The notes under the pieces are model-generated. The model did not search any database, was not told the DNA's origin, and saw nothing but the letters and a program-made list of their open reading frames with translations. Below are positions 1 through 41,759 of a DNA stretch of 41,759 nt, one piece after another (position 1 is the first letter of the stretch; each line of letters begins with the position of its first letter). Origin of the DNA: Cryptosporangium phraense (GTDB lineage: Bacteria > Actinomycetota > Actinomycetes > Mycobacteriales > Cryptosporangiaceae); NCBI RefSeq assembly GCF_006912135.1, contig NZ_VIRS01000051.1:1-41759 (forward strand), in the 5' to 3' direction. The translations under genes and the position numbers were made by a program.

Positions 1-1703
1 AGGTCTTGTATGGAGAATAGTGGCGGCCGACGTCCGGCGGCGGTGGCGGCGTCGGTGCGGGCGATGGCGATGTCGGCGACCACGCTGCCAAGATCGACCG
101 GTGCGGCAGCGACCGTGGCGTCCCGGGCAGTGGTGTAGGCGAGCAAGTCATTAATTAGCCCGCGCATGCGTGCCGCGGCGCGACGCACCCGGGTCAGGCA
201 CTCGGTCGCCTCGGTGACTGTCTCGTGCGGCGGGCTGGCCTGGAGGGCATCGGCGGCAGCTTCGCTCCACCCGTCAACGGTCGTCAGTGGATTGAGCAGG
301 TCATGAGCGACAACCCCGGCGAAGCTCGCCAGCTCGTCGCGATGGCGTCGTTCGGCGGTGACGTCATGGAAGAGCACGACCGCTTGGCGGGTGCCGCCCT
401 CGTCAGGCAGCGCTGTCGCGGTGAACCGCAAGACGCGACCGTCGGGCACGCCGACATTGCGGACCAGGATGTCCCCGCCGTGCGTCTGCCTTCCGTCCAT
501 CGCCTGCGCGTACGGCAGGTCTGCGTCGGCGATCGGTGTCCCGTCGAGGTGGAACAGCCCGTAGTGATCGCTGCCGGTGACCCGATCTTCCGGGCTGGTG
601 ATGCCGCCCAGTAGCGCACTCGCCGCCGGGTTTCGCAACACTACGTGCCCTGACTTGTCCACGACGGCCAAGCCGTCGGCCATGGCGTCGATGACCGTGG
701 TCATCAGCGCTGCGTGGCGCGACGCGGCTTCCTTGCCTGCGGCCAATTCGGCGATCAGCTCGGCACGCTCGTCGCGACCCAGCGCCAGCGCCAGACCCAC
801 GACCGCGACGACCGCGACGAACAGCTGCGCGATCAGCGCCCGGATCGGATGGGAGTCGATCGCGGCGAATGGACCGGTGCCGTGCAGCGTGAACAGCACC
901 GCAGCCGTACCGAGCAGCAAGTCGTGGACGATGACGAAGCTGGTCGAGAGCCGTACGCCAGCCCAGACGGTGACGGCGATCAACGCGAAAGCGAGCGGTA
1001 GCCCTTTCGTGTAGCCGAAGCCCGCTGCGTACGCGGCCACGGAGCAGGCGATCAACGCGGCATATTCACCTGCCCGTCGCCACGACAGCCTTGCGGTGAC
1101 CCGCGCCGCCGACCCACCGGTGTCCGTGTCCCGCCTCCCAGGCCGCCGCGACCGTTGGCTTATGAGGTAACCCAGCCGCAGACCGGCGACGCCGATAAGC
1201 AGCACGCTGGCGGTGTTGCGAGCCAGCCACACCGCGGTCGTCGACGCCGCGTACGCGTCGGTCAGTAGCCACATTCCGAGGCTGCCAAGCCCGGCGCCGC
1301 AGCCAGTGCTGACTACCGCGGCTGCTAGCAGCGCCCATAGGTCACCGAGCCGAGACAGCGGCTCGGTCCCTCCGGCTCCCCACAGCCGGGGGCGCCACCG
1401 GGCCAGCAGCGACACGAACACTGCGATCTGAGTCAGATTTGCCACGACGAACACCACTGCCATCGCTGGGCTCGCGCCGGTGGCCAGGTTGACTACGACA
1501 GTGACCGCGACTAGCGCCAAGACGTCCATCCATACCCACCGTGTGGACCTGCGCGCGCAAAACCAGGCGGCCGCCACGCCTGCCGCCGGCCAAACCATGC
1601 TCAGATTCGTGCCGTCCATCACTGTCACCCGGCCGGCTACCGTCGCGGCGACATAGATCGCCGTGAACATCAGCGTCGTCACGAGCGACCCGAGAAATTT
1701 CAC
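1..1703 (-). CDS. MASE1-PAS sensor histidine kinase, C-terminus cut by window edge
   Basis: This reverse-strand frame is open from a GTG at 1703 to the left edge (567 codons seen). The first ~290 residues are a run of hydrophobic helices beginning with a MASE1-like stretch (LSMVWPAAGVAAAWF near residue 30), so the sensor is in the membrane. A PAS domain follows at about 330-450 (VIDAMADGLAVVDKSG). The HisKA dimerisation box comes next, with phospho-acceptor His at about residue 467 in FAGVVAHDLLNPLTTVDGW. The ATPase domain must lie beyond the window. The start is chosen because GTG at 1703 overlaps the TGA of the response regulator gene as GTGA, a typical translational-coupling junction. Partner and operon mate: the single-domain regulator at 1700-2095. 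The stimulus is unknown. Confidence 0.85.
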   Translation of the reverse strand, partial: MKFLGSLVTTLMFTAIYVAATVAGRVTVMDGTNLSMVWPAAGVAAAWFCARRSTRWVWMDVLALVAVTVVVNLATGASPAMAVVFVVANLTQIAVFVSLLARWRPRLWGAGGTEPLSRLGDLWALLAAAVVSTGCGAGLGSLGMWLLTDAYAASTTAVWLARNTASVLLIGVAGLRLGYLISQRSRRPGRRDTDTGGSAARVTARLSWRRAGEYAALIACSVAAYAAGFGYTKGLPLAFALIAVTVWAGVRLSTSFVIVHDLLLGTAAVLFTLHGTGPFAAIDSHPIRALIAQLFVAVVAVVGLALALGRDERAELIAELAAGKEAASRHAALMTTVIDAMADGLAVVDKSGHVVLRNPAASALLGGITSPEDRVTGSDHYGLFHLDGTPIADADLPYAQAMDGRQTHGGDILVRNVGVPDGRVLRFTATALPDEGGTRQAVVLFHDVTAERRHRDELASFAGVVAHDLLNPLTTVDGWSEAAADALQASPPHETVTEATECLTRVRRAAARMRGLINDLLAYTTARDATVAAAPVDLGSVVADIAIARTDAATAAGRRPPLFSIQD

Positions 1704-2095
1704 CGCGATGTCCTCGGCTGGGCGGGCGCCTGCCGTCCCCGAGGCACGACTAGCTCGCGCAATACCGCCCGCAGCCGATCAGCAGCGAATGGCTTCTGCA
1801 TCGGGACGCCACCCGCGTCCCGCATCCGAGCCAAATCATGCCCCGACCACAGCACGCTCAAGAACACCGCAGGCAGGTCTGCACGCCGCTTCCGCAACCG
1901 CCCTAGCAGGGTTATCCCGTCCATCTCCGGCATCGCGACGTCCAGAACCGCGACATCGGGCATGCCATGAATCTCGACCACCGTCAGTGCGGCCGGACCG
2001 CTGTGTGCGGCGAGGACCTCACAACCGACCGTGCTCACACACCGAACCACCAGGTCACATACGTCTTGGTCGTCATCGACCACCAACACCCGCAT
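1700..2095 (-). CDS. Single-domain response regulator (CheY-like receiver)
   Basis: 131 residues forming one receiver domain with no output domain. The acidic pocket is at residues 7-9 of MRVLVVDDDQD, the phospho-acceptor Asp is at about 52 (VAVLDVAMPEMDG), the switch Ser at about 80 (VFLSVL) and the conserved Lys at about 101 (MQKPF). ATG at 2095 is preferred over upstream in-frame starts because the receiver fold begins exactly there and a GGTGGAG purine stretch precedes it. The histidine kinase gene follows with a four-base GTGA overlap, so the two are co-translated and the kinase is the probable phosphodonor. Having no DNA-binding domain, it must act through protein contacts or as a phosphorelay intermediate. 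Confidence 0.88.
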   Translation of the reverse strand: MRVLVVDDDQDVCDLVVRCVSTVGCEVLAAHSGPAALTVVEIHGMPDVAVLDVAMPEMDGITLLGRLRKRRADLPAVFLSVLWSGHDLARMRDAGGVPMQKPFAADRLRAVLRELVVPRGRQAPAQPRTSR

Positions 2096-2417
2096 TGGCT
2101 CCACCCCGCCCGATTCGAGACCCCGAGCTCTATCGGCAGCGATGCTGCCGCTCTGAGGTTCAGTGGTGGACAACCCGGCGAGTGCTCCCGGCCGATTATC
2201 CGGCACCAGATGCACTCCGACCCGTCTGCTTTGTTCGAGCCGGCGGCGCCCCCGACGCTTGGTCTCCTGCGCCGACGGCTAGCGCTTCGGCCCGGGATGA
2301 CGAGGCATGCGGCCGATCGGTTCGGCGGTCGGCCGTACGTCGAACCCGCGCCCTCGCGCCCAGCAAGTGGCGCGGCTCCATCGCATAGCGAGCCAGAACA
2401 CCGGGCAGTCCTCTGAA
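2096..2417. other. Divergent intergenic region, no gene seen
   Basis: 322 bases between the divergently read response regulator and the small coiled-coil gene. Open frames across it have weak codon bias and no recognisable protein. It should hold both promoters, but no clear -10/-35 pair could be picked by eye. Confidence 0.5.
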
Positions 2418-2780
2418 ATGAAGCCTGACAAGATCGACCCTTACGTCACAATCCGACGCCAAGAACTCGAGGAACGCCAAGAGCAGACTCAAAAGCGGAT
2501 CGGCGAGATCGGCACCCGCATCAACGAACTACGCCGACACCGCCGCGAGATCGCACGGTCTCTCGATGACACCGAATCGCGCCCCGGCAGCTTCGACCGG
2601 TCGATACACGACGCCAGCCCGCACGCACAATTGGCGGCTGATCATGCGGCCGCTGAACACCTTGCCGTTTCGCGCCTGCACAACCTGAAGGCCGAGCAGG
2701 ACGGGCAGGACGCCCTGGCTCATCGTCGCTCAGCGGAGCGTCACCGCGCCGAAGCTGCTCGCTTGATGTCGGCTGGATAG
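2418..2780 (+). CDS. Small charged coiled-coil protein, function unknown
   Basis: 120 residues starting MKPDKIDPYVTIRR. Residues ~10-55 are rich in Glu, Gln, Arg and Lys with heptad-like spacing (LEERQEQTQKRIGEIGTRI), which suggests a coiled coil. A second charged helix spans ~75-115 (LHNLKAEQDGQDALAHRRSA). Third-codon positions are mostly G or C, which supports coding. There is no signal peptide or membrane segment, so it is probably cytoplasmic. The ATG at 2418 is chosen because upstream in-frame residues look non-coding, though the ribosome-binding site is weak. I do not recognise the family. It lies between the two-component genes and the decayed holin-like gene, reading away from the former. 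Confidence 0.6.
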   Translation: MKPDKIDPYVTIRRQELEERQEQTQKRIGEIGTRINELRRHRREIARSLDDTESRPGSFDRSIHDASPHAQLAADHAAAEHLAVSRLHNLKAEQDGQDALAHRRSAERHRAEAARLMSAG

Positions 2781-2794
2781 CGACCTCGGAATCC

Positions 2795-2968
2795 GTGACT
2801 GAACCCAGGCGGCCTGACCGCCGCCGCGTTGAGGATCGACCCACCCGGCGGAATGACAGTCGCGAGTCGAACCGGGCGGAGGACCTGGATCGCCTCCAGA
2901 AGAAGCTGTCCACCCGACGCCCTCACCGACCGCTGCTCCTACGGCATCACTGTGGACTCGGCCCCTAG
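2795..2968 (+). CDS. Possible 57-residue basic small protein
   Basis: A GTG-started frame of 57 codons lies 14 bases after the coiled-coil gene. It encodes a very Arg/Asp-rich peptide (starts VTEPRRPDRRRVEDRP, then a helix-like NRAEDLDRLQKKLSTRR). Tandem placement and a GGA element just upstream are the only support. It may equally be chance in Arg-rich high-GC DNA or the remnant of a longer gene. Confidence 0.25.
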   Translation: MTEPRRPDRRRVEDRPTRRNDSRESNRAEDLDRLQKKLSTRRPHRPLLLRHHCGLGP

Positions 2969-3123
2969 TCGCAGAAACGCCGGTGCGACTCCCGAGTCGC
3001 CGGATCGATTGAGTCCGACGCGCATCGGGTATTTGCATCTGAATTCGTATTCCTCGCTCACGGTGTGGTCTGGCCGATCAGCGCAGCTCCGAGCACCTCT
3101 AGTCCACGAAGTGGGGAGGCCTT

Positions 3124-3411
3124 ATGGCCCAACCGCCGCGACCCCGGCTGACCCCGACGATCTCACCACAGGCGAACTGATCACCCGAGTCACCACCCAG
3201 GTCTCCACACTAATCCGAGACGAGCTCGCGCTCGCGCGGGTGAAAGTGACCCAGACGGGCAAGAAGGCTGGCGTCGGCGCGCGGCTGTTGGGCGGCGCCG
3301 GCATCGCCGCCTTGTGCGGAGTCGGCGCTATGTTGACCACCGTGACCGCCGCCCTCGCGCTCCCGCGAAGGCATCAAAACTGACGCCCGGACCATCAAGG
3401 AGCACGCACCG
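3124..3411 (+). pseudogene. Decayed phage-holin-family (DUF1469-like) membrane protein gene
   Basis: The remnant matches the actinobacterial holin-superfamily pattern that commonly precedes DUF3618 genes: a helix LTTGELITRVTTQVSTLIRD, a basic segment, then one hydrophobic segment (GAGIAALCGVGAMLTTVTAA). Two lesions are visible. ATG at 3124 has a strong GGGGAGG site five bases upstream but is in a different frame from that body (MAQPP... versus ...ATPADPDDLTTG). After the first membrane segment the body frame stops at 3381-3383, and the typical tail EGIKTDARTIKEHAP appears in another frame, running into the DUF3618 start. The second membrane segment and linker are missing, which suggests an internal deletion. 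The product is unlikely to be functional. Confidence 0.7.
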
Positions 3412-3804
3412 ATGACCACCTCCCCTCCTTCAAAACCCGACCCGTCGAGTAACCCCGACGAACTCCGGGCCGAGATTGCCGAAACCCGCGCCGAACTCGG
3501 TGACATCGTCGACGCGCTCGCCGCGAAAGTCGATGTCCGCGGCCGCGCGCAGGCCCATGTGGCCGACACTCGGACCTGGGCCCGGCAGGCCGCCGCGAGG
3601 GCCAACGTCAGTGTCCGCGCTAAGACAGGCCCCGCGGTTGAACGGGCTCGCGGCTACGCCGTCTCGGCTAAAAAGACCGCGTCCGATAGCAACCGGCGCA
3701 CCCGTGCACTGTTCGGGGCGGGGGCCGCCGCTGTACTACTGCTCGTGGTCGTCGGTGTCCGCCGACGACGACGAACCGCCCACACCCGCTGGTACCGGCG
3801 CTAA
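3412..3804 (+). CDS. DUF3618 family membrane-anchored protein
   Basis: 130 residues. The N-terminal part carries the DUF3618 signature (NPDELRAEIAETRAELGDIVDALAAKVDV, about 14-42), followed by an amphipathic, Ala-rich region. One membrane helix lies near 99-115 (ALFGAGAAAVLLLVVVGV) and the tail is strongly basic (RRRRRTAHTRWYRR), so the N-terminus may sit in the cytoplasm or along the membrane surface. DUF3618 proteins are usually encoded just after a holin-superfamily gene, and here that partner is broken. ATG at 3412 has an AAGGAG element about 14 bases upstream, which is too distant to be ideal. Molecular function is not established for the family. Confidence 0.85.
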   Translation: MTTSPPSKPDPSSNPDELRAEIAETRAELGDIVDALAAKVDVRGRAQAHVADTRTWARQAAARANVSVRAKTGPAVERARGYAVSAKKTASDSNRRTRALFGAGAAAVLLLVVVGVRRRRRTAHTRWYRR

Positions 3805-4334
3805 TCCTTCAAAAAGCTCACGGTCAGGCGGGTAATGGCGGGCACCTGCCTGACCGCTCTCGGCAGACCACAGGTCCAATTCTCGGAGCGTAGCGCTTCA
3901 TCAGACGCACGGTGTCGAGCGCCGCACGGTGAGCGGTGTTACTCGACCGGGACCGCTCCCGGGGTGCAGTAACGCCGCCAGCGGCGTCAGCCGCAGATCC
4001 GGAGGGTGACACCGCTAGCACCAACAGGTCCAAAGAGCCCTCCAGCTACCCGAACGGCTGCTTCCGCCAGTGGCGCCAGCACTCTTGCCAACGCCCGGCT
4101 AAATGCGACGTACTCGGATCCAGCGGTGGCCGTCTAACTATCGCGGCACCTTAAACATGCCGAACCGTGCTAAACGCGGCCGTACCGTGAGGTGAGTCCG
4201 GATCCGGGCGCACGTCACCGCCAACCGGGTCGCAACCGAGCGGCACCTATAGCGATCTTGGTCGTCTTGCGCTGCAACCGATGAGCTAATACGCGCCGGA
4301 ATGTCCGGTGTTTAGTTGCAGCGAGGTGGCGGTC
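3805..4334. other. 530-base non-coding stretch
   Basis: No convincing gene on either strand. The short frames present have mixed codon bias and no recognisable motif. The last ~60 bases are AT-richer around 4286-4312 and probably carry the promoter and leader of the diguanylate cyclase gene. Confidence 0.45.
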
Positions 4335-5999
<1,665 letters not shown>

Positions 6000-6081
6000 C
6001 TCGACGGACCAAGCAACACCTCTCAACAGTCTCGATGTACAGGCGCCGGTATCGAGCCCAAATCAGCGACCCGCGGACGGT

Positions 6082-6228
6082 ATGGTGGGGTCTTCGGCGC
6101 TTCGACCCACCTGGGCCGAAGTCGACGACGTCAAGCAAACGGCGTCGCGGGGCCTCAGATCCCTGCTGGACCCCGACGACCCCGAGTGCCGTTCGGCCCT
6201 TGCGGCCGTACGCCTCTGCGACCGATGA
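6082..6228 (+). CDS. Possible 48-residue small protein before the phosphatase gene
   Basis: A short ATG frame with about 79 percent G/C at third positions and protein-like composition (WAEVDDVKQTASRGLRSLLD, then ECRSALAAVRLCDR). It sits in a stretch where the frame upstream of the SpoIIE-type gene looks non-coding. The ribosome-binding site is weak and no family is recognised. It could be a small regulator or a gene remnant. Confidence 0.3.
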   Translation: MVGSSALRPTWAEVDDVKQTASRGLRSLLDPDDPECRSALAAVRLCDR

Positions 6229-6334
6229 CGAGACGTGCCGTGCCTGTTCCACCGTCCCACGCCATTTCCTGCGTTCCGCTGATCGGGTTGGGTGCCACAC
6301 CGGTGGCTGCTGCGCACCCGTTGGTGCGCCGGCC

Positions 6335-8230
6335 GTGACCGATGACTACGCCAGCAATGACCCTGCTGTGGGCGGACTGAGCACCGCCGCGCATCTGGCT
6401 GCCCTGCGCGATACCGGGTTGGCTGCCGCGCCGGACGCGGCCCTCGACCGTTTCGCCGGCCTCGTGCGCAAGATCCTCGGCATCCCACTCGTGTTGGTGT
6501 CGCTGATCGACGGCGAGCGCCAGATCTTCCCCGGCGCCGCAGGCCTCTCCTGGGCGCAAGCCGCCGAACGTCAAGAACCCGGAAGTCACTCGTTCGGTCG
6601 GCAGGTCACGGTCTCCGGCCGGCCGCTGGTCATCTCCGACGCGCGTCACCGCCCAGGCTCGGCAGTCAACCCGAAAGCACACAACCTCACGGTCGTCGCC
6701 TTCGCAGGCATGCCCTTGACCGACGATCGCGGACAGGTGTTGGGTGCGCTGTGCGCGATCGACAATCAGCCGCGGGCGTGGAGTGCCCGGGACCTCGATC
6801 TCCTTGCCGACCTCGCCGCATCCTGCTCCTCAGAACTGCAACTGAGGATCACCGCTCGTCGCGCGGAACTCGACAGTCAGCGGAGCGCCGACGCGTCCGC
6901 GGCCCGACGGGACGCCCAAGCTCAGGCCGACCGCCTCGCCGGTGATGTCGACACAGCGCTGCGGCACAGCCGAGTCCTGCTCGGAGCCAGCGAAACGCTG
7001 CAGGGTGCACGGACCGTCGACGACGTCGTGCACGCAGTCGCCGACCTGGTCCGCGGCGATCTCGCGCCGACCCACGTCGGCATCATGCTCCTGGACACAG
7101 TCGGTGGCCAGCTCAATCTGGTGACTGCCATGCCGCTACCGGCAGATCAGGCCGAGCGGTGGACGACCGTGCCCGCCGACAGTGACCAGTCCGCGGCGCG
7201 GGCGGTCCGGGAGCGGCGACCGCTGTTCTTCCGGGACCGTGACGACTTCGAAGCGAGCTTCCCCGGCCAGATCGGCGACCTGGATCGAATCGGATGGCAG
7301 GCACTAGTGTGCGCGCCGCTGCTTGGCAGCGACGGCCCCCTCGGTACCCTGCGGATTGCCTGGGGGCATCCGCAGCGCCTGGATGTCGGGGAACGGGCGG
7401 TCGTCCTGTCGCTGGCCGGCTACGTCACTCAAGCCCTCGAACGAGCCCAGCACCTCCATGATCGCACCACCGTGGCCGAGACCCTGCAACGCGCCATGCT
7501 CACCGAACTGCCTGCGGCGCCGCCCTACCAGCTTGCGGCCCGCTACCAGCCTGCCAGCCGGGTCGAGAAGGTCGGCGGTGACTGGTACGACGCGGTCGCG
7601 CTGCCCGCAAACCGGATCGCCTTGGTCATCGGAGACGTCACCGGACACGATATCGGCGCCGCCGCTCAGATGGGACAGTTGCGCAGCATGCTGCGTGCCT
7701 ACCTCGTCGACCGTGAGGCCGACCCCGCCGACGTGTTACAGCGTCTCGATGCTGCCAATCACACTGTTGGTGACCGCACATTGGCCACCGCACTCGTCGC
7801 CGTCGTCGAACCCAGGAGCGTCATCGAATCGGACGGTGAACATGGCTGGAAGGGCGACAGGGATCGAACGTCTGGTCTATCGCACGTCGTGCGCTGGTCC
7901 ACGGCCGGTCACCCGCCTCCGATCCTCCTTAACACCGATGGCAGCACTCGACTGTTGACCGCGACCGGTCTCATACTCGGCGTACGCCCGAAGACGCGGC
8001 GCGCCGCCCACAGCCTTCCGCTGCCCACGGAGGGTACGCTGCTGCTCTACACCGACGGCTTGGTCGAGTCACGTACCGCCCCGCTGGATGAGGGCATCGC
8101 CCGCCTCCGGCAATTCCTTGCCCTCTACGGGCACCTGCCTTTGGACAATCTGCTCGACGCGCTGCTTACCCGTCATCTTCCGGATACGCACCATGACGAC
8201 GTAGCCATCCTGGCTCTTCGCACGCCCTGA
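6335..8230 (+). CDS. GAF-GAF-SpoIIE (PP2C-type) serine phosphatase
   Basis: 631 residues from GTG 6335. The first GAF domain spans ~22-165 (HLAALRDTGLAAAPDAALDRF, then GVLGALCAID-like VLGALCAIDNQPRAW). A charged linker helix spans ~170-210, the second GAF ~215-370, and the SpoIIE/PP2C phosphatase ~385-630. Metal-binding acids are present: D416 in GGDWYD, D434 in IGDVTGHD, D574 in LYTDGLVES and the HHDDVA motif near 620. Such proteins usually dephosphorylate anti-sigma-factor antagonists in partner-switching pathways; the partner is not in this window. An in-frame ATG at 5996 overlaps the cyclase stop and would add 113 residues, but those look non-protein-like, so the GTG is preferred. Cytoplasmic. 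Confidence 0.88.
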   Translation: MTDDYASNDPAVGGLSTAAHLAALRDTGLAAAPDAALDRFAGLVRKILGIPLVLVSLIDGERQIFPGAAGLSWAQAAERQEPGSHSFGRQVTVSGRPLVISDARHRPGSAVNPKAHNLTVVAFAGMPLTDDRGQVLGALCAIDNQPRAWSARDLDLLADLAASCSSELQLRITARRAELDSQRSADASAARRDAQAQADRLAGDVDTALRHSRVLLGASETLQGARTVDDVVHAVADLVRGDLAPTHVGIMLLDTVGGQLNLVTAMPLPADQAERWTTVPADSDQSAARAVRERRPLFFRDRDDFEASFPGQIGDLDRIGWQALVCAPLLGSDGPLGTLRIAWGHPQRLDVGERAVVLSLAGYVTQALERAQHLHDRTTVAETLQRAMLTELPAAPPYQLAARYQPASRVEKVGGDWYDAVALPANRIALVIGDVTGHDIGAAAQMGQLRSMLRAYLVDREADPADVLQRLDAANHTVGDRTLATALVAVVEPRSVIESDGEHGWKGDRDRTSGLSHVVRWSTAGHPPPILLNTDGSTRLLTATGLILGVRPKTRRAAHSLPLPTEGTLLLYTDGLVESRTAPLDEGIARLRQFLALYGHLPLDNLLDALLTRHLPDTHHDDVAILALRTP

Positions 8231-8278
8231 GCTGCACAGACCCATCGCGCTTACGGCCGCGCTTCCTTCGGCACCCGG

Positions 8279-9097
8279 TCAGCCCTCCGCTTCTGAGCCA
8301 CCGCGCGGCGAGGGCGGCACGGGTGGCTTAGACAGCCGCGAACGCATGGCCGGCCGAGACGGTGCGGATCGTTGCGTGCGCGCCACGATCCCTGCGGCGA
8401 CCTCCCGCAGCTTGCGATTGGCGTTCTGGGACATCCGCGACAGATGATCGAATGCCTCGTCGGCCGAACAGCCGTACTCAGCCATCAGTATGCCTTTGGC
8501 CTGCTCGATCAACGCCCGCGAAGCCATCGCCTGGCGCATCCCTTCGGCCAGATCGGCGGTGCTGGAGTACAACTGGGCATTGGCGACCGCCACAGCCGCG
8601 TAGCTGGCGAATGCCACCGTGAGTTCCACCGCCTGCGCATCGAAGGCGTCGGGAACCCGGCCATAGAGGTTCAATGCACCGATGACCTGATCCTGGACCG
8701 GCAACGGCACCGACAGCCCGCTGCGAACGTCCAGCTCCAGCGCCTTCGGACGGTACTGCGGCCAGCGGGTCTCGGCGGCCATGTCGGCTATCACCAGCAC
8801 TTCGCCACCGCGTGCGGCATCTAGACACGGTCCGTAACCAGAGGCGTATTGCCGCTCATCCAGGTCGAGTGCGACACCACCGGTCGACGCCGCGGTACTG
8901 GGCCGATCGTCTTTGATCAGCGTGACCGAGACATCCTGGGTGCCCGTGATCGCCGCACGCGCCAACGTTGCCACCCGTTCCAGCACTTGCTCGAGGGTGA
9001 GATCGGCCAGGACGATCCGGCTCAATTCGGCAAAGCTCGATGTGGCCGCAGACGGCAACGCGACCTCCCCGCCCAGCGGGCGGTTACCAGCTTCCAC
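8279..9097 (-). CDS. GAF-ANTAR RNA-binding antiterminator
   Basis: 272 residues. The GAF domain spans about 25-175 (YGPCLDAARGGEVLVIADMAAETRWP). The ANTAR domain spans about 185-240 (QAMASRALIEQAKGILMAEY, then the conserved DEAFDHLSRMSQNANRKLREVA). ANTAR domains bind paired hairpins in leader RNA and prevent termination, and the GAF domain would sense a ligand or redox state. The GTG at 9097 is chosen as the nearest start before the conserved helix (SFAELSRIVLADLT); residues further upstream are low-complexity and unlikely. The C-terminal ~30 residues are basic and disordered. It is convergent with the phosphatase gene, 48 bases apart. A broken paralogue lies just upstream on the same strand. 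Confidence 0.88.
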   Translation of the reverse strand: MEAGNRPLGGEVALPSAATSSFAELSRIVLADLTLEQVLERVATLARAAITGTQDVSVTLIKDDRPSTAASTGGVALDLDERQYASGYGPCLDAARGGEVLVIADMAAETRWPQYRPKALELDVRSGLSVPLPVQDQVIGALNLYGRVPDAFDAQAVELTVAFASYAAVAVANAQLYSSTADLAEGMRQAMASRALIEQAKGILMAEYGCSADEAFDHLSRMSQNANRKLREVAAGIVARTQRSAPSRPAMRSRLSKPPVPPSPRGGSEAEG

Positions 9098-9469
9098 GTG
9101 TGAGTTAGCTTTCCGATGCCGGAAACGCCGACCAGTGACGCGGCCGAGCGGCGTTTCACCACGTCCTCCGCCGCGACCCGACAGAGGCGACGGAACTCGC
9201 GCGGAGTCCGCCTGTACGCCACTCCTTGACGCTGCCCGGTAGCGACAGCGTCCGGGGCAGCGCCACATTACCCGCCCGGCGCACCAACCGCTCCAACAGG
9301 CCAAGTCGGCGAGCCGTAACTAACCTTCGACGAGCGCATCACCCTCGCGCAGGACGTTCGGCCCCGATCTTTGGACATGCCGACCCGATGCGGCCGATGG
9401 TGCCGCTCCCGGCTCAGCACCTGCTGCGTCGACCGCTATCACGCGCGGAGCGAGCCGATCGGACCGTAG
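9098..9469. other. Gap between two GAF-ANTAR genes
   Basis: About 370 bases with no convincing coding frame. It separates the truncated paralogue from the intact one and presumably contains the promoter of the intact gene. No clear hairpin pair of the ANTAR-target type was seen by eye. Confidence 0.4.
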
Positions 9470-9930
9470 TCAGCGGGTGCGGCGCAGAATCTCGGTCGCT
9501 ACCTCGGGCAACAGCAATCCAACTTCGGCGGCACGTATCCTCAACGCTAGGTACGCCTCCTCAGTGCTACAGCGCTCACGGCCGACGATCATGCCGATGG
9601 CCTGCTGAATCTGATCTCGGACGGCGAGCGCCTCCGCCACGCCGGTGGCCAGATCGGCCACGCTCGTCGCGGGACCGCACAATGATGTCGAAGCCGGCGC
9701 GGACCCGGACGCTCGGAATGCCGCTCGTACCTCCTCGGCCAGGTCCACCAGCTCCGCCCGGTCGCGGCTGTAAAGGTTCATCGAGGCCACAGCGTCACCG
9801 CTACCGGCGAACAAGGGGATCGACAGGCTGGAGTGCAACCCGATCCGGTGAGCAGTCTCCCGGAAGCCGGGCCAACGCATCGTCGTCGCCACATCGCGAA
9901 CCTCCACCGGCGTTCCAGACTCGAGAGCCG
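9470..9930 (-). pseudogene. GAF-ANTAR regulator, N-terminal half lost at an IS junction
   Basis: The frame encodes the second half of a GAF domain (ALESGTPVEVRDVATTMRW, then GLHSSLSIPLFAG and ASMNLYSRDRAELVD) and a complete ANTAR domain (LAVRDQIQQAIGMIVGRERC, STEEAYLALRIRAAEVG). Upstream of about 9930 the same frame becomes transposase DNA read out of frame, so the GAF start is missing. The missing half is not found on the other side of the transposase, so this is a deletion or rearrangement rather than a clean insertion. A GTG within the remnant could still express an ANTAR-only protein, but this is doubtful. Confidence 0.8.
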
Positions 9931-10895
9931 ATTTCGAGTGCTTGGACGTTGGTGTGTACTCCGCGGCGTAGTCGTTGTTCGGTGAGGAGTCCGAACCAGC
10001 GTTCGACCTGGTTGAGCCAGGAGGAGCTGGTGGGGGTGAAATGCATATGGAATCGGGGGTGGGCGGTCAGCCAGTCCCGGATCGCGGGGGTTTTGTGGGT
10101 GGCGTAGTTGTCGCAGATCAAGTGAACGTCCAGGTCTGCGGGGACCTCGGTGTCCAGGCGGTTGAGGAACTTTTTGAACTCCACGGCTCGGTGCCGGCGG
10201 CGTAGTGCCCCGATGACGTGTCCGGTGCTGATGTCGAGTGCGGCGAACAGGGTGGTGACTCCGCCGCGGACGTAGTCGTGGCTGCGGCGCTCGGGCATGC
10301 CGGGCATCATCGGCAAGACCGGCGCGGATCGATCGAGGGCCTGGATCTGGGACTTCTCGTCCACACAGAGCACCAAGGCCTTCTCCGGCGGGGCCAGATA
10401 CAGACCGACGATGTCGCGGACCTTGTCCACAAACAACGGATCGGCCGAGAGTTTGAACGTCTCGGTCAGATGCGGTTTGAGTCCGAAGGTCCGCCAGATC
10501 CGGGAGATTGTCGACTGTGACAGACCGGTCCGGGCCGCCATCGCCCTGCTCGACCAGTGCGTCGCGTTCGCCGGGGTCGTCTCCAGTGTGCAGACCACGA
10601 CGTCTTCGACCTGCGCGTCGGTCACGGTTCGGGGTCCACCCGGACGGGGATCGTCGGCGAGTCCGTCGAGCCGGTTGGCCACGAACCGGGCCCGCCACCG
10701 CGCAACCATGTGAGGCTCGACCCCGACCTGCGCCGCGACGTCCTTGTTCGTCGCTCCGGTCGCACACGCCAGCACGATCCGGCACCGCAACGCCAACGCC
10801 TGTGACGACCTCGGCCGCCGCGCCCACCGCGCCAACGTCTCCCGCTCGTCCTCGCTGAGAATCAACTCCGCTTTCGGTCGTCCTGTCCTGGCCAT
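9801..10895 (-). pseudogene. IS630-family transposase, 3' end replaced
   Basis: From ATG 10895 the protein starts MARTGRPKAELILSEDERE and has an N-terminal helix-turn-helix region (ATNKDVAAQVGVEPHMVARW). The DDE catalytic core is complete: D179 in LCVDEKSQ, D262 in LICDNYATHK and E298 in SSWLNQVERWFG. Native sequence ends at about residue 322 (RRGVHTNVQALEI). The last 42 codons are the neighbouring GAF-ANTAR gene read in the wrong frame. Normal IS630 transposases of this type continue for several tens of residues, so the element lost its right end. Catalytic residues are intact but one terminal repeat must be missing, so it is probably immobile. A possible outer end lies near 10940-10955 (read from the reverse strand), but there is no partner repeat to confirm it. 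Confidence 0.85.
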
Positions 10896-11538
10896 TACCG
10901 GCGAGTACCCGAAGCACCACTTACGAACCGAAACCAAGACTCAGGACACTAGGCATAGAACAGCAACCGGCAGCCGCCGAAACGAGTAGGGCGGCGCGGT
11001 CTCGTGATCGCCGAATCGATTGCGTCGACGCCCTGCTTTGAAGGGGGATGCCTGTTCTGATGTAGGAAGGGCTCTGATGGCCTTGATCTTCATTGCTAAC
11101 GGGGAGTCGGGCGTTCGAGGGGGCTCGGACATCACGGCCAACGGCGCACGCATCATCGTGGGCCTCATTGGACCTATGCCATGACTCCCCCAACCTGGGT
11201 GGAGTCAGTCCGGACCAGCCCGTAGCTGATCCGGGCCCACCCCACGCCTACTTTCCAGCGGCTCCGCTCGCTTATGCTGACGAGAGTGCGTGTCCCCCTT
11301 GGGAGCCAGCGAACGGATCTACCGCCAGATGGACGGCTAACGAAACGTAGCGAACCCATTCGCTCACATAGATAGGGCTTGCCATACAAGCGGGTGTAGG
11401 CCCAACTCGCCGAACTGACGGGTAAAATCGGCCTCGCGAATCCCCATCCCTTGACTCAAAGCTTTCGATTGCTAGCAAACACTTCGTCTGCGATATATTT
11501 ATCCCTCTGGGACATTCCACCCTCTCGGGCGCCGACCT
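10896..11538. other. Scarred intergenic region after the IS remnant
   Basis: About 640 bases between the transposase start and the orphan hypothetical gene. Composition falls from high GC towards AT-richer DNA after ~11400. No recognisable protein, apart from a very short frame at 11077-11184. Confidence 0.45.
11077..11184 (+). CDS. Possible 35-residue small protein
   Basis: An ATG frame with an unusually good ribosome-binding site (AGGAAGGG, five to six bases before the start) encodes a mildly hydrophobic peptide (MALIFIANGESGVRGGSD, ending GLIGPMP). No family is recognised. It may be a remnant whose 3' part was lost with the neighbouring rearrangement. Confidence 0.25.
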   Translation: MALIFIANGESGVRGGSDITANGARIIVGLIGPMP

Positions 11539-12105
11539 CTAGATCGACTGCGCGGAGAAGGTGGCCCCACAGATACTGCATTTGCGCCTGAGATCTATCC
11601 TCCGACAGTCCAAGAACGTGAGCGATGTCTTTTCGAACACCCGTCGAATCCTGTTCAGAAAAGCCTCCCGCTCCTGTTGGGTAGAGTCTCGCCTTTCTTT
11701 CGGAGTAAGCTGCACTTTAAGCGGAGCTTTAGGCCGGGCTGATTCCGGGCCGGTACTTTGCTTTTTCGGGACGGCGCCCACAATCCGCGGTTTGTGCTCA
11801 GGTTCAGCTATTCTTGACTGAGCAAGGTATTCGACATTTGATAAACAGATTGGCGATCCTAGATACGCGACAATCGACTCGGGGAGTGCGGGCGGTGTAC
11901 CGCCCTCTCCTCGGCCAACCTGGTCGATGAAGTCTTTTTCAATCTTTTTCTGACCCAGCGTCTCCGCGAGTGAGCGAAAACTCCCTTGGCGGCCCGTTGC
12001 GCCAGCGGCAGGAATACTTTGGTTGGTGGCGCTAGCAGACCCAAGCTCAATCATTTGGCCCGCTGGCCGCTCGACGTCGGCCGCTATAGATCGAACTCCG
12101 AGCAC
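11539..12105 (-). CDS. Orphan hypothetical protein with C-terminal CxxC motif
   Basis: 188 residues from GTG 12105, not recognised. The middle is Pro/Lys-rich and probably flexible. Residues ~130-165 form a charged helix (LTPKERRDSTQQEREAFLNR), and the end holds a Cys-x2-Cys pair (RRKCSICGATFSAQSI) with another Cys ten residues earlier, reminiscent of half a zinc ribbon. Its DNA is clearly lower in GC than the rest of the window, which suggests recent acquisition. The N-terminus is uncertain: an ATG with a CGGGAA element near 12194 opens in another frame (MVGSISKGNLVAASAEQS) and would join this frame near 12140 if one base were missing. It may therefore be a frameshifted gene. No signal peptide. 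Confidence 0.5.
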   Translation of the reverse strand: MLGVRSIAADVERPAGQMIELGSASATNQSIPAAGATGRQGSFRSLAETLGQKKIEKDFIDQVGRGEGGTPPALPESIVAYLGSPICLSNVEYLAQSRIAEPEHKPRIVGAVPKKQSTGPESARPKAPLKVQLTPKERRDSTQQEREAFLNRIRRVFEKTSLTFLDCRRIDLRRKCSICGATFSAQSI

Positions 12106-13006
12106 GATCTCGAAGAGAGTGTAGCGAAGCTCATCAAGACGCTCTGTTCCGCAGATGCTGCGACTAAATTGCCCTTACTGATACTTCCGACCATGATTTC
12201 CCGTCGTGCTAGGAGGCGGCCCGCGTAGCGCCTCCGCGGGCAAGTGGCGTCGCATCTACCTCATATCGATTTTGGAGGACAGGGCTGTCACTCCCGTGTG
12301 GCCGCGAGCTAATGCCGCATTAGAAGTGATGGCACGCTGTACGGCCCTAAAGCAGACGACCCTTGTTGAGTCGATCGGAGCGAGTTTAGCCACGTATCCT
12401 CGTATCAGCGACGGACTTCGAAGTGGCCAGCCCGATCAGACGGAGAGCCTGCCGCGCTGAGGGGTGTTTGCGCCTCCGAGCTAACGATCGGCCAGTGCAA
12501 GGCGGCCGATCCGTGCCGGCACCGCAGGGCCGAGTTCATCCCGCGCTGCGCCTTTCATCCGATCCACTTCGCCGGATCAGCCGCCGCGGCGGATCGCCGA
12601 CTGACGTTGGCTGGCCACCGGTCCGCGTTGACCGACATTGCTGGTCCTGGTGCCCGGCTGCGCCGATGGGGCGCCGCGCTGGCCTTTGGCCAGGAGGGCG
12701 GCCCGGTCAGCAACTTCCCCAGCCCGCCTCGACCCCGTGTGTCTCGACCTCTACAGTCATCGCCTGTTCCTGTGGGGGCTCAGCCGATTGTGCCACCTCC
12801 AGGCCCTGACAAACGGCTTGAATTTCCAGTCGCGCGACCGGACGGCGAACTGCGACTTTACATCCGGAAAATCATCTGATACGGCCGTAGCGGAATCCGG
12901 GATCGGGCTATTGCCAACCGTCCGGCGGCTCTCTACCGTCACTTGCGGCCGTTACCTCGCCGCGATTGCTCTGTAACAAAGGTATGTAACTCGCCGGAGG
13001 GGACGT
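12106..13006. other. 900-base region without a convincing gene, upstream of the giant operon
   Basis: Several short frames exist on both strands but none has consistent codon bias or a recognisable motif. The best is 12297-12461 forward (ASLATYPRISDGLRSG), which looks more like a remnant. Composition is lower in GC up to about 12400. The last ~150 bases should contain the operon promoter, but no convincing -10/-35 pair was identified. Confidence 0.4.
12996..13002 (+). promoter_or_regulatory. Strong ribosome-binding site of the giant operon
   Basis: GGAGGGG lies four to six bases before GTG 13007 and decides that start over the overlapping GTG at 13005, which would run straight into a stop (GTGTGA). 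Confidence 0.75.
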
Positions 13007-16000
13007 GTGACCTCTGCACTGTTGGTCCCTATTCACCTTGATGCACTGCCGCTCAGCAGTGAATGCCCGACCATCGGTGCCGCGATCGACTATTCCCGGC
13101 TGCCCTACGTCGATGGCGCCGGTGACCAGAACGTCGCGTCCGCCTATCTGAGCGAGTCGATCGTCGACCCCCCGTTCCACGACGAGCCCGGCCTACTCAA
13201 GACCGGCGTTCACCTGCACTGGGCGTTACCCGACGCGCTCACGCAGGGAGTCCACACTCCGGACGGGACGGAGTTCCCGGCCGTGCCGACCCGTTGGCTG
13301 GTGACCCGCAGTCGGCTCGCGGCGGACGGAACGACCACACCCGAGCAGCGCTGGGTGGTGGAGAGCGACTATCTCGCACCCCTCGGCGTCACCGGATCCA
13401 GCGGCGTCGCCTTTCCTTTCACCGGCCTTATCGACGATTCGGCCGGCCCGCCGTTCCGCTACGTCGGCCGATCCATGACGCTGGCACAATGGCTCGATCC
13501 GGGCAAAGATGGTGGTCGGCCGCGGGATTATCTCGACCGCCTCACGTCGGCCGGATACGGCCATCCGTCCTTCGCCGCCATTTACCCGAACTGTCACAGC
13601 GTCTTCGGCTTTCATGATGCGGTCCAGGTCGATCCGAGCGGCGGATTGTTGTATGACGTCATCGGCTGGTACGGACGGTCGGCGGACGATTTTCTCGGCA
13701 CCTGGCTGCGCGCAGGCGCCGGCGATCCGCTCGACCGGCTCGCGGCCGATCTGGGCTGGGCGCCCCGGACGATCGTCACCCGCTCGGAACTCCGGATCAC
13801 CGGTGCCGACCCCGACGCGCTCTGGAGGGAGCTGCACGACCGTGGCTGGCTGACAGTCGTAGATGACCAGCGATCGCTGGTGATGACCGCGGCGTACCGG
13901 GCGCAGCGTCCGCTGAGCGACGCCTTTCAGGCGGTGGCCGAGCAGGCCGGTGCGGTGCTCGACCAGGCGGCCACGGTGACGCTCGGCTCGCCGGAGAAAA
14001 TGATGTGTTTTGGCCGGCTGCGGTTCGCGCCCCAGCCCGCCGCGGACGACACCCGGCTGACCCTGGCCGTCGGCAACACCGGGCTGGAGGCGGTGGCCGG
14101 GTATCTCGCGGCCGAGATCGCCCCGGACCGCGCACCTGAGGTCGAGCGGCTGCTGGGCGCGGTCCTGGAGCTGACCGGGGCCGGCACGCCGTCGCCGGAC
14201 GTCAACGCGCAACTGGCCGAGGCCCGGCACGAACGGACGTTCCGCCCGGTCGACGGCGGCACCCGCTGGACGATCAGCTCCCAGCAGAAGCCCGGCACCG
14301 CCCCGGACGCGGAGGCCTCCGACGATTTGCCCGACCTGCCGCCGGACGTCTCGGCGGCGCTGGGCGAGTTGAACCGCGTCCAGCAGGCCGGCGAGCGCAC
14401 GCGACAACAGCTGGCCGCGGCGCGCCGCGAGTTGTTCGCCGACTGGTACCGGTACCTGTTGTGCGCCTACCCGCCCTACGACGAGTTGCGCGACTACCCG
14501 GACGTCGACACGGTGAAGGCTTTTGTCGAGCGCGGGCTGACGCCGGTGAACGAAGCGGTCGTCGCGGCGGGGCGGCTCGACGAGCGCCGCAACGCGCTCG
14601 CCGCGCGGATCGAACGCGGTCTCCCCGACGGCGGGGCCTACAGTCTGCGCGAGGTCGGCGCACCCCGTTACTACGAGCCGACCGAGCCGGTGGTGCTGCT
14701 CGTCGGCGATCTCGTCCGCCCGTCGCCGCGCTACGGACAGGACCACACGTTCCGTCCGGACGCCGTCCTGGACACGCGCATCATCGACGTGGACCTGTCC
14801 GACCCGGTCGCGATGTGGACGGCGGCCGAGCCGGTCTGGGCCGAGCTGGCGCAGGCCGCTGACGCCGGGCGGGAGCAACTCGGGTTCAAGGTCTGGCGTC
14901 GCGCGCCTTGGCACCCGGTCCTGTTGGAGTGGGAGGTGAGCTACTCCCCCCGGGTGGATGATCGCGGCGTTCCCGGCACGTACGACCGCGACTTCCTCAC
15001 CGGCTCCTACCTGCTCGACGCGGGCGCCGGAGATCTGGCGCTGCGGGCAGGCCGGGGCGCGGTCGAGCCCGGCACCGAGTTCTACAGCGGGAGCAGCATC
15101 CTCACCCCGTCGGCGGTCGACCGGCTCCGATCGCTGCTCGTCCGCTATCTGGTGGGACTGGCCCTCGGCCGGGACAACAAGGCGTTCTTCGCGGCGGTGC
15201 CGGTCGCCGTTGCCGATCGGACGACCGAGTACCTGACCCAGAACGCCGGCCTGGTGATCGACTGGTACGCCACCGCACCCGCCGGTGACCCGGTCCGTAC
15301 GGTCGTCGAGGCCTACCGGCGCCTGGGCGACTCGTTTCCCGCGCTGGCCCAGGCGCTGAGCGGTTTCAATGCAGCCCTGCTGTCCCGGAAACAGACCACA
15401 CAGATGCCGATCGCCGACCCGTTCGGATTCGCGGACGACCAAGGTTTCATCGCGGCGGTCCGCGAGGCGGTCGGGCGCGGCAACGACACCGCGCCGATGC
15501 CGCTGGCCGACTTCAACCCGATCCGGGCGGGCGCGCTGGAGGTCAGCCGGCTCCGGCTGATCGACAGCTTCGGGCAGATCCGCGACCTGGCCTGGGACCG
15601 GCTGGTCATCGCGGACTCCCTGCGCGAGCCGGGCAACAGCCGGTGGGTCGGTCTACCACCCCGGATCGTGCAGCCGGCCCGGGTCAACCTGCGCTGGCTC
15701 GCCGCCGACGCGGCGCACACCGAGGCCGGGGCGCACGCGGCCACTACCCCGATCTGCGGCTGGATCCTCCCGAACCACCTCGACGACAGCCTGGCGGTTT
15801 ACGACCGAGACGGCGTCGCGCTGGGGGAGATCGACCAGTTCGCGGGGTGGAAACCGTCGCCGGGTGCCCTCGCCCCGGTCACGCTCGCGCAACTCCACGA
15901 CCCAGCGTTCACCGGGATAAACGCTCACCTGCGCCGGCTCGTCGCCCGCCTGACCCGCGCGCCGGGCGTCCCGGATTCCGGTGAGTCCGTGTTCCTGGCG

Positions 16001-17233
16001 TCTTTTCTGGAGACGATCGAGGCGACCCTCGACGCGATCGAGCCGGACGGCGCCGATGCCCAGCACGAGCTCGCATTTCTCTTCGGGCGGCCGATGGCCG
16101 TCGTCCGTGCGCTGGTCGACGTCGAACTGAAGGAGTCGCCCGCGGTCAATCAGAGCTGGCCGGCGTTCGGCCTGGATCTGCGCCGCGCCACCCGCGACAC
16201 CCGCGGTTTTCCCCAGGTCCGGTTTCCGATCCGGATCGGCGCACCGGAGCAGTTCGACGACGGCGTCGTCGGCTACTGGAAGGAGAGCGACGGCGGCCTC
16301 GCCGGGACGTTCTACGCGGCCGAACCGTCGGACCATCCGCGGATCGTGTCGCTGGACCGCGCCGAGGCCTGCGTCCAGCAGGCTGTGTCCGACCCGCCGC
16401 AGGAGCTCACGATGCTGCTCGACGCGCGGGGCAGCGTGCACGCGACCAGCGGCGTGCTGCCGACGAAGGTGATCACGGTCCCGGCGGAGCAGTTCACCGA
16501 CGCGCTGGCCGCGATGGAGGTGAGCTTCTTGACCGCACCACTGCTCACCGCGCGGGACCAACTGCGCGTCGCGCTGCCGACCGAGCCCGGCTATCGCTGG
16601 TCGTGGCTCGCTCCCGCCCCCGGACCGACCTGGATCGAGACGCACGCGGACGCCACGCTGAGCCGGTCCGTGTTCGAGGCGCACTTCCCGGCGGCCGACG
16701 CCCTCTGGGCGCACCTCCTCGACCCGGAGATCCGCTGGCTGGTACCGGTCGGGTTGAGCGCCACCGTGCTGTCGGCGCCTGAGCGCCGTAGCGCCGTGCT
16801 GCTCGGCGACTTCGCCGGGTTGGAGGCCTGGACCGACCGGGCGCTGGGCCTCAACGCGGCCACCGGCGCGGCGCCGGCGGCCCTCGTCACCGTTGCCGAT
16901 CTCGGTGCGCTGCCCACCGCGGAGGCGGTCTGGACCGCGCTCGTCGATCCGGCCACCGGCTGGCTGACCCCACTGGACGGTCAGCCGGACCGGGCCGCGA
17001 TCGTGCCGGTCGATCAGCGGCCCGGCGCGGAGACGGCCGATCAGCTCACCGGGCCGGTCCTGAGTGGAGCACTTGCCGGGCTGGAGGGCCGTCTTGGCCT
17101 GCTCTTCGATGACTGTCAGACCGGGATCGCGCCGATGCGCGCCGACGCCCACTCCACCGGACCACAGGAAGTACGGGAGGGCTGGCTGATGCTGCGGCCG
17201 GTGCGCCGATCGTCGGACGAATCGAGGACATGA
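13007..17233 (+). CDS. Giant protein of unknown family, first gene of five-gene operon
   Basis: 1408 residues from GTG 13007 behind a strong GGAGG site. No signal peptide and no membrane helix seen. Recognisable landmarks are GVHLHWALPDALT at 67-79, FPAVPTRWLV near 90-100, a charged coiled-coil-like helix at about 445-490 (ELNRVQQAGERTRQQLAAAR) and ICGWILPNHLDDSLAVYD near 917-935. The rest alternates short beta-like stretches with loops. I do not recognise a characterised domain or an enzyme motif. Codon use is strongly high-GC and uniform over the full length, so the frame is real despite long open frames on the other strand. The stop overlaps the next start as ATGA, so it is co-translated with the LamG protein. 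It may be a scaffold or structural subunit, but that is inference. Confidence 0.85.
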   Translation: MTSALLVPIHLDALPLSSECPTIGAAIDYSRLPYVDGAGDQNVASAYLSESIVDPPFHDEPGLLKTGVHLHWALPDALTQGVHTPDGTEFPAVPTRWLVTRSRLAADGTTTPEQRWVVESDYLAPLGVTGSSGVAFPFTGLIDDSAGPPFRYVGRSMTLAQWLDPGKDGGRPRDYLDRLTSAGYGHPSFAAIYPNCHSVFGFHDAVQVDPSGGLLYDVIGWYGRSADDFLGTWLRAGAGDPLDRLAADLGWAPRTIVTRSELRITGADPDALWRELHDRGWLTVVDDQRSLVMTAAYRAQRPLSDAFQAVAEQAGAVLDQAATVTLGSPEKMMCFGRLRFAPQPAADDTRLTLAVGNTGLEAVAGYLAAEIAPDRAPEVERLLGAVLELTGAGTPSPDVNAQLAEARHERTFRPVDGGTRWTISSQQKPGTAPDAEASDDLPDLPPDVSAALGELNRVQQAGERTRQQLAAARRELFADWYRYLLCAYPPYDELRDYPDVDTVKAFVERGLTPVNEAVVAAGRLDERRNALAARIERGLPDGGAYSLREVGAPRYYEPTEPVVLLVGDLVRPSPRYGQDHTFRPDAVLDTRIIDVDLSDPVAMWTAAEPVWAELAQAADAGREQLGFKVWRRAPWHPVLLEWEVSYSPRVDDRGVPGTYDRDFLTGSYLLDAGAGDLALRAGRGAVEPGTEFYSGSSILTPSAVDRLRSLLVRYLVGLALGRDNKAFFAAVPVAVADRTTEYLTQNAGLVIDWYATAPAGDPVRTVVEAYRRLGDSFPALAQALSGFNAALLSRKQTTQMPIADPFGFADDQGFIAAVREAVGRGNDTAPMPLADFNPIRAGALEVSRLRLIDSFGQIRDLAWDRLVIADSLREPGNSRWVGLPPRIVQPARVNLRWLAADAAHTEAGAHAATTPICGWILPNHLDDSLAVYDRDGVALGEIDQFAGWKPSPGALAPVTLAQLHDPAFTGINAHLRRLVARLTRAPGVPDSGESVFLASFLETIEATLDAIEPDGADAQHELAFLFGRPMAVVRALVDVELKESPAVNQSWPAFGLDLRRATRDTRGFPQVRFPIRIGAPEQFDDGVVGYWKESDGGLAGTFYAAEPSDHPRIVSLDRAEACVQQAVSDPPQELTMLLDARGSVHATSGVLPTKVITVPAEQFTDALAAMEVSFLTAPLLTARDQLRVALPTEPGYRWSWLAPAPGPTWIETHADATLSRSVFEAHFPAADALWAHLLDPEIRWLVPVGLSATVLSAPERRSAVLLGDFAGLEAWTDRALGLNAATGAAPAALVTVADLGALPTAEAVWTALVDPATGWLTPLDGQPDRAAIVPVDQRPGAETADQLTGPVLSGALAGLEGRLGLLFDDCQTGIAPMRADAHSTGPQEVREGWLMLRPVRRSSDESRT

Positions 17234-20200
17234 TGACCGCTCTGGACCGCGGACTGGCGCTCCACCTCGAACTCACCCGGGCCGAGAACGGGCTGCTGAC
17301 CGACAGCTCCGGAAACGGCAACGACGCGTCCCTGGAAGGAAAGGCCGCCCCGGCGGCCGATCCCACCCTCGGTGGCTGTGTCCTGGTCGGCGGCGACAAC
17401 GTGGTCGCGGTGCCGTCGCTCGGGCCGGCCGACGCGTTCACCGTCCAGATCTGGTTCAACGCGACCGCCGTCACCGGGCAGCTGACGCTCTATGGCGGCG
17501 GGTCGGACGCGCAGACGCCGCGTCTGATCGTGGACGGCGGGCGGCTCCAGGTGACCCTCCCCGACGCGGATCGGGCGCAATCGGCCTTCGACGTCGTGTT
17601 CGCCGCCGGCCGCTGGTACCACCTGACGGTCACCTACAGCCAGCGCGACCGGCAGCTGGCCCTGTCCGTCGACGGCGCCCCGCCGCAGGTCCGCACCCTG
17701 AACACGACGTCCGAGGTCGAGCTGGGGGCCTGCCGGATCGGCAACTCGACCGGTCAGCCGGCCGCCCTGTTCCGTCTCGGAAGCCTGCGGATCTACCGCC
17801 GGGTGCTGAGCGCCGGGGAAGCCCGGCAGAACATCCAGATCGACCTGGCGCGGCTCGTCCTGCACTTGCCGCTGGCCGAGCTGAAGGACGGTCTCAGCCC
17901 GGACGCCGCCGGATCAGCTCTGACCGCCCGCGCGACCGGCGCCCCGGACATCGTCCTCGACGAGTTGTTCGGCCAGTCGACGCGATTCGACGGCAGCGCC
18001 GAGTCGATGACCGTGCCGGACGACCCGTCCCTGCGGCTCACGACGTACACCGTCTCGGTCTGGTTGAAGCCGGACGGCCGGCCGGTGAACGCCTGGTCCG
18101 GAATAGTCGGCAAGCCGGGCCGGGATTACCACATCTGGCTGAACCGGGACGGCTACATCCACCACCGCTTCAGCGTCGCCGGCAACACCAATAGCGGCGC
18201 GCCGGACACCCCCGACGGCAGCATCACCTGGGACGCGTGGAACCACGTCGCGATCACCAACGACGGCCGGACCGCGACGACGTACGTCAACGGCGTCCTC
18301 GCGGCGACCGGACCCACCGGTGGCACCCCGGTCGCAAACCCCACCGCGCTGCTGCTGGCCACCGATCTCGACGGGCAGAACCAGCAGCGCTTCAGGGGCA
18401 GCCTGGCCAACGTCCGGGTCTACCGCGGTGCGTTGCCTGCCGACGTAGTAGCCGCCGAGATGGCCCAGGACCAGGCCGCGGTCGCGGCGGTGCGGGCAGG
18501 CCACCCGCTCGAGTTCGAGCTCCTCGACGCCGACGACGAACCGGTCCTTCCCATCGACGACGACCCGACCGGCCGGCAGCTGTTCCTCGAGGTAACCAAC
18601 AGCGCCGACACGACGGTGTCGCTCGCCGCGATCGCCGCTCCTTCCGCGAACGACCATCACCTCGCGCTCCGGTTCCGGGCCGGCACGCTGGCCGCGGCCT
18701 GCCTGGACACCGGCAAACCGGAGAAGCTAGTGCGGATCGCCGCGGACTCCTGGCGGATCAGCGCGCCCGTCGTCGACGACCAGAGCGTCGTCTTCTACCT
18801 CGCCAGCAGCAAGGCCCGCACCCTGGAGCCCGGCCGCACGTGGCACCTGACCGTGGAACACGCGATCGCCGACGCCGCCGCGGGCACCCGGGCCGTGCGG
18901 GTCAAGCTGCACTACCGCGGCCTGACGTATCTCGGCCAGACCACTCCGCTGGTCGGCAGCCGCACCAGCATGCTGACGATCGTCAACCAGCGGGGGCGCC
19001 CCAACATCCCGCTGCACGCCGGCTTCACCGGCGGGGACACGATCCTGAACGACAACGGCCGGTCGGAGTCGATGCTGACCCTGCACGTGGCCAACCTCGA
19101 CGTCGACGGGCCGATCCCGCTCACGCCGGCGAACGTCAGCTCGGCCCCGAGCCGACTGCGGATCACGTTCGACCACGAGCCCACGACCCGGGATTCGCTC
19201 GAACGTCCGTGGGCGCTGGGCACCGCGAGTGATCTCAAGGACGTCGACGTCCCGGCGAACGCCGCAGTCCGGGCCGACTGGCGGGTCGCGCGCACCTCGG
19301 TGGAGGGCGAATCGACCGAGCTGGTCCTGACCCCGATCAGCAAGACCAGCCTGGACCTGCGCGAGCTGGTCGCGATTCCGCTGGCCCGGATCCGGTCGTC
19401 GCTCCCGTCTGGGCCGGCGAACCTCTACCTGCGCTACGAGAACATCCCCGGCTACCAGGACGGCCAGTTCATCTGCACGGTCGTGAAGGGCCCGCTGGTG
19501 ACAACCGGCGCACGCGTCGGCGTCGGAATCAGTGATCCGGGCGCGGCGCTCCACGTCCGAGAGACGACCGGCACGGCGGCGGACGCCAACGCCGGCTCGC
19601 TGCTTATCGACCACGACGACGGCGGCGGAGCCAGCAGCATCGTCTTCCGCAGCGCGGTGAACCGGGGGAGCGACTACGGGTACATCCAGTACCAGGACAC
19701 CGCGGCCGTGGCCGGCACCGGGGAGAGCGCTCGCCTGATCATCGGCACCAGCAACGACCCGGACGACCACGTGGTGCTGCAACCGGCCGGGAACGTCGGC
19801 GTAGGCACCTCGGCCCCGAAGGGGAAGCTGCACGTCGCCGGGGACTACTACGGACGCGGCCATGTCTGGCTGCACGCCTACGAGGGCGACGGGGCCATCG
19901 GCACCGCGTACGTGCAGGCCCGCGACATGTCGGGGAGCACGTCCCTGGGCCTGCGGCTGCGCACCCAGAACGCGGGGGCGGTGACCGACTCGGTGCACCT
20001 GGCGCCGTCGGGCTCGGTGAGCGTCGGCAACACCGACCCGCGGTCGCAACTGACCGTCCACCGCACGACGAACCTCAGCACGGACGGCGCGCCGGTCGGC
20101 CTGATGACCCTGCTGTTCCACGGCCGGATCGACACCGGCCAGAGCAAGACCCACACGCTGTTCACGCTGGCTGACCACGCGAGCGCGCAGGTGGTGGTCA

Positions 20201-20457
20201 CGGTGCTGATGCACGACCTGAACTCGAATACGAACCGGCTGCTTTTCAAGGCCGAGTACGTGGTGTACCGGGAGTGGACCAACGCGCCGAAGATCGACCA
20301 GCTCGCGCAGGTCTACCGCAAGGCCTACGGACAGACCGTGTACGCCGCGGATCTGATCGCCGGTGGCAACGACGTCCAGGTCCGGGTCTCGCAGTCCGGG
20401 TTCGCCACCAACACCGTCTACAAGGTCCTCGGGCAGTACCTGCTCGGACCATCCTGA
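17230..20457 (+). CDS. Double LamG-like protein with phage tail-fibre-like repeats
   Basis: 1075 residues. Two concanavalin-A/LamG-like jellyroll domains occupy about 5-200 (FTVQIWFNATAV, RWYHLTVTYS, FRLGSLRIYRRVLS) and 205-410 (YTVSVWLKPDGRP, WDAWNHVAITNDGR, FRGSLANVRVYRGALP). A beta-rich linker runs to ~745. Three copies of the tail-fibre-type motif follow near 757, 855 and 930 (VGVGISDPGAALHV, NVGVGTSAPKGKLHVAGD, SVSVGNTDPRSQLTVH). The last ~125 residues form a further globular domain without a visible autoprocessing chaperone motif. LamG domains commonly bind glycans, so a receptor-binding or adhesive fibre is the likely role. No signal peptide is seen, which is unusual for a surface adhesin and fits a cytoplasmically assembled particle. 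Start ATG 17230 overlaps the previous stop. Confidence 0.88.
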   Translation: MMTALDRGLALHLELTRAENGLLTDSSGNGNDASLEGKAAPAADPTLGGCVLVGGDNVVAVPSLGPADAFTVQIWFNATAVTGQLTLYGGGSDAQTPRLIVDGGRLQVTLPDADRAQSAFDVVFAAGRWYHLTVTYSQRDRQLALSVDGAPPQVRTLNTTSEVELGACRIGNSTGQPAALFRLGSLRIYRRVLSAGEARQNIQIDLARLVLHLPLAELKDGLSPDAAGSALTARATGAPDIVLDELFGQSTRFDGSAESMTVPDDPSLRLTTYTVSVWLKPDGRPVNAWSGIVGKPGRDYHIWLNRDGYIHHRFSVAGNTNSGAPDTPDGSITWDAWNHVAITNDGRTATTYVNGVLAATGPTGGTPVANPTALLLATDLDGQNQQRFRGSLANVRVYRGALPADVVAAEMAQDQAAVAAVRAGHPLEFELLDADDEPVLPIDDDPTGRQLFLEVTNSADTTVSLAAIAAPSANDHHLALRFRAGTLAAACLDTGKPEKLVRIAADSWRISAPVVDDQSVVFYLASSKARTLEPGRTWHLTVEHAIADAAAGTRAVRVKLHYRGLTYLGQTTPLVGSRTSMLTIVNQRGRPNIPLHAGFTGGDTILNDNGRSESMLTLHVANLDVDGPIPLTPANVSSAPSRLRITFDHEPTTRDSLERPWALGTASDLKDVDVPANAAVRADWRVARTSVEGESTELVLTPISKTSLDLRELVAIPLARIRSSLPSGPANLYLRYENIPGYQDGQFICTVVKGPLVTTGARVGVGISDPGAALHVRETTGTAADANAGSLLIDHDDGGGASSIVFRSAVNRGSDYGYIQYQDTAAVAGTGESARLIIGTSNDPDDHVVLQPAGNVGVGTSAPKGKLHVAGDYYGRGHVWLHAYEGDGAIGTAYVQARDMSGSTSLGLRLRTQNAGAVTDSVHLAPSGSVSVGNTDPRSQLTVHRTTNLSTDGAPVGLMTLLFHGRIDTGQSKTHTLFTLADHASAQVVVTVLMHDLNSNTNRLLFKAEYVVYREWTNAPKIDQLAQVYRKAYGQTVYAADLIAGGNDVQVRVSQSGFATNTVYKVLGQYLLGPS

Positions 20458-20478
20458 TTTGGCGTCGGGAGCGCAGAG

Positions 20479-22389
20479 ATGGCTTGGAGCCTGGAAATTC
20501 GTCACATCGCGATCGCTGGCACCGGCGACTCGACCGTGATCGTGGCGCGGGACGACGGTGTCGGGGCCGGTCACGTGGCCCAGACGCGAACCTGCCTGAT
20601 CGACGGCGGCAAGGGCCCGGCCAAGGGCCAGATCGACGGCGTGCTGAGGGGCCTCCCTCGGGGCGGTGGCGGCGGCAACATCACTCAGCTCGACGTCATG
20701 GTGCTGACCCACTACGACGCCGACCACATGACCGGCCTCCGGGACCTGCTGTCGAAGACCGCCAACGCTCCGTTTTACGGCACAACGCTGATCTACGACC
20801 AGGGCGAGCCGTCCGCGCTGGGATTCGACGAGAACACCTATCTCGGCTGGGTGAACGCGATCCGGGGCCGGCCCGGCTGCACCCGCGTCACGCGCAACGT
20901 CGCCGCCGACCAGGCGCGGGTGAACAAGGGTCGCTACGGCCTGCCCCTGCAGCCGTCGAACATCCAGGTCCGAACCGTCCCGGCGATGTGGCCGTTGGTG
21001 GGGGTCGCGGGGATCCCGAACAACCCGCTGCTCGGTGCGTTACCGGCCCCGCTGGCCGTCCCGGCCGGCCCGCTCGTGGCCGCGAACCAGTGGTGGCACG
21101 CGTACTGGCTGGTAGGGCGCGAGATCCTATGGACGGACGCGGCCGGCGACCCGATCGCCCCCGCCGGTGCCCTCGCCGCCGCCGCGCTGGCGCCGACCAT
21201 TACCTGCGTCGCCGCGAACCGGTACGTGCGCAACGACGCGGTCGGCGGCCCGGCCCGGGCGACCTACCTGCCGGCCACGCTGCTGGCGCAGGGCGATCAG
21301 GTCAAGAACGAGAAGAGCCTGGCCTTCGAAGTCCGGTTCGGGAACTTCCGCTACTACATCGGCGGCGACATCGAGTCGCCGCAGGAAAACACGATCCCGG
21401 TCTACCTCAACCCGAATGACTCGGTGGCCGGGCGCGTGCACGTCACCAAGACCAGCCACCACGGCGCGGAGACGGCGACCTCCCGCGCGTTCGTCGACCG
21501 GATGCGTCCGCTGGTCGCGGTCAGCTCCTGCGGTGCGCGCAATCAGTTCCGGCATCCGCGTCCTGAGACCGTCTGGTCGCTGGACGGCGTGGCCGTGGCC
21601 GCACTGCCCCCAGCGACGCCGCCCAAGCCCGGCCGGGGGACGACTGCGGCGCAGAAGCTGGCCTGGACCCTCGCTCCGCCGCCGGCACTTCCGGCCGCTC
21701 GGGCCCGCCGGTCGGTCGCGCACTACCTGACCGGGTTCCAGGACCCGGCGACGTCCACCTCCATGGCTACCGGCACCATCGGTGGCCTCAACTCCGGCGA
21801 TCCGTTGAACATTCTGCTGCCACACGACGTCACGATCCGAGTCACCGCCGACCAATCGGTCAGCAACCCCCTGGGGAGCCTGGGCGTCGGGCTGGTCGAG
21901 ACGATCCGGGGTACGGCCACCCCGCTGGGACTCGGGGCCCCGGCCCCGGCCCTGCTCGACGGCGCCGTGCTAGCCCTGGACACGGCCCCCGACCGGGCCG
22001 CCGCGGCGGACGCGGTCGTCAGATTCCTGCTGACCCAGCTGGGATACGCGGGCGCGATTGCGGTCACCGTCGCAGCGGTGACCGCGGGCGGCCCGCTGGG
22101 CACGCTCGTCCAGCTGGTGCGTCAGGCGGCCACCAACGCCGGCGTGCCCCACGCGCCGGCCTCGGTCGTGGCCGCGGCGGGCAAGTATGTCGTCGAGGCG
22201 CACGGCATGGCCCTCGTGACCGACCGGGCGTTGGCGGCAGACCGGGCGGTGGTGGACGCCGCCGCGGTACTTCCGTTCGGGGTGCAACCGCTGGTGAACC
22301 AAGCGGTCCACGCCACCGGACTGTTCTCGGTCACGTACCACGAAATGCTCCCCGCGCCGGGTGGGCCCCGAACCAACATCTACCGCTGA
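20479..22389 (+). CDS. ComEC-like metallo-beta-lactamase-fold protein with extra C-terminal domain
   Basis: 636 residues. An MBL fold occupies about 1-370: substrate-side strand TCLIDGGKGPAKG, the metal motif THYDADHMTGL (H78, D80, D82, H83), metal-bridging D297 in YYIGGDIES, and TSHHGAE (H327, H328) followed by a conserved VAVSSCGARNQFRHP segment. This layout resembles the hydrolase part of ComEC/Rec2 but without its membrane channel, so it is a soluble metal-dependent hydrolase, possibly a nuclease or phosphodiesterase. Between the metal sites there is a ~100-residue insertion (about 150-260). Residues ~400-636 form a separate Ala/Val-rich region with no recognised domain. ATG 20479 has a GGGAG site nearby and lies 21 bases after the LamG gene. 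No signal peptide. Confidence 0.85.
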   Translation: MAWSLEIRHIAIAGTGDSTVIVARDDGVGAGHVAQTRTCLIDGGKGPAKGQIDGVLRGLPRGGGGGNITQLDVMVLTHYDADHMTGLRDLLSKTANAPFYGTTLIYDQGEPSALGFDENTYLGWVNAIRGRPGCTRVTRNVAADQARVNKGRYGLPLQPSNIQVRTVPAMWPLVGVAGIPNNPLLGALPAPLAVPAGPLVAANQWWHAYWLVGREILWTDAAGDPIAPAGALAAAALAPTITCVAANRYVRNDAVGGPARATYLPATLLAQGDQVKNEKSLAFEVRFGNFRYYIGGDIESPQENTIPVYLNPNDSVAGRVHVTKTSHHGAETATSRAFVDRMRPLVAVSSCGARNQFRHPRPETVWSLDGVAVAALPPATPPKPGRGTTAAQKLAWTLAPPPALPAARARRSVAHYLTGFQDPATSTSMATGTIGGLNSGDPLNILLPHDVTIRVTADQSVSNPLGSLGVGLVETIRGTATPLGLGAPAPALLDGAVLALDTAPDRAAAADAVVRFLLTQLGYAGAIAVTVAAVTAGGPLGTLVQLVRQAATNAGVPHAPASVVAAAGKYVVEAHGMALVTDRALAADRAVVDAAAVLPFGVQPLVNQAVHATGLFSVTYHEMLPAPGGPRTNIYR

Positions 22390-22402
22390 CGGGGGACACC
22401 CG

Positions 22403-25400
22403 ATGGACCTCGACAGCCGTTCACTCGCCGACGTCGCGACCCAGCTCAAAGCCCAGCTGAACGGCAGCGGCGACCTCCCGCTCACGGCCGGCGTGCTCGG
22501 CACCGGCGGCCCGCTCAACCAGTTCCTCCCGACCGTCCCCGGCGGGCAGATCGTGCTGCGGCAACCGCGGTTCGACGTCGCTGCGACGAGCTGGCCCCAG
22601 ACGCTGACCGTGACCGGCCCGGTCACCGCCGTCTGGCCGGTCAGCGCGCTCGCCCCGGACGCGCTCACCGTGCAGACGAGCACCGTGACGATCACCCGGG
22701 ACCACGTCGGTGCCGCCGCGACCGTGGCGTTCTCGGTCGACGGCACGGTGCAGGTGGACACGCTCCGGCTGAGCGTCACCGGCGTACTGGGCGCGGACGC
22801 ATTACTGCGCTGCTCACTCGGCACCGGGACCCACGCCCTCCCCGGTCTGCCCGAGCTGGTCAATCTGGTGAGCAACGGGGCGCTCCCGATCACGCTCCCG
22901 TCCGGGCTGCCGTTCCTCCAGAGCCTGAAGCTGCGCGAGCTGGACCTGCTAGTCGGATTCGGCACTGCCACGCAGACGTCGCTGCTCGTCGGACTGGACG
23001 CGAGCCTGGACTGGCCGATCGTCGACCCGGATTTTGTGTTGAAGTCCATCAGAGCGACGCTGACGGCGGCGCACCGGGCGGCTACCAGCACCCTCTCCGT
23101 CGGCGCCGAGCTCGATGCTTCAGTCGTCATCGGCCGCCAGTTCGACCTGTCGCTGCAACTCGGTGGCCCGGTCTGGACACTGGACCTCAAGCCGGCCAGC
23201 GGCGTCCTGCCGAGCCTCGCCGACCTCGCCGGGCTGATTGGTGGGGCATCGCTGCAGAGCTCCGTGCAATCAGGGACGACCGCGGTCGGCCTGGGCGAGA
23301 TCGGGATCGACGATGTCCGGATCAGCTTCGACCCGTTCGGCGGGACGCTCCAGCGGATCCTGATTGCCGGCCACGTCGTGCTGGCCGATGTCCGCGTCGA
23401 CCTGGTCACCGCGCTGCCCGACTTCGCGCTCGCCGGTGGCCTGGCGTTCGGCGAGACCATTCACCTCAAGGCGCTGTTCGAGCACTTCTTCGGCACCGCG
23501 TCCGGGTTCCCCGACGTCGTGGTGACCGAGTTCGCGTTCCACGGACAACCGTCGACCGGCAGCTACGGGCTCGAGATCGTCGCGGACGACGATGACCTGG
23601 CGATCGGCCCGATCGGCCTGCGCAGCGTCAGCATCGTGGTCGAGAAGAGCTCGGCCGGGGTGACCGGAGCCGTCGCCGCCGACGTCGTGATCGGCGGCGT
23701 GGATCTGGTGATCGAGGCCTCGCACCCGGAGGAGGACGGACCCTGGGTATTCGCCGGCGCGACCAGCTCCGAGCAGACGATCGCGATCAAGGACATGCAC
23801 GCGGCGCTGTCCGCGCAGTTCGGTGCCTTCGCGCTGCCGACGGTCATCGAGGACCTGGTGATCACCGCCGTACGCGTCGGCTTCGACACCGCGGGCAACG
23901 TCTCCGTCGAACTCGGCACGCGGTTCCCGCTCAACGCGACGACCTCCGTCGACCTGACCGTCTCGGTCGACGTCGTGCTGCGGGACAACAGCCCGTCCGA
24001 CGTTGTGCTGAGCGCGAAGATGATGGTCGGTGATCTGCACTTCGAGATCGACTTCGCCCGGACGCAGACCGGCCTGAGCCTGCTCGCCGCCTATGCGGCC
24101 AAGCCGGGCGCCACGGCGCGGAAGGTCAGCGATCTGCTCGCGCCGGTGCTCAACGCCAAGCCCGGGTTGGCCGCGCTCGTCCCCGACAGCCTCCGGATCG
24201 AGCTCAAGGACGTCCTGCTCTACGTCCAACGGCCAGCCGGCACCGGTCCGACGCGGTTCCTGTTCGGCCTCGATCTGGGGGCGTCGATCGACCTCGCCCA
24301 GTTGCCGCTGGTCGGGAAGGAGTTGCCGGCCGCGCAGAGCGCCTCGGTGGAGGACTTGCAGATCCTCGTCGCCTCACAGGCGTTCGGGGTCACGGACGTG
24401 GGCACCGTGAACAGCTTGATGCCCGCCGGTGTGACCCGCCTGCCCGCTGCCGACCTGCCGCAGGGCGTGACGTTCGGCGCGAAACTGGTGCTCGGTGGCG
24501 TCCCGGCCCCGCTCACCCTGCCCGCGACGCCGAGCGGGACGCCCGCGCCCACCGGCCAGACCGTCGGGGGCCAGCCGGTCGTCCAGGCCGACTCGACCAA
24601 GTGGATCACGCTGCAGAAGACCTTCGGGCCGCTGCAACTCAACCGGGTCGGCTTCCAATACGCCCAGCAGAAGATCTGGTTCCTGCTGGACGCCGGGATC
24701 TCGCTGGGCGGGCTCACCTTCTCGCTCGACGGCCTGGCCGTCGGTTCGTCGATCGTCGGGTTCTCCCCGGAGTTCGACCTGCGCGGCCTGGGCCTGGCCT
24801 TCACGAGCGGGCCGTTGGCGCTCAGCGGCGCGCTGCTGCGGGAACGCCTCGTCGGCGATGACGGTCAGCCCTACGACGAGTACGAGGGTGCGGCGCAGCT
24901 CACGGTGCGTGAGCTGACGATCCGCGCGATCGGCTCATACGCGTACGCCGGCGGCTACCCTTCGCTGTTCGTCTACGCGGTGCTCGACTACCCGCTCGGG
25001 GGCCCGTCGTTCTTCTTCGTGACCGGGCTCGCGGCCGGGTTCGGGTACAACCGGCGGCTCCGGATTCCGGCGATCGACGGGGTAGCCCAGTTTCCCCTCG
25101 TCAGCGAGGCGGTCAACCCGCCGACCGGGCCGCCGGCGCCCCCGCTGGACGAGTTGAAGAAGCTCCGGTCCACGATCGTGCCCGCCGCCGGTGAGGATTT
25201 TCTCGCCGTCGGGATCCGGTTCACCTCGTTCCGCCAGATCGACTCGTTCGCCCTGCTCACGGTCCTGTTCGGGGCGCGTTTCGAGGTCGACGTACTCGGC
25301 CTGTCGACGATGAAGCTACCGACCGCGCCCGGCGCCACCCCGCTGGCCGAGGTGCAGATGGCGGTCAAGGCGAGCGTCATCCCCGACGAAGGCTTCCTGG

Positions 25401-26686
25401 GCGTCCAGGCGCAGCTCACCTCGGCGTCCTATCTGTTCTCCCGGGACTGCCATCTGACCGGCGGGTTCGCGTTCTTCAGCTGGTTCAGCGGGCCGCACGG
25501 CGGCGACTTCGTGGTGACGGTCGGTGGCTACCGGTCCGGGTACAACCCGCCCGCCCACTATCCGCGCGTTCCGCGGGTCGGATTCAACTGGCAGGTCACC
25601 TCGCAGCTCATGGTGAAGGGCGAGGTCTACTTCGCGCTGCTGCCCACCGCCCTGATGGCGGGCGGACAGCTGCAGGCCACCTGGAACAGCGGCAACCTCA
25701 GCGCCTGGTTCACGGCCGGATTCGACGTCCTCGTCGCCTGGCAGCCCTACCACTACGAGGCGAACTTCCACATCGGAATCGGAGTCCGGTACACCTATCA
25801 CTTCTTCGGAACCCACACCCTCTCGGTCGACGTCGGCGCGAATCTCTCGATCTGGGGGCCGGACTTCTCCGGCCGCGCCAAGGTGAAGCTCTCGATCGTC
25901 AGCTTCGAGATCAGCTTCGGCGCCGGGGTCTCCGCGACCCCGGGGCCGCTCGGGTGGGCCCAGTTTCAGAAGGCTTTCCTGCCCGACGACACCGACCGGG
26001 CCCCGATCTGCAGTCTGACCGTCCGCACCGGCCTGACCCGCTCCGGTGACGGGACCATCGACTGGGTCCTCGATCCCAAGTCGTTCACGCTGGTGTCGGA
26101 CTCGGCGGTGCCGGCCAAGCACTACGATGTCGCCGCCGGTGCGGTCGGTGCGGCCACGCTCAACACGGCGTTCGGGGTGGCGCCGATGGACCTCGCGGCC
26201 GGGAAGGTCGATTCGGCCCACGTCGTACGCATCACCCGTGACAACGTCGACGTGACCCGGCTGTTCACCTTCTCGCCGATCCGCAAGAAGGTCCCGGCGG
26301 CGATGTGGGGTCAGTCGGTCCGGGCCCGCACGGACGGCGACGCGTTGATCGCCGACACGCTGGCTGGTTTCGCGATCGCTCCGCTGGCCCCGGTGATACC
26401 GGCGGCCGAGACACCCGAAATCCTCCTCGTGGCCGACGCGCAGTACGGCCTGAGCCAGGTCACCGGCGCGTTCGGCTGGACGGCCGGGCGCACGTTCGCG
26501 GCCGCGAACAGGCAGGGCGACGCCGCCGTGGCCGCCGCGCTCGGTTCCACGGCCGCCCGCGCCGCGCTCCTGGCCGAGCTCGGATTAGGGACCGACGGCC
26601 TCACGTCCGGGCCGGGCACTGCCACCGCATTTCCACTCCCTCCGCAGGTGGGCGACCTCCTCGGACACCTGGAGGCCACCGGATGA
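22403..26686 (+). CDS. Giant DUF6603-type beta-rich protein
   Basis: 1427 residues from ATG 22403 (GGGGGA upstream). The first ~720 residues alternate hydrophobic beta strands with loops in repeated blocks (for example LILAGHVVLADVRVDL-like LIAGHVVLADVRVDLV near 320 and VGDLHFEIDFA near 540). From about 730 to 1210 the sequence matches what I know of DUF6603: QLNRVGFQYAQQKIWFLLD, FDLRGLGLAFTSGPLALSG, YPSLFVYAVLDYPLGGPSFF, FFVTGLAAGFGYNRRLRIP. The tail (1250-1427) is Ala/Pro-rich. DUF6603 has no established function that I know of. The regular amphipathic strands could make a long beta groove or barrel-like body, but this is inference. No signal peptide. The gene starts 13 bases after the MBL gene and overlaps the next by ATGA. 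Confidence 0.85.
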   Translation: MDLDSRSLADVATQLKAQLNGSGDLPLTAGVLGTGGPLNQFLPTVPGGQIVLRQPRFDVAATSWPQTLTVTGPVTAVWPVSALAPDALTVQTSTVTITRDHVGAAATVAFSVDGTVQVDTLRLSVTGVLGADALLRCSLGTGTHALPGLPELVNLVSNGALPITLPSGLPFLQSLKLRELDLLVGFGTATQTSLLVGLDASLDWPIVDPDFVLKSIRATLTAAHRAATSTLSVGAELDASVVIGRQFDLSLQLGGPVWTLDLKPASGVLPSLADLAGLIGGASLQSSVQSGTTAVGLGEIGIDDVRISFDPFGGTLQRILIAGHVVLADVRVDLVTALPDFALAGGLAFGETIHLKALFEHFFGTASGFPDVVVTEFAFHGQPSTGSYGLEIVADDDDLAIGPIGLRSVSIVVEKSSAGVTGAVAADVVIGGVDLVIEASHPEEDGPWVFAGATSSEQTIAIKDMHAALSAQFGAFALPTVIEDLVITAVRVGFDTAGNVSVELGTRFPLNATTSVDLTVSVDVVLRDNSPSDVVLSAKMMVGDLHFEIDFARTQTGLSLLAAYAAKPGATARKVSDLLAPVLNAKPGLAALVPDSLRIELKDVLLYVQRPAGTGPTRFLFGLDLGASIDLAQLPLVGKELPAAQSASVEDLQILVASQAFGVTDVGTVNSLMPAGVTRLPAADLPQGVTFGAKLVLGGVPAPLTLPATPSGTPAPTGQTVGGQPVVQADSTKWITLQKTFGPLQLNRVGFQYAQQKIWFLLDAGISLGGLTFSLDGLAVGSSIVGFSPEFDLRGLGLAFTSGPLALSGALLRERLVGDDGQPYDEYEGAAQLTVRELTIRAIGSYAYAGGYPSLFVYAVLDYPLGGPSFFFVTGLAAGFGYNRRLRIPAIDGVAQFPLVSEAVNPPTGPPAPPLDELKKLRSTIVPAAGEDFLAVGIRFTSFRQIDSFALLTVLFGARFEVDVLGLSTMKLPTAPGATPLAEVQMAVKASVIPDEGFLGVQAQLTSASYLFSRDCHLTGGFAFFSWFSGPHGGDFVVTVGGYRSGYNPPAHYPRVPRVGFNWQVTSQLMVKGEVYFALLPTALMAGGQLQATWNSGNLSAWFTAGFDVLVAWQPYHYEANFHIGIGVRYTYHFFGTHTLSVDVGANLSIWGPDFSGRAKVKLSIVSFEISFGAGVSATPGPLGWAQFQKAFLPDDTDRAPICSLTVRTGLTRSGDGTIDWVLDPKSFTLVSDSAVPAKHYDVAAGAVGAATLNTAFGVAPMDLAAGKVDSAHVVRITRDNVDVTRLFTFSPIRKKVPAAMWGQSVRARTDGDALIADTLAGFAIAPLAPVIPAAETPEILLVADAQYGLSQVTGAFGWTAGRTFAAANRQGDAAVAAALGSTAARAALLAELGLGTDGLTSGPGTATAFPLPPQVGDLLGHLEATG

Positions 26687-28551
26687 GGGAACTCCGCTTT
26701 CTCTCCGCCCACCGCCCAGACCCCGAGCTGGCCGACGGCGTGTATACCGTGACCGTCTCGCAGAGCCTCGTCCTGTCCGGGCAGCGGGTTTCGCTGCGGC
26801 CGGTGACCAAGCGCTTCGCGATCGCTGGGGAGCACCGGACGCTTACGCCGGCCGACGTCGTCGCGGTCTATCCACCGGAGGGCAGCCTCGGTGACCACGC
26901 CACGACGCTTCCGCACATCGTGCTGCGCCGCAGCACGCTTCCCTGGGAGCGGGCCGGCGGACAGGACGACTCCGGCCTGCCTTGGCTGGCCGTACTACTT
27001 CTCGACGAGGAGGACACGGCCGAGTCGACGGTAAAGTCGCTGACCGAGCTCAAAGGGCTGGCCGAGTTCGCTCACCTCACCCCGGTGCCGGGACAGTCCG
27101 ACGAGGACCGTTACACCGTGCTGGGCGTCGCTCCCGACCGGCTGACCGAACTGCTCCCGACGGCCGCGGAGCTGGCCCTGCTGGCCCACGTCCGCCAGCA
27201 GGGGGAAACCGGGAGACCCGCCGACGAGGACCTCGCGGTGGTGGTCGGCAACCGGCTTCCCCGCGGCGGTCGGGCCAGTACCGCGCACCTCGTTTCGGTC
27301 TTCGGCCGCTACCGGGGCGGTGCGTTCGACACCACGGTGACGACGGGCGGGCTGGTCCACGTCGTTTCGCTGAAGAGCTGGCGCTTCGCGTCAATCCCGG
27401 CCGGAGCGAGCTTCGAGACCCTGGTCACCGCGCTGAACCGGACGCCGGCCACGGTGAGCCTGCCGGCCGTCGGGAAACCCACCGCCGACCCCTACCTCGT
27501 CCGTGGGTTCGTGGCCCTGCCGCACCGGCTTCGGCAAGCAGACCGGGCCGTGTCCTGGTATCACGGTCCGCTCGGGCCGCAGCGCACCGCCGCGACCGGC
27601 GACGGAATGCTTCCGGTCCGGACCGCCGACGCGCTGCTCCGCATCGACGGCGCTACCGGAATGCTCGACGTCTCGTACGCTGCGGCCTGGCAGGTCGGGC
27701 GTCTGCTGGCGCTGCAGAGCCGGCGCTTCTCCACTGCGTACGGCGTCTGGCGGCGCGCCCACCGGCGGGCAAGCCGGCTCGTCGATCCTCTCCGGGAGAC
27801 GCCGGTCCCGGTGCAGACCGCGATGGACACCAGCGCTCCCGACGTGCCCACTGTGGTGCGGGACTGGCTGACCGATCTCGGTTCGCTGGTCGACGTCCCG
27901 TTCAACTACCTGGTTCCCGACGACCGGATGCTGCCGGCCGAGTCCTTCCGGGCATTCACGCTGGACGGGCTGTGGACGCAGTGCCTTCTCGACGGCGCCC
28001 TCAGCCTCGGGCGGATCACCCAGGGCGACGAGGACTACGAGTCGGCCCACCTGGCCTTTCTGCGCACCCCCCGGTACCCGGTGATCAGCGGTTGCCTGCT
28101 TCGCTCAGCGCTGATCCCGGGATGGCCGCGGATGCGAATCGACGCCTACGACGCGGTCCCACCGGCCGATGGTGATCTCACCGGGCTCACGCCACTGACA
28201 TCCGTACGCACGGCGCGTCTCAGCGACACCGTGCAGTTGTGGCTGTTCGCCGGGGACGTCAGCACATTCCACATCCACCTGCCGCCGGAGATCCTGCATC
28301 TCGGGGTTGACCGCGACGCGACCGTCCCGACCGGCTACACGAAGCTCCTCCGCGACGCTGGCGGCACCCACAAGGCCGGCCGTAGCGTCCCGGTCCGCTG
28401 GCGGGCGGGCTCGACTCGCCAGGTCATCGACGTTGGCGCCCTGGCCGCCGGGATCGGGTCGTCGCTGAGCGCGGCGGGGTTCGCGAAACAGATGATGGAA
28501 GGAGCCCCCCGTGTCCTGCTCCGCCGCGCGTTGTCCTTCCCGGGTAGTTAG
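26683..28551 (+). CDS. Protein of unknown family, last gene of five-gene operon
   Basis: 622 residues from ATG 26683, overlapping the DUF6603 stop by four bases. The first ~65 residues look like beta strands (YTVTVSQSLVLSGQRVSLRP). A conspicuous motif TLPHIVLRRSTLPWER lies at about 75-90, with GLPWLAVLLLDEED shortly after, which suggests a conserved domain of unknown function. The middle (~350-480) is helical and Arg-rich (VWRRAHRRASRLVDPL). The C-terminus ends in an amphipathic helix. No signal peptide, membrane helix or catalytic motif seen. The ATG is chosen because of the coupling overlap and because translation upstream of it reads the previous gene out of frame. Co-expression with the four preceding genes is strongly implied. 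Confidence 0.83.
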   Translation: MRELRFLSAHRPDPELADGVYTVTVSQSLVLSGQRVSLRPVTKRFAIAGEHRTLTPADVVAVYPPEGSLGDHATTLPHIVLRRSTLPWERAGGQDDSGLPWLAVLLLDEEDTAESTVKSLTELKGLAEFAHLTPVPGQSDEDRYTVLGVAPDRLTELLPTAAELALLAHVRQQGETGRPADEDLAVVVGNRLPRGGRASTAHLVSVFGRYRGGAFDTTVTTGGLVHVVSLKSWRFASIPAGASFETLVTALNRTPATVSLPAVGKPTADPYLVRGFVALPHRLRQADRAVSWYHGPLGPQRTAATGDGMLPVRTADALLRIDGATGMLDVSYAAAWQVGRLLALQSRRFSTAYGVWRRAHRRASRLVDPLRETPVPVQTAMDTSAPDVPTVVRDWLTDLGSLVDVPFNYLVPDDRMLPAESFRAFTLDGLWTQCLLDGALSLGRITQGDEDYESAHLAFLRTPRYPVISGCLLRSALIPGWPRMRIDAYDAVPPADGDLTGLTPLTSVRTARLSDTVQLWLFAGDVSTFHIHLPPEILHLGVDRDATVPTGYTKLLRDAGGTHKAGRSVPVRWRAGSTRQVIDVGALAAGIGSSLSAAGFAKQMMEGAPRVLLRRALSFPGS

Positions 28552-28583
28552 TGACGGGCCGTCTGCAGGTGCTGCGCCGCCCT

Positions 28584-28937
28584 CTACTGGGCTGCGTGGT
28601 ACTTCTCCGCGATCTCGGTGGGGATGCGTCCCCGCTCGTTGACCTGAAGGCCACGGACCTTGGCCCACTCCCGGATCGCCTGGTTCTGCAAGCGATCCGC
28701 AACCGTCTTCGGCGCACTCCTGCTCGAGTTCCTGCGGGAGGATTTGGCGGCGGCAGTAGTGCGGGCGGTACGCCGAGCGGCGGCGACGTACTTCGCCAGT
28801 CCGTTACGCAGCAGGCCGGCGTTGGCGCTCGAAAGATCAATCTCGTACACCGTGCCGTCGACAGCGAATGCGACGGTCTCCTCCGCGTCACCGCCGTCCA
28901 GATCGTCAACGAGACGGACTTCAACTCTGCGTGCCAT
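28584..28937 (-). CDS. lsr2: Lsr2 nucleoid-associated xenogeneic silencer
   Basis: 117 residues. The N-terminal dimerisation domain (MARRVEVRLVDDLDGG, VAFAVDGTVYEIDLS, 1-55) and C-terminal DNA-binding domain (REWAKVRGLQVNERGRIP, 89-106) with the RGR minor-groove motif at 102-104 are both present, joined by a Lys/Arg/Ser-rich linker. Lsr2 bridges and silences AT-rich, often horizontally acquired DNA in actinobacteria. ATG 28937 has GGAGG seven to eight bases upstream. The gene is convergent with the giant operon (32 bases between stops) and divergent from the NACHT gene. It may be an additional, locally acting copy, because genomes of this group often carry more than one. Confidence 0.93.
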   Translation of the reverse strand: MARRVEVRLVDDLDGGDAEETVAFAVDGTVYEIDLSSANAGLLRNGLAKYVAAARRTARTTAAAKSSRRNSSRSAPKTVADRLQNQAIREWAKVRGLQVNERGRIPTEIAEKYHAAQ

Positions 28938-29169
28938 CAGACGACCTCCACGCGGTATAGCGAGACACGGACTCAGCATCCGAGATGCCGGCTTGTGGCG
29001 AACAGTATCGCGCGGGCATCGCTTCGGCAGTACGGAGCTAGCAGGTGAGCTTTCAGTCAGTTATGGGCGAGGTCCGGTTCATGGTCCAGATCGGCCTCCC
29101 TCGTGACTGATGCGGGCCTGTTGCCGATTGGACGCCGCGCGCGACAGTGGATGCCGAGGGGGAGGTGTC

Positions 29170-32100
29170 ATGGGCAGAACGATCTCCGTCGGCGATGCGG
29201 TGCGGTTGCTGGGCGGTGACAGCACGGCGGCTCGGGCGATTGACGCGTTGACCGGCGGGTTGTTGTTAGGAGCGGTCGGCGGTGCGCCAGCGCTGCTCGG
29301 CTGGCTGGACGTGGGCGCGGAGTTCGCGCGGTTGGGGCGGCGGCTGCTGCGCAGCGCGGCCAAGACGCGCGGAAGCATCGGTCGGGTCGGTCGGACCGAA
29401 CGCGTGAGCGCAGCCCACACCGTCATTGTGGTCGCCGCGTACTTCGAGGCGATGGCTGGCGCGCCATTGCCAGCGCGATTCTCCGATTTGGAATTGACGC
29501 GCAGCGAGCAGCTCGCCTTGGCTGGTAGCTCAGGTGGCGAGCAGGTCGATGGGTTTGTGACGGCTGTTCTCGCCGTCGGTGAGGTTCTGCCCAGTCCACA
29601 CACGACAGGTGCCCAATTCGAGAAGCGGTTGGGCGACTACTACCAAGAGCTCTCAAATCGCGTGGTGACGTTCATGTCCGGCCTAGAGGTTTGGGATCGA
29701 CTGTCCGAGACCGACCGCGCGCGATGGTCAGCAGGGTTGGCGGATCTGCCGACGTCCGCGCTGCGCCAATACCGCGCACTGCTAGGGGAGCTCGCTGCGG
29801 ACTTTCCTGAGTTACGGTTCTGGGCCGATCAGCGAGAGCACCATACGACGCAGGAAGAGGTGCGGCGGCTGGAGCCGGCGCTCGCATCGCTTCAAACCGC
29901 GCTCGAAGAACTGTCCGGCAGCCACGCCGCAAGTATTCACCGCGATGCGCTGAGCCGCGCACACCGAGGCGCGCTCGGCCGCTCGATCGTCGAGTCCGGT
30001 GAACTGCCGATCGGGCTGACTGTACCGACCTTGGAGGCCGGATATGTGCCGCCACGCTTTCGGGTAGCGCCGTCTGATCCGAACGTGAGCGTAAACGACG
30101 AAGACTGGTGGATCCGACAGGAGATCCATGAGGATCTAGGCGGATTCTTCCTGCGGTATTTGACGTCTCCGACAGCTATCGACTCGCCGATCGTGCTGCT
30201 CGGCCAGCCCGGCGCTGGGAAATCGGTGCTGACGAAGGTTCTGGCTGCGCGGCTTCCCGCGTCGGACTATCTGCCAGTACGCGTCGTGCTGCGCGATGTT
30301 GCGGCCGAGGCCGGCATTCAGGAGCAGGTAGAACAGGCTTTGCTCGGCGCCACTGGTGATCGCATGAGCTGGCCGTCGCTGGTTCGCTCCGCCAGCGGAG
30401 TCCTGCCGGTGCTCCTAATGGACGGTTTCGATGAATTGCTGCAGGCCACGGGTGTGCGCCATACTGACTACCTGGCCAGGGTGAACGCGTTCCAGCTACG
30501 CGAGGCCGAACAGGGAAGGCCACTCGCGATCATCGTGACGTCGCGGCTCGGCGTCGCAGACCAGGCCCGTACGCCCGCGGGTACTTTGCTTTTGCGGCTT
30601 GAGCCGTTCGACGAGTCACGAGTTCGTGCCTGGGCGGGCATCTGGAATGACGTCAACAGCGAGAATTTCGCGGTGTCCGGCACAAGGCCGTTAGATCCCG
30701 ACGCGGTGCTGGCCTATCCTGACCTGGCTGAGCAACCCCTGCTGCTGCTGATGCTCGCACTGCATGACGCCGACGCCAACGCTCTGAGCCAGCGGGACAC
30801 GGCGCTCCGCCCCCGCGAGCTCTACGAGCGATTACTCGGAAGCTTCGCCCGCCGCGAGGTCGTCAGACAGCGGCCATATCTTTCCGCGAGCGAGGTCAGC
30901 GACGCCGTCGAGGACGAACTTCGGCGTCTCGCGCTAGTCGCTTTTGCCGCGTTCAACCGCGCGAGCCAATGGGTGACCGAATCCGACCTCGAAGGCGACC
31001 TCACCGCCGTGCTCGGTGGCGGGGACGGCGCAGAGGGCGGCGGCATACGTGCAGTGAGACGTCCCGCCGAGATCGTACTAGGACGGTTTTTCTTTATTCA
31101 CCGCGCGCGGGCTCTCCGCCACGACGTACCTCTAGGCACCTATGAGTTCCTCCACGCGACGTTCGGCGAGTACCTGGTCGCGCGCCTGACGTGGCAGCTC
31201 TTCGCGGACACCGCCGCCCGCGCTGCACCGGGCCTCTTCGGCGCACCGGTCGCCGACGACGACCTGCTCTATGCGTTGCTCTCGTACGCCGCCCTGGCCG
31301 GGCGCGGTCCGGTGGTCCAGTTCCTCGACGACATCACCGACGAGATTCCTGCCGAGACCCGCCCACGACTGCTCGACCTTCTGGTCCGCTTGCACCGGGT
31401 GGCTGGGTACCCCCGAGCGCAGGGGAACCTCACCGTCTATCAGCCACGGAGATTGACCCAGACGGCACGGCACGCTGCCTACAGCGCCAACCTCGTCCTC
31501 CTTGCCATCTGTATCGGCGGCGATGTGCGCGCGAGCGACTTGTTCGACCCGGCCGACGACGATGTCGTGAGCCAGTGGCACAACCTCACACTGTTGTGGC
31601 ACTCGCAGCTCAGCCACAACGACTACAGCAGCCTCGTCGACATCGTCGCCCTGGACCGGTTGTGGCCGTCGGACATGCCGCGGGACGTGCGTCTCTTTCT
31701 CCGGACCACCAATGACGCGGTGCCTCCCGTCGATACCTACTGGACCTACGCCGTCGAAAGCCATCGGCGCGGCGCCATTTCCTGGAACTTCACCCTCGCC
31801 GAATCAGTCCGCCGTCGTACTCAATTCCAATGCGGCCAGCACGACGACATCCTCCTGCACCTCGCGGAACCGATGACTACAGCCCTAGACGACGCCGCGC
31901 TCACCCATTTCTACGGATTTTCGGAAACGGCCGCGCCGACAGCCGCCCATGCCCTCGTTCGCGCGTGGCTTCCCGGTGCGCGCCCTCCGACCGAGGAACC
32001 GCATGCCGCCCATGAAATCTGTGCGGACATCGTGAACGCGATCTATCAAATTCAGCACGGATACGACAATCCGCGTCGCTTCGCGGAAGCCGCTATCGCG

Positions 32101-32352
32101 GCTCTAGCCGCAGACGACACCGTCCACCCCGACGCCGTTGCCGACCTGGTCGAGGTTTACCTAAATAACAACGCAATTACCGCTAACCATGTCGGTGCGG
32201 CCCTCGCTCGATGCCTTCGAGCGCACCTCAACCGCTGCCCAGCGGGCGCCCCAGGCAACGAACGGTTAACTTCTCTGCTGCACCGAGTATCTGACTCCGG
32301 CACTTACGTGACGGCTCCCTTACGCCGCCTCGGTTCTACGGAAACCTCGTGA
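29170..32352 (+). CDS. NACHT-domain STAND NTPase (bacterial NLR-like, probable defence)
   Basis: 1060 residues from ATG 29170 with GGAGGTG just upstream. The N-terminal helical region (~1-330) includes ERVSAAHTVIVVAAYFEAM near 97-115, typical of helical domains that precede NACHT modules in actinobacteria. The NACHT NTPase follows: Walker A GQPGAGKS at 345-352, Walker B LLMDGFDE at 415-422 and a sensor-like IIVTSRLG near 455. Residues ~560-700 form the winged-helix-like part (YEFLHATFGEYLVARL near 658). The C-terminal ~350 residues are helical without an obvious toxic domain. Characterised bacterial NACHT proteins protect against phage, so antiviral sensing is the likely role. No partner gene is obvious. 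It is divergent from lsr2 across a 232-base intergenic region. Confidence 0.9.
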   Translation: MGRTISVGDAVRLLGGDSTAARAIDALTGGLLLGAVGGAPALLGWLDVGAEFARLGRRLLRSAAKTRGSIGRVGRTERVSAAHTVIVVAAYFEAMAGAPLPARFSDLELTRSEQLALAGSSGGEQVDGFVTAVLAVGEVLPSPHTTGAQFEKRLGDYYQELSNRVVTFMSGLEVWDRLSETDRARWSAGLADLPTSALRQYRALLGELAADFPELRFWADQREHHTTQEEVRRLEPALASLQTALEELSGSHAASIHRDALSRAHRGALGRSIVESGELPIGLTVPTLEAGYVPPRFRVAPSDPNVSVNDEDWWIRQEIHEDLGGFFLRYLTSPTAIDSPIVLLGQPGAGKSVLTKVLAARLPASDYLPVRVVLRDVAAEAGIQEQVEQALLGATGDRMSWPSLVRSASGVLPVLLMDGFDELLQATGVRHTDYLARVNAFQLREAEQGRPLAIIVTSRLGVADQARTPAGTLLLRLEPFDESRVRAWAGIWNDVNSENFAVSGTRPLDPDAVLAYPDLAEQPLLLLMLALHDADANALSQRDTALRPRELYERLLGSFARREVVRQRPYLSASEVSDAVEDELRRLALVAFAAFNRASQWVTESDLEGDLTAVLGGGDGAEGGGIRAVRRPAEIVLGRFFFIHRARALRHDVPLGTYEFLHATFGEYLVARLTWQLFADTAARAAPGLFGAPVADDDLLYALLSYAALAGRGPVVQFLDDITDEIPAETRPRLLDLLVRLHRVAGYPRAQGNLTVYQPRRLTQTARHAAYSANLVLLAICIGGDVRASDLFDPADDDVVSQWHNLTLLWHSQLSHNDYSSLVDIVALDRLWPSDMPRDVRLFLRTTNDAVPPVDTYWTYAVESHRRGAISWNFTLAESVRRRTQFQCGQHDDILLHLAEPMTTALDDAALTHFYGFSETAAPTAAHALVRAWLPGARPPTEEPHAAHEICADIVNAIYQIQHGYDNPRRFAEAAIAALAADDTVHPDAVADLVEVYLNNNAITANHVGAALARCLRAHLNRCPAGAPGNERLTSLLHRVSDSGTYVTAPLRRLGSTETS

Positions 32353-32722
32353 AGAATTCGATCGATATAAAACTTGATTCATCGACCGAGCTGAACGTCA
32401 GACGGCCTTAGGCACTCAGTGGGCCGCTAGTTGGGGCCGTCGCTGCGCCGGGTGGCACAGATCCTGGTTTCGATTTCCGGATGGTTCGCCGGCTGGCAGG
32501 TGAGGAGAATCTCTGCCCGGGACCTATACGGCCTCAAGCGTTCCGAACCTGTCCTGGAGCACGCCGCGACGCCGACTGTTCACGCTTGAATATCTCCACA
32601 TACCGCTTGCGCGACGCGAGCAGTCGGCCAAGGACTCGACCGGCTTACCCACATCCTTGCCGATTGTTCGGTAGTAGAGCCGCCCTGGCCCGTTCTGTGC
32701 TGATCCCCGCGGCCGGGTTTGT
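32353..32722. other. Gap after the NACHT gene, no gene seen
   Basis: 370 bases between the NACHT stop and the end of a convergent reverse-strand gene. The first 40 bases are AT-rich, but no hairpin with a T-run was found. No convincing frame. Confidence 0.4.
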
Positions 32723-33160
32723 TTAGCGTGCGGTGACCCGCAGGGCGTGTTCGTACTGGCCGCGTTGGAAGGCGAAGTCTCGGAGATCGCGGTAGTCCCA
32801 CGGGCGGTGTCCGGTGCGGTAGTTGGACCAGACGACGGTGTCTTGGACGACGGTGACCGTAGCGGTGAAGGGCCAGCAGCCCCAGTCGCCGCATCTGCAG
32901 CCGAGGAGCACGGTGTCGCCGTCGCCGAACCAGCTCAAGACGGGATCGCCGAGGTAATGCCGGCTGGGCCACCGCACCTCATCCTGCGGCAGGCCCGCGT
33001 AGCTTCCGGCGAGGTCGGGCTGCCCCTCGCGCCGCGCGGAGGGAAGCTCGACCGTGCGGATCAGGTCTGGCAGCGGGACCCCGTTGAGGTGAGGAACGAC
33101 GGTCGAGAGAACACCGACACCGAGTTCCTGTTCCACAATGCGGAATTCGACGCTTTCCAT
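32723..33160 (-). CDS. Conserved small protein of unknown function
   Basis: 145 residues from ATG 33160 (MESVEFRIVEQELGVGVLST). Landmarks are GVPLPDLIRTVE near 27-38, a Cys cluster VLLGCRCGDWGCWPF at about 84-98 (Cys at 88, 90, 95) and WSNYRTGHRPWDYRDL near 111-126. The overall pattern resembles a family of short actinobacterial hypothetical proteins, with no function known to me. The Cys trio could bind a metal, but there is no fourth ligand. It is cytoplasmic, with no signal peptide. It is read in the same direction as, and 118 bases after, the DUF6228-like gene. Confidence 0.72.
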   Translation of the reverse strand: MESVEFRIVEQELGVGVLSTVVPHLNGVPLPDLIRTVELPSARREGQPDLAGSYAGLPQDEVRWPSRHYLGDPVLSWFGDGDTVLLGCRCGDWGCWPFTATVTVVQDTVVWSNYRTGHRPWDYRDLRDFAFQRGQYEHALRVTAR

Positions 33161-33278
33161 GGTCTGCACGGTAGCCCGGTGGCCTGGGCGGCCGTCTAGC
33201 CGAGCTCGGGCGATGATACTCGTGGCGGCCGGTGTCGCCACTGCTGCCGACCGAGTCGGTGGCCATCTTGAGAGCTCG

Positions 33279-33702
33279 CTAGGCGAGGAAGGCGGCGATC
33301 TTCCCGGCGAGGTGTCGGGTGTCCTCGCTGGCATCGATTTCGACGTAGGTCGACGCTTCCCAGGCGTCCGGCTCGTAGCCGCGGGGCCCGCGCAGGATGA
33401 AACGCAGCGATACGTGATCGCGCCAGTCGTGCGTCGCGTCGGTGCGCAGGTTGTGGTCGAGCGACTTCCAGCTGCGGACGCCTTCCCAGCCGACGTAGGA
33501 CTCGGCCAGCTCGGCTGCCCAGATGTTGAGCCTGTCGCCGTCCAGCGTGCCGACCATCGTGGTCGTACTCGCTCCGACGTCGTCGATCTCGCAGGGAAAG
33601 TTGAGAACCTCATCGCTTTCTGGTCTTTCAGGGGATGTGGAGACGCACGCGGCCGCGGCCCGGCTCCGCTGAGAACTCGATGCTGTCGTCCAGCAGCCTC
33701 AT
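33279..33702 (-). CDS. DUF6228-like protein with apparent +1 frameshift near its start
   Basis: The main frame encodes the DUF6228-like body (AAELAESYVGWEGVRSWKSL, then HVSLRFILRGPRGYEPDAW), ending in ASEDTRHLAGKIAAFLA. In that frame the protein-like sequence continues upstream of the first ATG (33557) as ERPESDEVLNFPCEIDD, but finds no start. An ATG at 33702 in a neighbouring frame gives MRLLDDSIEFSAEPGRGRVR and then stops at CCC-TGA (33628-33633). Skipping one base there, or one extra C in the CCCC run, joins the two parts into a normal ~140-residue protein. This could be a programmed +1 shift, a real mutation or a sequencing error. If the frameshift is real, a 92-residue product could still start at 33557. 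Function unknown. Confidence 0.65.
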
Positions 33703-34485
33703 CACGGGCCGAGCTTCCCAGTCCTCGCCCTATGGGATCGATCCCATTTCCAGGAGGCGCTGGGTGCTGTCGCGGTGGCCGGAGGGTCACCACGCCACAA
33801 GCGCTCGGTCGGCGGTGCACGCTGCCGCCACGACCTGGGTGCGCAACGTCCGCGATTACCGCGAGAGATCCTGCCCGCGCATCGGCCTGCGCTCCGTTCG
33901 TGCGCTGTGACGACTACGGAACACCTGATCAAACCCTTCTACGGCGATGTATCTCGACGACGAGGTCATCAACGGCCGCGGACGTGCGGAAGGCCGCTGG
34001 GCAGGTGCGGATCGGGGCGGCAGGTGGTTGTAATCGCCGGGTCCGGCCGGGCAGCCCGCCGGTCGATGGCGGCGCGCCTGCGAAAGGTGGGTGGGATTCG
34101 ATTCAGTAGAGGACACGTTGGAGGCCACCGATCCGGTCGGTTGCTGTCATGCGGTGCGGGCGCCGAGCCGATCAGCTTGCCACTTACGGCCGCGCCGGAC
34201 GGTGCCGTCCCTCCGGGTACAACGAGGACTGTCCGGGTCTGCAGGCTGGCGATCCGGTCGTTGCGGCACGACCCACAGTCAGCCGCACACTCGATCCTGC
34301 GGAACCCGAAGCGACCTTGACCAGTCGATCACGGACCGATGCGGTGCCAACCGGGCGGAGTACCGTCGACCGCGCCATCCATGCACAAGTTTCTCCACGA
34401 AACTTTTTTCCCCGAGCACCAATCCTTCGGTCCGGCTGCAACGAATCACGGGTGTTGATCACCGCTAGCCGACTGGAGTTCTCTT
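33703..34485. other. 780-base non-coding region upstream of the tat cluster
   Basis: No frame on either strand has consistent codon bias or a recognisable motif. The end of the region contains an intrinsic terminator (34387-34409) and the tatA ribosome-binding site (GGAG at about 34474). The preceding ~300 bases could encode a small RNA. Confidence 0.45.
34387..34409 (+). terminator. Rho-independent terminator without an upstream gene
   Basis: A perfect 7-bp stem (AAGTTTC / GAAACTT) with a five-base loop TCCAC is followed directly by a run of six T. It is rare in form for such GC-rich DNA. It sits 77 bases before tatA and has no forward coding gene ahead of it, so it is either the end of a small RNA or an attenuator in the tatA leader. 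Confidence 0.75.
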
Positions 34486-34758
34486 ATGGATGCGCTCAGC
34501 CCGTGGCATCTCCTGATCATCGCGGCCTGTTTCGTCATGCTCTTCGGCGCGAAGCGACTGCCTGATGCGGCTCGGTCGCTCGGCCGGTCCGCGCGCATCA
34601 TGAAAGCCGAATTGAAGGGAATGCACGACGAGCCGAAGGCTGAAGCCTCTCACGTGACGGACGTTCCCGCGGAGCCGATCGAGGCCGTCGTAGTCGAGCC
34701 GCGCGTCGTGGTGTCAGAGGACGTTCCCGTCACCGCCCGCGCTGATGGCACGCGCTGA
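34486..34758 (+). CDS. tatA: Twin-arginine translocase subunit TatA
   Basis: 90 residues. One N-terminal membrane helix ([16 protein letters not shown], about 6-21), then the family hinge [16 protein letters not shown] and an amphipathic helix to ~50, followed by an acidic, Glu/Val-rich tail. TatA oligomers form the variable-size pathway for folded proteins across the cytoplasmic membrane. The usual helix-start Glu/Gln position is replaced by a short polar DALSPWHL start. ATG 34486 has a GGAG site about eight bases upstream. It overlaps tatC by 14 bases, so the two are co-translated. A separate TatB-type gene lies at 37941. The pairing with an RR-signal substrate downstream suggests a dedicated Tat set. 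Confidence 0.9.
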
Positions 34759-35593
34759 GGCTCCGCCGGCAGACCGGCCCGCCGAGCCGCCCGCTCCGGC
34801 GGACGCGCCGCCCACCCGGCCGAACATGTGGGTTCGTCATCTGAAAGAACTGCGCCGCCGAGCGATCATCTCCGCGTTGGCGGTGGTGGCCGGAACCATC
34901 GTCGCGTTCCTGTTCCACGCCACGATTCTGCACGCGCTGACTCAGCCGTACTGCGCGCTCCCCTCCCACGACCGGCTTCTGCAGGGGCAGTGCACGCTGA
35001 TCGTCACCGGCGTTCTGGACGCGTTCCGGCTCACGATCAAGCTGTGCCTCTTCGCCGGGATCCTGCTGTCGTCGCCCGTGTGGCTCTACCAGTTGTGGCG
35101 ATTCATCACGCCGGGACTGCACCAGCACGAACGCCGGTACGCCAGCTGGTTCGTCGGCATCTCGGTGCTGCTCTTCGGCGTGGGCGTCGCTTTCGCCTGG
35201 GAAACCCTGACGCGCGGCCTCCAGTTCCTGCTGGGATTCGCGACCGGCGGCGTGGCTTCGCTGTTGAGTTTTGACAGCTACCTCTCGTTCGTCACCGCGA
35301 TGGTGCTGATCTTCGGCGTCTCCTTCGAATTCCCATTGCTGATCGTGTCGCTCAACTTGGTCGGAGTGCTTTCCGCGGTACGGCTGCGGAAATGGAGCCG
35401 ATTCATTCTCTTCGGGATCGTCGTTTTCGCCGGCGGCGCTACGCCGAGCCCCGATCCACTCACGATGCTCGCTCTGGCCGCACCGCTTGCTCTGCTCTAC
35501 GGCGGATCGCTGATCTTCGCGATCTATCACGACCGGAGAAAAGCGCGGAACGCCGTCGCCGAAATCCCGGACGACCAACCGTCCGTTCTCTGA
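34745..35593 (+). CDS. tatC: Twin-arginine translocase receptor TatC
   Basis: 282 residues with six predicted membrane helices. Conserved features include [10 protein letters not shown] near 35, the periplasmic-loop and helix 2 stretch [32 protein letters not shown] near 120, and [12 protein letters not shown] near 190. An N-terminal Pro/Ala-rich extension of ~25 residues precedes the first conserved block. TatC is the receptor for twin-arginine signal peptides. The gene overlaps the end of tatA, which fixes the start as ATG 34745. Downstream are two hairpins and then the ferritin-like substrate gene. Confidence 0.95.
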
Positions 35594-35613
35594 CCACCCG
35601 ACCCGAATGGTCA

Positions 35614-35633
35614 TCGGGCATCGCCATGCCCGA
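35614..35633 (+). terminator. Hairpin just after tatC
   Basis: Perfect 8-bp inverted repeat (TCGGGCAT, loop CGCC, ATGCCCGA), 21 bases after the tatC stop. There is no T-run, so it may be a partial terminator or an mRNA-stabilising stem. Confidence 0.5.
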
Positions 35634-35659
35634 AATCAGGAAGGAGCGGTCGCACGTCG

Positions 35660-35680
35660 ACGCCTGCGCAGCGCAGGCGT
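35660..35680 (+). promoter_or_regulatory. Near-perfect palindrome before the ferritin-like gene
   Basis: ACGCCTGCGC / GCGCAGGCGT, 10-base arms around one central A, ending 23 bases before the ferritin-like start. It could fold as a leader stem or serve as a dyad operator for a dimeric regulator. Confidence 0.5.
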
Positions 35681-35703
35681 AGGAACTAGCAGGGGAGTAT
35701 GAA

Positions 35704-36621
35704 GTGTTCGGAAAGCAGCTCGTCACCAACATGATCCAGCGCAGCGCGGAGAACGCCGAGGACCGGCGTCGCTTCCTGCTGAGCGCCGGGGCTCTCGGGC
35801 TCGGCGTCGTCGGCGCCAGCGTGCTACCCGCCGGCGTGGCGTCCGCCGAGACCACCAGCGGCCCGAGCGACGGGGCGGTGCTCAATTTCGCCCTCAACCT
35901 CGAGTACCTCGAAGCCGAGTTCTACTCGCACGCCGTACACGGGTACGGCCTGACCGACAGTCTGACCGGCGGCACCGGGCGTAAGGGTGGCGTCACGGGT
36001 GGTCGGAAGGTGCCGTTCAAGACCAGGCGCATCCGCCAGTACGCGCAGGAGATCGCCGGGGACGAACTTCACCACGTGAAGTTCCTGCGCACGGCACTCG
36101 GCTCGGCTGCTGTCTCCCGGCCGTCCATCGATCTCCGCAGCAGCTTCACCGCCGCTGCCCGCGCGGCCAAGGTGATCGGGTCGCACGACACGTTCGACCC
36201 GTACGCGAACGAGAACAACTTCCTGCTCGCCGCGTTCCTGTTCGAGGACGTCGGCGTGACGGCGTACAAGGGCGCCGCCCCGCTGATCACCAACAAGACG
36301 TATCTCGAAGCGGCCGCCGGCATCCTCTCGGTGGAGGCGTACCACGCCGCGACGATCCGCTCCGCGCTCTACGAGAAGGGGCTGTCGTCCACGGTGGCGA
36401 AGCTGTCCGCGGCCCGTGACTCCCTCGACGGCGCGAGCGACGACGACCAGGGCATCACCCTCGGCGGTGTCGCCAACATCGTTCCGACCGACAGCAACGG
36501 GATCACGTTCAGCCGGTCCTACGACAAGGTCCTGAACATCGTCTACCTGAACCCCGCGAAGGTGAACAAGGGCGGCTTCTACCCGGCCGGCGTGAACGGA
36601 ACCCTCAACACCAGTTCCTGA
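35704..36621 (+). CDS. Exported ferritin-like domain protein (Tat substrate)
   Basis: 305 residues from GTG 35704, with GGGGAG six bases upstream. An N-terminal twin-arginine signal (DRRRFLLSAGALGLGVVG, RR within 21-23) and a likely cleavage site after VASA (~48) mark it for Tat export. The mature part begins with a ferritin-like helix rich in Glu (LNLEYLEAEFYSHAV, ~66-80), then EIAGDELHHVKFLR and FEDVGVTAYKGAA. This pattern belongs to the ferritin-like family common in actinobacterial secreted proteins. The final ~60 residues are Asn/Gly-rich (GGVANIVPTDSNGITF). Role: probably metal handling or stress resistance outside the cytoplasm. It is flanked by tatC and the Nramp transporter, which makes the Tat dependence convincing. 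Confidence 0.88.
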   Translation: MFGKQLVTNMIQRSAENAEDRRRFLLSAGALGLGVVGASVLPAGVASAETTSGPSDGAVLNFALNLEYLEAEFYSHAVHGYGLTDSLTGGTGRKGGVTGGRKVPFKTRRIRQYAQEIAGDELHHVKFLRTALGSAAVSRPSIDLRSSFTAAARAAKVIGSHDTFDPYANENNFLLAAFLFEDVGVTAYKGAAPLITNKTYLEAAAGILSVEAYHAATIRSALYEKGLSSTVAKLSAARDSLDGASDDDQGITLGGVANIVPTDSNGITFSRSYDKVLNIVYLNPAKVNKGGFYPAGVNGTLNTSS

Positions 36622-36629
36622 GGGACGGC

Positions 36630-36660
36630 GGTCCGGGCCCGCCCACGGCGGGCCCGGACC
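36630..36660 (+). terminator. Strong 14-bp hairpin between the ferritin-like and Nramp genes
   Basis: A perfect 14-bp stem (GGTCCGGGCCCGCC and its complement) with a three-base loop begins nine bases after the stop. No T-run follows, as is common in actinobacterial terminators. It would reduce read-through and keep the ferritin-like mRNA more abundant than the distal genes. Confidence 0.7.
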
Positions 36661-36679
36661 CCGCGGGGAAGGACGAACC

Positions 36680-37930
36680 ATGACCCAGACTCCTCTCGCC
36701 TACCCGGCTGAGCCGGTCGCGCTCCGGGTTCCTCGCCGCACCCGGTTGCGAGCGGTCACCGCCTTCGGCCCGGCGTTCGTGGCCGCGATCGCCTATGTCG
36801 ACCCGGGCAACTTCGCGACCAACTTCGCCGGTGGGGCGAGCACCGGCTACCGGCTGGTGTGGGTGGTGGTGCTGGCCAATCTCGTCGCGATGCCGATCCA
36901 GTACCTGTCCGCGAAACTCGGCGTGGTCACGGGGCGCAGCCTCCCGCAGGCTTTCCGAGACGTCTTCCCCGGCGTCGCGTCGCGGGTGATGTGGGCGCAA
37001 GCCGAGATCGTGGCGATGGCGACCGATCTGGCGGAGTTCGTCGGTGCCGCGATCGGGTTGAACCTGCTCTTCGCCGTACCGATGCCGATCGCCGCGGGCC
37101 TGACCGCGATCCTGGCGTTCGCCGTGCTCACGCTGCAACGCCGCGGACACCGTCCGTTCGAGATCGCCATCGGCTCGCTGCTGGCCCTGATCTGCCTCGG
37201 CTTCCTCTACCTCACCGTGCAGAGCCCACCATCGGCGTCCGGGACCCTCACCGGGCTCGTGCCGAGCTTCGGCGGCGGCGACACCCTCCTGCTGGCGGTC
37301 GGCATCATCGGCGCCACCGTCATGCCACACGCCATCTACCTGCACTCGGGGCTGATGCGCGGCCGCTCCACACCCGGCGATCAGCGACGCGTGCTGCGCT
37401 TCGCACGGGCAGACATCGCCCTGGCGATGACCTTGGCCGGTCTGGTGAACCTCAGCATGCTGACGGTGGCGGCCACACTGTTCCACCACGGCTCCAGCGA
37501 CGCGATCACGCTCGGCACCGTCCACGCCGGACTCGGCCGGCTGGTGGGCGGAGGTGCCGCGCTGGCCTTCGCCGCGGCTCTGCTCGCGTCGGGGATCTCG
37601 TCGTCCAGTGTCGGGACGGCGGCCGGTCAGGTCGTGATGGACGGCTTCCTCGGCGCGCGGCTACCGCTGGTCGTGCGGCGGCTGATCACGATGGCGCCGG
37701 CCGTCGTGCTGCTCTGTTCCGGCATCGACCCCACCCGTGCGCTGGTACTGAGCCAGGTCGTCCTGTCCTTCGGCATCCCGTTCGCGTTGGTCGCGCTACT
37801 CGTCCTGACCAGCCGGCGCAGCCTCATGGGCGACCAGGTCAACTCTCGGCCCATGGTGTCGTGCATGACCGCGATCGTGGTCGTGCTCACCGGCCTCAAC
37901 CTCTTTCTCCTCGCCCAACAGCTCAGTTAG
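36680..37930 (+). CDS. mntH: Nramp-family divalent metal transporter (MntH-like)
   Basis: 416 residues with about eleven membrane helices. The metal-binding DPGN motif is at 41-44 (AYVDPGNFATNFAGG) and the MPH motif at 215-217 (GATVMPHAIYLHSG), both intact, so proton-coupled uptake of Mn(II) or Fe(II) is expected. ATG 36680 follows AAGGA by about six bases. It lies between a ferritin-like exported protein and tatB. This links metal uptake with an extracytoplasmic metal-binding protein, although uptake and export act in opposite directions. Whether it prefers Mn or Fe cannot be told from the sequence. Confidence 0.93.
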   Translation: MTQTPLAYPAEPVALRVPRRTRLRAVTAFGPAFVAAIAYVDPGNFATNFAGGASTGYRLVWVVVLANLVAMPIQYLSAKLGVVTGRSLPQAFRDVFPGVASRVMWAQAEIVAMATDLAEFVGAAIGLNLLFAVPMPIAAGLTAILAFAVLTLQRRGHRPFEIAIGSLLALICLGFLYLTVQSPPSASGTLTGLVPSFGGGDTLLLAVGIIGATVMPHAIYLHSGLMRGRSTPGDQRRVLRFARADIALAMTLAGLVNLSMLTVAATLFHHGSSDAITLGTVHAGLGRLVGGGAALAFAAALLASGISSSSVGTAAGQVVMDGFLGARLPLVVRRLITMAPAVVLLCSGIDPTRALVLSQVVLSFGIPFALVALLVLTSRRSLMGDQVNSRPMVSCMTAIVVVLTGLNLFLLAQQLS

Positions 37931-37940
37931 GACGCGCGTC

Positions 37941-38204
37941 ATGTTCTCCAACTTCGGCCTCGGCGAGATCCTCGTCATCGGCTTCCTCGCGTTGCTCATC
38001 TTCGGTCCGGAAAGGCTGCCCAAGGCCGCCGGCGACGCCGTCCGGGTGATCCGGCAGCTGCGGTCGATGGCCACCTCGACCATCAACGACGTCAAAGCCG
38101 ATCTCGGGCCCGACCTGGCCGAGCTCGACCTGAAGTCGATGCACCCGCGTCACCTCATCCAGAAAGCGATCCTCGACGACGAACCCACGCCGAGAAAGGA
38201 ATGA
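37941..38204 (+). CDS. tatB: Twin-arginine translocase subunit TatB
   Basis: 87 residues starting MFSNFGLGEILVIGFLALL, one N-terminal membrane helix with Glu at position 9 as is typical of TatB, then FGPERLPKAAGDAVRV and an amphipathic helix. It is short for a TatB. It begins 10 bases after the Nramp stop, so it is in the same transcript. Together with tatA and tatC it completes a TatABC set interrupted by a substrate gene and a metal transporter. Confidence 0.9.
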   Translation: MFSNFGLGEILVIGFLALLIFGPERLPKAAGDAVRVIRQLRSMATSTINDVKADLGPDLAELDLKSMHPRHLIQKAILDDEPTPRKE

Positions 38205-38618
38205 GGTCTTACGCCTGCCCGGCCGCGGTCGGTACTTTCCGCGACCGTCCCCGGTACGGCCGGTCGCGTCGTCCCGCTCGCGGGCGTTGGTTGCTCAGCC
38301 ACCTCGCTCGCTGGGGTACGCATCGCTACCCGAAGGCGGTACTTTGCCGGGGATGAAGCCTTGAGAGTGTCGCGCTCCGTGGCGGTCGATGCCTCCGGCT
38401 CAAGCGCGTTACGGCAGCGGAAGACGATGACGTCCCGGATCCATCGTGGGCTCGGCTCGGCCCTCGGACTATGCCGCCACAAGTAGTATCCCTGCAGGTG
38501 AAATCAGCTCTGGCTCCGGCCGCAGGTCTGCCGTGTGGCCGAGCCGGTCAAGAAGGCGTAGGCCGACAGTTCTGCCAGCGACACCGGGTCCGTCGCGACC
38601 CATTCGGGGATTTGCCTT
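38205..38618. other. Gap after tatB, no gene seen
   Basis: About 410 bases leading into the IS3 remnant. Weak stem potential lies near 38225-38250 after tatB. No convincing coding frame. Confidence 0.4.
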
Positions 38619-38960
38619 TCATGGTCGTAGACATTGGCGGGATGCCCGGCGGCCTTGGAACGGGTGCCGGTATGGCCGCCCGCATCGATCCCCGCGTTTG
38701 ACGGCTTTCAGCTGGCGGTCAACATGCGGAGCGGGCCGGTCGCCACCGTGTGGTGCACTCGGACTGGGGGGTGTTTCGCTTCCACGTCTACGTCCGAGAG
38801 CTCTGCGCTGCTGGGTTGCGCGGCGCAATGAATCGGGTCGGCGCCTGCGTCGACAACGCCACCTTCGAATCGGTCTTCGCGCTATTGCAGAAAACGTTCT
38901 TACCCACGTGTGGGTGTCGCCCGGTTGAGTTGCACGCGGGCCGGTTCGGTGACGAGTGGG
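38619..38960 (+). pseudogene. IS3-family transposase (OrfB integrase core) remnant
   Basis: One frame gives AARIDPRV, an in-frame TGA at 38699-38701, then RVVHSDWGVFRFHVYVREL, GLRGAMNRVGACVDNATFES and VFALLQKTFLP. These are the degraded counterparts of the IS3 integrase-core blocks that carry the second Asp (HSD) and the final Glu (DNAxxES). Conserved residues around them are altered and the frame is interrupted, so it is dead. No terminal repeats were found. Confidence 0.72.
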
Positions 38961-39042
38961 GCAGTGTTCCTCAGACGGGCCCCGCTCTGAGGGGAAGCGC
39001 TCGTGATCGAATTCGTCTGCGACTCGCACAGACATATGTCCA

Positions 39043-39073
39043 ACGGTGGTGGCCCATTGGGGGCCACCACCGT
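39043..39073 (-). terminator. Terminator hairpin of the fasciclin gene
   Basis: A perfect 13-bp inverted repeat (ACGGTGGTGGCCC and its complement, five-base loop) begins 15 bases after the fasciclin stop. There is no long T-run. It is well placed to end the reverse-strand transcript. Confidence 0.72.
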
Positions 39074-39088
39074 AGGGCCGTAGACGAG

Positions 39089-39730
39089 TTACTTCGGCAT
39101 TAGCACCGTGTCGATTAGGTAGACGGTGGCGTTCGCGGTCTGGACATTGCCGCAGACGACCTTGGCGTTCGTGTTGACGGTGAAGTCTTCGCCGCTACCG
39201 GTGGCGGTGACTTCCTGGCCTTGCAAGGACTTGAACGGGCCGGCGGTGCCGAGCTGATCGGGCGTGATCTTCTGGCCGATCACGTGATAGGTCAGGATCT
39301 TGGTGAGGGTGGCTTTGTCGGCCAGCACCTTCTGGAGATCTGCGGCGGGGATCTTGGCGAACGCGTCATTGGTGGGTGCGAATACGGTGATGTCTTTCGC
39401 GCTGTTGAGCGTGTCGACCAGGCCGGCGGCGGTCACGGCTTTGACGAGCGTGGAGAGCACGGGGTTGTTGCTGGCTGCGGTGGCGACCGGGTCCTGGGCC
39501 ATGCCGGAGAAGGAGCCGGAGCCGGAGGCAGGAACGGCAGAACAGGCGGAGCCGAAAGGCGTGTCAGCGGACATCGCCGACTCCGACGGGGAGGCCATCG
39601 CGGTGGCACTGGTGCTGTCGCTGGATGTGGTGGCGGTGTCGGAGGAGTCGTCGCTGCTACAGGCCGCCATCGAGAGGGCGAGGAGAGCCGCGGTGGTGAC
39701 ACCGAGCAGGCGAGTACGAACGCGAGTCAT
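39089..39730 (-). CDS. Fasciclin-domain lipoprotein
   Basis: 213 residues. A lipoprotein signal (RTRLLGVTTAALLALSMAAC, lipobox Cys at 24) is followed by a Ser/Thr/Asp-rich spacer and one fasciclin (FAS1) domain at about 75-213 (NPVLSTLVKAVTAAGLVDTL, ITVFAPTNDAFAKIP, LTYHVIGQKITPDQL, ending NATVYLIDTVLMPK). It resembles mycobacterial MPT70/MPT83-type surface proteins. ATG 39730 is chosen over an upstream ATG because it begins directly before the basic signal n-region and has AAGGGCC upstream. It lies 57 bases downstream of the molybdoenzyme gene on the same strand, so an outer-surface complex of the two is possible. Confidence 0.93.
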   Translation of the reverse strand: MTRVRTRLLGVTTAALLALSMAACSSDDSSDTATTSSDSTSATAMASPSESAMSADTPFGSACSAVPASGSGSFSGMAQDPVATAASNNPVLSTLVKAVTAAGLVDTLNSAKDITVFAPTNDAFAKIPAADLQKVLADKATLTKILTYHVIGQKITPDQLGTAGPFKSLQGQEVTATGSGEDFTVNTNAKVVCGNVQTANATVYLIDTVLMPK

Positions 39731-39782
39731 GACTAAGGCCCTTCGTTGGATCAACAGTGGTTTGCGAAAAAAGCCTCGGGCG

Positions 39783-39806
39783 GGTCGTCACTCGACGGTG
39801 ACGACC
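39783..39806 (-). terminator. Stem spanning the molybdoenzyme stop codon
   Basis: GGTCGTCAC / GTGACGACC with a six-base loop overlaps the stop. A run of six T (reverse strand, 39767-39772) follows ten bases later, which is too far for a standard terminator. It may weaken read-through into the fasciclin gene. Confidence 0.3.
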
Positions 39807-41455
39807 ACCGAGTGCCAGCCGGTGGCGCCGTCAGGGAATGGTTTGGCGCGTCGTTCGGGTTGGGTGGCGGCGGTTCGGTCGGTCGCGCGGACTTCGAGGG
39901 TGTGCTGGCCGGGCGTGGCCTTCGTGGCGTCCCAGTCCCACCGCCATTGCCGCCAGGTGTCCTCGGAGGGGACCGGCGCCAGCGTCGCGGTGTTCCACGC
40001 GCCGCCGTCGACGCGGACTTCTACCCGCTCGATGCCTCGGTGCTGCGCCCAGGCCACCCCGGCCACCGCGATCGGACCGGCCTTCGAGCTGGCCAGCGGA
40101 CGGGGGGTGTCGATGCGGGAGAAGGTCTTGATCGGGGCCTGGGCCTTCCAGCCGCGCTTGACCCAGTACGGGTCGAAGTCAGCGAAGGAGGTCAGCTCGA
40201 GATCGACCAGCCATTTGGTGGCCGACACGTACCCGTAGAGGCCGGGTACGAGCATCCGGACGGGGTAGCCGCGTTCGATCGGGAGCGGTTTGCCGTTCAT
40301 CCCGACGACGATCAGCGCGTCCCGCCCGTCGCGGACCACGGACGTCGGGGTGCCGCAGGTCCACCCGTCGACCGATTTGGTGACGATCTGGTCGGCGCCG
40401 TTCTCGGGCTGCACCTCGTCCAGAAGCGCTTTTAGGGGGACGCCGAGCCAGCGTGCCGTGCCGGCCAACGTGCCACCGACCTCGTTGGAGACGCAGGACA
40501 GCGTGATCACCCGTTCGACGAGTGGCCGGTCAAGAAGGTCCTGGTAAGTGATCGTCATCGGGTTGCGCACCCGCCCGTGGATCTTCAGGCGGTAGTCGTC
40601 GGTAGACAGCTGCGGCACTGCCAGCGCGGTGTCGACCCGGTAAAAGTCCTTATCCGGAGTCAAGAACGGCGTGAGGTCGGGCAGCTTCAAATCGACGTCG
40701 GTCGGCAACGGCGGGGTCGGGTCGGCGGCTGCTGGCAGCGTCAGATTGAGCCGCTCAGCAGTGACATCGCGCAGGCTGGTCAGGTAGCGTCCGGCGGCAC
40801 CGAGACCGGCCGAGACCGCCAAAACCGAGCCCGACACCAGGAGAAAGCCGCGGCGTGAAGTCGCCGTCGTGCCCCGGCGAACGCCGTCCGGGGTCTTGGT
40901 CCGCATGGCGTCGGCGCCGCCGGTGGCTGACTCGGCGCGCAGCCGGCTCTCTCCAACCGGCGTCGGCTCGGTCGGACTTTCGAGTTTCGACGATCTGATC
41001 GGCGGGCGGGCCGAGGCTGCCGCGGCCGCTCGAGGGGCGAGGAACAGCAACACTCCGACGCCGGCCGCGGCCCCAACGACCGCAGGCAGTGACGCCAACG
41101 GGCCGGCATCGGGCCGGGTGACCGCCGCGACGACTCCCACGACACCGAACAGGGCGACCCCGGCCGCGCCCAGCAACCGGCGACGCAGCGAGACCACGCC
41201 ACACACCACCGCGAAGATCGCCAGGATGACGAACACCCCGGACAGCAGCGCGACCTTGTCGTTCTGCCCGAACGTCTCGATACCGAAGTCCTTGACTGGC
41301 CGCGGCACCAGATCGATGAACGCCAGACCGACGGCGACCACCGGCGACGAACCACGCCCGATCCCGGCGGCCACCGGCTCAGCTACCCCAAGGGCAGCGA
41401 CGGCGGCAGATACTCCCGTCAGGGCTCCGAAGCCCAGCGTCCTCATCCGTGTCAC
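39788..41455 (-). CDS. Membrane-anchored sulfite-oxidase-family molybdoenzyme
   Basis: 555 residues from GTG 41455 (an ATG at 41446 is an alternative). The first ~145 residues contain four or five membrane helices. A flexible Ala/Glu-rich linker leads to an internal twin-arginine motif TSRRGFLLVSGSVLAV (RR at 201-202) and a further helix. The sulfite-oxidase-type catalytic domain spans about 240-450, with the molybdenum-ligand Cys at about 321 (VITLSCVSNEVGGTL), then ARWLGVPLKALLDEV and ERGYPVRMLVPGLYGY. A C-terminal Ig-like dimerisation domain spans about 465-555 (VEVRVDGGAWNTATL). The catalytic part would face outside and needs Tat export with cofactor bound. The substrate is unknown. Operon mate: the fasciclin lipoprotein. 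Confidence 0.92.
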   Translation of the reverse strand: MTRMRTLGFGALTGVSAAVAALGVAEPVAAGIGRGSSPVVAVGLAFIDLVPRPVKDFGIETFGQNDKVALLSGVFVILAIFAVVCGVVSLRRRLLGAAGVALFGVVGVVAAVTRPDAGPLASLPAVVGAAAGVGVLLFLAPRAAAAASARPPIRSSKLESPTEPTPVGESRLRAESATGGADAMRTKTPDGVRRGTTATSRRGFLLVSGSVLAVSAGLGAAGRYLTSLRDVTAERLNLTLPAAADPTPPLPTDVDLKLPDLTPFLTPDKDFYRVDTALAVPQLSTDDYRLKIHGRVRNPMTITYQDLLDRPLVERVITLSCVSNEVGGTLAGTARWLGVPLKALLDEVQPENGADQIVTKSVDGWTCGTPTSVVRDGRDALIVVGMNGKPLPIERGYPVRMLVPGLYGYVSATKWLVDLELTSFADFDPYWVKRGWKAQAPIKTFSRIDTPRPLASSKAGPIAVAGVAWAQHRGIERVEVRVDGGAWNTATLAPVPSEDTWRQWRWDWDATKATPGQHTLEVRATDRTAATQPERRAKPFPDGATGWHSVVVTVE

Positions 41456-41675
41456 TTCAGGTATTCAGAGTCTGATGGAGCCTGTTCGGGTGTCACTCGA
41501 CGGGTTCCGGGTTCCGGCAAATACTGATCAATGCCATAAAAATCTTCTACAGGACGAAACGGGAGTTTGCGAGTTGACGCGGCCCTGTCGGGCGTGGGTC
41601 CGCCCGCCGCGTATCTGTCTCGCGCCCGGTTGCGCTCGGCCCGACATGGTGTTGGCCGACCAGAGACTCGCGGAT

Positions 41676-41759
41676 CAATCCACCACGCGATCGAGAGCTT
41701 GAACGCCCGCTACCGGCGGGCGGTCAAAGCGCGTGGGCACTTCCTGACCGAGCAGGCCG
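41676..41759 (+). mobile_element. IS256-family transposase fragment, cut by the right edge
   Basis: The frame AIESLNARYRRAVKARGHF followed by LTEQA is the hallmark C-terminal block of IS256/mutator-type transposases. Just before it, the bases that should encode the Thr-Thr-Asn stretch have small deletions. No start or catalytic part is present in the ~220 bases after the molybdoenzyme gene, so the copy is 5'-truncated. The 3' end lies outside the window. Confidence 0.8.

Follow-up and report, generated by a model that had tools for sequence, protein, structure and literature searches.

A fibre combined with an enzyme is the logic of extracellular contractile injection systems and tailocins. 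The mosaic adhesive trimeric (MAT) fibres of Bdellovibrio are presented, in the parts of their description that concern architecture (PMC10769870), as one shaft with swapped tips acting outside the cell, and passages of a study of ComEC assign that protein a beta-lactamase-like nuclease domain (PMC12455585). The family DUF6603 (PF20248) has no named function, and a literature search returned no paper naming it.

Here we analysed a window, by which we mean the whole stretch of DNA studied (41,759 nucleotides from Cryptosporangium phraense), where a fibre-like protein, a putative hydrolase and a DUF6603 protein are encoded side by side. Comparison with related loci shows that it holds a representative of a polymorphic module of genes, made of a fixed DUF6603-P5 core, to which P1 is added in one subtype (type A), and two variable positions. 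The features are as follows.

12993..13006, + strand: Shine-Dalgarno-like GGAGG region 5' of the P1 GTG (limits approximate, set by eye)
13007..17233, + strand: P1, 1408 aa, GTG start
17230..20457, + strand: P2, 1075 aa
20479..22389, + strand: P3, 636 aa, MBL-fold hydrolase
22403..26686, + strand: P4, 1427 aa, DUF6603
26683..28551, + strand: P5, 622 aa

P2 resembles the MAT fibres in its repeats, which match the beta-helix repeats of two MAT structures, Bd2133 with E 5.6e-7 (8OND) and Bd3182 marginally, with E 0.012 (8OJN), and in the principle of a common shaft whose tips are exchanged (PMC10769870). Unlike those fibres, P2 begins with LamG, has an N-terminus that is not hydrophobic and shows no secretion leader, and adjoins DUF6603, P5 and P1; its trimerisation is predicted. 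P3 matches ComEC MBL structures (9ic4, E 4.6e-9) and keeps the metal motifs (H-x-[DH]-x-D-H in 6/6 covering rows, GD in 6/6 and HHG in 6/6); its nuclease activity is predicted. It differs from ComEC in having no membrane segments or channel flagged by a crude hydropathy test, in scoring 44.8 bits against the ComEC_Rec2 model (cut-off 190) and in carrying a large additional C-terminal part. The MBL fold named in the earlier note has this structure match and these motifs behind it; its Pfam score, 21.2 bits, fell just below the cut-off of 22.7. With contractile injection systems and tailocins the window shares fibre and enzyme, but the cluster genes scanned include no sheath, tube or baseplate family. 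Finally, P4 belongs to PF20248, whereas the linked P5 and P1 match no model in Pfam, PHROGs, NCBIfam or PADLOC (for P1, even with matches admitted to E 0.1).

The five genes and their products

The ORF coordinates agree with the five co-directional genes that had been described for this DNA, with ATGA overlaps at 17230 and 26683 (read from the coordinates) and gaps of 21 and 13 bases at the remaining junctions. The listed ORF of P4 begins at an upstream GTG and has 1441 aa; the ATG at 22403 gives 1427 aa. The GTG at 13007 as start of P1 agrees with the conserved N-terminus across the P1 family. Since the region has about 70% GC and contains long antisense ORFs too, ORF length by itself is no proof of genes. 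Codon usage picks all five, a support valid only for P2 and P3 because P1, P4 and P5 were in its training set, and homologues back P1, P3, P4, P5 and the middle part of P2. A further ORF of 165 aa (28551-29048), which was passed over by codon usage and has no convincing family, is probably not a gene. Between 12400 and 29200 the search gave neither a consensus promoter nor a terminator-like site on the + strand; in a genome of this kind such a test is weak.

None of the five window proteins was flagged for a signal peptide or membrane anchor by the crude hydropathy test, as had been noticed before, and hydropathy gave no leader for five MBLs or for the M64 peptidase of G164. Sec-like leaders were found in two genes that follow P1 elsewhere, one of 669 aa in a Magnetospirillum MAG (second after P1) and one of 877 aa in G441.

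P2 comprises two LamG-type regions (about 1-410; PF13385, 140 bits), a middle domain (405-760) and trimeric-fibre MAT-like repeats (about 760-910), with several beta-helix repeat matches of the G-x-G-T-x-A-P-x-x-x-L-H-V kind; the LamG and tail-fibre modules proposed earlier are both recovered. The middle domain is common to the genes that follow P1 in G611 and G540 and to Embleya 896a. A profile of G611 and Embleya 896a (group C) scored 40.9 against it, the maximum in 200 shuffles being 25.0, with an hhalign probability of only 58%. The protein of G540, near kin of G611, matched P2 over 36 aa in single-subject BLAST (E 3.7e-6), and Embleya 896a alone had no significant BLAST match to P2. Among the other post-P1 genes, those of Embleya and Streptomyces (group A) match those of Marinomonas and G299 (group B) in hhalign (94.7%, E 5.7e-8); group C matches P2 and groups A and B do not, and in several type A loci no relative of the binder groups follows P1. 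Post-P1 genes elsewhere bear PLAT, F5/8C, Fib_succ_major or kelch where the window has LamG and MAT repeats, all of them mainly known as extracellular binders. At one Embleya locus P1 and the adjoining protein have the same domain (F5/8C in the adjoining one), with 39% over 111 aa (E 7e-18).

The DUF6603 module of the earlier note is firmly established, P4 scoring 482.1 bits (curated cut-off 27) and covering positions 1-481 of the 502 of PF20248 with residues 751-1231 of the 1441-aa ORF. Members range from 673 to 3286 aa in the mapped loci (one cut by a contig end left out). P4 has a strong beta-type alternation of hydrophobicity (z 6.4), also seen in four DUF6603 relatives (z 3.1-5.6) and absent from P1 and P5 in the same sequence-pattern test. 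The P1 family has a variable insertion close to the C-terminus, and the P5 family consists of two conserved parts, each of which has a gene of its own in several loci. Structure predictions from alignments of 4 and 7 rows, drawn from the window and related loci, were poor (mean pLDDT 35.9 for the DUF6603 region and 42.8 for P5), so the idea of a beta scaffold rests on sequence patterns. Searches of solved structures with profiles of P5, P1 and DUF6603 gave nothing useful, one vimentin match having an E of 0.46. Two single-protein scans of viral contigs with DUF6603 proteins, which detect close relatives only, gave no match.

A DUF6603-P5 core with variable neighbours

In 30/30 mapped DUF6603 loci DUF6603 is directly followed by a P5-family gene in the same orientation; one of these loci is a broken copy with a DUF6603 fragment between the two. 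The pair spans Actinomycetota, Pseudomonadota, Bacillota and a haloarchaeon and occurs in two subtypes, type A (22 loci) with P1 and type B (9 loci) mostly with one or two other large proteins. P1 is a core gene of type A, placed directly after P5 in 21/22 loci. In type B the second protein matches the P5 profile only (97.8%, E 8e-13), and the third and fourth proteins and two accessory families match none of the P1, P5 and DUF6603 profiles. The loci were located via P5 (L005-L007), P1 (one Embleya and P. sonchi) or DUF6603 (the rest), and the counts omit L003 (G028, where pieces of P5 and DUF6603 lie on a short contig), L042 (in G349, the second piece of DUF6603), Natrinema (H8) and, for Streptomyces clavuligerus, all but one of three records.

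Because that set is non-random, genome samples are a fairer test; at most three (A1) or two (A2) candidates per genome were scored. Among the matches listed, DUF6603 and P1 occur in exactly the same 9 of 398 Pseudomonadota genomes; eight of the nine P1 genes are A2 rows, and what is informative for P1 is therefore its absence from the 389 other genomes and its presence in G540. In Actinomycetota DUF6603 was found in 9 of 296 genomes (both DUF6603 counts include the centre genomes), with P1 in 4 and P5 in 5, all within those 9 among the matches listed; A1 was built from type A, so that of the five type B genomes four escaped the P5 scan. Among 72,556 plasmid records P1 and P5 match the same 8, and DUF6603 is present in 7 of these. 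Of three genomes of the same genus as the window only one has DUF6603, as two type B clusters, and a single-protein search found P5 in none.

The position before DUF6603 is filled by an MBL, an M64 peptidase, a PhoD-like phosphatase or others. An MBL stands there in 7/22 type A loci, and 15/22 have none. Among the nine type B loci the preceding gene is an M64 peptidase in two and PhoD-like in two (one below the cut-off); a fifth has a trypsin-like gene second upstream, and the remaining four have no recognised enzyme family (WD40 repeats in one, no Pfam match in three). The P3 MBL, closest to the ComEC nuclease type, stands in this exchangeable enzyme position.

Three other loci, of which two are closely related, contain all five window families. 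The expectation that the same families recur in the same order held for DUF6603-P5-P1, for the MBL in 7/22 type A loci and, in three further loci, for a gene like P2 behind P1. In the window itself the blocks P1-P2 and MBL-DUF6603-P5 are reversed relative to the remaining 21 type A loci. An obligate set of five genes, as had been supposed, is not supported, the MBL and the fibre being optional or replaced, and their transcription as one unit is conjectural.

Possible roles of the proposed assembly

The reading we prefer, to which we give somewhat less than an even chance, is a modular assembly of leaderless proteins, in which a large core carries a hydrolase and a recognition protein, both exchangeable, and which acts outside the producer or on it. 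The beta-rich DUF6603 protein, P5 and P1 would build a large scaffold, produced in the cytosol and lacking Sec leaders. The fibre- or lectin-like protein would direct it to a target, glycan or surface, and the hydrolase, in the window a ComEC-like MBL and likely a nuclease, would attack that target as its presumed substrate. Action would most likely take place on the surface of the producer or outside it, with lysis or another route as the way there, and could serve competition with other organisms or use of their material. We infer a role in antagonism, surface work or defence. Leaderless proteins could equally remain intracellular. Also speaking against this reading are the Sec-like leaders of the two genes after P1, the type A loci that lack an MBL or relatives of the binder groups, the type B loci that lack a recognised enzyme family, and the divergent gene order of the window.

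An alternative is an intracellular conflict (anti-phage) system, in which infection would be sensed by the core, with the exchangeable hydrolase (MBL, peptidase or phosphatase) as effector. Effector swapping is typical of conflict systems and would suit the exchangeable position. The N-terminal MBL of P3 resembles PADLOC LmuA (E 7e-11), the RT-associated MBL (E 1e-8) and, weakly, Avs1a; an NNH7-NACHT protein lies in the window, CHAT or CATRA near two plasmid loci and an NB-ARC regulator near G018; the distribution is sparse and partly on plasmids, and most proteins show no leader. Against this, P3 reaches 25.6 bits where the NCBIfam cut-off for Avs1a is 420, the neighbouring NACHT protein matches no Avs model, the recurring cluster genes scanned include no NTPase, nucleotide-signalling or helicase family, and other neighbours (polyketide synthase, DNA polymerase, TatC) are ordinary. 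LamG, PLAT, F5/8C and MAT fibre modules, to our knowledge unusual in anti-phage systems, count against it too, and we consider such a system unlikely. A little less likely still is a structural or surface coat of the producer (envelope, spore or matrix), decorated by a lectin and trimmed by an enzyme: the very large DUF6603 proteins, their beta-type alternation and the binding modules would fit, but a housekeeping coat would be more conserved than a family so sparse in Actinomycetota and Pseudomonadota, carried on plasmids and patchy within the genus.

The earlier note had proposed a complex or particle, and a degenerate or unusual phage-derived one, contractile or tail-like, would account for the fibre-like repeats of P2 and its PHROG matches to tail fibre and virion proteins, for the match of P3 to a PHROG tail protein model (62.7 bits), for baseplate-V and DUF4280 genes some 9-13 kb upstream in Paenibacillus polymyxa and for a sheath gene (PF04984) elsewhere in 4 of the 14 system-bearing genomes, that of the window included (on another contig). 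It is nevertheless highly improbable: the other 10 genomes have no PF04984 gene, no sheath, tube or baseplate family is among the Pfam-scanned cluster genes, and tblastn of P1, P2, P4 and P5 against 50,697 phage records gave no match. The missing families also led us to reject a contractile system or tailocin, and we set aside Tc-toxin-like and Rhs-like readings as well, since no family of either kind was matched among the scanned proteins. That unrelated genes lie together by chance would agree with the optional MBL and fibre genes and has practically no likelihood, given co-occurrence and fixed order across three bacterial phyla and a haloarchaeon, which rule it out for DUF6603, P5 and P1. 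The earlier proposal largely stands as to one linked system that combines an enzyme with a binding fibre, which fits the exchangeable positions; the particle is conjectural.

The assembly acting outside or on the producer may further, as a tentative and rather doubtful suggestion, represent a new class, a leaderless polymorphic machine of bacteria and archaea that recognises and hydrolyses, with a DUF6603-P5 core, two subtypes (with P1, or with B3-B4 proteins), and both the hydrolase (MBL nuclease, M64 peptidase or PhoD-like phosphatase) and the target-binding fibre differing from case to case. The comparison makes of one DUF and several giant hypothetical proteins a defined and testable system of linked genes, in which parts can be swapped around a conserved core, in distant phyla and in a haloarchaeon. 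Systems aimed at changing targets are expected to vary at both ends of a fixed core, and a role in antagonism or defence, if that is what it has, would make this one a new type of such device. The compact cluster lends itself to cloning. One ORF scanned around the loci is a transposase.

The five genes of the window

The five genes described in the earlier note were confirmed on rechecking: their coordinates and lengths agree, as do the two four-base overlaps and the gaps, which measure 21 and 13 bases. The window that holds them is one contig of an 8.46 Mb genome. By its 16S gene, which is closest to ten Actinomycetota records of the plasmid collection (88-92% identity, with Bacillus behind at 82%), this genome and its phylum sample were assigned to Actinomycetota.

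13007-17233, +, P1, 1408 residues
17230-20457, +, P2, 1075 residues, LamG and fibre repeats
20479-22389, +, P3, 636 residues, metallo-beta-lactamase-like (MBL) fold
22403-26686, +, P4, 1427 residues, DUF6603
26683-28551, +, P5, 622 residues

Family searches found LamG (PF13385) in P2, DUF6603 (PF20248) in P4 and an MBL-like protein in P3. Searches of Pfam, PHROGs, NCBIfam and PADLOC with P1 and P5 gave no family match at E up to 0.1, and a profile search of solved structures returned no relative of either. The nearest solved structure to P3 is the MBL domain of ComEC, to which PMC12455585 ascribes nuclease activity. The metal motifs H-x-[DH]-x-D-H, GD and HHG are each intact in 6/6 rows covering them. 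The repeats of P2 match Bd2133, a mosaic adhesive trimeric (MAT) fibre of Bdellovibrio, and marginally Bd3182 (PMC10769870). Beta-type alternation exceeds that of shuffled sequence in P4 (z 6.4), four of its relatives (3.1-5.6) and P2 (3.5), and does not in P1, P3 and P5.

A conserved core of DUF6603, P5 and P1

Relatives were collected via protein, profile and family searches, and 31 loci were mapped (28, which were recounted, plus three more). The earlier note had raised the question of whether the same families stand in the same order in other genomes. For the core they do: a P5-family gene lies next downstream of DUF6603, on the same strand, in 30/30 DUF6603 loci, and P1, present in 22 loci (type A), directly follows P5 in 21 of them, the window being the sole locus with P1 first. 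The spacing from P5 to P1 is within 60 bases in 19 of the 20 recounted loci with this order, with a four-base overlap in seven of the 20. DUF6603 is missing from the 31st locus, a P5-P1 pair on a plasmid of Paenibacillus sonchi. In a broken copy from Marinomonas rhodophyticola a DUF6603 fragment intervenes between DUF6603 and P5; there (L007, 450-17938) DUF6603, P5 and P1 are split into many pieces, while they are open in the M. shanghaiensis copy (L006), reflecting either loss in progress or sequencing errors.

The remaining nine loci (type B) have DUF6603, a longer P5-like protein (B2) and then, in 8/9, a large protein, B3, followed in six by B4; the ninth ends at a contig edge without B3. 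B2 matches P5 when profiles are compared (97.8%, E 8e-13), and the same comparison gave no match of B3 or B4 to P1. A genome of the same genus, G003, carries two such clusters about 100 kb apart (L096 and L097), both DUF6603-B2-B3-B4 and both absent from the sequences used in profile building.

DUF6603 occurs in 9/296 Actinomycetota and 9/398 Pseudomonadota, counts that take in the centre genomes. P1 occurs in the identical nine Pseudomonadota (Fisher p about 1.6e-18, in a test that ignores relatedness and with 8/9 P1 genomes having been rows of the profile) and in 4/296 Actinomycetota, all DUF6603 carriers (p about 4e-7, with the same reservations); P5 is found in 5/296 Actinomycetota, every one a DUF6603 carrier. 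Among 72,556 plasmid records, P1 and P5 each match the same eight, and DUF6603 matches ten, seven of them common to that set.

Variable genes on either side of the core

The gene before DUF6603 encodes an MBL protein in 7/22 type A loci (the window, G018, S. clavuligerus, both Embleya NBC_00896 loci, G611 and G540), with a 343-aa ORF in between in one Embleya locus. In six loci (L062, 1165-1812, and kin) the gene before a giant DUF6603 gene (3233-3286 aa) is instead a conserved one, some 200 aa long; the one of the six scanned has no Pfam family. The upstream genes of type B are listed below.

Genes upstream of DUF6603 in the nine type B loci
Peptidase_M64, 2/9: G164 (77.9 bits, HELGH motif present) and the second G003 cluster (30.3 bits); cut-off 26
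PhoD-like, 2/9: first G003 cluster (27.4 bits against a cut-off of 27) and G109 (24.3, below cut-off)
WD40, 1/9: G248
No Pfam match, 3/9: G260, a haloarchaeon and G341
Paraburkholderia: adjoining gene without Pfam match, second gene upstream trypsin-like

After P1 come LamG and fibre repeats in the window (P2), Fib_succ_major and F5/8C in the two Embleya NBC_00896 loci, PLAT in the second gene in S. clavuligerus, and kelch, then PQQ, in a Magnetospirillum MAG; other proteins scanned at this position had no significant Pfam family, and no binder-group relative follows P1 in G018, two Paenibacillus loci and G381. The proteins that follow P1 in G611 and Embleya 896a, combined as one profile, share the middle of P2 (405-760), as does the one in G540, so that each of these three loci contains all five window families; two of the loci are close kin (G611 and G540, 97% identity in P1). 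What did not hold elsewhere is the block order of the window, where P1-P2 precedes MBL-DUF6603-P5, differing from all three.

In one Embleya locus (L052, 15833-21904) P1 shares a domain with the adjoining downstream protein, in which it is identified as F5/8C, as though this domain had spread within the cluster. In Paenibacillus polymyxa (L020, 21991-25118) P1 is followed by a 504-aa protein, which resembles a PD-(D/E)XK nuclease by eye and has no Pfam match, and then by a PLD-like protein.

Possible role and neighbouring genes

The loci show a fixed core, often with a hydrolase upstream and often with a binder downstream. On the proposed reading these parts would assemble together, the binder aiming the hydrolase, and both assembly and targeting would take place outside the cell. 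The chief difficulty for a role outside is the absence of leaders: a crude hydropathy test found a hydrophobic stretch in 8/103 labelled genes, mostly internal, and in none of the window genes, and a leader is absent from five MBLs and the M64 protein of G164, although two genes after P1 do carry leaders. The chief difficulty for a role inside is that the binder modules are extracellular in nature. That the cluster encodes a contractile particle is unlikely, because 10/14 system-bearing genomes lack a PF04984 sheath gene; P1, P2, P4 and P5 were without match in the phage collection. Since DUF6603/PF20248 is unnamed in the literature searched (with thin coverage of subscription papers and none of bioRxiv preprints) and P1 and P5 have no solved relatives, we rate the system as new in make-up.

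The cluster is flanked in the window by the following genes:

9801-10937, -, transposase (DDE_3, 65.5 bits)
29170-32352, + (same strand as the cluster), large NACHT protein, N-terminal domain NNH7 (226 bits)
34877-41455, a close group of genes for TatC, a ferritin-like protein, Nramp, fasciclin and a molybdopterin oxidoreductase

The NNH7-NACHT gene, just downstream of the cluster, is bacterial NLR-like. The transposase is related to an IS630 transposase of the P. sonchi plasmid and to another close to the cluster of Streptomyces NBC_01276.
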